A stretch of DNA of 64,000 nt from Branchiostoma floridae (taxonomy: Eukaryota > Chordata > Leptocardii > Amphioxiformes > Branchiostomatidae): contig NC_049992.1 in assembly GCF_000003815.2 (NCBI RefSeq), positions 4,212,998 through 4,276,997 of the forward strand. The letters are read 5' to 3'. The notes beneath the pieces were generated by a model. It made no database searches. It was given only the letters and a program-made list of their open reading frames with translations, and was not told where the DNA came from. This document shows positions 1 to 64,000 of this stretch, in pieces (position 1 is the stretch's first letter; each line of letters begins with the position of its first letter). A program made the translations under genes and the position numbers.

Positions 1-82
1 GATGGATGGATGGATGGATGGATGGATGAGTGGGTGGGTGGATGGATGGATGGATGGATGGATGGATGGATGGATGGATGGA
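1..82. repeat. (ATGG)n microsatellite
   Basis: The window opens with about 80 bp of near-perfect GATG/ATGG tetranucleotide repeat, broken by a short GAGTGGGTGG variant. It lies in the intron just downstream, on the minus strand, of the last visible EGF exon of gene A. The repeat is open in one plus frame only because of its simple period. Confidence 0.95.
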
Positions 83-3000
83 CAGAATTAGTAACTCACC
101 TTGCTGACAGTTCTGTCCAGTCCATCCGTGTGAGCAGGTACATTCGTATCCATCATTTTGGTTCAAACAGCGCCCATGTTGGCAGGGCTTCCTGGCACAT
201 GCATATACCTGTATCTCTGTGTGAATTAAATCCAGGTAACCATATAAATAGATATGATATTTTCCTGCATACCTAGCTTTAACAGATGTTAGCATTGCTT
301 TGTAGTGTATAATGTCTATCATCTTAACTTTTCGGGTAGGCAACCGCATGTCATAATTTTTTCCAACAAAACATCTCTAAAACGCAAGGCAATTCTGCAA
401 AGCTACACCAGAAATTCTACATTTTGTGACTACATTGCGTAAAACAACTCACTTCTCTGACAGTTCTGTCCAGTCCATCCAGGTGAGCAGGCACATGTGT
501 ATCCTTTAGCTTGGTTCACACAGCGCCCGCCATGTTGGCACGGGTTTCTGCCATATTCATCTTTGTGTGAAGATGACAATTTGAAAGTCTGTTGAAGGTG
601 GAGCTACACCAACTGGGTTTTACGGTCATACTTTGAACACCCAGAGACTAATTCAAGCATGCATCCAAGGAACATTGAAAAAACAAAAAACACTTAAGAT
701 GGCATAAGGTCTTGCTCAGAACAATTGCCTTTCATTAAGTGTAAACAGAAGTCCAAGAGTTGAAGAATCTATTTATTTTGACTTGGAAATCAGGGAAGAT
801 TTACTGCCTATGGTATCTACACCACAAACGTTAACATAGACTCACCTGTAATCTGGTAGACCTCATTGGCATCAGGCCCGCCTTCGCCGTCCTCTTTACA
901 GGCTGTGGAAGGCCCGTACTTCTTGTAGGTGTTGATCCCATCAGCGGATCCAAAACACTGTCCGCCATGCTGTACAGCAAACATGGTAAAACCACGAGAA
1001 ACTGCAACCTGGTAACACTTGTCTATGGCGTTGGCACGTCTTGTGTAGCGGCCATCTAGTCGTGGATCTGAATTCTCGAGTAGCGACATGGCCCGAGATC
1101 TCCACACGTCTTTCCAGCACCCTAGGTTGATGTACCCACAACTCCCCTTCTCCTTCGCTGTACGAGGAAGAAGATTTTACCGTAAGACTCAAGCACAACG
1201 GGCCCTCTTTCATTATTCTGTTTCGTGTAGATTGTCTTGCTTCTAAGGACGGTGTAAGAAGAAACACATTTTTGAGCTATGTAGGTCTACAACTGTGAAT
1301 GATATAAGAAGAAGTGACTTATTTCGAAGTGAGTTGACTTACTCTATTCCAATCAAGGTTACAATCACAGTAGACAACTAGGCAACTCACCTTGCTGACA
1401 GTTCTGTCCAGTCCATCCAGGTGAGCAGATACATTTGTACCCTCCGTTGTTGTTCTCACAGGTCCCATGCCGGCAAAGGTTCTTCATTGCGCACTCGTCA
1501 ATATCTGTGCCACAACAACAACAACAACAACAGCAACATTTATCATAGTCTTGTCAATTCAAGGAATAAATATTGAATGCCAAAATGTATGGGAACAAAA
1601 AAGTGTGAGAAGGGAACTCACCTTGCTGGCAGTTCCGTCCAGTCCATCCGGGTGAGCAGGTGCATTTGTAACCGCCATCTTTGTTCACACAGCGTCCATG
1701 TTGGCATGGATTCCCGGTGCACTCATTGATGTCTGATAAAAAAGTTGTTTAAGAAAAACCAAGATTGACTTTACTTGATTCTTCCAAAAACGCAAACAAT
1801 AAAAGTCAAGTAGCATTTATGCAAAATGAATAGAAGCCAGAGAAAAGTTACTCACCTTGCTGACAGTTCTGTCCAATCCATCCTGGTGAGCAGGTACATT
1901 TGTAGCCTCCGTTGTTGTTTTCACAGGACCCATGCTGGCAGATGTTCCTCATGGCACACTCGTTAATATCTGTGTAGTAAATAACAGCAACATTAGTCAT
2001 AGTATTGTCAATTCAAGGACTTAATGTTGAAGGCTGAAAAAGTATGGGAATAGGACATTGTAAACTGAAACTCACCCTGCTGACAGTTCTGTCCAGTCCA
2101 TCCTGGTGAGCAGGTACATTTGAATCCTCCATTTTTGTTCACACAGGTCCCATGCTGGCAAAGGTTCTTCGTTGCGCACTCGTCAATATCTGTGCAATAT
2201 ATATAACAGCAGCATTTATCATAGTCTTGTCAATTCAAGGAATTAATATTGAATGCCAAAAATGTATGGGAACAAAAAAGTGTGAGAAGGGAACTCACCT
2301 TGCTGACAGTTTTGACCAGTCCATCCAGGCGAGCAGGTACATTTGTACCCTCCATTGTTGTTCCTACAGGACCCATGCTGGCAGATGTTCCTCATGGCAC
2401 ACTCGTTAATATCTGTGTAGTAAATAACAGCAACATTAGTCATAGTATTGTCAATTCAAGGACTTAATGTTGAAGGCTGAAAAAGTATGGGAACAGAACA
2501 TTGTAAACTGAAACTCACCCTGCTGACAGTTCTGTCCAGTCCATCCAGGTGAGCAGGTACATTTGTAGCCGCCATCTTTGTTCTCACAGCGTCCATGTTG
2601 GCATGGGTTCCCTGCACACTCGTTAATATCTGTGTGATGCATAAGAGAAAATAAGACAAAACGACATAAGCAGATGGTTTTTGCAGGGAATTGATACGTA
2701 TTATGGTTTATAACAGTTACGTTTATCAATATTAAAATAGCCAAATGTGTACGAATAAAATAGTCTGGTAGGAAAAGTACCTTGCTGACAGTTCTGTCCA
2801 GTCCATCCAGGTGGGCAGGTACATTTGTATCCTCCATTTTTGTTCTCACAGGTCCCATGCCGGCAAAGGTTCTTCATTGCACACTCGTCAATATCTGTGC
2901 CACAACAATAACAGCAGCATTTATCATAGTCTTGTCAATTCAAGGAATTGACATTGAATGCCAAAAATGTATGGGAACAAAAAAGTGTGCGAAGGGAACT

Positions 3001-6000
3001 CACCTCGCTGGCAGTTCCGTCCAGTCCATCCTGGTGAGCAGGCACATTTGTAGCCACCATCTTTGTTCACACAGCTTCCATGTTGGCATGGGTTCCTGGT
3101 ACACTCATTGATGTCTGTGTGATTGAGATAGAAGGAAATGTAACGTTTCAGTTGAATTTTGTAGCTGACTGACTGGAAACTAGTAGATGGAAAATATCTC
3201 ACCTCTGTGACAGTTCCTTCCTGTCCATTCATGTGAGCAGGCACAATTGTATCATCCATTGTAGTCTTCACGAGTCCCATGCTGGCAGAAGTTTCTCATT
3301 GTGTTGTAAATAACAGTACCATTAACGATAGAATTATCAACACAGGGCTAGTACCTTGATGCTAAGATTCTCAATACTCAAAGTTTGTAGCAGCAAAATG
3401 TGCAAAAAATAACTCACCTTGGTTACAGTTCTGTCCAGTCCATCCAGGTGAGCAGGTACATTTGTAGCTGCCAGCTTTGTTCACACAGCGTCCATGTTGG
3501 CATGGGTTCCTGGTACACTCATTGATGTCTTTAGGAGAAGGAAAGAAATATTATTCATAAATCTAAGCCCATTATCTTTATGAAGATAAGCCATGAAAGT
3601 ACACACAGACACACAGACTAAGGACCCACCTTGCTGACAGTTCTGTCCAGTCCATCCTGGTGAGCAGGTACATTTGTAGCCACCATCTTCGTTCACACAG
3701 CGTCCATGTTGGCATGGTTTCTCCACACACTCGTCAATATCTGTAATGAAAAATTGTGTAACTATGAGAGTAGTAGCTGAAATTTAGACGGTAGATGTTG
3801 AATGTATAGCAAGGAATTAAAAAAGTCTGTAATTAGAACTCACCTTGCTGACAGTTCTGTCCAGTCCATCCAGGTGAGCAGGTACATTTGGAGCCACCAT
3901 CTTTGTTCACACAGCGTCCATGTTGGCATGGGTTCTTGGTGCACTCATTGATGTCTTTAGGATAAAGAAAGAAATACTATTCATCAATCTAAAGCCCATT
4001 ATTTTTCTGAAGATAAGCCATGAAAGTACACACAGACACACAGACTAAGTATCCACCTTGCTGACAGTTCTGTCCAGTCCATCCAGGTGAGCAGGTACAT
4101 TTGTAGTCGCCATCTTTGTTCACACAGTGTCCATGTTGGCATGGGTTCCTGGTGCACTCATTGATGTCTGTGGGACAACAGATAGAAATGAGATAACTGT
4201 AGTTAGATGAAATATACCTACAATGGCACAATGTTGGGCACTCAACCTAGATCAAAGTTGATGAGAAATTCACTTCTGGAAGCATTTAATTGGCGTGTGG
4301 TCTTACCTTCTGTTGACAGAGACATGCCAGTCGTTAGTTGGATTCCGGGGTGTGAGCTGACATCTGTAACCGCCTTAGTTGACCCACCTTTTGAAGGGAA
4401 AAACGTCAGTGGAGTCGAAAAGGTCACAGTCGTGATGTTTTCTTTAACCAGCTCTAAAGTTGAAGAGAAAAGGACTCATGAATAAAGAACATTTTGCAGA
4501 AGGCGGCCAAAATTTCCTCATCAAATGCATTAAACACCTCTGCCTTGAACACAGCAATAAAAGAATCTCACCTTTTGGACTGTTCTGTTCAAGTCATTCA
4601 GCTGAGCAGGTGCATTTGCTAGCTACCAACACTGATTAATTTCCATGTAACCCTTTAAAGTTGTTGAATACCTAACCAAAACTCACCTTGCTGAAAGCTC
4701 TATCCAGTCGAGGGGTATGTTGGATAAGGAAAACTCTGATGAGCAAATGCAAACTTAGGAAATCTGCTTGTGGTCTTACCCGTCGTTGATAGAAGCGTGG
4801 CTGGTGAGGTATCGTTTTTAACTGTGGTGTTCGCGTACGGTTCAGTTGATTCCAAAGGCAGTGTGGTCACAAAGACGTCAATTGAGATGTTAGCCTCGTA
4901 GACTGCCGTCCATGAAGTACCAGACTTTGATGCAAAATCAGATGCAGGTGGAGTCGGATAGCTGATGTCCGAGCTGTTTTTGTTGTGAAACGTCGCCCCC
5001 CATGGATTGCGAGAATTGCCTATCTTCTCGCCGGTCACCAAACCACCCTACAAAGAGGTCCATAACTTGAAGCCTAGAATTTTAAAGTGCTAAAGCCTTG
5101 CTTGTCTCGAACGTAGCTAGTTATACAATTAAAAGATATGATGGTGAACATGAAAACAAGTCTGATGTTTTCAAGACTCTTGACAAACATAGAGAACTTA
5201 ATATTCATGTTTAAAAAAATAATTTCGTGTATAGCGCATCCTCGCATTCAATGAAAGGTGGGTAAAGATGAAACGTTACCTACCTTTACGTTTGTCCCTA
5301 GAAAGAGACCGCCAGGTACCAAACCTTCGGCGATGAACAGAAGCCCCGCCACCAGCACTGCGCAGCCGATCATAACCCTCCAAGCACTGCTAGATTTCAT
5401 CTTATTCCACAGTTCTACGGCATGACCTGAGATTCATGATTCATGAAAGTAAATTAGAATAGCAAAAAACGTTGCTGTTATATCACTATTTCTTACTTGC
5501 TACAATGAGCATAACGCTAACCGCTGGGTATGATAGCCATGTGGTTAGGATTAATGGCCTTCAATTAACCTTGACCTTTGTCTTGCCAAGACCTATCCAC
5601 TTACCAAATATCATAAAGATCCATCCAAATGTTCTTAAGTAACTACGTTATGCTGGCCACAAATACTTTTAGTACCCGGAAACACAAACATGCTCACAAG
5701 CAATCACACAGGCGGACGAAAACCAATATCTTCATTTTCATTGGTGTTGCCTAATCCAAAGTTTGTCAAGCCCTAGTTTTAGTTCTATTCGATCGTGACG
5801 TACCTCTAACTTTGTGGCAAAAGCCAGGTGCATCAGTATCTCCATCTCCGCTGGTTTCTGCTGATGTGTAGGTTGTATCGGTGCACGACTCTTCAGTGTG
5901 CTCTGGATTTACCATCACGTGGTCTCCCATGTCGAGACGGTGCGCAGCACTTCGCGACCCAGATCTCAAGACACTTTCATCACGAGGATCCACGTCTTTG

Positions 6001-6368
6001 AGCTTTCCTGCTGGCAACGTTTGCGGGACATTTCTGCCATCCGTGTCTGTGTCATCCTGTTTCTTTGGCCCAGAACTAGAAGCGAAGACACTGTAACCAT
6101 GCGGATCCACGTCTTCATACTTCCTGCTGACTTCTTCATTCCTTCCGTATACCTCTTCTTTCTTTTTGTCCTCCTTGTCAACACGGCGAGGGTTTCTTGC
6201 CGGCAAAGGCGGTGGCTCGTTTCCACCATCCAAAGCTTCATCGGACGGTTTCTGTAATCCAGGACCCAATGCAAAGATGCCATAACCATGCGGATCTACG
6301 TCTTCATACTTTCTGTGTGATTCTTCATTCCCCGAATCTTCAGCTTGTTTCTTCTCTTTGTCTCCCAT
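1..6368 (-). CDS. Gene A: type II membrane receptor with tyrosine/SH3-motif tail, stalk, EGF array and GCWKD module (3' partial)
   Basis: This is a multi-exon minus-strand gene that runs off the left edge. Visible coding exons in transcript order are 6368-5804 (cytoplasmic tail), 5414-5284 (transmembrane), 5047-4780 and 4453-4307 (stalk), twelve EGF exons from 4167 to 1391, 1157-846 (GCWKD module), 560-453 and 216-100 (EGF). Donor and acceptor phases agree throughout: phase 1 everywhere except phase 0 between the transmembrane and first stalk exons. There is no signal peptide, one membrane segment and an acidic N-terminal tail, so I infer N-in/C-out (type II) topology with the EGF modules outside. 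The layout matches gene B at 33558-41693, including a shared stalk end, HPGI..TT...SLST. Function is not known; a cell-surface recognition receptor with a signalling tail is an inference. It resembles Notch only in the EGF repeats. Confidence 0.85.
100..216 (-). CDS. Gene A EGF exon (most 3' visible)
   Basis: A phase 1-1 exon of 117 nt encoding one EGF module. On the minus strand it starts after an acceptor ending CACAG and stops before a GTGAG donor. The usual DINEC start is replaced by a longer EIQVYAC, with all six cysteines kept (ACARKPC...RC..Y.C.C...C). It is the last exon of gene A inside the window; the gene must continue beyond position 1. Confidence 0.8.
453..560 (-). CDS. Gene A EGF exon lacking its first cysteine
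   Basis: A phase 1-1 exon of 108 nt. The acceptor ends ACAAAG and the donor is A|GTGAGT. The encoded module begins [14 protein letters not shown] where neighbours read [15 protein letters not shown]. The first of the six EGF cysteines is therefore missing and an extra Gly sits in the second loop. The rest ([20 protein letters not shown]) is normal. It lies between the GCWKD module and the last EGF exon. The splice sites and reading frame are intact, so it is probably translated. Confidence 0.75.
846..1157 (-). CDS. Gene A exon encoding a GCWKD-type Cys-rich module
   Basis: A single 312-nt phase 1-1 exon encoding about 104 residues. Landmarks in order are [64 protein letters not shown] and [12 protein letters not shown]. 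From memory, modules of this type are common in secreted and membrane proteins of amphioxus and cnidarians. They resemble WSC-type carbohydrate-binding domains in having GC near the start, an AI..C helix and a GG.C turn, but I cannot assign the family with certainty. Gene B has no equivalent exon. The acceptor reads GTACAG and the donor ACAG|GTGAGT. The reading frame is intact. Confidence 0.8.
1391..4167 (-). CDS. Gene A array of twelve single-exon EGF modules
   Basis: Twelve phase 1-1 exons of 111 or 114 nt, each one EGF module. Plus-strand coordinates are 4057-4167, 3844-3954, 3630-3740, 3418-3528, 3004-3114, 2781-2894, 2519-2629, 2299-2412, 2076-2189, 1856-1969, 1622-1732 and 1391-1504. 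The typical start is [15 protein letters not shown] and the typical end [12 protein letters not shown]. The D-I/N-E-C start plus Asn and an aromatic in the GGYKC turn fits calcium-binding EGF. The 114-nt exons form a subclass with an extra residue ([16 protein letters not shown]). Most donors are GTGAG; variants are GTAC (after 2781), GTGGG (3630) and GTGGA (4057). Introns are also near-repeats, so whole exon-intron units have duplicated. A decayed unit sits at 3203-3305. Confidence 0.9.
3203..3305 (-). pseudogene. Decayed EGF exon inside the gene A array
   Basis: The minus strand still reads like an EGF exon (NFCQHGT, then [14 protein letters not shown], and a CACAGAG|GTGAGA donor). The expected third cysteine codon is CGT, an in-frame TGA replaces the Gly before the conserved Tyr, and the DINEC start with its acceptor is gone. 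Inclusion would truncate the receptor, so it is a relic that must be skipped. Confidence 0.8.
4307..4453 (-). CDS. Gene A second stalk exon
   Basis: A 147-nt phase 1-1 exon between the first stalk exon and the EGF array. It encodes a Ser/Thr-rich linker with one N-glycosylation sequon (ENITT) and the segment [18 protein letters not shown]. The same segment ends the stalk of gene B ([18 protein letters not shown]), which shows the two genes are paralogues outside the EGF modules too. The donor is GAAG|GTAAG and the acceptor CTTTAG. Confidence 0.8.
4568..4712 (-). pseudogene. Two degraded EGF exon fragments
   Basis: On the minus strand, 4568-4650 keeps the spacing of an EGF exon 3' half but with many substitutions. 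4682-4712 keeps only the last EGF codons plus a CAAG|GTGAG-like donor. Neither has an acceptor or a full cysteine set. They look like dead units left at the N-terminal edge of the array. Confidence 0.6.
4780..5047 (-). CDS. Gene A first stalk exon (extracellular)
   Basis: A 268-nt exon, entered in phase 0 (TTTGTAG|GGT) and left in phase 1 (ACGG|GTAAG). It encodes about 89 residues rich in Ser, Thr and Pro with several NxS/T sequons (NSS, NIS, NTT, NDT). It sits immediately outside the membrane segment. Composition suggests a glycosylated stalk. The corresponding exon of gene B is 1030 nt long, so the stalks differ about threefold in length. Confidence 0.8.
5284..5414 (-). CDS. Gene A transmembrane exon
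   Basis: A 131-nt exon, phase 1 in and phase 0 out (AAG|GTAGGT). It encodes [20 protein letters not shown] followed by [16 protein letters not shown]. There is one hydrophobic span of about 20 residues preceded by Lys/Arg and followed by a short extracellular linker. The positive side is N-terminal, which supports N-in topology. The exon aligns in position, phase and length with the transmembrane exon of gene B at 33982-34115. Confidence 0.85.
5804..6368 (-). CDS. Gene A cytoplasmic tail exon with YEDVDPHGY and PPPLPARNP motifs
   Basis: The first coding exon encodes 188 residues plus one base (AGAG|GTACGT, phase 1). I chose the ATG at 6368 (context CAACATGGG) because no ATG lies upstream in frame. 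Two tyrosine modules are intact: [13 protein letters not shown] near residue 20 and [13 protein letters not shown] near 83. A third, [12 protein letters not shown] near 123, has lost its Tyr. PPPLPARNP near residue 52 fits a class II SH3 ligand; its second copy reads PQTLPAGK and has lost the Arg. A LDMGDH...[11 protein letters not shown] segment follows, as in the other tail copies. High Asp, Glu and Lys content suggests an unstructured signalling tail. Phosphorylation is inferred. Confidence 0.8.
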
Positions 6369-6900
6369 GTTGAGATATGTACTGCTTGTCCGACGATTGC
6401 CTGGTTTTGGTCCTAGGTTACACAAAGTTCTAAAAATTAAAGTTTATGTCAAGGCATACTTTTGAATTTTGTTTTGTACGTTTTGTGTTTTGTTTTTGTT
6501 TGCTGTTCTTGTGAGTAGAATGTTTTAAGTTGGCCAACATACATTACAACATGACTATGTGCAAATATAAATTTTTGACATCTGTCTTTCTAAATTACCA
6601 GTGGCAGTAGGATCCTTCACACAATTCTAAAGCGCGACATAATAATGTGATTACATGCTCCCATCCTTAGGCAGGGACTTATATGTACGGTTATTTTGTT
6701 CGATTCCCTTTAGGCCATGTAAGTTTAATTTCCTGTTTCTTAGATTTAAAAGAAACGCGTCAGATCAAAATATGAATATGTGGATACGTAGCCTATATAT
6801 TGCAAAGTGTGGAATAGATCATGCTTAAATGTCTTCAGTCGTAGATATATATAGGTAGATTTCACTTCGTCTTGACGAACAACATAACGCACCTTTGTGG
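6369..6900. other. No gene seen
   Basis: AT-rich sequence upstream of gene A. It should hold the gene A promoter and any 5' UTR exon, but I see no clear TATA box, splice donor or coding potential. Confidence 0.5.
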
Positions 6901-6909
6901 GAAAGGAGT

Positions 6910-7114
6910 TAGTCTCTACCAGACTCCGGATCGCTGGAAAATCGGAGAAATGGAACAAATAGAGAGGAATATAACCGGCCAGGGAACAGCTCGCGATCCT
7001 AGATCCGTAGATCGCGTGCTGTTCCCTGGCCGGTTATATTTCTCTGGCCGGCTTACTCCTCTATTTGTTCCATTTCTACGATTTTTCCAGCGATCCGGAG
7101 TCCGGTAGAGACTA
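6910..7114. mobile_element. 205-bp palindromic MITE with 9-bp target duplication
   Basis: The ends TAGTCTCTACC and GGTAGAGACTA are exact inverse copies. The arms pair for roughly 80-95 bp (GACTCCGGATCGCTGGAAA, then ACCGGCCAGGGAACAG) around a short centre. The flanks carry a perfect 9-bp direct repeat GAAAGGAGT at 6901-6909 and 7115-7123, which fixes the ends. A 9-bp duplication is typical of Mutator-like transposons, but the superfamily is inferred. There is no coding capacity. Confidence 0.9.
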
Positions 7115-7123
7115 GAAAGGAGT

Positions 7124-7619
7124 CACAAGTGTTTCAACAGGTGTAAAATATGGAGAATAAGATGGTTCATCACATCTGCTTGGAGGTTAGCTAGGAAGAT
7201 AATGTGTATCTCAATTGAGGATAAGCTATATCTCAATTGATCAATCGATCAGCATTTTAATTGATCCATCCTTATCAATCAGCCGGCAGAAGAGTACAGT
7301 AGTATAAACAACAACAATTTGATTTATACAACCACTTACAATACCTCTCTATATGTGATGCAATTGTACAATGTATAAACCCTATGCATGTCATAACACG
7401 TCAGCTAACAATCGCGAAGGGAATGAAAACACATGTACACAGAACTACACATACCTTAGTTTGCTACAGGTGTCTTGAATTTTTCGGCGTTTCAGTTAGA
7501 GCAACATGTCGTACGAAAAAGACAGAAAAAAGCGCCCACCTACGTTTCTGGATCGACGCAAAAAGAATCACTAAGCAGACTGATAACAAAACTACAAGAC
7601 AGACCGATGAAAAGATTTA
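7124..7619. other. No gene seen
   Basis: AT-rich sequence with repeated CTCAATTGA words at 7200-7260. I see no convincing coding sequence, RNA gene or bounded repeat. Confidence 0.5.
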
Positions 7620-8770
7620 AAAGGGGCAGATTTAATTTCAAGCAGCATGATTGTTGTTTGCGGCGATTCCTCTTCAATATGCATTCACTGTTACACAACC
7701 CACCCGAATTAACGCTTACAAATACAGAAATGTTTTGACTTCTGTTGTAATCTTTATCTGTTTAAACTGAAAATGCTTCACTTCAATCAAAGACTGACAA
7801 TGACACCATGTGTTCTTTGTTGACTGGGCCCCATTGAGTTGAATGGGACTCCAGATGTTTAAAAATTCAAGAACTGAATAAACATAAGTATACACGTCAA
7901 TGGAGGCTAGACATTCAGATATAATAAAGATATACAAACGTTACTCAAGCAACTAGATATATTTTGTTGCCCCTCAGACGTTTCACATAGCAGCATCTTT
8001 CATCAGTGACATAAATACTTAAATCTTTAAATATCATACAAACATGGATAGATCTCTTTTAATGGTAATCGTAACTCTGTAACTTTTATGTGTTCTGTAT
8101 ATACACAATGTAGATTCAGTAATTAAACTGTTGCTGCTGTCTGAAGCTGTCCACATTATTTTCAATACCGTAAAAATACGAAACATTTGTCAAGTTATTT
8201 TCAACACCATAAAAATGTGAAATTATTCAGTCTTAGCTCCACACACAAGCCTTGACAACTGCATAGTATATGCTTATCAATAGTTCCTAGAACGGTATGA
8301 AGTCACGTAGCAAGAATTCCAAATAAGGCGCTTGTACAGACGTAGAAGTGTGAGACTAATTATAAAACACGTGGACTGAATGCATCGACCTTCAGCTGTA
8401 GAAGAGACCAAGTAAAACTGGAGTTCATCACGTATTTTTTCTGCATACCATAACTTTAATCTGCACTGAATAAAACACAGGGTGCTGTTTGCCCGGTAAA
8501 GGCTTAAAATTGCTTCGCATATTCCATTATAGCATTTATTAAATACACGTGCAGCAAATTACAAGATGAAACATATCACTAAATAAAATTCTGATGATTT
8601 TGATTCTAAATGCAGAGCGCAGAATAGAACATTCTGTTTGAACAGTAATATTCATAATCAAAAGCAATATTCATAATCTGTCCTGGGATGCATTTTCGTA
8701 ATCACAGCGTCTCATCGACTGAAGACTACGCACCTTAGCTGTCAGCATGTGGTGAAAACAGCCGTTTGAG
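7620..8770. repeat. Diverged duplicated segment, partner at 43985-45085
   Basis: Scattered blocks match the second segment in the same order. They include AGCAGCATGATTGTTGTT, GTAATCTTTATCTGTTTAAA, GGGCCCCATTGA, ACTCAAGCAACT then CAGACGTTTCA, AATATTCATAATCAAAAGCA, and GCTGTCAGCA. Each copy lies a few kilobases upstream of a plus-strand tail exon (14191 and 46000). It may be an old segmental duplication or an interspersed repeat family. No intact gene is visible. Confidence 0.6.
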
Positions 8771-8789
8771 GTATTTACAGTATCTTCTT

Positions 8790-8995
8790 CATTTTATTTT
8801 TTATTCATTTATTTGCACGACAACAAAATACATACGAAATACAGAAAACAATGTATAAAAACAGGTGCAGGAGGAGGGCAAAACCTGCAACAGTTTGTGA
8901 TATGTCCTCCTTCTCTATACTAAACAAAATTGTATGATCAATGAACAATAAATAACAAAGAAGAGTAACCAACACATACCATGTGTTAATCAAAT
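8790..8995 (-). mobile_element. Possible LINE 3' tail
   Basis: The minus strand reads like the 3' end of a CR1-type LINE: a pyrimidine-rich stretch, then AATAAATGAATAAAAAATAA close to the end. No reverse transcriptase codons are visible next to it, so the assignment rests on texture only. Confidence 0.3.
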
Positions 8996-9660
8996 AATGA
9001 TAGTTATATCAATTAAGATAAGATAATACTACTACAAGGGACTAGGGTGGTTTATGAGATGGGTTTTCAGGGCAATTTGGAATGTAAGAAAAAAGTTTTT
9101 TTTTGAATATTTGTCTAAAGGCTGTTCAATATTACGACACATCTGTATTTTACGGAGGACTGCGATAATGATGCTCGGAAGAGAGGAATATGTAATTGAT
9201 TTCTTTGCCTGGTATGATAGTAATGTACAAGTGAATTATGGTTAGAAAAGTTTCAAATATATCTTCAAAGATATCTGTGACGTGTCGTCGTGTAACGTAA
9301 CATTAATTACTACAGCGGGCCTTACCGTCTTGGGCCACCGAATAAACTGTCCTAGCTGCCCGATCCCGGATGGCCCCCAGGGTAACCAAGTGGCTGTAAA
9401 TACAGAAAAGCACGGCACCTATACTGTACAAAATGTAGGAATGATAATCATTGTAATTCAACTCGTCTTGCAACGTTAGAGTCTTATATTTCTATCGTTT
9501 TGTCGTGCTATTTCGTTATCTTTCAAAAGGTCGCATGAGTCCATTTCAATTCAAATGAATGTTCATTGCTTTATGATTAGGTCAGATCGCACGCATGCGC
9601 GTACCGTATTGTATTGTATCGCATTATGTTATTCAAGCAGACTTATCAGGGTCAAAGACT
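8996..9660. other. No gene seen
   Basis: Mixed-composition sequence without a supported gene or repeat boundary. Short open frames at 9054-9245 and 9282-9479 have no recognisable domain. Confidence 0.4.
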
Positions 9661-9663
9661 ATC

Positions 9664-12600
9664 ACAGCACGAAATCTGGTATTTAAGCAAGCTTAAACTC
9701 AACGTAAACGCGACGTTTCTGCACCCTTTCCGCAACTTAACGACATCTATCCGCGAACGTAAAGATCCCCTTTAATGTTACCTTTACGTTGGCACTTATA
9801 TGTACTTATATGCACTCCTCACGTGCCTTTCCGCAACTATTAGACGCTTAAAGGCGTCGTTAATGACAGTTTTTCGTAACCTATACGGGAGGAAAGTATG
9901 CGTTTATTAAGACCTTTCTGCACCCTTTCCGCAACTTAACGACATCTATCCGTGAACGTAAAGATTCCCTTTAATGCACTTATATGTACGTTTCGGCACT
10001 CCTTCACGTGCCTTTCCGCAACTATTAGACGCTTAAAGGCGTCGTTAATGACAGATTTTCGTAACCTATACGGGCGGAAAGCACGCGTTTCTTAAGACCT
10101 TTCCGTGATCTTTTGACCACATTTACAGTCGATTTCCGTCACGATTTCCCCACGTTTATGTGTCGTTTACACACCCTGAAAGGCACGCGAAGAAGTGCAG
10201 AAACGTACTTATCCGAACGCTTTCCGTGATCTTTCCTTGGACTAAAGTTGTCATTTATTTTTAGTAAAGGCGGCGTAAGTTTAAACCTTTCCGCATCTTT
10301 AGGTAGGCTTTATGTGTTTTGTGTGGCTTAAATTGCAACTTTTGCATCGGGTATGCGTGTCTTATTTGGTGTGAATCATACCTACACCGGTATCTATGGC
10401 TTTGCCGTCTAAACTATCTTGTGAGTCCAATTGTGGACTTGGATTGGTCGACCGAGGGAACAATCGGTGTACAATATCCATGCACGAATCTCCGCTACAT
10501 TTAAGTCCACAATTTGGAGTCCAGTGTCGGGCGATACGCCTGGAAAGACATCATTTCAAGCAGCATAGTTCCATCTGGCCATCACATTAGGAAAAATCCG
10601 CTGAGATTCCCGAAGACGGGTACTGTTTTGTGATGAACAGGCCGTGCTCTCCATATCTCCGCCAGCTTATGCTGGTCAAGATGACACAGTCTTGAATTCA
10701 CCCTGAGTTGTGCCCCTTTGAAGACTCTCCAACATACTCCGTTTCTGGCAAGCCTTGAGTGTCCTATGGTTATGTCCGTTCCGTCCTGTAGTTCCGTTCG
10801 AATCCATTTGCGGCAAAGCCACGCCGATAATCCGTGTGTTGAAACGGATCCAAGGCTCCTTCTTGACTTGTCCCGAAACAGACGCCCTGCAAACTGGTTT
10901 CTTCTATAAATTATGGTATATTCGTTAGGTTTAAAAAACCCACCTTTGTCTGTCATTGGATAACGCCCTATCACATGACTGGCCTCTTCTGGGAGCTGCT
11001 AATTAGAAATTCAATGCCGCGTTGTTCGTTATTCATAGTTGACGGCGAATAAATTTGAATTTGAAAAACACCATCCCCTTTGTACGCTGTTTAGCCAATG
11101 TTAAGCTAAACACAACTGTTACCACACTAGAAAATACCAGCCTTTCTGGGAGAACGTGATTATTGCTTGTAGATAATAAATGTTCTTCCAGATGATAAGA
11201 AAGTTTTTTTGTACAATTATATAAACAGCAAACCCGCTATATTCCCATGATACGTTACCGCGTAGTGAGGACGCTATGTCGTCGGGATGCCAAGCTGCAA
11301 GGCACAGCCACCCGCGAGCGACATACTGCACAGGCCGCCCAGTACTAGTCCTCTTACCCTGAACGGGAACATGCCGTAATTATGACCACCAATCTTCGGG
11401 GGCATGTACCCAGTCCTCCCGGCGACTGTTGTTTCCTTTCAACAAGGAGGTTAAATATTTAATTTCCTTGCTTTCAACGCTACCTCTCCAACATCTTTTT
11501 CTGTAACTATCAATATTAATCTCCACCTCTGTAAAGAAAGTTCAGAGAGTTTTCTGAAAAGTAAGCTCAAAGGCAAAGGTAACGGAACGATATCGGTAAC
11601 ATACGATAGATCTACTACTGGAAAAAGTAAACGCTACCTTTCCGACATCTTTCTTGCACCTGTACATAGCATCTTTTTGTGTAAAGTGAGCTCAATGGTA
11701 ACGTAAAGACATTGGAAAGATACCATATGTTCCATGAGGATATTTTGATTTTCCTGGTTTCGTCAAACACGCTAACACAGAATGAGTTATTCAGGCGAGG
11801 TCGCTACTTTAGTGAGAGGCGCATGTGGTATATTGAGTGGAAAATACTCGTAATTTGGTAAAAGCAATGCCTCTTTTAAGAATAATAATTAACGCTACCT
11901 TTCCGTTTGCACCTATACATTCCAAAAATTGTATCTGCTATATGTAAGTTTTAACCAGGAGCAAATGTTGCTTATCTTGGTTAAACTCAACACGTTAACA
12001 CAGCAGGGGCTATTCAGGCGAAGCTGCTGCGTTAGTGAGGGCGCATGTGGTATATTGAGCGGAAAATAATGCCTCTTCTTCAAATAATGATTAACGCTAC
12101 CTTTCCGACATCTTTTTTCCACCTATACATAAAAGAGGGGAGGTTTGCTTAAACCTCCCCCCTTTTATGTAAAGTCAGCTCAAATGTAACGGAAAGACAT
12201 CGGAAAGATTGTATCTTTTATATGTAGCTTTCACACAGGACGAGATTTGCTTTTCTTTGTTAAACTTAACACGCAAACACAGCAGGAGCTATTCATTTGA
12301 AGCCGCTGCTTTAGTAAGCGACGCATGTGGTATATTGAGCGGAAAATACTCTTAATTTGGTAAAAGTAATGCCTCTTCTTCAAGTAATGATTAACGCTAC
12401 TTTTCCGACACCCTTTTTCCACCTATACATAAAAGGGGGGAGGTTTGCTTAAACCTCCCCCCTTTTATGTAAAGTCAGCTCAAATGTAACGGAAAGACAT
12501 CGGAAAGATTGTATCTGTTATATGTAACTTTCACAAAGGAGATTTGCTTTTCTTGGTTAAACTTAACACGCAAACACTATTCATTTGAAGCCGCTGCTTA

Positions 12601-13429
12601 AGTGAACGGCGCATGTGGTATATTGAGCGGAAAATACTCTTGATTTGGTAAAAGCAATGCCTCTTCTTCAAGTAATGATTAACGCTACCTTTCCGACATC
12701 TTTTTTCCGCCTATACATAAAAGGGGGGAGGTTTGCTTAAACCTCCCCCCTTTTATGTAAAGTCAGCTCAAATGTAACGGAAAGATATCGGAAAGATTGT
12801 ACATGTATCTGTTATATGTAGCTTTCACACAGGATATTTACTTTTCTTGGTTAAACTAAACACGCAAACACAGCAGGAGCTATTCATTTGAAGCCGCTGC
12901 TTTATTGAACGGCGCATGTGGTATATTGAGCGGAAAATACTCTTAATTTGGTAAAAGCAATGCCTCTTCTTAGAAATAAACGCTACCATACCTATACATA
13001 AAAGGGGGAGGTCTCCATAGATCTATACTGATAAGAGTATGTAAAATGAGATCAATTGTAACGGAAGGGCAATGAAAATATATCATCTCCTATTGGTAAT
13101 TTCCACCTTAGAGAACCACGAAAATTAAAAAAAGGCGAAGGTTAACTGATTGTATGTGAACGTATGGTCGGTTCAAAGCCTGTAGATGTTTTCTGTACAT
13201 AAGCAATACCCGTTTCATATACGGCGCATATAAGGATGCTTAAAGGTTATGTAAAGATATGACATGTATTTAATCTGCCTTAACGAATACGGAAAGGTTA
13301 CGGAAATGTAAAACCATGGTTTCCGTGGTCTTTACGATACCGTAAACTCTGCGGAAATATTTTCCCACCTTTAGGCTACATTTAAGTATCTCGGAAAGTG
13401 TGCTTAAATATTCGTTTTCGTGCTGTGTA
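9664..13429. mobile_element. About 3.8-kb foldback-like element with subterminal repeats
   Basis: The left end CACAGCACGAAATCTGG, followed by TATTTAAGCA, mirrors the right end, where TGCTTAAATATTCG is followed by TTTTCGTGCTGTG. Both halves are filled with TTTCCG/CGGAAAG words pointing inward and outward. The left half has two about 200-bp copies of a unit containing CTGCACCCTTTCCGCAAC (about 9712 and 9908). The right half has hairpin-bearing tandem units (about 12093-12800). No transposase is visible. The 130-residue minus-strand open frame at 10582-10974 is unlike any protein I recognise. I read it as a non-autonomous DNA transposon. A TAT flank occurs at both ends, but the target duplication is not settled. 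Confidence 0.65.
11893..13075. repeat. Tandem units of about 300 bp, each ending in a hairpin
   Basis: The core unit carries AACGCTACCTTTCCGAC, a palindrome near 12127-12168 (GGGGAGGTTTGC facing TTAAACCTCCCC), then CAAATGTAACGGAAAGACAT. Further copies of the palindrome lie near 12427-12467 and 12716-12757, with a degenerate one near 13000. Each unit also repeats GGTATATTGAGCGGAAAATA. Confidence 0.85.
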
Positions 13430-14180
13430 TATCCAACAGGCTAAACAGTACCCAACTGCCCCCAGAGATCTTCATGCACACTCTAAAGGGGAGGGGTTCT
13501 TTTCAATAATATTATTGTTGCTGTCCCAGAAACTTCTCCCATATATCAGTTGATTTGATCATGACTGACCTACAAATACTTATTCAGCACTAAGCACAGG
13601 TACGTAGACTTACGATATAGATAGAATTATATTGCACGACAATTGTACATGATGCAATGTATGGCAACAACTATTACACAAAGTACAAAACAGAGGTATA
13701 GGATAAAGCTTACCAACCTAGTTAACATAACAATAAGGGCTGACATCATTCTTTGGTATGAGCAGGCTAATCATTAGTTACGGTATTCTTTCTAATAGCA
13801 GAGCAGAGCAGTCCTTGATATATTTGCCTATTTTGTATATATGTGCAGCTACGTCAATAAACTTTAGACATCCAGATAATACGATACACGATGTAACAGC
13901 TACTCGAGCAAGTGAATAGACTTGGAAATGGTCAGAAGTTTCAGACAGCATACAGTCTTTGGCAATCGTCAAATGCTGTCTAAAACGTCCGATCGCTTCC
14001 AGATTTCATCCAGGTCCTTGCGTAACACTTCCTTTGCGTATGTCACTATCTGGATTGCGCTTTAGATATATTTAGGGTGGGTTGAATACCTCATTCCCCG
14101 GGTGTGTCCCTTTTTCCAAAAGCTTTTGTATAAAAAAATAAAGGAGATATTTAATACATGTAAAATTTACCATATTGTAA
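13430..14180. other. No gene seen
   Basis: AT-rich sequence between the foldback-like element and the tail exon. Block 13870-13950 again resembles the ACTCAAGCAACT...GTCAGAAGTTTCAGAC repeat seen near 7950 and 44755. A 5' UTR exon for the 14191 tail gene is expected upstream but not identifiable. Confidence 0.4.
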
Positions 14181-14190
14181 TTACAGAAAA

Positions 14191-14976
14191 ATGGAGGTAC
14201 GTGGTGCAAGACTGTCCGCCAAAAAACAGCATGTTCATAAAGGCGTGGATGATGGAGATGTTCCGCCGCCATTGCCGCCAAAACCTCATCAACCACCAAA
14301 AAAGTACGAAGACGTGGATCCTCATGGTGAGAGTATCCTTGCATTGAGTTCTGGGCCTAAACAAAAGCGTGATAAAAGAGTAGACGATAGAAATGTCCCG
14401 CCGCCATTGCCGGCCAGAAATCTACCGCCAAGCACGTACGAAGACGTGGATCCTCATGGTGACAGTATCCTTGCATTGAGTTCCGGGCCTAAACAAAATG
14501 GTGATAAAAGAGTAGACGGTAGAAATGTCCCGCCACCATTGCCGGCCAGAAACCTACCGCCAAACACGTACGAAGACGTGGATCCAAATGGTGACAGTGT
14601 CATTGTGTTGGGTTCTGGGCTACAACGCGCTGTACCTAAAGAGCCCCTACCTCGAAAACGTACAGAAACGGACAAAGAAAATGAACTCTCGAAAGGAAGA
14701 AATGAAGAAGAAGCCAACAGAAAGTATGAAGACGTGGATCCCGTTGGTTACGGTATCTTAGAAGAGTCCAAACAGGCGTGCCGAAAGAACGAAGGGTTGG
14801 ATCTAGGGTCCAGCGGTGTAAATGTGATATTAAACTCTGGTTTGAAACGCGCATTACCCGACTTACCCCCTCCTCGCAAACTCGGAAAAGGAGACGACGT
14901 GGCGGTGTGTCCAATGCAAAATGATGAATCGTGCTCGGATCCGTTCAACAAACCAGGGAACAGCGCTGGACATTAA
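14191..14976 (+). CDS. Orphan tail copy 1: four YEDVDP modules, premature stop before the splice donor
   Basis: An open frame of 261 residues, preceded by an acceptor (TTACAG|AAAAATGG) that implies an upstream non-coding exon. Tyrosine modules start at about residues 39 ([12 protein letters not shown]), 83 ([12 protein letters not shown]), 127 (YEDVDPNGDSVI) and 179 (YEDVDPVGYGIL). Proline modules are PPPLPPKPHQPP at 25 and [11 protein letters not shown] at 70 and 114. The end, GLKRALPDLPPPRKL then SCSDPFNKPGN, matches the 46000 copy. That copy continues in phase 1 into GTATGTCC. Here the same donor is kept at 14983, but a TAA at 14974-14976 stands where the other has GAA. No transmembrane or EGF exon follows. 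It is either a recently broken receptor or a gene for a soluble adaptor-like tail. Confidence 0.75.
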   Translation: MEVRGARLSAKKQHVHKGVDDGDVPPPLPPKPHQPPKKYEDVDPHGESILALSSGPKQKRDKRVDDRNVPPPLPARNLPPSTYEDVDPHGDSILALSSGPKQNGDKRVDGRNVPPPLPARNLPPNTYEDVDPNGDSVIVLGSGLQRAVPKEPLPRKRTETDKENELSKGRNEEEANRKYEDVDPVGYGILEESKQACRKNEGLDLGSSGVNVILNSGLKRALPDLPPPRKLGKGDDVAVCPMQNDESCSDPFNKPGNSAGH

Positions 14977-15834
14977 ACGGAAGGTATGTCCATTATTGTG
15001 CAACACATCTACCCACATTCTTTACATTTTAAGCGTAAAACGTTACAATACATGTACAATATCATTCCGTCACCACTCATGTAATGCAATGCCTGTCTTA
15101 ACTTCATAATTATACAGCTATACTTCCTTCTTTTTGGTTACAAGTTTTTTGTCATTTATCTGATGAGTATGGCCGCAGTACTTACGTAACAAAACAGAAA
15201 CAAGTATAGTGCATTAATGGCTTATCCCTTACAGTAAGATATATATTGTGTAACCCGAGTTTTCATGACTTGATGTGTATCAATAGATAGCATACGATTT
15301 AAAGCATAGCTGTATTTAACAGAGAGCTTGGAGCATGTCCATACAATATATTATTTTAGTTAAATATGCCATAAATGATATAAAGTCCTTGTGAAATTAT
15401 AATTTGGTTGGTATGCTATCATATCATCAGCTCAAGCTATGGGTGGGCGTTCATTTTGCATATGGCCTTATTCAAAATTAGTCTGGTCTACGTCCTGTTT
15501 ACGCTTGGGGCTTTTACATAACAACCCCAGTTATTGTGAGTTATCAGCACCTAAGCTGGAAATACCCCCATAGAAACCGTCTGCTTAACTTTTCTTTTCA
15601 TTTCATAATAGCTCATACCTATAGCCTACAAAGGTTGTTAAATCGAAAGGTTCTGGGTTCGATTCCTTTAATAATATGTTTATTGCAAATTCTTGCCCGA
15701 GAGCTAATTGTAGGTACAAGCAACATGTAAAATAAGGAAAATACAAAGGTGCTAGGAACTACATTCTATGACTATGCTGTGCTACTGAAGTGTACATTAT
15801 ACTGGTTTTGTTGGGTTTGACTTCTTCTTTTTAG
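14977..15834. other. No gene seen
   Basis: AT-rich sequence following the tail copy. A GTATGTCC donor at about 14983 is retained, but no partner exon is visible. A tRNA-like B-box word (GGTTCTGGGTTCGATTCC near 15649) occurs without an accompanying tRNA fold. Confidence 0.4.
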
Positions 15835-16045
15835 GCAGTGGAAGATATGCTCCGACGTTGTGTCCTTGGAAAGGGCACTTTACACGGATTTTTTCACTTA
15901 TGTGTAAATGTGTACATAGCTTCGGTAAGGAGCGTCCTTCGGGTAGGATGTTATGCAGGCCCCATGTTTCAGGAGAGCCACACCTCGAGCACGTAAAAGA
16001 ATGCATCACACTTATCGAAAAGAGTAGGGGCTCTTTTCGGTGTGA
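15835..16045 (+). repeat. SINE-like interspersed repeat
   Basis: The segment contains CTTGGAAAGGGCACTTTACA, GCTTCGGTAAGGAGCGTCC, CAGGAGAGCCACACCTCG and CGAAAAGAGTAGGGGCTC. This texture recurs in amphioxus DNA, and a related stretch occurs at 45090-45290. No protein is encoded. Assignment to a SINE class is from general familiarity, not a search. Confidence 0.5.
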
Positions 16046-17430
16046 GTAAATCGATTCAGTCTGTCCTACTATGCAGTTTGTACTCCTCAGTTCAAAACTG
16101 GTTTGTTACGCCATAAGGAGGTTTAACAGACAACAAACAACATCATCATTATTTATCGTGATTGTTTATCCGGCCGTTTTCATATATTCAAACATGGTTT
16201 AAATCATACAAAGTAGCTGCGAAGGGAACAAATAAAAGATGTAGATAAATACATATGTATATATCGGGAAAATTCCAAGGTCAAAGAAGATAGGAAAACA
16301 TTTGTTATTTTTCGATCATTGGTTCAACCTTCCATAATGCAGGTAACGTACTTTGGCCAAACATTCTTTTATTTGCACGCTCGCATCAGTTTTGGATGTC
16401 ATCCATATAATCAAATCAACGTGGCCCAATTAAACGTCCCTGTACGTCACCATGTGTTACTTATGTGTCAACTCCAGAACAGATTAGATGGGACTTAAAC
16501 AAAGTTACTTCGCAGAGCACAGAACATACATTGTATCTTGGACTCAACAGGCTACACTCAAAACCATATATGGAAGTCTTCCACAGCTATCGCAGAAACT
16601 AACTCAAGGAAGGGTAACATTTGCGGGACACTGTTAACGTTGCCGAGCAAAACAGGAATTAGTGTCTTCTGTTCTTCTATGGAAACCAAGTGGCCGGGTA
16701 CATTGCAGAAGTTTGACTTTTACGGACACTTTAACTAGAGACTCTGGTATTGATTTCGAGAACCTAGAGCAAGCTATGTCAGATAGGGCCCTATGAGGTG
16801 AAATATGTTTTAGTCCTATGAGGTGAAATATGTTTTAGCCTGGTCCCGACCTCCGGTCGCTGATGTATGTATGTGTCACTTATGATTCAGGCCCACTGTA
16901 AAGCCACTGAGCTGAGTCAACCTCAGGTCAACATAACAGAACTGAACAGAGTTTGGAGACCCTATACCTTATTTAGTATAGTAACGTTGTATGTGGGTTG
17001 TTGGAAAAATGAAGTGGAGGGTTGGTTATGACTTCTTGCCAAGCCTGTGCAGCGTAGGATACCACTTTTCTTCACAAATTCCAAATAATTGTTAGAACAT
17101 TGTAAGCTATTTACATTGCTAGCTAGGAAATTTATCTACATACGCACATCACTATAGAGCGGTACTTGGGCAGTGATGCCTTCTAGCGACCTTCAGCGTA
17201 CATGCACCCGGAAATCTGGTGCTCTGCTCAGCAAATAAAAACAAATCGCAAGTACATATAGAAAGTAGTGCCTTATATGGAATCATGGTGTTTTATTTTT
17301 CCTTTCATGAAGATTTAAATGTACTGACTTCATGAAACAAACAGTCTGGTAATACCGTATGCTTTGCCTTTGAGTTCTGAAATGAATAATTATCTTTGCT
17401 AAGGGTAGGTTTTTGGTAGCGTTTAAATAT
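16046..17430. other. No gene seen; small 26-bp duplication
   Basis: No gene is supported. At about 16789-16838 a CCTATGAGGTGAAATATGTT block is duplicated in tandem. The rest is unremarkable AT-rich sequence. Confidence 0.5.
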
Positions 17431-17799
17431 AATGTATGTGCAGGGCTCGAAATACCACCTGCATATGCAGGTTAGTGCAGGTAAAATTGCAGCTGTGCAG
17501 GTATTTCTGGTGTCTACCTGCACCTAACCTGGACTGGTCCATGTACTGTGTTTTATACATAAATGTCCTATGGTATAGGTGCATGTGGATTGTTGAGAAG
17601 GGGCTGCACGAGCAACCTCCATGGAGGAGCTCTACAGAGCTGACCTCCATGGAGGTTGCTCGTTCAGCCCTCCAGCTCCACCGTGCGAGCTCTATGCGCT
17701 ATGAATACAAACACTTGGTTCTCGTCACCTTCATGGAATTTTTAGTACGACATGGAGGAGGTTCTCTCGTAGAGGACAAACAACCGGACTGAACTAGCA

Positions 17800-19950
17800 G
17801 CTGTACGCAAAACATGGTACACGGGCTATGAATGTTTTTTGATTCACGTCACCCAAAACCAATTGATCTTAGCGCTTTATACAGTAACAAAGGGCTGTTT
17901 GAGTAGCGCTCTACGGGTTATGACTGTAAACACTTGGTTCACGAAACCCAAAACAAATCGGTCTTAGGGCTCCGTTCAGAGATACTGTAAACAACAAACA
18001 CACGGAGCCGATAGCTGTTTGAGCAGCTCCACGGGCTATATGAATGTAAACACTTGGTTCACGTCACCATCAACAAATCGGTGTTTAGGGCTCCATACAG
18101 AGATACTGTAAACAACAAACACACTGAGCCGATAACTGATCGAGCAACTCCACGGGCTATATGAATGTAAACACTTGGTTCACGTCACCATCAACAAATC
18201 GGTGTTTAGGGCTCTATACAGGGATACTGTAAACAACAAACACACTGAGCCGATAACTGATCGAGCAACTCCACGGGCTATATGAATGTAAACACTTGGT
18301 TCACGTCACCATCAACAAATCGGTGTTTAGGGCTCCATACAGAGATACTGTAAACAACAAACACACGGAGCCGAAAGCTGTTTGAGCAGCTCCACGGGCT
18401 ATATAAATGTAAACACTTGGTTCACGTCACCATCAACAAATCGGTGTTTAGGGCTCCATACAGAGGTACTGTAAACAACAAACACACTGAGCCGACAACT
18501 GATCGAGCAACTCCACGGGCTATATGAATGTAAACACTTGGTTCACGTCACCATCAACAAATCGGTGTTTAGGGCTCTATACAGAGATGCTGTAAACAAC
18601 AAACACACTGAGCCGATAACTGATCGAGCAACTCCACGGGCTATATGAATGTAAACACTTGGTTCACGTCACCATCAACAAATCGGTGTTTAGGGCTCCA
18701 TACAGAGGTACTGTAAACAACAAACACACTGAGCCGACAACTGATCGAGCAACTCCACGGGCTATATGAATGTAAACACTTGGTTCACGTCACCATCAAC
18801 AAATCGGTGTTTAGGGCTCTATACAGAGATGCTGTAAACAACAAACACACTGAGCCGATAACTGATCGAGCAACTCCACGGGCTATATGAATGTAAACAC
18901 TTGGTTCACGTCACCATCAACAAATCGGTGTTTAGGGCTCCATACAGAGATACTGTAAACAACAAACACACGGAGCCGATAGCTGTTTGAGCAGCTCCAC
19001 GGGCTATATAAATGTAAACACTTGGTTCACGTCACCATCAACAAATCGGTGTTTAGGGCTCCATACAGAGATATTGTAAACAACAAACACACGGAGCCGA
19101 TAGCTGTTTGAGCAGCTCCACGGGCTATATGAATGTAAACACTTGGTTCACGTCACCATCAACAAATCGGTGTTTAGGGCTCTATACAGGGATACTGTAA
19201 ACAACAAACACACGGAGCCGATAACTGATCGAGCAACTCCACGGGCTATATGAATGTAAACACTTGGTTCACGTCACCTCCAACAAATCGGTGTTTAGGG
19301 CTCCATACAGAGATATTGTAAACAACAAACACACGGAGCCGAAAGCTGTTTGAGCAGCTCCACGGGCTATANNNNNNNNNNNNNNNNNNNNNNNNNNNNN
19401 NNNNNNNNNNNNNNNNNNNNNNNNNNNNNNNNNNNNNNNNNNNNNNNNNNNNNNNNNNNNNNNNNNNNNNNNNNNNNNNNNNNNNNNNNNNNNNNNNNNN
19501 NNNNNNNNNNNNNNNNNNNNNNNNNNNNNNNNNNNNNNNNNNNNNNNNNNNNNNNNNNNNNNNNNNNNNNNNNNNNNNNNNNNNNNNNNNNNNNNNNNNN
19601 NNNNNNNNNNNNNNNNNNNNNNNNNNNNNNNNNNNNNNNNNNNNNNNNNNNNNNNNNNNNNNNNNNNNNNNNNNNNNNNNNNNNNNNNNNNNNNNNNNNT
19701 TCACGTCACCCAAAACAAATCGGTCACAGGTTTGTCCAAGCAGCCCTCTACGGGCTTTTGAATGTAAACATTTGGTTCACGTCACCCAAAACAAATCGGT
19801 CAGAGGTCTGTCCAAGCAGCGCTCCACGGGCTTTGAATGTAAAAAGTTGATTCAAGTCACCCAAACAAATCGGTCTTAGGGCTCTATACGGTAAACGGAG
19901 GGCTGTTTGAGCAGCTCTACGGGCTATATATGTAAAGATTTGGTTCACGT
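17800..19950 (+). repeat. Left-arm satellite array, 121-bp unit
   Basis: About a dozen intact copies lie before the gap, with diverged edge copies at both ends. Landmarks per unit are AACACTTGGTTCACGTCACC, ATCGGTGTTTAGGGCTC, ACTGTAAACAACAAACACAC and GAGCAACTCCACGGGCTAT. Units alternate between variants (CTGATCGAGCAACT and CTGTTTGAGCAGCT), which suggests higher-order structure. The right arm holds the same unit in inverse orientation. Confidence 0.95.
19372..19699. other. Assembly gap (328 N) inside the satellite array
   Basis: A run of N inside the left satellite array. Its length (328) is not a round placeholder, so it may be an estimated size. Open frames that cross it are artefacts. Confidence 0.99.
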
Positions 19951-19959
19951 GAATTACCC

Positions 19960-22900
19960 AAGAAAGTGAATATTTTTTTCTTCAAGCGGATTTTTGGTCA
20001 CAGAATAGTGAGTTGGGAAAAGTACTAGTAGTCGGAATTTATCGGTTCGCTCCCTTCACGTGGTGACCCAACCTCTGCTGAGAGAATACTGATAATTGTT
20101 TGCCATTGTAAAGAATGCAGAAACTTCGCACCTTTATGCTAATTCTGTTTTGGTTTACTTCAGGCTCAGCCCTGTAACAAGTTTGTAGACATCTTTGGCA
20201 AATTATCCTCCTTTGCTGGCTAATTCCTTCCCCAGCTTATGTTACTTTTTTAATGCCAGCGGAGAAATCTGCTTGGAGATTAACATTTTTGGTTCAATAC
20301 GAAAAAACAACACATATGGCTTCATAAAGATATATTTTGACCTGTTATGAGGAGATCTCTAAAGAAGGGGTGCCTGCTTTTATAAGAATATATATAACGG
20401 CTTTCGTAAAATGTACGAATTTATAGTTATTTTATACGATTCATTACCAAAAACACACGGATTTGAATACAAATGAGCTTTGCGAAATGCACACTAAATT
20501 TGCGACTAGTAGAGCTCTTATGCATTCCGTAAAAACAAGGACGTTCTATCAGACATTGGTAAAAACAACCCATTAATTGAATGAAGCGGTTTGTTGGCTC
20601 TCGCCAGGAATGCCCGAAGTTCGCACCTCCGTGCTAATCCGAAATCGCCCTTACCACACCAGGACACTGACGCCGGAAGCAGCTGGCTTATCGTCGTATA
20701 ACTTTCCAAGCAGATGTTGGTCGAGTAAAATTTCCCCGCTGGTCCTACCGGCATATGAGATGTTCACAATGTTGAAGACTCTACTAACCTGTACATGCTA
20801 GATTGGAGAGTGGGTCATGTAGTCTGGTAGAGCAAAAATGATATAAGGTCCGTGGGAAGAGTACTATAATGTCAAAGTACAGTTTTCGCAAACTATCTTT
20901 GACTACTAGTATTGAATCAATATTAATCTCAAAGGTTTTAATATTGAACACAAGTTTGTAAGCTCTTCACAATTCAGGCAAAGGACACCTTTTGTGATCA
21001 CTACACTCCTTCGTCTGAGTTTGGTACTTATTAAGTCTATTAACCTTAGGCCTGATCTGATTGGCGATCAAAGAAACACACAAATCTGACTTAATTCATA
21101 TGAGTTTTACGGAATCCATACGAACCTTTAGAGCTCGTATGAATTCCGCAAATATGTCCTGAATACACCCCTGTAACGACAGACATGGTACATCATGTAT
21201 GCTTCACCTTCAAGAAATCATATTTCTCAAACCACCCCCTTCCCACCACACTCACAAACACGACTGTAACAATGATTTTTCTCTTTCATGGCAAATCAAA
21301 ACAACCCTTTCATTGAATGAAGCAATCGGTGAAATGTTTTTCGCTCTCGCAAGGAAAGCTGGAAGTTCGCACCCCGTGCTAATCCGACGGACATCGGCTT
21401 TACCACGCCGTAAACAGCTTCCTGACTAGAGAGGCCTATAACTTTCCAAGCAGAGGTTGGTGCAGAAAAGTGTGATCCTTTACTCCAATGTCACTTTCTC
21501 CATTGGTCCTACCGGCACATGTGAAGGTCAAGATGTTCTCTACAAACCTGTACATGCTGGCTTGGTCATATAGTCCGTTAAAGTGATAAAGTCAAAGTAC
21601 AAGCCTTAGGTTTTAATATCCAACACTAATGGTGGGTACAAGCAAGGAGGTGAGAAAACTTTCTTAGTACGAGGTTTGCAACATTGGTGGGTACTGTTAT
21701 AAACCATCATTACTACATACCAATTATCAAGTATATCATTATTCTATTGGAGAACTTTGCACGCTAGTATGAGGTTTCTCCCATTCAAGCACGTATCCCG
21801 CTCCACTTAGAATGTACCCGCAGTCGCCTTCGGTGCACTGTCTTCGAACGGGACAGTAGTGTATTTTATGGGGGGGGGGATCTTGGTTCGCGATTTTAAA
21901 CACTACATAAGTTCTCTTAGACATTACATAAGTTCGAGCAAGGACGTTCGAGGAAGGGGGTTTGCCGAGGAAGGGTGTTCGCTTAGGAAGGGAGTTTGCC
22001 GAGGAAGGGAGTTTCGCCTTCCACAGCAAACTGGCACAAGACAACCTAGCCAACGTTGAAAATCGTCAGTGTTCTGGTGCCCACCCCAATAATAACCAGA
22101 CCTGTTCGAGGACTACAACTGAGGATATACTAGTACCCACAGGGGGTTTATACATATATCATTATCTGTATTTTTTTATGTTACGACATAACCTTTGCTT
22201 TATCAATTTTTCTAGAGTAACTGATAACAAAGGCATAAAGCACTGTACATGTACAACTGATGAAAAATACATTAGATACCTACAGCACCCACTGATCTCT
22301 ATCCATATAAACATTGCACACGGTAGGCCAAGTTTAGATTTACAGCTCAAATAGTTCTAAAGAAAAATGTTATGTTACTGCCAGTTACTGACCAACCTAT
22401 CTTTGATGTTCATGATCCTCAGAATCAACACTTGTACATGTATGGAAAGGTTATTTGCAACAAATTACTTCATACAGAGGTTTCGAGAAGCTCGTTGTTC
22501 TGTCAAGCAGAGGTTGGTGGGAAAATCGCGACCTTTTCCTTTCATAATTTTTTTCGACCTTCCAAAAAAATATGAATCAAAGGAAATGGTCACGATTTTC
22601 CCCACGGACCTCTGTTTGGGGACTACGTCATAGGCCAGAAAGCCAGCTGCTTCTGGCGTCAGTGTTCTGGTGTGGCAAGGACGCGCTTTGAGACGATTTC
22701 TGATTAGCACGGAGGTGCGAACTTTCAGCTTTCCTTGCGAGAGCCGACATATAAACAATGCACCGCTTGCTTCATTCAATAATCGGGTTGTTTTTTGTTC
22801 TTTCAACCTTTGTATCAAACCAAGGATTTTTTAAGCTCCTTGATCAAACCATACAAAAAATTAATAATTATTACAAGTGTTTGTGTGCATTGCGCGCGCG

Positions 22901-23040
22901 CGCGTGTGTGTCGGGGGGGGGGGGGTGGCGTTCTGTTGCCCACTTTGCAAAAACAACATGTGGTTGCATAAAAGAAATATTTAGACCTGTTGCAAACCTC
23001 GTTCCAAGGACGCTTTACCTCATTGCCCGTATCCGACAAG
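19960..23040. other. Core of the 7.3-kb foldback
   Basis: Between the satellite arms lies about 3 kb without a supported gene. It has two same-direction copies of a block with TTGAATGAAGC, then AGTTCGCACC, then CCAAGCAGAGGTTGG (about 20577-20760 and 21315-21480). An inverse copy lies at about 22500-22790, itself containing a hairpin at 22504-22620. A GC/GT/poly-G run lies at 22890-22926. The nested inverted blocks suggest another element sits in the core. Confidence 0.6.
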
Positions 23041-23044
23041 GATG

Positions 23045-24280
23045 GGTGGATTTGTTTTGGGTGACGTGAACCAAGTGTTTACATTTATATAGCCCGTGGA
23101 GCTGCTCAAACAGCTATCGGCTCCGTGGGTTTGTTGTTTACAGGATCCCTGTATGGGGCCCTAAACACCGATTTGTTGATGGGGACGTGAACCAAGGGTT
23201 TACATTCATATAGCCCGGGGAGCTGCTCAAACAGTTATCGGCTCCGGGGGTTTGTTGTTTACAGAATCCCTGTATGGAGCCCTAAACACCGATTTGTTGA
23301 TGGGGACGTGAACCAAGTGTTTACATTCATATAGCCCGGGGAGCTGCTCAAACAGCTATCGGCTCCGGGGGTTTGTTGTTTACAGGATCCCTGTATGGAG
23401 CCCTAAACACCGATTTGTTGATGGGGACGTGAACCAAGGGTTTACATTCATATAGCCCGTGGAGCTGCTCAAACAGCTATCGGCTCCGGGTGTTTGTTGT
23501 TTACAGAATCTCTGTATAGAGCCCTAAACACCGATTTGTTTTGGGTGACGTGAACCAAGTGTTTACATTCATATAGCCCGGGGAGCTGCTCAAACAGCTT
23601 TCGGCTCCTTGGGTTTGTTGGTTACAGAAACCCCGTATGGAGCCCTAAACACCAATTTGTTGATGGTGACCTGAACCAAGTGTTTACATTCATATAGCCC
23701 GTGGAGCTGCTCAAACAGCTTTCGGCTCCGTGTGTTTGTTGTTTACAATATCTCTGTATGGAGCCCTAAACACCGATTTGTTGATAGTGACGTGAACCAA
23801 GTGTTTACATTCATATAGCCCGTGGAGTTGCTCGATCAGTTATAGGCTCCGTGTGTTTGTTGTTTACAGTATCCCTGTATAGAGCCCTAAACACCGATTT
23901 GTTGATGGTGACGTGAACCAAGTGTTTACATTCATATAGCCCGTAGAGCTGCTCAAACAGCTTTCGGCTCCTTGTGTTTGTTGTTTACAGTATCTCTGTA
24001 TGGAGCCCTAAACACCGATTTGTTGATGGTGACGTGAACCAAGTGTTTACATTCATATAGCCCGTGGAGCTGCTCAAACATCTATCGGCTCCGTGTGTTT
24101 GTTGTTTACAGTAGCTCTGAATGGAGCCCTAAGACCGATTTGTTTTGGGTTTCGTGAACCAAGTGTTTACAGTCATAACCCGTAGAGCGCTACTCAAACA
24201 GCCCTCTGTTACTGTATAGAGCGCTAAGACCAATTTGTTTTGGGTGACGTGAATCAAAAAAACATTCATAGCCCGTGTAC
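23045..24280 (-). repeat. Right-arm satellite array, inverse orientation
   Basis: About ten copies of the same 121-bp unit as the left arm, reverse-complemented. The first units (about 23040-23640) differ from the others almost only by G in place of T within GTG words (for example GGGGACGTG for GGTGACGTG and CCCGGGGAG for CCCGTGGAG). Later units are normal. Confidence 0.95.
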
Positions 24281-24701
24281 CATGTTTTGCGTACAGCTGC
24301 TAGTTCAGTCCGGTTGTTTGTCCTCTACGAGAGAACCTCCTCCATGTCGTACTAAAAATTCCATGAAGGTGACGAGAACCAAGTGTTTGTATTCATAGCG
24401 CATAGAGCTCGCACGGTGGAGCTGGAGGGCTGAACGAGCAACCTCCATGGAGGTCAGCTCTGTAGAGCTCCTCCATGGAGGTTGCTCGTGCAGCCCCTTT
24501 TGGGATTGTTCTTAGCTACATTGGCTGTTACCACCTATAAAGCATAAAAGAAAAAAAAAATAGCAATGGTTCCTGAACAATTCTAGTATGATCCATACTT
24601 CCTAAATTCAGAGTGGTGCAGGTAAAGTTTGTCTGGTGCAGGTAATTTTTTATGTTACCTGCACCAGTGCAGGTATGCAGAAAAAAGTATTTCGAGCCCT
24701 G

Positions 24702-24744
24702 AATGTATGTCATTGTATGTATGTATGTATGTATGTATGTATGT
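24702..24744. repeat. (GTAT)n microsatellite
   Basis: A short tetranucleotide run directly at the right end of the 7.3-kb foldback, overlapping its flanking duplication. Confidence 0.9.
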
Positions 24745-25100
24745 GCTTGTACGTAGATTGCCGTACATTGTACTGATAAACTGCTATGGCTATTTCCGAA
24801 AATAATTTCATCAGGTTGGTAGAATATAGGAGAATTCTTTTTTCGTTTTTAAATGTACTCACTTTGTTATGTTTCGATGTCTCTCAGACACCTACCTCAG
24901 ACATCGAAACGTACCAAGACAAAGTGAGAATAAACTGGTTATGTAAAAAAATTTTCCTATATACTATGGCTAGTGCCATACTATATCTATCTGCTTCTTC
25001 AAATGCCATATCAAACAAGTGTGCACCAAGCAACTTTATTGAAGAAAAGAAATAACTATAAAACTAGAAAGGCCGACATTTGCTTAGGAGCAAATACAGC
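24745..25100. other. No gene seen; one imperfect palindrome
   Basis: At about 24855-24930 GTTTCGATGTCT faces AGACATCGAAAC, and CTCACTTTGT faces ACAAAGTGAG, which makes an imperfect hairpin. No gene is supported. Confidence 0.5.
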
Positions 25101-26150
25101 ATATTGCAATCCATCTTCATCCTTGAAAAAATCCCCAAATTCAACAATTTGAAGTAATGTTTGCTCAATGAGAAAATGAAGTTCTGTGGGCACTTGTCCT
25201 ACACACCTTCATGCCGAATTTTAGGTCATTTGGTTTCAATATAAGGGCATAGGAGCCAAAAATATACATTTTTTAGTTAAAAATGGCTAAAAATCCCAAA
25301 ATAACTCATTTTATAAGTGCTCTATGAAGAAATTGTTGATTGGGTCCTGTTGCCATATGTCCAATTTACGTTTCTACCAAATTTCAGGTGATTTGGTTTA
25401 CATACAAGGGCATAGAAGCCAAAAATATACATTTTTTAGTCAAAAATGACTGAAAACCCTAAGATAACTAATTTTTGAAGTCATCTATGAAGAAAGTGTC
25501 AATGGGGTCCTGTGAGCATATGTTCAATGCACCTCTGTACCAAATTTCAGGTCATTAGGATTTCATACAAGGGTATAGGAGCCAAAAATATACATTTTTT
25601 GTCAAAAATGGCCAAAAACCCTAAAATAACTCATTTTTGGAGTAAACAATGAATTAAGCGTTGATGGGGTTCTGTGGTCATATGTCAAACGCACCTATGT
25701 ACCAAGTTTCAGGTCATTTGGTTTTAATACAAGGGCATAGGAGCCATAAATATACATTTTTAGTCAAAAATGGCCAAAAACCCTAAAATAACTCATTTTT
25801 GAAGTGATCTATGAAGAAGGTGTTAATGGTTTTCTGTGCTCATATGTCCAATGCACCTCTGTACCAAATTTCAGGTCGTTAGCTTGTAATACCAGGGCAC
25901 AGGGGCCCAAAATATACATATTTTGTCTAAAAATGACCAAAAACCCTAAATATCATAAATTCTAAGGCCTCTATCAAGAAAGTGAAAAAAAAAGTCTGGG
26001 GGTATTTGCCACCTCTATGCCCATGCCAAATTTCAGGTCATTTGGTCGAAAAATAAAAAAGTTATTCCAATTTGAAGATTTGACAGGAGGAGAAGAAACA
26101 AAGGAAAAACAATATATTGCAATCCCATACTATGTATGGATTGCAATATA
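25101..26150. mobile_element. About 1-kb element of tandem 175-180-bp units with inverted ends
   Basis: The left end ATATTGCAATCCAT and right end ATGGATTGCAATAT are inverse copies. Inside are about five tandem units carrying CCAAATTTCAGGTCATT, CAAGGGCATAGGAGCC, AAAAATATACATTTTT and AACCCTAAAATAACTCATTT. No coding capacity is visible. The structure fits a non-autonomous repeat-carrying element. Confidence 0.7.
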
Positions 26151-26815
26151 AAAATATGACAACAATAAAACCTAAAACAACACTTCTACAATGTGAATTT
26201 TCAAGACAAATTCTGAAATAACACTTCTACAATGTGAATTTTCAAGACAAATTCAGGCCTCAAAAAACAGCTTCTGATACCCCTAAAAAATAAAACTTAG
26301 TTCTGATGATTACGGTACTGCAAGTAGTTAGCAATGACGAAACGAGGCTTTTTCATAAATACAAGCTCTCTTCAGTTCTATTGTTACCAAGGTTTTTTTA
26401 CAGCTAAACTACAAGCCTGAAATACAGAACAGGACTTCTGTAACTTAAACTGTTATTCCACACTTAATGGACAACTTGGCATTTTAGAAAAGGGCAAGCA
26501 AAACTCTATAAAGAAGGAAACATGCTCTGTTATACCTTTCTAACTTATCTAAGGTTGCGAACTTCAGATAACAAATCAAGAAGAAAATAAAAGTAATATC
26601 TTTCTTAGCAAGATCATTACAACAATAGTTGAAGACGAATGCATAAGGACTTACAATCAAAACGCTGACTGTACTACTACACCAAACCAAACCGAACTAC
26701 TAAACGAAATGTGAAAATAAATGTTAAATTGACAAATCAGCCATGTTGGTAGGCAATCTTCAAAATTTTCCTTGTGACCGACATCTCTATTTCATATTCC
26801 TGGCCCAGGGCTTTC
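26151..26815. other. No gene seen; likely 3' UTR of the zinc-finger gene in part
   Basis: AT-rich sequence. AACACTTCTACAATGTGAAT and the bases after it are duplicated in tandem at about 26178-26255. The stretch next to 26815 should be the 3' UTR of the minus-strand zinc-finger gene. Confidence 0.5.
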
Positions 26816-28318
26816 TTATTTGTGAGCTTGCATGTGCTTTGCATGCAATTTACTTTTGATATGAGTCTTTAGATTACTCAGCTGACTAAACTGCTTGCTG
26901 CACTGCTCACACTTGTAGGGTTTCTCTCCTGTGTGAGTTCGCATGTGTCCCTTTAGATGGGCCAGCTGACTAAACTGCTTGCTACACTCCTCACACTTGT
27001 AAGGTTTCTCCCCTGTGTGGCTTTTGATATGAGTCTTTAGATTACTCAGCTGACTAAACTGCTTGCTGCACTCCTCACACTTGTAGGGTTTCTCCCCTGT
27101 GTGAGTCCGCATGTGTTCCTTTACATAGCTTAGCTGACTGAATTGTTTGCTGCATTCCTCACACTTGTAGGGTTTCTCCCCTGTGTGTGCATACAAGTGT
27201 TTCTTCAGTTCTTCTGGCCTGCTAAAAAGCTTGCTACACTCCTCACACTTGTAAGGTTTCTCTCCTGTGTGAGTTCGCATGTGTCTTTTCAGATGACCAA
27301 GCTCACTGAACTGCCTGTTGCACTCCTCACACATGTAGGGTTTCTCCCCTGTGTGAGTCCGCATATGTTTTTGCAGGCTTCCTAGATGACTGAACTGTTT
27401 GCTGCACTCCTCACAATTGTAGGGTTTCTCCCCTGTGTGAGTCCTTATGTGAGTCTTTAGGCTAACCAGATCACTGAACTGTCTGCTGCACTTCGCACAT
27501 CTGTAGGGTTTTTCCCCTGTGTGAGTATGCATGTGAGTTTTCAGATTACCCAGCTGACTGAACTGTTTGCTGCACTCCTCACACTTGTAGGGTTTCTCCC
27601 CTGTGTGAGTTTGCATGTGTTTCTTCAGATTACTAAGCTGACTGAACTGCCTGCTGCACTCCTCACACATGTATGGTTTCTCACCTGTGTGAGTCCGCAT
27701 ATGATTTTGCAGGCTTCCCAGATGACTGAACTGCTTGCTGCACTCCTCACATTTGTAGGGTTTCTCCCCTGTGTGAGTCTTCATGTGTCCCCGAAGACAA
27801 TCAAGCCGACTGAACTGCCTGCTACACTCCTCACACCTGTAGGGTTTTTCCCCTGTGTGAGTCCGCATGTGAGCCTTCAGATGACCCAGTCGCCTGAACT
27901 GCCTGCTGCACTCCTCACACTTGTAGGGTGTTTCCCCTGTGTGAGTCCGCATGTGTTTCTTAAGATTACCTAGCTCACTGAACTTCCTACTGCACTCCTC
28001 ACACGTGTAGGGCTTCTCCCCTGTGTGAGTCTGTATGTGTTTCTTTAGATAACTCAGTCGACTGAACTGTCTGCTGCACTCCTCACATCTAAAGAGCTTC
28101 TCTCCAGTGTGAGTGTTTATGTGTTGCTTTAGATGACTCAGCCGGCTAAACTGCCTGCTGCACTCCTCACACTTGTAGCACTTCCCCCCTCTGCTAGTGG
28201 AAGGCTGCATGCGCACAGAATCATCCTTTTTTGCATTTAACCTGACGTCACCTGAAATCTGCACGTTGCTTTTTGATGTCATCCTCCTTGCCTCTGTAGG
28301 GACAAGATGAACTGTCAT
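26816..28318 (-). CDS. C2H2 zinc-finger protein, 16 fingers
   Basis: An uninterrupted frame of 500 codons. After a basic, Ser-rich 47-residue lead come sixteen tandem C2H2 fingers, one per 28 residues, joined by TGEKPY/TGEKLF linkers. The usual form is [19 protein letters not shown]. The helix-contact residues vary between fingers (SQLSNLK, SHLGSLQ, SRLDCLR, SRPEELK). I infer a sequence-specific DNA-binding nuclear protein. The last finger ends HIKSKLH, with five residues between histidines, and is followed by AKHMQAHK. No KRAB, SCAN or BTB domain is visible. The start is uncertain: CTTGTCCCTACAG|AGG inside the first 12 codons looks like a splice acceptor, so the true start may be the Met at codon 13 (28282) after an upstream exon. 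The family is large and lineage-specific in amphioxus, so I give no ortholog name. Confidence 0.92.
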
Positions 28319-29075
28319 CAGGCAAGACCGTAGATTTTTAAGTATATCAACTTGTACATAAGTGTTCTAACCAAACGGTTTCCAGGGCCTATACAGCCTG
28401 ACTCCTTGGCTCTAGGACCAACATCCCCCAATGAAATTCTACAGCAGCACCCCCCTCCCTCAAGTTATAGGCTCGTTCTCATTTAGATGTAAAAAATGCT
28501 GTCGCCTGCCTTTGCAACTAATATGCAGCAATATAAGATATTTCAGACAAAATCACTGGTTCCTTCGTTTTTCCACAATTCCTGTAATGTTTTACAGAAG
28601 ATACACCACAACATTTATATTGGTTGATGGCTTGGAAGATTAAATTCACTAAGACTAAGTTAAATTCACCTGTCCTGTCTTTTGCACACAAAAAATCAGT
28701 TTGTTTTCATTTCCCCTAGTGTTTTTCCTTTATTTTCCCATGTCTATTTGTACTGGTCACCTGTATTGTAATTTACCCATGCGTAGTCTGCCAATAATCT
28801 CAAAAATTGAGGCTAGGCAGTACGAAAGAAGAAGAAGATGATTATCATGGCCACGGGTGGGATTTCACCCCCTAAAAGTTGGCTGTTGCGGCGGCAGTCT
28901 GTCGCATGAGAAGACACGAAGAATTCAAAACCTTAGTAATTCGGAGAATTCAAATTCACCCATTTCAAAGATTGCGTCAAATTTAAACAAAAAAAAAAAC
29001 TTTTTTTGTTTTTCAGTTATTTTGTAGGCTATATCCTCGACTTCAACATATTAGTTTGTCGCACTTCAGACGTGC
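28319..29075. other. No gene seen
   Basis: Upstream of the zinc-finger frame; some of it may be an intron of that gene. There is a CCCCTAAAAGTTGGCTGTTG stretch at about 28870, and A-rich and T-rich runs at about 28985-29010. No coding sequence is supported. Confidence 0.4.
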
Positions 29076-30070
29076 ACCCCTTAACTATAGGAATGCCCAT
29101 AGGCCGAAAGCTGTACTCTGCTACTAAGGTTTTCCATACGAATCAGGAGAAATAAAAATAGGCTGCCTACACCTTACGCAAAAGAGCGTGCAGACCCTCC
29201 TAGTAGTACTACTGAACCTCCCCGCAGAGTTAGTTCAAGCACGCCATAATTAAAACCAGATATCAGAACGACAGGAAGCTCCGGTCTGGGGGCGGACGGG
29301 GGAAGTTGAGGTACCCCTTACAGATATAAACCGCGCCATTCTTACAAATATGAAATATTTCTATGCCACCGAACAATGTAAAATTCACCCTGAAAGAAAA
29401 AGTACTTGAGATAAGACCTGTATTTTCACTTGCGTTTGAATGAATAACCTCAGAATTCTTATCAAAGGGTCTTCCGTAACCCCCTCACAGGCCCCCGCTG
29501 TTTACGTTTCTTTCTGCATTTCCTCTTCTCAACAGAATCATTCTCTTAAAAAAATTGGAACATTTCAAACATTTGTATAATTCTTTCCTTATACAATTTG
29601 GTCTATCTTCTAACGGACACTCTTTCAACCTCCTTGCGGACACAGACGACAAACCATGTGGTTAATACCTTCGCTCCCGGCCCCTCCTTATATGAAGTTT
29701 CAAGGCGCTCACGAAACGCTTCACGTACTTTCATGACTTCGAGTCTTTCGAGCTTTCTGACAAATCTACAGAGCTTCTAGAATCAAAATACAAGAGGTCG
29801 TCTTACCTGAACAAACTTGAACACCAGCAGACTTGCACAACAACGTCCGTCTGCGCCGTAAACCGCTAAAGTTGATGAACTCTTTGAGACGAATTAAAGA
29901 ATCTTCCACACCACGCCGTTTTCCGGAAAACAGGTAGCATCACATGACCCAGAAGTATACCGTGGTATTGGGTCAACCATTATCTCCTGGTTATTCAGTA
30001 GTTGTCGCCATAGCGCTCAAGGTAGCAGAACACAGTTTTCGGCCTATGGGGATTTCTATATAGTTAAGGG
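29076..30070. mobile_element. Possible 1-kb element with imperfect inverted ends
   Basis: The left arm at 29076-29133 (CCTTAACTATAG, CCCATAGGCCGAAAGCTGT, CTGCTAC) mirrors the right arm at 30022-30070 (GTAGCAGA, TTTTCGGCCTATGGGG, CTATATAGTTAAGGG). The interior has no coding sequence. The inverted match is clear, but the outer boundaries are not. Confidence 0.5.
29809..29905 (-). other. Candidate 5' UTR exon of the zinc-finger gene
   Basis: On the minus strand GTGTTCAAGTTTGTTCAG is followed by a consensus donor, GTAAGACG. It lies about 1.5 kb upstream of the putative acceptor at the start of the zinc-finger frame. The exon is inferred from the donor alone. Confidence 0.25.
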
Positions 30071-30262
30071 CCTCAATGTGACTGGCTTCGACGCATTAAA
30101 ATATAGTAGGGTGCACTTTTGGAATACCAAAATCGGATATGTTAAAAAATAAATTAAAAAACAAAACAATCCTGTCGGCGTATCGTCTTCTCACGCCCTC
30201 TTTGAAATGCCCCTCTGCGGAGGTCACAGAACTGCAGCCGGCTCACGCTAGGAAGGCAGTTG

Positions 30263-31885
30263 CGTAAAGGGGCGCATTTATACACGAAAAGTGTATTCAC
30301 AGAAGAAGACACTACAGACATGCCATCCCTCGGGCATCCCTGCACCCCTCCTATGGAACAAATAGAAGTTTCTACTTATGGTGTTGAAAAAATGTTGCAA
30401 GGCCTCAATCCCTGAGCATCCGGGCCAGACCAAATACCTCCTTGGTTCCTCAAAATGACAGCCAGTGAAATCGCACCTGTTTTAACCAACATTTTCCAAC
30501 AATCGCTTGACACAGGAGAAATCCCCAAAGACTGGAGAGATGCAAATATATGCGCCATTTTCAAAAAGGGAGATAGAGCGATCCCTAGTAACTACAGACC
30601 TGTTTCACTCACCAGTATTTCCTGTAAACTACTGGAACACATTATCCACAGCCATATCATGAAACACTTAGAAGGCCACAATATACTAACGGGCAACCAG
30701 CATGGTTTCAGAGCAAAGCGATCCACAGAAACACAGCTTATTTTAACAGTTCACGACATAGCTGGGGCACTGAACAATAAAAGACAGGTGGATCTAGCAA
30801 TACTCGATTTCACTAAAGTCCCACATAGCAGACTCATATCAAAACTGGAGTTCTATGGAATTCAAGGTACTACACTTAACTGGCTGAAGGCTTTCCTGAC
30901 GAATAGAGAGCAAACGGTAGTGGTGGAAGGGAAGGCCTCAGCTCCAGTTAAAGTAGCGTCGGGAGTTCCACAAGGGACTGTGTTGGGACCATTGCTCTTC
31001 CTCTTGTACATAAACGACTTGCCAGACCAGCTCGATTCAAATGTGAGGTTATTCGCCGATGATTGTCTGTTATATATGGAGGTATCCACACAAAATGATT
31101 CACAAGTTCTTCAGAAAGATCTGAACACCCTGGAAGAATGGCAAAGGAAATGGCTCATGCAGTTCAATCCTGATAAGTGCTATATCATGCACATAACGAA
31201 CAAACGAACACCAAAAGTGTCCCCATACCAGTTTTGTGGTCAGACATTAGAAACCACAAAAACCCACCCATACCTGGGTGTTACATTAACAACTGGGCTG
31301 AAGTGGGGTGTCCATGTTAACAAAATAACAACCAAGGCTAAACAGACATTGGGAGTAATCAAACGCAACTTGTGGGCATGCCCAACCAGTGTAAAATCAC
31401 TTGCATACACGTCACTAGTAAGACCTAACCTTGAGTATGCCGCTACAGTATGGGACCCGTATACAAAGAAAGACAAAGATAAACTTGAAAGGGTACAGAA
31501 CCAAGCTGCCCGATTCTGCACAAACAACTATAACAGGGATTCTAGTGTTACCAAAATGAAAACAGATTTGCAGTGGATGTCACTTGAAGATAGAAGGAAA
31601 ATGTCCAGACTTTCCATGATGTACAAAATGGCCAATAAACTGGTGGACGTACCAACTGATAAGTATCTAATACCAGCTCAAAAAAGGACAAGAAACAGTC
31701 ATGCATTCAAATACCAGAGTTACCAACCTAGGATTGATGTGTTCAAAAATTCGTACTTTCCCAGAACTATCGTAGAGTGGAATTTGTTATCACCAAGTAC
31801 AGTAGGGGCATCTTCTCTGGGTAGTTTTAAAGAACGCTTGCAGATAGATTTGCAAAAGGTAGGTGTAATGAGTCGTTCGGTGTAA
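30263..31885 (+). pseudogene. 5'-truncated CR1/Jockey-type LINE reverse transcriptase
   Basis: The frame is open from about 30263 except for an in-frame TGA at 30413-30415 in the conserved LNP.ASGPD segment, and then open to the stop at 31885. Reverse transcriptase landmarks are NYRPVSLTS, HGFRAKRST, SGVPQGTVLGPLLFLLYIND and the catalytic FADD. Motif A reads LDFTKVPHSRL where relatives read LDF.KAFDKVPHSRL, so four residues are lost. The C-terminal YTSLVRPNLEYAATVWDP and FFPRT-like (YFPRTIVEWN) segments are present. No endonuclease domain remains. A short 3' region ends in GATACAGATACAG at about 31970. It is dead on three counts: truncation, stop codon and motif A deletion. Confidence 0.9.
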
Positions 31886-32112
31886 TATAACCAGCTGCTG
31901 CCGCGCCGCGTGCCTGCGAAGCTGGTGTGTTACGCCGAACGGCGGTTATACCGGCTATATAGATACAGATACAGAAAAAGAAAACTTTCACAATCCAAAC
32001 CATGCAGTCTCAGAGTCGACACCTTACGTGACCACGTAGCACAGGTTATATCTGGCTGCCCCTCAAATAAGGCTTTTTACCTCTCCTTCAACAAGTTTAT
32101 CCGTACTATTTC

Positions 32113-32440
32113 ATGTACCCGCGTCATAGAACCCGAGGTTCGCCCATTAATACTGTGTTCTGCTACCTCAACTTGGATTTATGTAAAGGCACAGACATGC
32201 TCACAAGCCTAAAATGGCTACTCCTCGCTAACAGAAGGAGAGATGCACTTCTAATCACTTTCTACAAAATTGTGAATGGTATCATAAACATATCTCCAAC
32301 CCAGTACCTTAATACAGCCCAACACAGAACCAGAGGAAGCCACGTGTTTACATATCAGTTAATTACAACCAAAAGGGATTTTCCGTTTTCCCGACAGTCG
32401 AGGCCTTTAAGGTCAGTTTGGCTTGCTTGCCCTAATCCGC
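32113..32440 (+). pseudogene. LINE reverse-transcriptase C-terminal fragment
   Basis: The frame reads SLKWLLLANRRRDALLITFY, then KIVNGIINISPTQYLNTAQH and RTRGSHVFTYQL. This is the texture of the C-terminal region of CR1-like LINE polyproteins (compare RTRNSHAFKYQ in the element just upstream). It is a fragment of a second, different element. Confidence 0.75.
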
Positions 32441-33168
32441 ACGACAGCCGCCACCCCCACCCCCCTCAACGATGCCCCAGTGGGTAGTTTAGAGGGTAAC
32501 GAAGAAGAAGAAGACATGGCATTTCTTTCTTCGAGACTGACACTGTTCATATCTTTATTCTCTTGTGTTGTCCCTTTTGGTGATGATCAACGTTCTTAAA
32601 ATTGTGGGCCTCCTTTGGAAACCAGACCTGTACCTGTCACTGAAGAAAAACGGCAGACTGTTGACCTGACACAGAAGTTTTCTCCAAGAAGAGGTTCGGC
32701 GCTGTTTTAGACGTGATTTTAGGCGTTTTTAACGGGCTTCTATTTTATATCATTTTCTTCGTGGGATGGCCAAACTGGGTGTCGTTTCCCAACAAAAACG
32801 CCCCAAACACATCAAAACACAGCGGAAGCCAAACCTCTGCTTGGAGAGTACCTTAGCATGTGGTTATAACACTGGCCAAACCTGTCACGGTACGAATAAG
32901 CTACCTCACAATTTCAGTGACTTTAGGGTTATGCCAGGTAGTCGAACCTCAGACATCTATATGTATATGTCCTGTGCAGCATTCTCTATAACATTCAGTT
33001 ACAACAATTTTCTTCAACCAATGACTGTTGTGGTACAGTACTTTTACAAAACAGTCATTGATTGAAGACAATTGTTTAACTGTATGCATACGTGACTGAT
33101 GAACTCCTCAGCGACCTCTATAAGATGTTTTCACAGCTGTATAACAATTGCATATATACATTTTCAAG

Positions 33169-33221
<53 letters not shown>

Positions 33222-33557
33222 AAGAATGGTTAAGACTTCCATACAGTACCTCATACGGACTTAACCTTGACTTGAACTTAACCTCTATGTGTCACAGCAG
33301 GGATCGTTCACTGCGTCACTGTTTTGTTATATTCTCCGATCTTTTATTATTTAGATATTGCGTAATACGTAAAAGTGACTTAGAAGATGACAAAATAGAA
33401 AAAAAAATCGTTCTTTATCCCTGAACTTGTTGAGTATCTTTCGAATCCCGCATTGACGCAAGTGCAGTAAGAGTTCACCTTAAGGGAGATGTGTGTTTTG
33501 GTTCTAATATTCCCAAACAATGCTTCTCTCTCTTTATTGTATGAATATATGGAATAG
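32441..33557. other. No gene seen; upstream of gene B
   Basis: No YEDVDP-type exon could be found here, although gene B should need a tail exon upstream of 33558. The stretch holds an (AT)n run and otherwise ordinary AT-rich sequence. Confidence 0.5.
33172..33219. repeat. (AT)n microsatellite
   Basis: About 24 uninterrupted AT dinucleotides, 340 bp upstream of the first recognised exon of gene B. Confidence 0.97.
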
Positions 33558-33764
33558 GGTCCGACGGTGAAAGGGTGAAAGTTAATCCTAACTTGAAACG
33601 TCCTTTACCCGATGTACCTCCTTCCCGGAAACTCGACATGGGAGACCACACTGTGGTGTATCCAGAACAGACGGACGAATCTTTCTCAGATCCGTACTAC
33701 AAACCGGGGGACACTGACAGGGATGAAGAGCAACACAAAGCGAAGAAAAGCTTCTGTCCCAAAG
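33558..33764 (+). CDS. Gene B cytoplasmic tail exon (membrane-proximal part)
   Basis: A 207-nt phase 1-1 exon: acceptor GGAATAG|GG, donor AAAG|GTATAC. It encodes [20 protein letters not shown], then [20 protein letters not shown] and a basic end. This is the membrane-proximal part of the tails at 14191, 46000 and 57954. No YEDVDP module lies in this exon, but VVYPEQ and DPYYKP supply other tyrosines. Confidence 0.8.
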
Positions 33765-36700
33765 GTATACGCCGTGCAATTAAAAAAAAGTAGTTGGAAC
33801 TGTTTCAATAGCTGAAAATGCTCCTGGGATACTTGCCCGATGCTACAACTTTTTTAACTTCTAGGGATACCCCTGGTGTGTAAGGGTCCATATATTCTAA
33901 TAGTTCTAAGACTGATCATTTTCTGATTTTTAGAATCTTCTGTCAAGGCTTTATGCTTTATGTTTTTACATTAAACTTCAGAGTGTGTGATGAAAATGTG
34001 GAGGATGACAAAATCCAGTAAAGTTTGCTGGGTACTTCTTGGATTCGGAATCCTGGTGATTGCAGCAGCTGTCATCGGAGTGGTCCTGTCAGTTTTCATC
34101 CCACCTGGAAGTAAGGTAAGCCCACCAGTTGATTTTGTTGAATAGAAACCATTGTCCATAGGGCCATGTTCACTTAATATATCCTTACGTCTCGGTGCTT
34201 CCTAGAAATTCCAGGACACCCCACGGATATTGAAGATTCCTTTTTAGCAGTTCCCTCTTTGCCCCGTCCCTCTTCTCCTCTTGCACAAGTGGTGCCCAAA
34301 TTGTCCAAAATAGCAAATTGCTGCGGTTCTGTCTACAATAACTCATCACATATTTGCAGGAGGCGCAATACTCTACAAATCAACAGGTAACGGTGATCCA
34401 GGCGAAGTTAACAAATGCCAGCGTTTCAAGGTCATCGATTTTCTTCGAGGACAACAGCTCAGCCCTTGTTAACATGACTCTACTCTCCCCGACATCGATG
34501 GCCCAGACGCCTGCCACTCCAAGGGCGACGACTGTCTACAGGAAAAGCAGCTCAGATCTTGTCAACTCGACTCCTTTCTCCCTACACCCGATGTTAAAGA
34601 AGTCTGATTCTACACAAATGACTGCACTCAATGAGGAAAACAGCCCGTTCCTTGTCAACACAACCCAGTTCTCGTCACCAATGATGATGAATATGACTGT
34701 GCGTCCTGGGGAGACAAATGTCGTCATGGAAAACAGCTCGGCTCTTATCAACACGACTCCATTCCCTTCCCAATCGATGCAAAAGATCACTACTACTTCA
34801 AAGATGACAACTTTCTTCAAGGAAAGTGGGTCGGCTCTTATCAACGCGACTGATTTCTTCAAGAACAACAGCTCAGCCCTTGTGAACATGACTTCATTCT
34901 CTACATCATCGATGCTGCGCAAGTCAGCTACTCCAAGGATAAGGGCGTTCTCCAAGGAAAACAAAACCACATCGATGCTAATGAAGTCTGCCACTCCAAG
35001 GGCGATGACAATCCTTAAAGAAAACAGGTCGGCCCTTGCCAACATGACTCCATCCTTCTCACCAGTGATGCTGAAGACGTTGGCTACCCCACGGGTGAGC
35101 AGTTCTTTCAAGGACGAAAACTCTACCCTTATCATGGCGACTCCTGTCTTCAAGACAAACTCGGGCTCGGGCGCTGTCGTTGTGAACATCACTTCATTGT
35201 CCTCGACATCGATGCTATGGACGTCTACTACAACACGGGTGACAAAGTTCTTCAAAGATAAGCGTGCTACTGTTTCCTTGTCGACTTCCCTCGTCTTGCC
35301 CTCGGCAGGGGAGTCAACTGGGGCATTTTCGAACGTCAGCTTACACCCCGGAATCCATCCAACGACCGTCAAGTCTCTGTCAACTGCTGGTAAGTAATGT
35401 ACTCAAAGTCTGGTGAAGACTAGACTACTTTATGTGTTTAAGCTCTGTTCTATGTTAAAAACGTCACGCATTAACTTTCATACCATACCAGTTTAATAGT
35501 TTGGTTCTTGCTCCAACAAAATTTGTTGTCATTATCCCACAGACATCAATGAGTGCACCAGGAACCCATGCCTACATGGACGCTGTGTGAACAAACATGT
35601 TGGCTACACATGTACCTGCTCACATGGATGGACTGGACACCGCTGTCAGCAAGGTGAGATTTTTCGTCCTGTTACATATATATCAAGAGCATCGATAAAG
35701 GTTAGGCATCAAGGTTATGAGATGCTCAATCAAAAAATATTAAAGATATTGTCTAAGTTTGTTAACAAACGGTCAGACGTTTCTAATTCAGACAGTAAGT
35801 ACCAGTTAGTAAGGTAAATTCTTTTTACAAAAGCATCTACATCATAATGGGTTCTGTCTTATATCACAGATATTGTGTTTCGGTGTTTCTTATACGTAAC
35901 TAATGCACCTCTCATCGACACTGACTGAAATGATTGATATTATCCCACAGACATCAATGAGTGTACCAGGAACCCATGCCAACATGGACGCTGTGTGAAC
36001 AAAGATGGCGGCTACAAATGTACCTGCCCACTAGGATGGACTGGACAGAACTGCCAGCAAAGACAAGGTGAGTTGTTTTCACAACGGCTTTTGTATGTTC
36101 TGTGTTGGTCAAATTAAAAAAGAATGACATCTTTACATGCATTTCTTATTGACACAAACATGAAATGCACCGTGTACAATATTTGGACCTAGAAGCTCCA
36201 CCTCCAACAAAAATGTGTCAGCTTACACACTGGAATCCATCCAACGACCGTCAAGTCTCTGTCAACTGCTGGTAAGTAATGTACTCAAAGTCTGGTGAAG
36301 ACTAGACTACTTCATGTGTTTAAGCTCTGTTCTATGTTAAAAACGTCACGCGTTAACTTTCATACCATACCAGGTTAATAGTTTGGTTCTTGCTCCAACT
36401 CATACAAAATTTGTTGTCATTATCCCACAGACATCAATGAGTGCACCAGGAACCCATGCAAACATGGACGCTGTGTGAACAAACATGTTGGCTACACATG
36501 TACCTGCTCACATGGATGGACTGGATACCGCTGTCAGCAAGGTGAGATTTTTTTTCAATTTATTCTGTAAGACATTCTTTGATTTTCCGGATGGTCATTG
36601 GATGTTTGAACCTCAATTTATGTGCTTTTGCACGTTAACGGTATCCAAGTCATCATCCTTTAACTACTGCTTCCATCACCTTAAAGGTTTGTGTCCTTCA

Positions 36701-39700
36701 TTTCAAAGATATAGATGAATGCAGCCAAAAACCTTGCCAACTTGGACGCTGCGAAAACAACAATGGCGGCTACACATGTACCTGCTCACCTGGATGGACT
36801 GGACAGAACTGCCAGAAAGGTATGATAACCTCTTAATGTGCAGTTAGAGACATTTCAATTCTACTGTGACAGATTCATTCTTTTATTTTGACCTTTAAGT
36901 GTGTTTTCGTACCATTGAGCTAGTATTTGAAAACTATCATTTTAACATATTTAGCTTCACATACAGTTTTTTTTTTCAAATCCTACAGACATAGACGAGT
37001 GTGCTGAAAAGCCTTGTCTATATGGACATTGTGCCAATCAGGATGGCGACTATCAATGCACCTGCTCACCTGGATGGACTGGTCAGAACTGTCGGCAAGG
37101 TGAGTTCCTTCGTAATTCGTCCTGTTACATATATAGCAATTGCAAGAGCATCGATGAAGGTTAGGCATCAAGGTTATGAGATACTCAAAGAAATATTGAA
37201 GATATTGTCTAAGTTTGTTAACGAATGGTCAGACGTTTCTAATTAAGACATAGTAAGGTAAATTCTTTTCACAAAAGCATCTACATCATAATGGATTCTG
37301 TCTTATATGGTAGGTTTTGCATGTCTTATATTTCTTAGATTTTTTTCATTAAACTTGGTATGTATAAAGCGCATTATGCAGACCATTTAGACCTAAAACT
37401 TCACGTCCTACATTAATTTGTTTCCAATATCCCATAGACATCAATGAGTGTGCCAGGAACCCATGCCAAAATGGACGCTGTGTGAACAAAGTTCCTGGAT
37501 ACAGATGTGCCTGCTCACATGGATGGACTGGACAGAATTGTGAGCAAGGTGAGTACTTTTCACAAAAATAAAAATGTTTCCATTTTTTATAGCATGTCTG
37601 TGTTTCTTATATGTTCTTGTGTTTATCATACATAACTGGTGCACCTCTCATCGACACTGACTGAAATGATTGATATTATCCCACAGACATCAATGAGTGC
37701 ACAAGGAACCCATGCCTACATGGACGCTGTGTGAACAAAGATGGCGGCTACAAATGTACCTGCTCACCTGGATGGACTGGGCAGAACTGTCAGCAAGGTG
37801 AGTTGTTATTCACAACGGGGTTTGCATGTTCTGTTTTGGTCCAATTAAAAAAGAATGACATCTGTACATGCATTCCTTATTGGCACAAACATGAAGTGCA
37901 CCGTGTAGAATATTTGGACCTAGAAGCTCCACCTCCAACAAAAATGTGTTACCCCACAGACATTAATGAGTGTACAATGAACCCATGTCAACATGGACGC
38001 TGCGTGAACATACCTGGCGGCTACAAATGTACCTGCTCACCTGGATGGACTGGACAGAACTGTCAGCAAGGTGATATTTTAGTAAAAACATCCATATTAG
38101 ATTAGCTATCTTTCTTTCTAGCGGGTATTGCATATTCTGATATCTTTACATGTATCTCTCGTTGACACAGACTTAGCCAAAAAGCTAAAACTCCACCTCA
38201 TACAGAAATTGTTAACATTATCTCACAGATATCAATGAGTGTATCAGGAACCCATGCCAACATGGACGCTGTGTGAACACAGGAGGTGGATACACATGTA
38301 CCTGCTCACTTGGATGGACTGGACAGAACTGTCAACAAGGTGAGTTTTTCTTACAACGGGTTTTGCGTGTTCTTATTTGTTAAATTAACAAAAAGTCTTT
38401 TATATCTTTACATGCTTAGCATCAAGTGCATCATGTAGAATATGAGAATTTTGATGAGAATTTTGGACATGAAACTCCTACAAAAAAGGTGAGTTTTTTT
38501 CACACCGGGTTTTGCATGTTCTGTTTTGGTCAAATTAAAAAACATCTATGATATCTTTACATGCATTTCTCATTCTCATCAAACTTAGCAAGAAGTACGT
38601 CGTGTAGAATTTATGGACCTAAAGCTCCACCTCCTACAAAAATGTGTTATTACACCACAGACGTCAATGAGTGCACCAGGAACCCATGCCTACATGGACG
38701 CTGTGTGAACATAGATGGCGCCTACAAATGTACCTGCTCACCTGGATGGACTGGACAGAACTGTCAGAAAGGTGAGTACTTTTCATAGAAATAAATATGG
38801 TTCTATTTTGTTTTATAGCAGGTCTGTGTTTCTTATATTTCTTGAACTAGTGCACCTCTCATTGACACTGACTAAAATTATTGCTATTATCCCACAGACA
38901 TTAATGAGTGCACCAGGAACCCATGCCAACATGGACGCTGTGTGAACAACGATGGTGGATACAGATGTACCTGCTCACCTGGATGGACTGGACAGAACTG
39001 TCAGCAAGGTGAGTTCTTTTCACAAAAATATACAAATAGAAATGAGTCTGTTTGATGTTATTTTATTTTATAGCAGGTCCTGTATGTTGTATGTTCCCTG
39101 TGTATTCTTAAACTAGTGCAACTATCATCGGCACTGACTGAAATGAAGTGCATCATGGAGAATATTTAGCGCTAAAGCTCCACCTTCTACAACAATTTGT
39201 TATTTATCCCACAGACATCAATGAGTGTACCAGGAACCCGTGCCAACACGGGCACTGTGTGAACAAAGATGGTGGCTACAAATGTACCTGCTCACCTGGA
39301 TGGACTGGAAAGAACTGCCAGCAAGGTGAGTTTTTTTTCACACTTTAGCAAAAAAAAAAAATATCTTTACGAGCATTTCTCATTGACACAAACGTGCTTT
39401 ATTGGGTGGAGAGGACAGAAATGTGATCAGGGTGAGATTTTCTTGACATTTTTTTCTGTTTTGGCATATCAATCCGCACATGGTTCTGGTCAGATATTGC
39501 TATATTTTGGCAAAATAAAAAGGTGTAACAATTCAATTAGGTAACACCTCTAAATTATACAATCTACATTTTGTTGAATATGAAGTGTGTGCCATACATT
39601 TTATCACTGTGACAGTACATAATTGTTGAGCAAGAACGTTATCAGCCTTGTGCTGCCATAGTGATATAGGAGGCATTCCTTGCTGAAAGTTTGTGAGAGA

Positions 39701-41693
39701 CCATGTCTGCTAGGAAAAGCTAAGTCAGTAAATGTGGGCAGAAAGAAAAAAGTGTACGAAGGCTAACCAAATAAGGCTAAAACAAAGCGACCAGTTTGCC
39801 GAAGAAAGAAACAACAACATCAAATAATTCATTGGCTTTCCGCGGATGAGGTTGTACATAAAAAAATTGTTGTCAGTGTTTCCGTGAACCAAATGGCATA
39901 CACTGCATGTAAAGAATGCTTAAGGGCGAAAACATATCAAGCCATACGTTATATAATTGTAGAGTGGACAAATTAAGAAGTAATGTACTAGCAATACAGC
40001 CGGTGAGGCTATGGGACAGGCGAGGTGTTTGCTCACTAAGACCTCACTTCATTTACTGTCTTGTTGCAGTCAAACCATGCCAGTATGGATGGAATGAACA
40101 CAACAACCACTGTTACAAGTTGATGAGAGACAAAGTCAGCTGGGAGTTTGCACAGCACAAGTGCAAAGAATATGGTGCACATCTGGCCTCTATCACAAGC
40201 AAGGAGGAGGACGACTTCATTAAACGTTTCATTTCGAATGGTGGGTTGTGAACAGATTATTGTCAATTATGACAGCGTTTCTTTATCATTCGTACTTAGT
40301 CCAGGGAGGAAGAAAGAGAGGGTAGGCAACATGTTAACAGTAACGATGGGATAGGCATGGCATGTGAAACAGTAAGGACAGGAAACCAAGGAAGGTGAGC
40401 AGATCCTCTGCGCTGCCCCAACGCTCAAGTAGCTAAATAAAGGGAAAGCTGAGAAAGAGATGTGAGATATTCAACAGATTTAATTGATAGGAATTAATTG
40501 TTGTACCATTTACCATACGCTGTATCGCGATTGTGACAGGAAACCAAGGAAGGTGAGCAGATCCTCTGCGCTGCCAAAACGCTCAAGTAGCTGAATAAAG
40601 GGAAAGCTGAGAAAGAGATGTGAGATATTCAACAGATTTAATTGATAGGAATTAATTGTTGTACAATTTACCATGCGCTGTATCGCGATTGTGACAGGAA
40701 ACCAAGGAAGGTGAGCAGATCCTCTGCGCTGCCCAAACGCTCAAGTAGCTAAATAAAGGGAAAGCTGAGAAAGAGATGTGAGATATTCAACAGATTTAAT
40801 TGATAGGAATTAATTGTTGTACCATTTACCATACGCTGTATCGCGATTGTGACAGGAAACCAAGGAAGGTGAGCAGATCCTCTGCGCTGCCCAAACGCTC
40901 AAGTAGCTGAATAAAGGGAAAGCTGAGAAAGAGATGTGAGATATTCAACAGATTTAATTGATAGGAATTAATTGTTGTACAATTTACCATACGCTGTATC
41001 GCGATTGTGACAGGAAACCAAGGAAGGTGAGCAGATCCTCTGCGCTGCCCAAACGCTCAAGTAGCTGAATAAAGGGAAAGCTGAGAAAGAGATGTGAGAT
41101 ATTCAACAGATTTAATTGATAGGAATTAACAGTTGTACAATTTACCATACGTTGTATCGCGATTGTTGAACAGAATGGTACTCTAAGTGATACCAGTCAT
41201 AGACAAATTCTGTGCATTTCCTTCTTTACAGCCCCTGATAAAGGTGTCTGGATTGGACTTCGAAGATATGGGGCATCTTGGAAGTGGAATGACGGATCAC
41301 GATTCAGCTATAAGAATTGGGACCATGGTGAGCCTAACAACCAATTCTGGAACGGTGGAGAGGAATGTGTGAACATATGGTCTAAGGTGAGTGCTTCCTT
41401 CTATCATAAAAAAAGTCATAATATCTCTGAATTTCTTTCTATCACAGAACAGTGATATTATCTCTGAATATTAGTAGAGCATTTGATTAATTTGCTTTTG
41501 CATGGGAAACTGTAACTTGAACACAAATTGTGTTGAGGATTCGTACTGGAAAAAGTAACAATGTTTCGTATTTATGTAACATTTCCCACAGACCGGCAAC
41601 AACTGGGCAAACACCGTGAGATGGACATACGGAAGATGGAATGACAGCAGCTGCGGCTTTAAACATAATTACATTTGCGAGAAGTTGAAATAG
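33558..41693 (+). CDS. Gene B: type II EGF / C-type lectin membrane receptor (5' end not found)
   Basis: Exons with consistent phases are 33558-33764 (tail end), 33982-34115 (transmembrane), 34360-35389 (stalk), twelve EGF exons from 35543 to 39325, and the lectin exons 40070-40240, 41232-41386 and 41592-41693, ending in TAG. All junctions are phase 1 except phase 0 after the transmembrane exon and before the last lectin exon. With no signal peptide and one membrane span near the N-terminus, the lectin head is C-terminal and outside, as in type II C-type lectin receptors. The lectin motifs predict calcium-dependent mannose-type sugar binding. The repertoire-like paralogy with gene A suggests innate recognition, which is inference. 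The exon carrying the start codon and any YEDVDP motif is not visible upstream. Confidence 0.87.
33982..34115 (+). CDS. Gene B transmembrane exon
   Basis: A 134-nt exon, phase 1 in and phase 0 out (AAG|GTAAGC). It encodes [20 protein letters not shown], then [20 protein letters not shown]. There is a single span of about 23 hydrophobic residues with basic residues on the N-terminal side. Position, phase and size match gene A 5284-5414. Confidence 0.9.
34360..35389 (+). CDS. Gene B mucin-like repetitive stalk exon
   Basis: A 1030-nt exon (TTTGCAG|GAG to GCTG|GTAAGT) of about 343 residues. It is built from eight or nine degenerate units of about 30-40 residues with the pattern [11 protein letters not shown]-rich, SM.KSATPR, then T.F.KE. 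Ser and Thr dominate, and more than ten N-glycosylation sequons are visible (NSS, NMT, NST, NTT, NAT, NIT, NVS). It ends [18 protein letters not shown], shared with gene A. The likely role is a long glycosylated spacer holding the EGF and lectin modules away from the membrane. The opposite strand is open for 278 codons, a by-product of composition. Confidence 0.85.
35543..39325 (+). CDS. Gene B array of twelve single-exon EGF modules
   Basis: Phase 1-1 exons at 35543-35653, 35951-36067, 36431-36541, 36709-36819, 36989-37099, 37438-37548, 37687-37797, 37960-38070, 38229-38339, 38661-38771, 38898-39008 and 39215-39325. All are 111 nt except the second (117 nt, ending QQRQG). The typical module is [15 protein letters not shown]...[19 protein letters not shown], of the calcium-binding EGF type. 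Two modules (35543 and 36431) share a variant [16 protein letters not shown]. Introns repeat too (CACTGACTGAAATGATTGAT before 35951 and 37687), so exon-intron units duplicated together. Donors are mostly GTGAG; 36819 uses GTATGA and 38070 GTGATA. Confidence 0.92.
36217..36271 (+). pseudogene. Duplicated end of the stalk exon, out of phase
   Basis: The last about 50 bp of the stalk exon and its downstream intron (35337-35550) recur at 36217-36440. The copy keeps the GCTG|GTAAGT donor. Its only nearby acceptor (GTGTCAG|C) would enter one base out of phase with the phase-1 EGF exons, so normal splicing should skip it. Confidence 0.75.
39395..39431 (+). pseudogene. Relic of an EGF exon 3' end
   Basis: CTTTATTGGGTGGAGAGGAC followed by AGAAATGTGATCAGGGTGAG encodes an [11 protein letters not shown] ending next to a donor-like GTGAG. 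No cysteine-rich start or acceptor precedes it. Confidence 0.5.
40070..40240 (+). CDS. Gene B C-type lectin domain, exon 1 of 3
   Basis: Acceptor TTGTTGCAG|TC, donor AATG|GTGGG, phase 1-1, 171 nt. It encodes [17 protein letters not shown], then [20 protein letters not shown]. This is the N-terminal hairpin with its extra cysteine pair (long-form domain), the first helix and the GAHLASI strand of a C-type lectin fold. The frame past 40240 runs into a stop, which confirms the splice. Confidence 0.92.
40241..41231. repeat. Lectin intron filled with five tandem units of about 158 bp
   Basis: Between lectin exons 1 and 2, roughly 40377-41165 consists of five near-identical units. Each contains GGAAACCAAGGAAGGTGAGC, CGCTCAAGTAGCT, AAGCTGAGAAAGAGATGTGA and ACGCTGTATCGCGATTG. 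Copies start about every 157-158 bp. Differences between copies are few, so the array is young. Each unit holds an AAG|GTGAGC word that matches a splice donor. Confidence 0.93.
41232..41386 (+). CDS. Gene B C-type lectin domain, exon 2 of 3
   Basis: A 155-nt exon, phase 1 in and phase 0 out (AAG|GTGAGT). It encodes the WIGL core strand (KGVWIGLRR), [20 protein letters not shown] and [10 protein letters not shown]. The EPN tripeptide is the classic calcium-site motif for mannose/GlcNAc-type ligands, and the Cys in EECV pairs within the fold. Confidence 0.93.
41592..41693 (+). CDS. Gene B C-type lectin domain, exon 3 of 3 and stop
   Basis: Acceptor TTTCCCACAG|ACC, phase 0. It encodes [20 protein letters not shown], then [13 protein letters not shown] and TAG at 41691-41693. 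The WND motif supplies the second half of the calcium and sugar site. [10 protein letters not shown] is the canonical C-terminal strand of the fold, so the domain is complete. Confidence 0.93.
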   Translation, partial: TGNNWANTVRWTYGRWNDSSCGFKHNYICEKLK

Positions 41694-43984
41694 TGACATC
41701 GTGTTTGGTGCCCTAGCAGCGGTGAGGCCTTTCGTCATCTTAGCGACCGGAGAAAGAGTGGATGTAGAAATCTTGCATCGCAGCATTGAAGCCAATCAGC
41801 ATACATATGCTAATAGAAGATGACAATAAGTCAAAGTCACTTTAATGTCCTTAAACTATGTGCCTATCTGGACAATAACGAAATACATGTATGTATGTAT
41901 GTATGAATATGTATATTCATGTAGTTTTGTTGCTCGAAAAAGGTCAAGTACAAAAACTATAGAACCCAATAGGTGACAGTAGCCTGATGCTTTTGTTCCC
42001 TAACACTTTATATACCATATCGTTCAATTTTGTGACAGATTGAAGGCAGTTTTACGTCCAATTTCCGCCTGCTTGGCATTTTTTTTTCAAATAAACACTG
42101 ACTTATATTGTCATGGAAACTGTACCAAACAGATCCAAGTTGACTTCCTCACTATTCATTACCGCATGAATAAATGGAAACTACATTTGGTATGGCCTAA
42201 TAAGGAGCTTCTATTTCTATATGTCAGGCGGATTAAGTGGACAGAAAGTAAGTGATCATTCAAAATTATAATTGTAAGTGTTGAAATTGGACAGCCTATA
42301 TGTAGAAAACAAGGTTCATTTAGTTCTGTTTAACGCTGAACAAAGATTTCGAATTCTTAACTTACTGTAACGTTATATACAATGTTGGAAAGAATGGCCT
42401 AGTGTTATACATGCATTTGAATTCATATGTGGCTTATGGCATAATTTCTTAGATGTTAAAGTAAACAATACAAATTAAATGGAGGTTGCCTAACGATTTA
42501 TGTGATTTTATCACCCTAGCCTGAAATGTCATTTGTTTTCTAAAGTGTAGAAGTTGTGAAATTGTAAAGAATTGATTCAATTCACGCTGGTTTCAGCTCA
42601 ATGTACAAAATGTAATGTTATTCTGCGCAAAGTTGAGTACCTGTTTTATGACTCACATGGCTTTGTTGCTGCCACACGGAATTCATTTTTATTGGATATT
42701 GGATGCTCGGATGTTTTTCAGCAGAAAAACTTCAGCTGAAGTCTAGTTGAAAGCATGGAGTTGTGAGGAAAACCATAAACCTGGCCATATTGAGTTGCTA
42801 AGGTCTTTGTTTTGCGTTATCAGAATAAATACGACAAAAAAATTCAATCATGTTGTCCTTAGCAAAAAAGAGCACTCGTTCGTGTTGTACGATGATGTAG
42901 AAATTTGAGATTTTCAATACACTAAATATACACACAATGTTGCTTCAGTGTGATGATTTAAATGGTTTTCCTTTATCTGCTTAAGCCATAGTCCTACTAA
43001 ATCCTTCTATATAAAGTAAACATCCTGGATGAGGGTACCACAATGTAGATAAAATGAAATTTAGAGTTGCCTTCCTATTTTCCACAGACGTGAATGAGTA
43101 AATGACTTTCTTTAGTCAAACTGCTGCCGAAGGACACATATCAAATCACCTTTGGCTGCAGTACACAACTAAAGTACAGGTATAAGGGGCTATCTGTATT
43201 CAAAACCTATGAGCAACATCTTTAAAAGTCCTTAAAAATCATCATAAAAAGGCCAAATGCCCTATCAGTAACTTTTGCATCCTGTAACATGGTAAATTGA
43301 AGAATGCTACTATTCATAAAAATGGAAAACAATTTTAGACCTTTACTGGTCGAACATCACCCTAATTGCACATACTGGCTTACCATGTAACCAACGCAAG
43401 TTCTGTGTGTAAAAATACATGCAATTTCTAAGTAAAATTGGTAAACAGTTGTGTTTTAGCACCACCTTATTTGGAATAATGAATAAATATTGGGAGAGCA
43501 GCTTAACATTTTTCAAGACTTACGCAACAACTGAAGAACGTTTGCGGCAACTAACTTGCCAGTAACGCTATCTTCTGATCTCTGATCTGCAAATGATAAA
43601 TTTCACTATTTCTGAAATTTTGTGCGGATTTCTTTACCGGCATAAACAATGATATGTGCCTCCTTACAATATACACAGCACTGTGTGGTTCTGAGGCCGC
43701 AAATAATCCAGAACATTCTGTTGCAACATCTTAATATAATTCTGTGTAAACATTAATAATCATCATCTAAAGCAATGTGTGCTGGCGAAACCATTTTGTA
43801 ATCAAAGTATTACAGACTTAGGACTTACATGTAGTTGGGTGACGCGGGTTGTGCCACTGAAACAGAATGTTGAAAATGATGATGTAGACTTTATAATTGT
43901 CCCACCATATTTTGGGGGGCAAGAAACTCTCGCGATTTACGCCTTGGCCTGTTGAAAGAGATAGAAAAAAGGACAGACAAAAAG
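41694..43984. other. Gene B 3' flank; one EGF exon relic
   Basis: This holds the presumed 3' UTR (candidate AATAAA at about 42092) and then about 2 kb without a gene. An (ATGT)n run lies near 41886-41906. At about 43078-43101, TTTTCCACAGACGTGAATGA followed by GTAAATG is an EGF exon acceptor and first codons with an immediate stop: a dead remnant. Confidence 0.55.
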
Positions 43985-45085
43985 AACTAAAAAAAGTGCA
44001 CATTAAATTGCAAGCAGCATGATTATTGTTATTGCTGATTTTTTCTTCAGTATGTATTACTGTTCACAATCCAACCGAATGGACCTTACAGATATAGATA
44101 TGTTTGACCTATGTTGTAATCTGCTGCAATCTTTGTCTGTTTAAACTGCAAATACTACAACCAAAGAGTGGGGATGATTCTGACACGGCAGCAGCTAGAT
44201 ATATTACACCGAAATATCAAATCCCCACCAGCAGAACACAATGCAGACAAAACACCTTTTTTCCACGAACGATCAGAGAGCGGAATAATCTCCCGGCGTG
44301 GGCGGCACTCTCGACATCTCTTTCAACTTTTAAATCCAAAGTTTAACTCCTCCAGACTTTCGCAGTAGACCCCTTGACATTTAAAGGCTGCAGAATCCTA
44401 CATATGATTAGCGCGACAGCCCTAAACAAAAAAAAGAACCTTTGCCCATCTGACTGTTTGTTCTTTGCTAATTGGGCCCCGTTGAAAAAACAACTTGACA
44501 AAGTTGATTGGGACACCAGCTGTTTGAAAACCTAACAGATGCACATGTTGGTGAAGCTTAGATATCCAGGTAATAAAGATATTTCTGAATTTTTTTACAC
44601 AGTTCTAGAAATTGAATTGCTATTAGACAGCTTTAGATGCAGAGCGCTTGACAAAATATTCTGTTTTAACATTAATATTCATAACCAAAAGCAAACTACG
44701 TCGATTAGACATTAGACAGGGTTAGACATCCCGGTATAAGGTATGCCAAAAAGCGGTTACTCAAGCATCTGGAAATGATTTTGGAAAAAGGTCAGACGTT
44801 TCAAACACTCTTCTTTTTTGTATCAGTAACACTGGAGAAATCTTGTTGGAGAGAGCTTTTATATCCTGGTTGTTAATTGATATGCAAATGAATCTAATTG
44901 AAGTGCAGGCTTATTCCAAGTATGTATCAATATGCAAAAAGAGGAGGAAGACTAATTTCCTTTCTGGCGTACAAAATCAACCTGTGCAGGGGAAGCCATT
45001 TCACAACCAAAGCTTCTTGCAAGAACGTTAGCTGTCAGCACGCGGGGAACCTAGCCTTATAAGGTATTTACCGTTATCTGTGTGG
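43985..45085. repeat. Diverged duplicated segment, partner at 7620-8770
   Basis: Colinear blocks are shared with the first segment: AGCAGCATGATTATTGTT, GTCTGTTTAAACTGCAAATA, ATTGGGCCCCGTTGA, GGTTACTCAAGCA then GTCAGACGTTTCA, AATATTCATAACCAAAAGCA, and AGCTGTCAGCACGCG. Each copy ends several hundred bases to a few kilobases upstream of a plus-strand tail exon. Confidence 0.6.
44168..44346 (+). pseudogene. LINE reverse-transcriptase C-terminal fragment
   Basis: The frame from 44104 reads ARYITPKYQIPTSRTQCRQN, then TFFPRTIRERNNLPAWAALS and TFKSKV. The FFPRTI.E.N.LP pattern is typical of the C-terminus of CR1-like LINE proteins. It lies in the duplicated segment and has no upstream domain. Confidence 0.7.
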
Positions 45086-45089
45086 TCGC

Positions 45090-45290
45090 GTAGCGTTCCT
45101 ACATGGTCTTCAGCTCAGAAACTAGATGTCATGGGTCTGAATCGAATGTCGCCGATCTTGTGCCCTTAGGAAAGGCATTAAATAACATGACTTCTTTCAC
45201 TCCGCCCGGGTGTAAAATGGCCTCACTTCAGATGGGGAGGAAAATGGCGGCCTCATAGTACCATGTCTTAGACCCAGCCAATTCTTATTC
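45090..45290 (+). repeat. tRNA-derived SINE-like repeat
   Basis: TGGTCGCGTAGCG resembles a tRNA A box and ATGGGTCTGAATCGAAT a B box. These are followed by GCCCTTAGGAAAGGCA and CACTCCGCCCGGGTGTAAAA, similar to the SINE-like texture at 15835-16045. Confidence 0.5.
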
Positions 45291-45354
45291 TTCTTGTCCT
45301 TTTCATCCTGACGGACGATCAGTTCAGATGGACTCGGCGATGTGCGACTAAACT

Positions 45355-45848
45355 AATGCCCGTAGCCAGGGGGGGGGGGGTCGATCAAAGGTCCGCTTTT
45401 TCACGCTCGAAGGTCCATTTTTTCATGTCAAGATTTTTTTCCAAAGGCATGACTGATTTGCATTTTTCACTGATAGACATTTCATTCAATCTTAGTGAGT
45501 CTATTAGCAAAATTTCCCTCGGAAAGTGCAGGAAATGGCTTTTCAGAGGGTCCAGATTTCAAAATTCCCCCGGACTTCCATTGCAAAGCCTCACGCCTTT
45601 GGTATCGGACATGATGAAAATATGTTGGGGGAGTCGGCCTCACAGACTTGTGTATTTCAATAGAAATTCCATTAAACTTAGCCAGCGAATTTTGCCCCTC
45701 AAAATGCAGGAAATGGCGTTTCAGAGGGTCAATACTTAAATTTTTTCCGGGGCAGAATGCCCCTGGACCACCCTAGACAGCTCACGCCGGCGCTCGATGG
45801 TCCCACAAGTACTAAAAAAAAACCAACCAAAATCCTGGCTACGGGTAT
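45355..45848. mobile_element. About 490-bp MITE with CCCGTAGCCAGG ends
   Basis: The left end GCCCGTAGCCAGG (followed by a run of G) mirrors the right end CCTGGCTACGGGT. Two internal copies of TGCAGGAAATGGC and TTTCAGAGGGTC lie at about 45528 and 45705. TA dinucleotides flank both ends. There is no coding capacity. CCCGTAGCCAGGATTTT ends are, in my experience, common among animal MITEs. Confidence 0.75.
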
Positions 45849-45999
45849 GAACCCGGCTCTGCTCGTGCACAGTTCTTATTCTCTCTTTTATTAAATATCA
45901 CATTCTCACAACAATCCCCGAATATGTGACTTGTTCCGAAAGTGATTCGTGCTTTTGATGAGAAATATGATGATGATGATGATGTCATATTGCAGAAGA

Positions 46000-46840
46000 A
46001 TGGAGGAACGTGGTGCAAGACTGTCCCCAAAGGAACAGCATGATGATAATAAAGGTGTGGATAACGGACATGTTGCGCCGCCGCTGCCGCCAAAAAATAA
46101 TCCACCACCAAAAAAGTATGAGGACGTGGATCCTCATGGTGAGAGCATCTTTGCATTGAGTACTGGGCTAAAACAACAGGGTGATAAACATGCAGACAGT
46201 AGAAATGACCCACCGCCATTGCCGGCCAGAAACCCGCCACTGTTATCATCAAACACGTACGAGGACGTGGATCCACATGGTGACAGTATCATTGTGTTGG
46301 GTTCTGGGCTACAACGCGCTGTACCAAATGAGCCCCTACCTCGCCACCATACAGAAATGGAGGTACAAGGAGACAAAGAATATGAACTCTCGAAAGGAAG
46401 GAATAAAAACCCCAACAGAAAGTATGAAGATGTGGATCCCCATGGTTACGGTATATTTGCATTGCCAAAGAAACAGTCCGGTGAAGATGTTGATGGAAAA
46501 ATCGTTCTGCCGCCTTTGCCAGCAAGGAACCCTCTCCGTCTTGACAAGGAAGACAAAGAGATAGAAGACGTTGACAGAAGGAATGAAGAAGTCAACAGAA
46601 AGTATGAAGACGTGGATCCGGCTGGTTATGGTATCTTTGATGAATCCAAACAGGCGTGCCGAAAGAAAGAAGGTATAAATGTGATATTAAACTCTGGTTT
46701 GAAACGCGCAGTGCCCGACCTACCCCCTCCTCGCAAACTCGACATGGGAGACCACACGGTGGTGTGTCCAGAACAGATGGACGATTCGTGCTCAGATCCT
46801 TACTGCTCACCTGGGAACAAAGTTGAACATGAAGATACAG
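46000..46840 (+). CDS. Orphan tail copy 2: intact four-module YEDVDP/PPLPAR tail exon
   Basis: The exon starts after TATTGCAG|AAGAATGG, so a 5' UTR exon is implied. It encodes 280 codons plus one base (GATACAG|GTATGT), phase 1, exactly the phase that transmembrane exons of this family accept. Tyrosine modules lie at about residues 40 ([12 protein letters not shown]), 87 ([12 protein letters not shown]), 142 ([12 protein letters not shown]) and 202 (YEDVDPAGYGIF). Proline modules are APPLPPKNN at 26, [10 protein letters not shown] at 71 and LPPLPARNP at 170. The membrane-proximal segment is [20 protein letters not shown], as in gene B. No transmembrane, stalk or EGF exon follows: 530 bp downstream a 10-kb foldback element begins. 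Either the body was lost or displaced, or read-through of the donor gives a soluble 289-residue protein ending at 46869. Confidence 0.78.
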
Positions 46841-47368
46841 GTATGTCCACATGGGAATCCGCCATGTAAATTAATGTTGGAAGAATGTAGCTCCGGACCT
46901 AAAACTTGATAATTTTTTTCCTTGGAATAATGGGTAGAAATTCTGGCAATTTTTAGGTCAATATGACTGGGGAGGGTTTCTACTTTCTGATTATGTCCAA
47001 AAAGCTAAGTTTTTTGGATTATCAGGGGATATAAAGTTGGGACTATTTCCTGGTTGTGCAAGGGCCTCTTCCCTTAGTGGTTATGCGTTTGAGGGGGTGG
47101 TTAGGGTTTGGGGGGCATTTTCTGCAAATAATGCCGTAATATTTCTCATAACAGTGGGATTTTATCACAGCTGAGATGATGGGCTTTCGTATGAGGGTAA
47201 GTTTGTATGCCAGTAACGTCAGAAAGGTGAGTTATTGGCATTGTCTTTCTGTGCTTTTTTGTGTACATTTCAATGGGCCAGGGATTGCCTGGCGGATCCC
47301 CATATGCGGCACATGAAGAACGTCATTTGGAATGATGGAATGATATAATAATGTTGTAACATTTTATG
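46841..47368. other. No gene seen; EGF exon end relic
   Basis: At about 47205-47228, CAGTAACGTCAGAAAGGTGA followed by GTTATTGG resembles the end and donor of an EGF exon (AACTGTCAGAAAG|GTGAG) without the rest. This supports the idea that EGF exons once followed the 46000 tail. Confidence 0.4.
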
Positions 47369-47912
47369 CTCACAATTGAGAAGGGGTTGTACTAATAGCT
47401 CCATGGAGCCAGCTCCATGGAGTCAGCTCCATGGAGCTATTAGTACAACCCTGCTCCCAACCTACCAGCTCCATAAAGCCAGCTCCACGCACTTTGAATA
47501 CATACAATTGGTTCACGTCACCTTCAAAAGAAATTTATATTTCGCTTTGAATAGAAATAGTTAGTTCACGTCATCATAGGAAAAATCTTAGTCAGCTATA
47601 GAGATGCCCTTGTAAACGAAAAACAAGTTTCATGGAGCCAGCTCTATGAACTTTGAATGTATACGATTCGTTCTCGTCACCACAGGAAAAATCTTAGTCC
47701 GCTATGGGGCCGCCCTTGTAAACGAAAAACAAGTTTCATGGAGCCAGCTCTATGAACTTTGAATGTATACAATTGGTTCTCGTCACCACAGGAAAGATCT
47801 TAGTCCGCTATAGAGCCGCCATTGTAAACGAAAAACAAGTTTCATGGAGCCAGCTCTATGAACTTTGAATGTATACAATTGGTTTTCGTCACCACAAGAA
47901 AAATCTTAGTCC

Positions 47913-48422
47913 TGTAACGGCCATGACCTTTGACATATGAGACAATTAGGTAATGACCGTCTAGACCATATGAGGAGGAGCTGACATTAGCATATTAGGT
48001 AATCCCTGATTGGCTGGATGCCGACAGCATCCAACCAGCTTACCTGTGATGGGCGGAGTTATACAACCTATTGTCATGCGAGTTAACCTTAGAGATTGTA
48101 TGAAGAGATTTAGTCAGTCTCGTGCCCCAAGGACTCAGGTGAGGTACTTTGGTAGGGCTTAGTCCCTCTGTTGGATTGTGTACTAGTTATTAGTTAGACC
48201 GACTCTCTCTGTGAATATACTTAGATCTCTGTATCATTATCCTAGACCTGTATCCTTTAACTGTAACTTGCTGTAGTCCTAAGTGAAACACATAGTATTA
48301 TATGTTACTTGAGTTTAGCATAGGTTGAATAAACACGGCTCACAAATAGTAATCGGACTGGTTTGGCTGAGTTCCTGATAAGCTAATATAGGACTAAGAT
48401 ACCAAACACCCAGATTCTTTCA
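47913..48422 (+). repeat. 5' LTR
   Basis: 510 bp, TG...CA ends, near-identical to 49912-50421. It carries GGTTGAATAAACACGGCTCA (candidate polyadenylation signal AATAAA) near its end. Confidence 0.92.
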
Positions 48423-48423
48423 A

Positions 48424-48490
48424 TGGTTCCCACGCCGGGAATCGAACCCGGGCCTTGGCGGTGAGAGCGCCAAATCCTAACCACTAGACC
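48424..48490 (-). other. Primer-binding region complementary to 67 nt of tRNA-Glu(CTC)
   Basis: One base after the LTR, TGGTTCCCACGCCGGGAATC begins the complement of a tRNA 3' end (CCA, T arm GGTTCGATTCC). It does not stop after about 18 nt. It runs on through the anticodon arm (TGGCG-CTCTCAC-CGCCA, anticodon CTC) and the D arm (GGTCTAGTGGTTAGGA). The 5' acceptor strand does not pair, so this is not a functional tRNA gene. Confidence 0.85.
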
Positions 48491-48589
48491 TCTCCCACCC
48501 AGGACGACCCGGATTACAATCCGCGGAATGACCGGCCCCGTCGGCCTGCCCGCCCTAACCGTAACCGGCGCCGAGAACCTTCCCTTTCA

Positions 48590-48892
48590 GTGGATCCAGT
48601 GACGTCCGGGGAAGAGTCCTCCCAGGGCACTTGTTCTGCTTCCGTTTCAGGTTCCGACCAGCAGTCTGGCGATGAAGATGACCAGGACGAGGCGACCGTC
48701 CCGAAGACACTTGTTCCGCCGAGGGAGAGACGACCAGCTGTGAATCCGGACGTCTCCAGTGACAGCGAAGAGGAGAGGCCTTCGACAAGCCATGCTGCTG
48801 ACGTCCCGAGACCACGACGACATCGCCGCAGACCGTCGTACCTGGAGGACTTCGCGTTGGACTCTGACTCGGATTATATAGATTTAACATAG
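48590..48892 (+). CDS. Truncated gypsy Pol C-terminus
   Basis: An open frame of 100 residues, very acidic and Ser-rich in the middle, ending RRHRRRPSYLEDFALDSDSD then a stop. A basic patch followed by P-S-Y-L-x-D-F is what I recognise at the C-terminus of gypsy integrase polyproteins. The rest of Pol is missing. It is probably the leftover of an internal deletion, and its ATG may be incidental. Confidence 0.55.
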   Translation: MDPVTSGEESSQGTCSASVSGSDQQSGDEDDQDEATVPKTLVPPRERRPAVNPDVSSDSEEERPSTSHAADVPRPRRHRRRPSYLEDFALDSDSDYIDLT

Positions 48893-49570
48893 TGTGTTAT
48901 TGTTAAGTTGTGCTGAGCAAAGACAGACCACTTCGTGTCTCGCGGTTCTGATGGTGCAAATCATTCGGCTGGGTGTGCTGGTGCATTGGTTGTTGTAGAT
49001 TGTGTGTTGGTTCCTGTTTCACCTGTAGATCACCATGGCTAGGTCCCCCGGAAGTTAAGGTTATATGAAGATTTTCTTTAGTATTAAGTACGGATGGAAC
49101 TCCGGAGCTGAGCTGAGAGGATGGGTAGGTATACACGTTTTCTGTTTTCACGCCGTAGCCATGTAAGCGAGCTCAAGTCTCCTGCTGGTGTCGTCTGCGT
49201 GCTGCGTGTCCATCTCTCGAGGAATTGGATGGGGATTTGAGGATCTAATCTCAAAGGTGATTAGCAGTAAGTCTCTCCCCATACCAGGTAGTATGTGTTA
49301 AGGTTATCTAGGTGTTTATTCGGGTAATGACGGGCAAGTTTAAGTGATTGACCAGGTAGTATACATGGGATTCTGCATGCCTTCTCTGCTTCTGGTGTGT
49401 CTGGCTGCCTTGTCGTCTGTTATGCACCTGTCACCGCCGTACACGTTGGAATTTTGTCTCTTGCGAAGCACACATGTAAATTTTTGTCTGGATCAGACAC
49501 AGTGTAATAAAACCACATGATTATTGCTTATGTATTGCTGATGTATTGCGTACGCATTGCTTATGTATAT

Positions 49571-49800
49571 GTTTATCTGTATTATGCTGAACTTTTGTAT
49601 TGTATTGACCATATGCAGAATGTGAGTGGCCAATGGCTGGTGAGAGCAGTCTGATTGGTCACAGAGATTTAGATAATGTTGAATATCTGTACTATGCTGA
49701 AATTTTTGTATTGTATGGACCATATGCGGAATGTGAGCGACCAATGGCTGGTGAGAGCAGTCCGATTGGTCACAGAGAGCGAGATAATGGTATATGGCTG
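49571..49800 (+). repeat. Two-copy tandem duplication inside the LTR element
   Basis: A block of about 120 bp with GACCATATGC, GAATGTGAG, CCAATGGCTGGTGAGAGCAG and GATTGGTCACAGAGA occurs twice in tandem. Confidence 0.85.
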
Positions 49801-49898
49801 ATATCCCACTTTTGTTATTTTATATCAACCTGTTGTATTTTTGTTACACCTCCCTTGTAATGTTATGGTATCTTAACATTTGAGGACAAATGTTCGGT

Positions 49899-49911
49899 GA
49901 GGGGGAGGTAG
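49899..49911 (+). other. Polypurine tract
   Basis: GAGGGGGAGGTAG lies immediately upstream of the 3' LTR TGTAACGG: the expected plus-strand priming site. Confidence 0.8.
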
Positions 49912-50421
49912 TGTAACGGCCATGACCTTTGACATATGAGATAATTAGGTAATGACCGTCTAGACCATATGAGGAGGAGCTGACATTAGCATATTAGGTA
50001 ATCCCTGATTGGCTGGATGCCGACAGCATCCAACCAGCTTACCTGTGATGGGCGGAGTTATACAACCTATTGTCATGCGAGTTAACCTTAGAGATTGTAT
50101 GAAGAGATTTAGTCAGTCTCGTGCCCCAAGGACTCAGGTGAGGTACTTTGGTAGGGCTTAGTCCCTCTGTTGGATTGTGTACTAGTTATTAGTTAGACCG
50201 ACTCTCTCTGTGAATATACTTAGATCTCTGTATCATTATCCTAGACCTGTATCCTTTAACTGTAACTTGCTGTAGTCCTAAGTGAAACACATTGTATTAT
50301 ATGTTACTTGAGTTTAGCATAGGTTGAATAAACACGGCTCACAAATAGTAATCGGACTGGTTTGGCTGAGTTCCTGATAAGCTAATATAGGACTTAGATA
50401 CCAAACACCCAGATTCTTTCA
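49912..50421 (+). repeat. 3' LTR
   Basis: 510 bp, near-identical to the 5' LTR. The visible differences are GATAATTAGG for GACAATTAGG, CACATTGTATT for CACATAGTATT and GGACTTAGAT for GGACTAAGAT. Confidence 0.92.
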
Positions 50422-50523
50422 GTCCGCTATGCAACATTCTTCGTAGAGGCGGGTTTGATACTATGTTACGCCACCGTGGATCTGAGATTATTATCATCGT
50501 CTTCCTGGAGGGACCTAAAACGG

Positions 50524-50805
50524 GGGTCTCGTGCTCGAGGACTCATTACTCAACACATTGGGTACCTACTGGGATGCAAAACACACCAGATAATACTATT
50601 ATTATTTATAATTGTCAAACGGGTGCCTTCGGGGTAGTGGACATGTTCTATTAATAATTAACGTCTCATATTCTATAACAAAACAGAAGAGGGGAAAATA
50701 AGGTTGAGTCTTGGGACAGGTGTAGATCTCCCACGCGGGAGTCCGTCATGGGCTTCGGGGCAACCCCTTGTATCATTGTGCAACTTCTTATCCATACATG
50801 TTTTT
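50524..50805. repeat. Left copy of a 282-bp direct duplication flanking the LINE
   Basis: It runs from GGGTCTCGTGCTCGAGG to CCATACATGTTTTT and matches 56095-56376 with one visible mismatch (TATTTATAATTG against TATTAATAATTG). It is read as an exceptionally long target-site duplication. Confidence 0.9.
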
Positions 50806-50891
50806 TTTTTTTTTTTTTTTTTTTTTCTTCCTGATTCCGTGTTCGTCACGGCACTTTATTACATGTCACAGAAAGCTGTACAATGTGTAGC

Positions 50892-53800
50892 TTATATCAT
50901 ATTTCTAAGAATACATTCTGATTTGAAAATTTTCACAATGATTTCTGCATCTTGACATAGTGAATTCGGGGATGACACTGTAGACTTATATTTTACGATG
51001 GATAGTTTCGCAACTAGCAGCAGTTCATTGATGTACCGAAACTTGTTTAACATATGAGGGTTGTATCCAAAAATAATGTCATGTACAGTGAGAGATATGG
51101 AATAACTAAACAAACTTTCCACATAATCCCATAATGGTTTAACAATTTTACAGTCAAAGAAAAAATGTTCTATATATTCTATAATATCGCAAAAAATACA
51201 CTTATTATTTTCTACAATTCTCATCTTATGCAACAATATTTTGGTCGGATAAATATTATGCAAGATCTTCCATTGCAAACTAATAAGTTTGGGTTCTTTA
51301 GTGGTCAAGAAGGGAGATTTCCATAGTACATGCCAAGGAATGGAACGAAAATCGTACATAGGAAATCGTTTCTCCCAGAAATTCTGTGAGACTGGGACTG
51401 CTTGGTATTGCATGATACAGAAATTCTTAAAGAAGATAGAGTCTAGTAAGCGGATGTCTTTACCACAAAGTTTGATACTAGGAGATTCTTCGTTGTCTAA
51501 TCGAGAAACACCTTTCCATTGTTTGGGAATTGAATTGATTAAAGCATGATACTGTAGTAATACATGTGCATCATTACCAACAATAGCTTTTACATCATCA
51601 AAAGATATAAAGTTACCCTGATCATCCACAATATCATTTACATAAAGAATATGTCGTCTAATCCATTTCTTAAAATAAAGCATATTGCCCTTGTAACTTA
51701 TACAAGCATTGTTCCATAACAATTGCCAATTTACTTGATTTACCTCAATATCATTGACATTCTGTACAGATTTCATTTCATACCAAGTAAGTATGAGTTT
51801 ACGGTAATAGAGAGGTAAGGGCAACAGTGAATCTTTAGATGACACATGGACTGCCGAGCAGTTATGTCTCAATATACAAAGATCAGGTCCTAACTTCTTA
51901 AAATAATACAGTTGTATCTTCTTCCATGTAGGAGTAGGAGTTTCACTACCGGATAACAATTTTTTTATCGATCGTAATAAACAACATTTGTGCATTATTC
52001 TTATATCTATCATTTTCAATCCTCCCTTTGAATAGTCTTGAACCATCACATTACGCTTTACTCTATCTCTTTTCCAGATAAATCTGTAAAACATCAAATT
52101 AACATCCTTTAAGAAGCTATCCGGTGGTATAAGTGCACCAAAACTGTAAGACAGTTGTGAAGCTACAAGGTTTTTGAGCACTGTTATTTTTCCTATAAGA
52201 CTAAGGTTGCGTGAAGCCCAAGATAATAAAATGTTTTTCATCTTACAGTATTTTTTGCTCCAATTTACTTCTACTTCAGAGGCACAACATGCAGATGAGA
52301 AAACAATCCCTAAGCATTTTGCTGTGGTGCACCATTTTAGCCCACTAGCTTGTTCAGAGCAGTGTCTCCAAGGGCCTAGCCACATGGCTACTGTTTTTTC
52401 TTTATTCAAAACTAGACCAGAAAAAACGGAAAAATGTCTAATAATATCTAAACTTCTATCAATAGAAATTTTGTCACCAAGTATCAGTTCAGTATCATCT
52501 GCATATTGAAAAATTCGAGATTCAACATCGGAGTCGCCAAGCCCAGATAATGTAATACCTTTGATTTCGGAAGACTGGCGGACTTTAAGAGCAAAGAGCT
52601 CTGTGGCTAGAATAAACAGAAGAGAAGACAAGGGACATCCTTGACGTACACCTCTTCCCAGATCAAACCATTCAGAGATATGACCACAATGATTGATACA
52701 ACTACGGGCATTATTAGTGTATACCTTTACCCACTGAACAAAATCTGAACCGAAATTGAACTTTTCAAGAACTTTTATAATGAGGTCTTTGGAAATAGTA
52801 TCAAAGGCTTTGCTGTAATCTAAGAAGAGAATGGCACCTGGAACATTACAATCTCTAGTAAAGCAAATTATGTCATCTATGGCTCGTATGTTATTCAAAA
52901 TACTACGTCCCTTGATATATCCAACTTGGTCTGGTCCAACAATGTGAGAGATAATGTTCTGTAATCTACTTGCTAATATCTTTGCACCTATTTTGTAGTC
53001 CGTATTTGTGATTGAGATAGGTCGCCAGTTAGACAGCTGGTCTCTACTTAAATCTTGGTGTTCACCCCCTTTAAAGAGTAAGGATATAACCCCTTTACGT
53101 TGAGTGGAAGAAAGCTGGTTCTTCGTGTAGCCCTCATTTAGTGAGTTCAAAACCATAGATCCTATTCTGCTCCAAAAGACTTTATAAAAGTCAGTAGTAA
53201 GGCCATCTAGGCCGGGACTGCAATTTGTCATGTTACGTAGAGCAGATGTACATTCCGTCATAGTAAACAACCCTTCACAAGATTTACTTTGCATGTCAGA
53301 CAACGTCGGAAAATTTACGTCTGTAATAAAGTCATCAAAGCTTTCTATGTCGAAATCGTCGTTTTTACTGTATAGTTTTCTATAGTAATCGACTTGTTGT
53401 TCCAATAATTTATTTTGATCTGTTATTATGTGACCGTCAGGTGTTCTGAGGCTTGTAATAACATTGTGTATGGCACGTGACTTCTCAAGTCGAAGAAAGT
53501 AGGCTGTGTTTTTTTCTCCTTCCTCAATCCATTTAACTTTTGAGCGGATTTGTGCACCATGCGCCTCGTGAAGGGCTAATGCTTCAAACTCAGCCTTTGT
53601 GTTGTGCACCTGTTGCTGTAAAGTTAAATTCTTTGGATCGGAAGCTAATTGTTTTTCCAGCCGTTCTAATTTTTCATCAATTATGTTGTGTTTGGATCGT
53701 TTTTCAAGAGCCTTTTGTTTCCCGTAACTAATTGAGAAAGTTTTTATCTTACTCTTACAGATGTCCCATATTAACTGTTTACCTTCGATCACAGAGTCAC

Positions 53801-54626
53801 TAAGGCCTTCTTGGATGTTTCCTATGATTTCATTAACACGATCAACAAACACCTTATCTTTTAGAAATGAATTATTGAATTTCCAATATGAAGGTCCTTT
53901 GTCAAACTGTGTTACAGACATATCCAATACAGCAGCTCTATGATCACTGCAGGGGAAAGAGATGATTTCACATGCAGTAGTTTTATCAAACAAAAAGTCA
54001 TTAATCAGGAGATAATCTAGTCTCCTGGCTGTAAAAGGGTTTCTCTTAGACCATGTGTAATCCTTGTCTTCACTATGGAAGACTCTCCAGATGTCAAGTA
54101 GTTCAAGGTTGTCTGTCAAATTATTAAAACATTTAACCTCTGCTTTATCATGCTCTTTCCCTGCTACATTGTCGAGATCACGATTGAGTACTGTATTGAA
54201 ATCACCAGCTAACATAAAATATTCACCGTCACAACAATGTTCTTGCAGTTGAGTTAGAACCTGTTTGTAGAACAGTTTCTTACTCACTACATTGTTAGGA
54301 GCATATACATTGAAACAAACAAATTTCTCACCATGGTGTATAAATTTTATACCAATGACCCTCTCAGATATATCTATAAATTCCACATTTTTAATGTTGG
54401 AACCTTTAGATATCAAAATAACTTGTCCTTTGCTGTGACAGGTACCAGGGTGTGCGTAAAGCATCCCTCCCCATTCTGTCTTCCATGTCTCTATATCAGC
54501 ACTGCTGATGTAAGTTTCTTGCATAAAAGCAATGTCTATCTTCTTATCTTTAAGGTATTGAAAAACAGTTCGCCGTACCGTTCGTTTCCTTAAGCCTCGC
54601 GTGTTGATGGTGAGTAGTCGAACCAT
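50892..54626 (-). CDS. LINE ORF2: endonuclease and reverse transcriptase
   Basis: 1244 residues. The N-terminal AP-type endonuclease shows LTINTRGLRKR (Asn about 8), MQETY (Glu about 37), LAGDFNTVLNRD (about 140) and SDHRAAVLD (about 228). The reverse transcriptase shows SNWRPISITNTDYKIGAKIL, DQVGYIKGRS, the motif A FLDYSKAFDTIS, GRGVRQGCPLSSLLF and the catalytic QYADDTEL. A C-terminal CIFC...IEHFFFDC...W block fits the Cys-rich end of L1/Tx1 proteins. All catalytic residues that I can check are present. The protein should nick target DNA and copy the element RNA into the genome. The overall look is Tx1 group of the L1 clade rather than RTE or CR1. Confidence 0.95.
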   Translation of the reverse strand: MVRLLTINTRGLRKRTVRRTVFQYLKDKKIDIAFMQETYISSADIETWKTEWGGMLYAHPGTCHSKGQVILISKGSNIKNVEFIDISERVIGIKFIHHGEKFVCFNVYAPNNVVSKKLFYKQVLTQLQEHCCDGEYFMLAGDFNTVLNRDLDNVAGKEHDKAEVKCFNNLTDNLELLDIWRVFHSEDKDYTWSKRNPFTARRLDYLLINDFLFDKTTACEIISFPCSDHRAAVLDMSVTQFDKGPSYWKFNNSFLKDKVFVDRVNEIIGNIQEGLSDSVIEGKQLIWDICKSKIKTFSISYGKQKALEKRSKHNIIDEKLERLEKQLASDPKNLTLQQQVHNTKAEFEALALHEAHGAQIRSKVKWIEEGEKNTAYFLRLEKSRAIHNVITSLRTPDGHIITDQNKLLEQQVDYYRKLYSKNDDFDIESFDDFITDVNFPTLSDMQSKSCEGLFTMTECTSALRNMTNCSPGLDGLTTDFYKVFWSRIGSMVLNSLNEGYTKNQLSSTQRKGVISLLFKGGEHQDLSRDQLSNWRPISITNTDYKIGAKILASRLQNIISHIVGPDQVGYIKGRSILNNIRAIDDIICFTRDCNVPGAILFLDYSKAFDTISKDLIIKVLEKFNFGSDFVQWVKVYTNNARSCINHCGHISEWFDLGRGVRQGCPLSSLLFILATELFALKVRQSSEIKGITLSGLGDSDVESRIFQYADDTELILGDKISIDRSLDIIRHFSVFSGLVLNKEKTVAMWLGPWRHCSEQASGLKWCTTAKCLGIVFSSACCASEVEVNWSKKYCKMKNILLSWASRNLSLIGKITVLKNLVASQLSYSFGALIPPDSFLKDVNLMFYRFIWKRDRVKRNVMVQDYSKGGLKMIDIRIMHKCCLLRSIKKLLSGSETPTPTWKKIQLYYFKKLGPDLCILRHNCSAVHVSSKDSLLPLPLYYRKLILTWYEMKSVQNVNDIEVNQVNWQLLWNNACISYKGNMLYFKKWIRRHILYVNDIVDDQGNFISFDDVKAIVGNDAHVLLQYHALINSIPKQWKGVSRLDNEESPSIKLCGKDIRLLDSIFFKNFCIMQYQAVPVSQNFWEKRFPMYDFRSIPWHVLWKSPFLTTKEPKLISLQWKILHNIYPTKILLHKMRIVENNKCIFCDIIEYIEHFFFDCKIVKPLWDYVESLFSYSISLTVHDIIFGYNPHMLNKFRYINELLLVAKLSIVKYKSTVSSPNSLCQDAEIIVKIFKSECILRNMI

Positions 54627-54654
54627 GGGTGTTGATGGAAGATAGACCTAAGTC

Positions 54655-55902
54655 CTACCCATTGTCTTTGTTTCTCCTCTGATCGTTGTGGCGACCGTCG
54701 TCTTTGTACAGTTTGTCCGGCTTCGACTTGTCAGGCGGAGTCAGAACATTCTTTCTCTTCCTAGTTGACCTTGATGTCCCAGGTTGACGCCGTTGACCTT
54801 GATCTCTAGTGTCCTCAGTGCTGGTGGGCGCTGGGCGCGTTGAACGTGTAAGTCTTCTCTGATTGGTTCCACCAGAGAGACCGGCTTGTTCCTGATGTGG
54901 GGGGTTTGCAATTGACTCTGTCTCACACCGAGTGTTCTCTGCGCCATCACTGTCCCCTGTAACTAGACTCTCGGCTGTCTCATCGGGATCACCAGAAGCC
55001 CAGTCTGTCCAGTCTTGATCTTCTCCACTATTTTTGTTATTAACGACTGCTCTTGAAGCACTAGTCGATCGAGAGTTGGACGCCTCCCGGGCAGCTCTGA
55101 GTCCTTGCTGAACTTTCTGCTCAACATCTCTTCTTTCTCTTGATGGATTACTTCTTTCGGCCCTGCACCACTTTTTTGTGTGACCTTTTTTTCCGCAGTT
55201 GTGGCAAGTGATGCGATGAGGGCATTCGTGGAATGCATGGTCCTCTGACTTGCAAGATTTGCAGTTGATATGCTGGCCATCGTGGAAAACTGTCACTTCA
55301 ATGTCAATCAGAGAAACTGTATCCGTAGGGTCAGGTATGCTGTAGGTACTGTACCGCTGGATTGGGTTGGTGATCTTCGACGCATAACAGAATCTGTGGC
55401 CCGAGTACAGGTGCTGAAAGGGGGAGTCCGCATTCCTGTTCTTCTTCTGATGTCTCAGGACTTCTGTCGTCCTTTCAGCTCTCGAGTCCACCCATTGTGC
55501 AACCTCATCATCCGATACACTATGCGGAATACCATGGATAGAAATCCTGATTTCGGTTTTCCTTAAACCCGTTTTCTGGAAATCCAGGATTCCGTAGGAT
55601 TTTGAACCGACAACTACTCGACCTACGCTGATTGCTTTCGCCTTAGCATCCAGGCATGTAAAATTAATTACCCAGGTGCGCTTCTGGCTCAGGTACTGTG
55701 CGCCTAGGATTTCTTCTGGTTTTATGGAATCATCCAGCTCATTCTGAACAGTATTGTACAGTGCTTCAACTATATCAAATTCAGACAACTTGGGCATACC
55801 GACCGCGTCGATTTTGATCCAAAGATTGGTGTCTTGGAGCCTTGAAATGTCGTCACGTGCCGCCATCTTTCCTGTCGGAGTAGCCCTCCCACTGGTCTTC
55901 AA
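54655..55902 (-). CDS. LINE ORF1: RNA-binding protein with CCHC zinc knuckles
   Basis: 415 residues. The first half (residues about 20-200) has no obvious motif but includes a likely RNA-binding fold (KTEIRISIHGIPHSVSDDEV). Two adjacent knuckles follow: CKSCKSEDHAFHEC and CHNCGKKGHTKKWC. The C-terminal third is Ser/Arg/Thr-rich and probably disordered. Tx1-group ORF1 proteins carry such knuckles and coat the element RNA. ATG at 55902 is the first in frame; a second Met lies at codon 13. Confidence 0.9.
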   Translation of the reverse strand: MKTSGRATPTGKMAARDDISRLQDTNLWIKIDAVGMPKLSEFDIVEALYNTVQNELDDSIKPEEILGAQYLSQKRTWVINFTCLDAKAKAISVGRVVVGSKSYGILDFQKTGLRKTEIRISIHGIPHSVSDDEVAQWVDSRAERTTEVLRHQKKNRNADSPFQHLYSGHRFCYASKITNPIQRYSTYSIPDPTDTVSLIDIEVTVFHDGQHINCKSCKSEDHAFHECPHRITCHNCGKKGHTKKWCRAERSNPSRERRDVEQKVQQGLRAAREASNSRSTSASRAVVNNKNSGEDQDWTDWASGDPDETAESLVTGDSDGAENTRCETESIANPPHQEQAGLSGGTNQRRLTRSTRPAPTSTEDTRDQGQRRQPGTSRSTRKRKNVLTPPDKSKPDKLYKDDGRHNDQRRNKDNG

Positions 55903-56094
55903 AAGACGGGCACAAAGTCTTCCAAAGATTGAAAGAAAGTAATTCCAAGGCAGCGACGAAAGTCAGCACACACTTATGTATCACTACTAACTCAAAAAGA
56001 ACGGTTAGCACCGCTCGAGAGCTTCCAGAACGCGAATTCTGGAGAGCTCACACAAAACACGTCAGATGACAACACCTGACCTTTGACACATCGT

Positions 56095-56376
56095 GGGTCT
56101 CGTGCTCGAGGACTCATTACTCAACACATTGGGTACCTACTGGGATGCAAAACACACCAGATAATACTATTATTATTAATAATTGTCAAACGGGTGCCTT
56201 CGGGGTAGTGGACATGTTCTATTAATAATTAACGTCTCATATTCTATAACAAAACAGAAGAGGGGAAAATAAGGTTGAGTCTTGGGACAGGTGTAGATCT
56301 CCCACGCGGGAGTCCGTCATGGGCTTCGGGGCAACCCCTTGTATCATTGTGCAACTTCTTATCCATACATGTTTTT
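56095..56376. repeat. Right copy of the 282-bp direct duplication
   Basis: Partner of 50524-50805. The host sequence continues from CATGTTTTT into ATTGTTTGTTTTTCC, which shows that the run of T at the left junction was extended by the poly(A) tail. Confidence 0.9.
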
Positions 56377-57658
56377 ATTGTTTGTTTTTCCGGCACTAGC
56401 ATTGCCTGCCCGGCCCCCCTCCGGTTATCGGTCGGTGAGCTGCTAGATAATTGTTACAGGCTGTGACAAGCCACGGTGGGAGTTTCACGGTGGGCAAGCC
56501 GTAAAACAATTTGTAACGATTAGCAGGGAGGTGTCGCATTCCTCAGTACACGGTCCCGTAAACAATGTCCTCCAAGCAGAGGTTGGGTTTCGAGATGAAT
56601 TTGACGTATTTTCATGTATTTTTGTCTGACTTTCTATTTTGTTGTGTTTTTAATGCTGCCGCCAAAAACGCATAAAAACGTCCTTTCAATAAATTGTTTA
56701 GACGAAACGTAACGTCTGCTTGGAGGGTGGGTAAACAATGTTGGTGCACAATTGATATGAGAAATGTCATACAGATAGAAAACAGTAACGTATATTTACA
56801 TAACGTTATCAATCGTCCTAGCTTGTTGATCTGCTATGGGGGCCTAAGTGCTCACAAACTGGTGGTACGAGAGATTCTATTTCAGTCCAGTGTATTACTT
56901 TTGACAAAATGTCCAAAGCCAAAGCGCAGTTGAAATAACTGCTTGGAGACTAGCTGCGCGGGCTTGTTTATTGTTTACAAGAAAAGGGAACTATAAATTT
57001 GTCCTGGAGGTGACGTGAAACATGTATTGTATTCAAAGTGCCTAGAGGTGGAGGAATGTTGGCCGTGTCTGTGCGGGCTTGTTTATTGTTTACAAGAATA
57101 GCTATATAGCGAACCATATATTTCTCTTGGAGGTGACGTGAAACATGTATAGTATACTAGTATTCAAAGTGCGTAGAGGTGGAAGAATGTACGCCGTGGC
57201 TGTGCGGGCTTGTTTATTGTTTACAAGAAATCGAACTCTAAATTTCTCTTGATGGTAAAATGAAACATGTCTATGTATTCCAAGTGCATAGAGGTGAAAG
57301 AATGTGGGCCGTGGCTGTGCAGGCTTTTTTATTGTTTACAAGAGTAGCAAACTATAAATTTCAATTGAAGGTGAAATGAAACCTGTCTATGTATTCGAAG
57401 AGGTGAAAGAATGTGTTACCAAGGCGTCTCCATAGCGGATTATAATTTTTTCTTGATGTGACGTGAACCAATTGTATGCATTCAAAGAAAACTATAAATT
57501 TCTATTGAAGGTAACGTGAAACGTGGTTATGCATTCAAAGTGCGTGGAGCTGGCTCCATGGAGGTGGGAGGTTGGGCACAGGGTTGTATTAATACCTCCA
57601 TGGAGCTGGGTCCATGGAGCTGGCTCCATGGAGGTATTAGTACAACCCCTATTGTGTT

Positions 57659-57953
57659 GCTAGACATGGCTGATGCGTGCGGCCTATCGGTAACCTTACA
57701 ATGAGATCCTCAAAGTCATCAAAAGATGAGTCACTGTGGTGTCATGATTTCTCTAAACGTATTCTTGAACCAATAACAATAAACCTCGAATTGTTATAAA
57801 CCTGAGGGCAGAAATTCCATTGTTGAAATTCTTTGAAATTGGTAATATAAATGAATATATTCTAAAAGTTATAACAACTTATCCAAAAAAACATCTACTG
57901 TTGTAGCGGCTTTATATGATGTATGTTAAGTCGATCCATGACGAACCTCCAAG
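57659..57953. other. No gene seen
   Basis: A short AT-rich interval between the foldback end and the minus-strand tail copy. Confidence 0.5.
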
Positions 57954-58195
57954 TTAAAGACCGAAGCTTTTCTCGTCTTGGTTTTCATCTTTAGGCGTCT
58001 TCGCCGGGTTGGAGTACGGATCTGAGGAAGGTTCTTCCTCCTGTTCTGGGTACTCCACGGTGTGGTCTCCCATGTCCAGTTTGCGAGGAGGGGGCACATC
58101 GGGTACCGGACGTTTCAGACCAGTGTGTAATATCGCATCGACACCACCAGACTCTAGGTCCACATCTTCATACTTTCGGCCCGCCTCTTCTGACC
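57954..58195 (-). CDS. Orphan tail copy 3, single YEDVD module, ends in a stop
   Basis: A minus-strand exon-like frame after acceptor ACGGTAG|GG. It encodes GSEEAGRKYEDVDLESGGVD, then AILHTGLKRPVPDVPPPRKL and DMGDHTVEYPEQEEEPSSDP, and closes EKSFGL-stop. The gene B exon at 33558 ends EKSFCPKG-type sequence at a GTATAC donor. Here the donor is gone and a TAA follows directly. The GYGIF part of the module is absent. It is probably a broken tail exon, though a short cytosolic protein is possible. No further exon lies downstream on the minus strand. Confidence 0.6.
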
Positions 58196-58437
58196 CTACC
58201 GTAGTTCAAACCGAACTATTGGTCAAGGTTTTGGTCATTTCTTTTCAATACCTAGATATGCAACATTTTAGCGAAAATGTATGCAACATTTTAGCGAAAA
58301 TGTAGAATGTTTTCCCCGTAGGATTTTGTCAAGCTACTCATACACAATTCTATACTGTTTATAGGCTTGCCCAATAGTTTTGTGTGCGGGTAGAAAACAA
58401 CAACCCATATCTACTCTTTCATTTTTGTTCCTCGGGC

Positions 58438-58525
58438 ACGTTTCCAGCCGGTGTTCAGTATTACATCTACACCACCCGACCCTAGATCCACATCCTTGCA
58501 CTTTTGGACCGCTTCTTGGAGCGAA
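58438..58525 (-). pseudogene. Decayed tail fragment with Tyr replaced by Cys
   Basis: The minus strand reads EAVQKCKDVDLGSGGVDVIL then NTGWKRARGT. The module Tyr-Glu is Cys-Lys, and the proline segment after KR is lost. There is no clear splice site. It is a second relic next to the 57954 copy. Confidence 0.65.
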
Positions 58526-58760
58526 AATAGAAGCGAAACGAGCGGAAAGTCAATGTTTTGTTCAGAACTAGATATATGCTCAGACTTTGAGGTACAAAAA
58601 AGCGGGAATCTACTGCAGTACGTTAGAAAGCCACCAGGGGCCAATCACCAATCTTAAGCTTGTCCTTCATAATATGACTACGACAATCGTTTAACATGTA
58701 CGAAATATCATGAAGGTCCATCCACATGTTCTCCAATTATGTTGTTTACAAACAAACCAT

Positions 58761-59301
58761 CAAAGGTCACCGAAAATAAAGCCGTTAGCGAGTGTGATAA
58801 TACGAATTAATTTTTTTAGATGTTTAGTACATTTCAATAATATTCGCAGAGTACCAATGTGACGATATTGCACCGGAAAAACGTAATGAAAACCTGAGGT
58901 TTGTTTACAAATTGGCTTTGTTTTGGCCCAGATCAGCGGGATTGTTCAATACATGTACATAATGTACTGCTTGCTCTTTGGTATTAGATTTTTTATTAGT
59001 ATTTTGAGTGAAAAACAGATTCTTTAAGATACCTTTCTTACTAATCTTTGTCTATTACACATAAAGTCTTCATCTAATACAAAAGAACAAGCAGTACATT
59101 ATGTACATGTATTGAACAATCCCGGTGATCTGGGCCAAAACAAAGCCAATTTGTAAACAAACCTCAGGTTTTCATTACGTTTTTCCGTTGCAATATCGTC
59201 ACATTGGTACTCTGCGAATATTATCAAAATGTACTAAAAATCTAAAAAAAGTAGATTCGTATTATCACACTCGCTAACGGCTTTATTTTCGGTGACCTTT
59301 G
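58761..59301. mobile_element. 541-bp foldback palindrome
   Basis: Arms of about 228 bp (58761-58989 and 59074-59301) pair almost throughout: CAAAGGTCACCGAAAATAAA faces TTTATTTTCGGTGACCTTTG, and GTACATAATGTACTGCTTG faces CAAGCAGTACATTATGTAC. The loop is about 85 bp and AT-rich. There is no coding capacity. It is a MITE-like foldback just upstream of the assembly gap. Confidence 0.9.
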
Positions 59302-59421
59302 TAAATATACGTTTTTGGCAAATATCTATAGGGCTTGAATGCAAAAGGCAAGGACCTCGTGTCGGTGAATGCTCGAAAACATAAACATCACGAGACTAAT
59401 TACAACCAAGGACGTAGCGTC

Positions 59422-59521
59422 NNNNNNNNNNNNNNNNNNNNNNNNNNNNNNNNNNNNNNNNNNNNNNNNNNNNNNNNNNNNNNNNNNNNNNNNNNNNNNN
59501 NNNNNNNNNNNNNNNNNNNNN
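59422..59521. other. Assembly gap (100 N)
   Basis: Exactly 100 N, the usual placeholder for a gap of unknown size. It separates the receptor-tail region from the eIF4G exons. Confidence 0.99.
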
Positions 59522-59676
59522 GTGTTGACCTTATTAATATGTTCTGTCGAACATGTGTTTTTACATCAGATTTAGAAACATGAGATGTTTTCAAGGTTTT
59601 ATTGTAAGAAATGCAGATAGACCAAGTGGAAGATGAAATAGCATTGGCTCATGCCTTAACTCTACTATGTTTTCAG

Positions 59677-62226
59677 GGCCCCAAAAGAGTTGGGGAACTC
59701 TGGAAGTCTTCTGGGCTGGACTGGAAGAACTTCCTGTCCAAGAACGAAGACGTCCATGACTTTGTACAGAAAAAGGTCAGTTTCTAAATGTATAAACTTT
59801 TGTCAATTTCTATGTAAAGAGCCTGCTCTGCTTACAACATTTATGTTCTCAATTCATGCATACTTTGAAATGTTTAAGATAATCTCTGTATCCCAAATGT
59901 TTTTTAGATTTTGAAAGTCGTAGCTCATAGATTTTAGTTGCAAATATTTCGAGTCTTGTTTTCTCAACTCCTTTCTTTGCACCAACAGAATCTAGGCTAT
60001 ACATTGGACGAGAGCCGAGCGTTACCTAGGAAACCCGAGCCTCTAACGATGGACAGGATACAGGACGAGCTGGAGAGATTACTCATGAAGGACAGGGCCG
60101 ACAACGAGAAGATTTTTGACTGGATCGAGGTACGTGGTTTCTGCTGTGAACATAGTGAAACGGCCTCTTTCTATGATAGATGTAGTAAAGAAAAAATTGG
60201 GGGTAGAAGTAGTCATACAAGGTGACGCATTCTCAATGGAAAACCATGAGAGTAAAACCAGCACGAAAGCTCAAACACTTGCATCATATAACACTATAAT
60301 AGATGTAGTATGGATAAGTTTTGCAAACTCTCAGATTTTTTCATTGGGTGTAAACATAATGTAAATCTTGGAAATTTGTGCTGGTTTTATTATCATGGCT
60401 TTTCGTTGCGAATGCATCTCCCTTGTACGACTTTTGTACTACAGAATTGTTACAATTAAAAACTTAGAACACAGCAAAAGTGAAATAAAACCACCACAGA
60501 ATTAGATGAATTTACCTTGCTGAAGAGTTATTACAGGAGTGAGGGCTGCAGTGATGACACCACAGCTTCTGACACCTCTTTCTGATTGCTGTGTTTGCAG
60601 CATGAGATCAAATCTGTGTATCTGAGTCTGCCAGCTTCCTGTATGTAGTTAGATTATGAAGGGTGTAAGCCAGAAAGTAGGAAAAATCTCCCAAACATCA
60701 CTATAGTCCAATCCTGTATTGGAAAAGTTGCTGGTATGTTCTAAAGCATTTGTCTCAGTGATTTTGTCTTATACTGTGAATGCAGAAATGTTTGCGGTGG
60801 TTTTATGTTCGCAGTTTTCGCGGTGGCCAGTTCACCACAAATTTAAAACCAGCGCTACCTTTTTTCCATGGCAGTAAGAGACTACATTGTATGGTGCTAC
60901 CGCAAACTTAAAACCACAGCGAAAAGTCCTTTTCCCAGTACCGTGAAATTTAATCCCCGCGAACTTCAATGCATTTACAGTATAAAGTTCCAAGTAACAC
61001 TCTTGCCCTCCTCCCACAGGCCAGCGTAGATGAAGCCACGACGAAGGAACGAACATTTATCCGTGCCTTGATGACAGCCGTGTGTAGAAGTGCAATCACA
61101 GGTGAGCAATTCAAACTGGTCACTTGTAACTTTTGTCGATAAAGTTCCAAATGCTAAGTAAGGTTGGACAAGCCCACTAGCCCAGGAAGGTGCTGATCAG
61201 ACATGTGCTTGTCCAACCCCACTTGCCCAAGATTTTCCATGAGTGAGATTTTGTTATACTTGCTACTTTCCACAGTCATGGCATCAAGCCTTGGTCAGCA
61301 CAGAAAAATAGAGCCAATGACAGAAACAGGAAGTGAAATTAATTAGAAAAAATTCATCTGCATTTTGGGCAAGTGAAAAATTGGTTTGGGCAAGTAAATT
61401 TTTTTAATGCCCAATACGACAAGTGAATTTTAGAAAACTTGTCCAACCCTGCCAAGTGCACTGTAATTAAAGCTAATAATTCATTCAACATGATGCAAGG
61501 TGTAATAGTTAGTAATTTTCCCTGATGTATTTTGTAGGTGAAGGTTCCAACCTGAGGTGCGACACCCAGGGTATCCAGAAGAGAGTGGTTCTGTTGCAGA
61601 AGTACCTGGACAACGAGAGCACCAGAGAGCTACAGGCGCTCTTCGCACTACAGGCACTCATGGTGCAACTGGACCAGCCGCCAAGTAAGTCACCTCACCG
61701 TTGACGGTCGTTTTGCAGAAGTGTTTAGTACCTAGTTCAATATGTAGTAAGTAGAGATGATGCAGTTAACGTAATAGTCTTCCTACTGGAAAGTGGAGTT
61801 CTTTGGCTAGTTTGCAATGCAATGATGACACCACAGCTTCTGACACCTCTTTCTGATTGCTGTGTTTGCAGCATGAGATCAGATCTGTGAATCTGAGTTT
61901 AGCTACTTTGGAGCTTGTTTAAGAAAGGTAGATAGATTCCCTGACACTGCAGATGTTTTGTCAATCCAGTAAGGAAATGGGTACATTGTCGTGTTCACAG
62001 TTTGTATTCTTGAAGTACTGATAGATTTCTTTCTTTTCTCACAGATCTGCTTAGAATGTTCTTTGACACACTTTACGACGAAGATGTAATATCGGAGGAC
62101 GCCTTCTATGCCTGGGAGTCGAACACGGACCCAGCAGAGCAAGAGGGAAAGGGAGTCGCGTTGAAATCCGTGACTGCCTTCTTCACATGGTTAAGAGAAG
62201 CGGAGGAGGAAGAGACGGATAGCTGA
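59677..62226 (+). CDS. EIF4G1: eIF4G C-terminal exons (W2/HEAT domain), 5' partial
   Basis: Five exons: 59677-59775, 59989-60129, 61020-61101, 61538-61684 and 62045-62226 (TGA at 62224-62226). Phases are 0, 0, 1 and 1. The protein contains [85 protein letters not shown] and [20 protein letters not shown]. This closely follows the last about 210 residues of vertebrate eIF4G1/eIF4G3, the W2-type HEAT domain that in vertebrates binds Mnk kinase and contributes to eIF4A binding. It is the scaffold of the cap-binding translation initiation complex in the cytoplasm. Everything upstream (eIF4E-binding site, MIF4G, MA3) is missing from the window. The invertebrate gene is co-orthologous to EIF4G1 and EIF4G3. 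Confidence 0.95.
60547..60630 (+). ncRNA. Candidate intronic C/D-box snoRNA, copy 1
   Basis: It lies in the eIF4G intron between exons 59989-60129 and 61020-61101. C box GTGATGA is at 60551-60557 and D box CTGA at 60622-60625, with an internal TTCTGACA that can act as D'. The flanks GGGCTGCAG and CTGCCAGC can form a terminal stem with one bulge. An 80-bp copy with three mismatches lies in another intron of the same gene. Vertebrate EIF4G1 is known to host a C/D snoRNA (SNORD66), so the setting is plausible. I cannot claim orthology. Confidence 0.6.
60771..60983. mobile_element. About 213-bp intronic MITE, TATACTGTGAATGCA ends
   Basis: The left end TATACTGTGAATGCAGAAA mirrors the right end TGCATTTACAGTATA. 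Inner arms TTCGCGGTGG and CCCCGCGAAC also pair loosely. TA flanks both ends. It lies in an eIF4G intron, only about 36 bp from the next exon. Confidence 0.75.
61160..61452. mobile_element. About 290-bp intronic MITE, GGTTGGACAAG ends
   Basis: The left end AAGGTTGGACAAGCCCACT mirrors the right end ACTTGTCCAACCCTGCC. An internal CTTGTCCAACCCCACTTGCC and GGGCAAGT words repeat. It lies in the eIF4G intron before exon 61538-61684. Confidence 0.8.
61818..61900 (+). ncRNA. Candidate intronic C/D-box snoRNA, copy 2
   Basis: C box ATGATGA at 61822-61828 and D box CTGA at 61893-61896, in the eIF4G intron between exons 61538-61684 and 62045-62226. It differs from copy 1 at three positions in 80. One is in the first base of the C box, still a purine. 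Two lie just upstream of the D box, where a guide would sit. The stretch before the internal TTCTGACA is identical in both. Confidence 0.6.
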
Positions 62227-63190
62227 AACCCCCTTACACAGCCTCAACTGATGCATATACATAAATCAGATTATTGAAACCCCGGTATACGAGGCTGAGT
62301 GGAATTAAAATAGGGCTGCGTTATCATGGTCAGCTCTGACAACAAAACGAAAAGAAGCATCCGTAATTTATTTTATGTCTGAAGGGGGAAGAAAGAAAAA
62401 AAAATGCAGTGTACGACGGATAGAAATGAAGAAAAAATGATGATAATGTAGTAAGAGGCCATAGTTCCAGCTAAAAGCAGTAGATTTCTAGCACTACTGA
62501 AATGTATCTTCCAAGTCCAAATGAATTCTGTTAGCTGGAAATATGGCCAATCTAACCATGCAGCATTGTAGTTGGAAAGGAGAAGCAGCAAGAAAAAAAA
62601 AGAATACATGTGCTCTGACAAGCTTTGTATATGTACATGCTCTTACAATCAAATTGACAATTTTTCCTTTCTGCAGAGAATAAAGAATAATTTATTATTG
62701 CAGAAGACTGACTAAGATGTGCGACACCAACATTTGTATTCAAAGAACGCAAGTTCTGGTGTCTGCAATGAAGTTCTCAGAAAGCAGTTCTGAGAAAATG
62801 AAATAAAGCAGTTGAATGTGATACGATGTCGTCTCAAAATCTCTGCTGTCAATGTCCGACCGACCAAGGCGCATTTCTGTAGGGCGATGGAGTAGAAGAC
62901 ATGCTTGCAATCGGTCAGCTATTCAAGAGCCTCGTGGGAGATGTAGAATGCGATGACACGTTTTATACGCTAATGCTGACCAACTCTGTGCTTCCTAAGA
63001 AAAAAAGAAAGAATTGAGGTGGAAAAAGAAGATATAGTCCACTTTTTGCAAATCAGAAAAAGAAAGCAGCGAGCAAAGAAAATGATGACGAAAAACTGCA
63101 ATTTGTGTTTCCAACTCTTCCCGAATCCCCCCATCACATGTTGTAAAGTTTCCTAAAGTTGTAAATAAATAAAACATGAAGCTGTAAAAA
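62227..63190 (+). other. eIF4G 3' UTR
   Basis: It follows the TGA at 62226. Candidate polyadenylation signals are AATAAAG near 62680, AATAAAG near 62803 and AATAAATAAAAC near 63163. The last of these is followed by ordinary intergenic sequence. Confidence 0.6.
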
Positions 63191-63229
63191 AAGTGGAGAT
63201 GTCTTTGCTGTTTCCTCCTTGTAGGCACT

Positions 63230-63360
63230 AGCCTGAGATTGAGCCTTGTTCAGCTTTTGTCTGCTCGAACTGTTGCTACCGAGATCCTAAGTCCAGATAT
63301 TTTAGGAAGGCAGCAATGGTTGGAGTGTACCAAAGTTGAACAAGGCTGGATGCCAGGGTA
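63230..63360. mobile_element. Possible 130-bp MITE
   Basis: AGCCTTGTTCAGCTTTTG near the left mirrors CAAAGTTGAACAAGGCT near the right, and TGTTGCTACC mirrors GGCAGCAATGG. The ends beyond this are not settled. Confidence 0.5.
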
Positions 63361-64000
63361 TATGTTTATAGTGTTCATTACCCATACAAAAGAATGGTAG
63401 CTGTAGACATGTTTTCTTTCTGAGCTCCCCCATAGATTAAAACAGATTCACACATTTCATTTAATACGTAGTCTTTCTTAAACACCCTTGGTGAGAACTA
63501 ATACACTAATGAAATGCATTGAAATTTAGTAGAGTGGGAAACGAAATCCCGAGTACTCATTAATAGTTTTGCACCTTGTGACCTACCAGGACAGTTTGGC
63601 CTCAGCAATTGCAACCTTGAAAGGTTTCTTCTTGAGAGCGACAGTCACTGATAATTGGACTCCTGTTCAGAATAGGAATGCCTTAACTTGGGGATACCAA
63701 ATGGATGTGCTGTTTCTCCAATGCAGACTCAAACCAGCGTCCTATACCACTGCTTGGTTTGATGGGGGTTCGAATCTGCGTAAAACTTTGTGCAACTGGT
63801 AGAGGCTTCTGGTAGCCATTTGAAGTCGCCAGTCTCATAGTGGTATTATTGAAGGAGTCTTAAACTGGTACACTAATCATCAAGGCTTACAATAATTACT
63901 CTTTAGCAAAAAAAAAAAAGAGCTGAGCCCAAAAGTTGTTTTATCTGACCCATGAGGTCAACATACCGTTTATTGCAAACTAAAGATGTGCCAGGCATGG
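63361..64000. other. No gene seen
   Basis: Downstream of eIF4G. No coding sequence, RNA gene or bounded repeat is supported. Confidence 0.5.

Follow-up and report, generated by a model that had tools for sequence, protein, structure and literature searches.

A stretch of 64,000 nucleotides of the Branchiostoma floridae genome (the window; C14:4212998-4276997 of the 513-Mb genome searched) carries an exon in which tyrosine and proline motifs recur in alternation, and the question that it raises is whether such repeats belong to the inner tail of a receptor, to what kind of receptor, and what a tail of this kind would do. An earlier note on this DNA had listed five copies of a module in which a YEDVDPHG(YGIF) block alternates with PPPLPAR. 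We found that three of them stand (5804-6368, 14191-14976 and 46000-46840), and that their listed coordinates agree to within a few bases with splice-bounded exons, 14976 being, in the long tail exon of gene B, the end of an in-frame TAA (14974-14976) immediately ahead of the donor at 14983 (Table 1). The other two (57954-58195 and 58438-58525) lack PPPLPAR and do not hold as copies of the whole module, and a related tail exon (33558-33764, + strand) was missing from that list. The repeat of the gene B long tail has a TRF period of 132 bp, and the coordinates of the gene A tail run from the MGDKEKK start codon, not from a mapped exon 5' end.

Table 1. Positions within the window of tail, transmembrane (TM) and ectodomain features; a slash marks the splice junction.
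Feature	Position	Strand	Evidence and content
Gene A ectodomain, EGF-pattern exons beyond the left window edge	2..4246	-	EGF pattern; WSC-like domain among the exons
WSC-like domain within gene A ectodomain	820..1176	-	Pfam WSC E=1.6e-4, under the curated cut-off
Gene A TM exon	5284..5426	-	Acceptor phase 1, donor phase 0
Gene A tail exon from MGDKEKK start	5804..6368	-	2 YEDVDPHG, 1 PPPLPARN; phase-1 donor AGAG/GTACGT
Gene B long tail exon	14187..14983	+	4 YEDVDP, 2 PPPLPARN; phase-1 donor GAAG/GTATGT
Gene B small symmetrical tail exon (phase 1-1)	33558..33764	+	Juxtamembrane block including SDPYYK, without YEDV; boundaries by eye
Gene B TM exon	33982..34115	+	TM-exon HMM
Gene B EGF exons (open-frame range)	35500..39345	+	Pfam on ORF 37674-38102: EGF_CA E=8e-15, EGF E=2e-15
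Gene B C-type lectin domain, three exons (open-frame range)	39913..41690	+	Pfam Lectin_C E=2.8e-6 and 6.4e-7 on the first two
Focal long tail exon (tail C)	45996..46840	+	4 YEDVDP, 3 PxLPx[RK], 1 LPPPR; splice sites
Orphan small tail exon (tail D)	57957..58195	-	1 YEDV, VPPPRK, no PPPLPAR
Decayed small tail exon copy, CKDVDLGSGGVDVILNTGWKRA	58438..58525	-	CKDV, no PPPLPAR

Gene A alone in the window has exons for the tail, the TM and the ectodomain with no visible break, its EGF exons being recognised by their pattern. In gene B, Lectin_C matches lie above the cut-off, and a C-type lectin domain (CTLD) is the last recognised domain, ending at about 41690; EPN is found in the second lectin exon and WND in the third (motifs and third exon read by eye). 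Between the long tail exon and the TM exon of gene B we also observe a C2H2-type zinc-finger frame of 516 residues (26819-28366, minus strand) with a repeat period of 84 bp, its fingers recognised by eye.

The focal exon, tail C, holds 280 open codons between an acceptor (TTGCAG/AAGA-ATG) and a phase-1 donor (ACAG/GTATGT), and the position of the acceptor just before the ATG points to a 5'-UTR intron. Further along the + strand we found no TM or EGF exon before the window ends, and among the best candidates on C14 the nearest TM exon beyond it on that strand lies at 4372491, about 112 kb away (E 0.0045). The proposal that had singled out this exon (46000-46840) as a receptor tail needs amending on that account; to judge from its surroundings, it appears to be an orphan duplicated tail exon whose receptor has been lost. 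Tail D is an orphan fragment; its frame closes, and no donor was found ahead of the stop. According to the accessible part of one report, lancelet C-type lectin domain genes are over-represented among the genes that are present or absent between individuals (PMC12373286), and such variation would fit the broken and orphan tail copies.

Searching the genome with the focal tail returned at least 67 matches spread over 8 contigs. We group these into 27 tail loci (28 if the exons of gene B are counted apart), of which A, B, C and D lie in the window and 23 elsewhere (L009-L031), and the description of the receptors as a local family was thus too narrow. A divergent tail query adds one locus on C3 (L038) and further weak matches at C14:5305059 and C14:5901295. 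With an HMM built from 12 TM exons, we detected a homologous TM exon downstream of the tail and in its orientation at 21 of the 27 loci; the HMM finds none at tails C and D of the window or at L010, L011, L021 and L022, with the L021 TM exon visible by eye and L022 holding a run of N. Of the 27 loci, 21 also have EGF-pattern exons on the strand of the tail and 15 have a lectin exon there, with 10-kb stretches examined at L009-L031. Two lectin exons from other loci were scanned with Pfam, both falling under the Lectin_C cut-off, and EPN is present in 9 of 13 second lectin exons, as read by eye. Across the 23 loci L009-L031, the order of tail, TM, EGF and lectin exons has no exception, and no exon of these four kinds was found on the opposite strand. 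An open frame similar to the WSC-like domain of gene A was found nowhere in L009-L033.

The exon joints and the charges beside the membrane give the orientation of the protein. A phase-1 donor closes 22 of the 25 long tails (counted by hand; exceptions L011, L018 and L025), 20 of 22 TM exons have a phase-1 acceptor candidate (L018 has lost its AG and L016 lies beside a gap), and 20 of 22 have a phase-0 donor (exceptions L012 and L025, the latter cut by N). Within 15 residues of the TM, 19 of 22 exons have more lysine and arginine on the N side than on the C side, one has as many on either side and two have fewer (sums 64 vs 21), a count that includes L032, whose tail is not known, and L016; the tail N-termini are charged, as read by eye. 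Conserved phase-1 joining together with basic residues on the tail side argues for type II receptors with an N-terminal cytoplasmic tail. We show, from this gene structure, that the repeats form the predicted N-terminal cytoplasmic tail of a large lancelet type II receptor family, arranged as tail, TM, stalk, EGF array and C-type lectin domain. The suggestion of the earlier note that the tail is joined to EGF and lectin ectodomains is borne out by the shared order and the conserved splice phase with TM, EGF and C-type lectin exons, and its placement of the tail on the cytoplasmic side of a receptor stands with the amendment that, in a type II protein, the tail is N-terminal.

We also observed variation in what stands ahead of the TM exon. 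At the C1 locus, one first tail exon is followed by five tandem small tail exons and then by TM and EGF exons, and splicing could retain or omit the small exons, which read as phase 1-1, with the frame intact. Among these five (C1:29258000-29275000; L024 and L033), one carries KYEVVD and one KYEDQD, and in a small tail exon of L023 (3161-3400 in transcript orientation) the tyrosine codon of YEDV reads TAG. When the TM exon of gene B is used as query, at least 58 TM-like exons emerge (E up to 0.1), many of them at sites without a tail match. Five such sites were read about 3 kb upstream: the one on C3 has a divergent YEDV-type tail, the C15 site and one on C14 carry other tyrosine motifs in short tails, and no tail was found over that distance at the C4 and C8 sites. 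In this shared TM exon family, DPHTYLEL is repeated in L037 and PTYLHV occurs in L036, in place of YEDV. Differing tails on related TM exons suggest that the YEDV/SH3 tail is one of several within a larger TM family.

The composition of the module was assessed in 25 long tails, a set that excludes L030 and tail D (small tail exon only) and in which L011 is truncated at a frame break. These tails contain 72 exact YEDV and 51 PxLPx[RK], against shuffle means of 0.14 and 0.60, respectively (300 shuffles), in a recount for which L017, L025 and L026 were trimmed and L018 still overruns its end; the excess above chance is likewise seen in a run of 500 shuffles with slightly different trimming. Single tails, which range from about 120 to 720 residues as trimmed, hold 1 to 6 YEDV and 0 to 7 PxLPx[RK]. 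Four of the 25 have a single YEDV and three (L009, L020 and L021) have no PxLPx[RK], so that the SH3 half of the module is not universal. The distance from YEDV to the next SH3-type site is 32 residues in 17 of 24 cases, and that from an SH3-type site to the next YEDV is 30-31 residues in 11 of 30 and 12-15 in 12 of 30; for these spacings, as for the residue counts over 83 units, the disorder scores and the ITAM, hemITAM and ITIM scans given below, L017, L018 and L025 overran their true ends and L026 began late. A third conserved block of the module, LPPPRK...DMGDH...SDPYY, adjoins the membrane. As regards the proposed YEDVDPHG(YGIF) block, the YEDV part holds whereas the YGIF part is variable, with a tyrosine at +8 of YEDV at 21 of 72 exact sites and in 23 of 83 units. 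Pfam returned nothing above cut-off on 11 tail sequences, its only match being a sub-threshold Ago_N_2 on L031, and the focal tail, compared with PDB sequences, had no match at E up to 1. The earlier assignments of the two motifs are upheld as pattern matches, PPPLPAR fitting the class II SH3 consensus and YEDV fitting an acidic SH2 site.

Vertebrate scaffolds and nephrin, itself a type I Ig protein, are the best-known cases of multivalent SH2/SH3 docking. YEDV with its near-fixed acidic residues fits the ADAP/nephrin class, and PPPLPAR is what we take to be a class II SH3 ligand; on this basis we favour, with moderate confidence, the reading of the repeats as a multivalent SH2/SH3-docking tail on a lectin receptor, which would most likely couple ligand binding to actin-linked uptake or adhesion. 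In such a scheme, the outer lectin/EGF part would bind ligand and the receptors would cluster, a Src-type tyrosine kinase would phosphorylate YEDV, and the phosphorylated site could draw adaptors whose SH2 domains accept Y-acidic-acidic-V, of the Nck, SLP-76 or PLC-gamma type, with the PPPLPAR sites drawing SH3 proteins, kinases among them. The tail, which with 1 to 6 tyrosine sites and up to seven SH3 sites may be seen as a nephrin-like multivalent scaffold, might then nucleate actin-linked clusters for the uptake or adhesion of glycan-bearing targets, e.g. microbes. Precedent comes from the accessible parts of two reports, in which the pYDDV of ADAP binds SLP-76, Nck1, Nck2, PLC-gamma, p85, CRK, Gads and RasGAP (PMC2908683) and the three phosphotyrosines of nephrin bind Nck and cluster with N-WASP by valency (PMC4238058). 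According to the same parts of these reports, nephrin and ADAP likewise have several Y-acidic-x-V sites in one cytoplasmic region (PMC4238058, PMC2908683), and the 72 YEDV of the 25 lancelet tails repeat Y-[DE]-x-V within one cytoplasmic region, as nephrin-like scaffolds do. The lancelet tails, where docking is predicted from the motifs, differ from nephrin in having SH3 ligands interleaved with tyrosine sites in cis. A docking tail of this kind would add a non-ITAM phosphotyrosine route to lectin receptors in lancelets, which are early-branching chordates.

More tentatively, these lancelet-expanded lectin receptors may have a signalling strength that is set by tail valency, through alternating pTyr-SH2 and SH3 modules, and the modules may, with the same reserve, have been multiplied by in-exon tandem repeats and, at C1, by the five phase 1-1 cassette exons. 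If so, paralogues or splice forms sharing an outer domain would have unequal numbers of docking sites and unequal thresholds for condensate-like clustering. With 1 to 6 tyrosine copies, the tails of this large invertebrate-chordate family offer a natural series for how docking-site number sets receptor clustering.

The main rival to the docking tail, which we regard as unlikely, is that YEDV and YGIF/YSVF are YxxPhi signals for clathrin adaptors and that the tail serves constitutive endocytosis in place of phosphotyrosine signalling. Endocytic lectin receptors are common, and YEDV, YGIF and YSVF each match YxxPhi. However, YxxPhi does not need the acidic pair between Y and V, which is near-fixed in the units (Glu at +1 in 82 of 83 and Asp at +2 in 76 of 83, residues that the search pattern itself favours and pre-selects), and the sites recur over hundreds of residues, with the second tyrosine in the minority.

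Rather improbable, in our judgement, is that the tail is a low-complexity charged and proline-rich linker with little signalling role, its motifs conserved through tandem duplication and gene conversion. The fixed spacings, which speak of repeat ancestry, agree with a linker, as does a disordered score in 24 of 25 tails (the exception is L018, which overruns its end), and the substitution rates over 10 paralogue pairs, each locus used once, bear on it from both sides. Under an exact-word mask, dN/dS is 0.55 in the spacer and 0.08 in YEDVD (ratio to spacer 0.00-0.37), and the synonymous sites of YEDVD have diverged like those of the spacer (pS 0.33 vs 0.27) whereas its pN is lower (0.034 vs 0.162), which argues against a linker; because this mask picks words that at least one sequence contains, it is biased towards conservation. 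Under looser masks YEDVD gives 0.19 when anchored on Y (ratio 0.09-1.05) and 0.38 when unanchored (ratio 0.33-1.29), both ratios to spacer including 1, and the constraint is then not significant, as a linker would have it. The SH3 sites give 0.32 (ratio 0.33-1.08), 0.40 (0.45-1.25) and 0.39 (0.44-1.04) under the exact-word, Y-anchored and unanchored masks, respectively, and their dN/dS is indistinguishable from the spacer under every mask over the 10 pairs, which again is in line with a linker. An earlier set of 13 pairs that reused loci gave 0.56 for spacer, 0.11 for YEDVD and 0.36 for PPxLPxR, and a 5-mer control over the 10 pairs ranked YEDVD 16th of 53 frequent 5-mers by pN, with the juxtamembrane LPPPR and PDLPP lower than YEDVD; in the 13-pair, unanchored-mask and 5-mer runs, the tails of L017, L018 and L025 were too long and that of L026 started late. 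On these substitution rates, YEDV is likely to be under constraint.

We consider it very unlikely that the tail acts through ITAM-like activating signalling via Syk. The pattern YEDV-x4-Y is indeed found at the 21 of 72 YEDV sites mentioned above, but this tyrosine spacing is too short, and the +8 position is Glu, Asp, Ser or Gly in 53 of 83 units. The ITAM pattern YxxL/I-x6-12-YxxL/I occurs in 0 of 25 tails, also when V is allowed, and a hemITAM-like pattern (an acidic run followed by YxxL), in the form used, likewise in 0 of 25; the ITIM pattern [SIVL]xYxx[LIV] is not a conserved motif of these tails, with only 6 matches among 235 tyrosines. On these counts membership in the ITAM, hemITAM and ITIM classes was rejected, and the resemblance to an ITAM that had been pointed out falls away with the second tyrosine, which is not conserved.

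When the lancelet family is set beside known receptors, we find for it a tail 5' of a single TM exon, positive charge on the N side and, in gene B, a C-terminal CTLD, as in type II C-type lectins. Dectin-1, CLEC-2 and DCIR are alike in having an N-terminal cytoplasmic tail, a single TM, a C-terminal CTLD and an inner tyrosine motif, as the accessible part of one source describes them (PMC11624271). They differ in that their motif is a hemITAM or ITIM and their outer part consists of a stalk and one CTLD, whereas in the lancelet family the tail carries recurring YEDV and SH3-ligand modules, and an EGF array separates TM from CTLD. Teneurins are also type II, with an N-terminal intracellular domain and EGF repeats, and end in a module of about 2000 residues, according to the accessible part of the source (PMC6428715), whereas the last recognised domain of gene B is a C-type lectin; Teneurin membership was rejected, given the CTLD end at about 41690 and an EGF_TEN profile match under the cut-off. 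The lancelet phagocytic receptor FrLRR acts in bacterial uptake via Grb2, an SH2/SH3 adaptor, but differs in its domains, which are of folate-receptor/LRR type with a predicted GPI anchor, and the accessible part of that report describes no such tail (PMC10199209). Tyrosine tails on type II lectin receptors have been described before, as have multivalent docking tails; the two in combination did not appear in the open-access searches, in which no paper turned up that contains the YEDV/SH3 motif strings, the SH3 peptide or the EGF-CLECT combination. The earlier note's word "undescribed" is supported to the extent of these open-access text searches.

A transposon-borne repeat unrelated to receptors, which the earlier note had named as the counter-case to its own proposal, could point to the LINE elements and satellites nearby, but we give it next to no weight, as no transposon domain was found in the 11 tail sequences scanned and the tails lie 5' of same-strand TM exons at 21 of 27 loci, a collinear architecture that contradicts such an origin.

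Several other features were observed in the window. On the minus strand, a LINE-type retrotransposon (50895-55962) has a 1251-residue ORF with endonuclease, RVT_1 and zf-RVT, preceded by a 435-residue ORF with a zinc-knuckle-like stretch recognised by eye, both frames being open. On the plus strand, an open frame of 489 residues (30416-31882) resembles, by eye, the reverse transcriptase of a second, different LINE. Two arrays of a 121-bp satellite (17919-19371 and 23049-24202) lie about 3.7 kb apart, and their consensus units are apparently reverse complements of each other. A single Rfam tRNA-like match on the minus strand (48434-48492) is possibly a tRNA-derived SINE. To the right of the receptor exons, the end of a gene of eIF4-gamma/eIF5 type occupies about 59600-62223 on the plus strand, with W2 at E=5.6e-19 on 62014-62223 and its start placed by eye.
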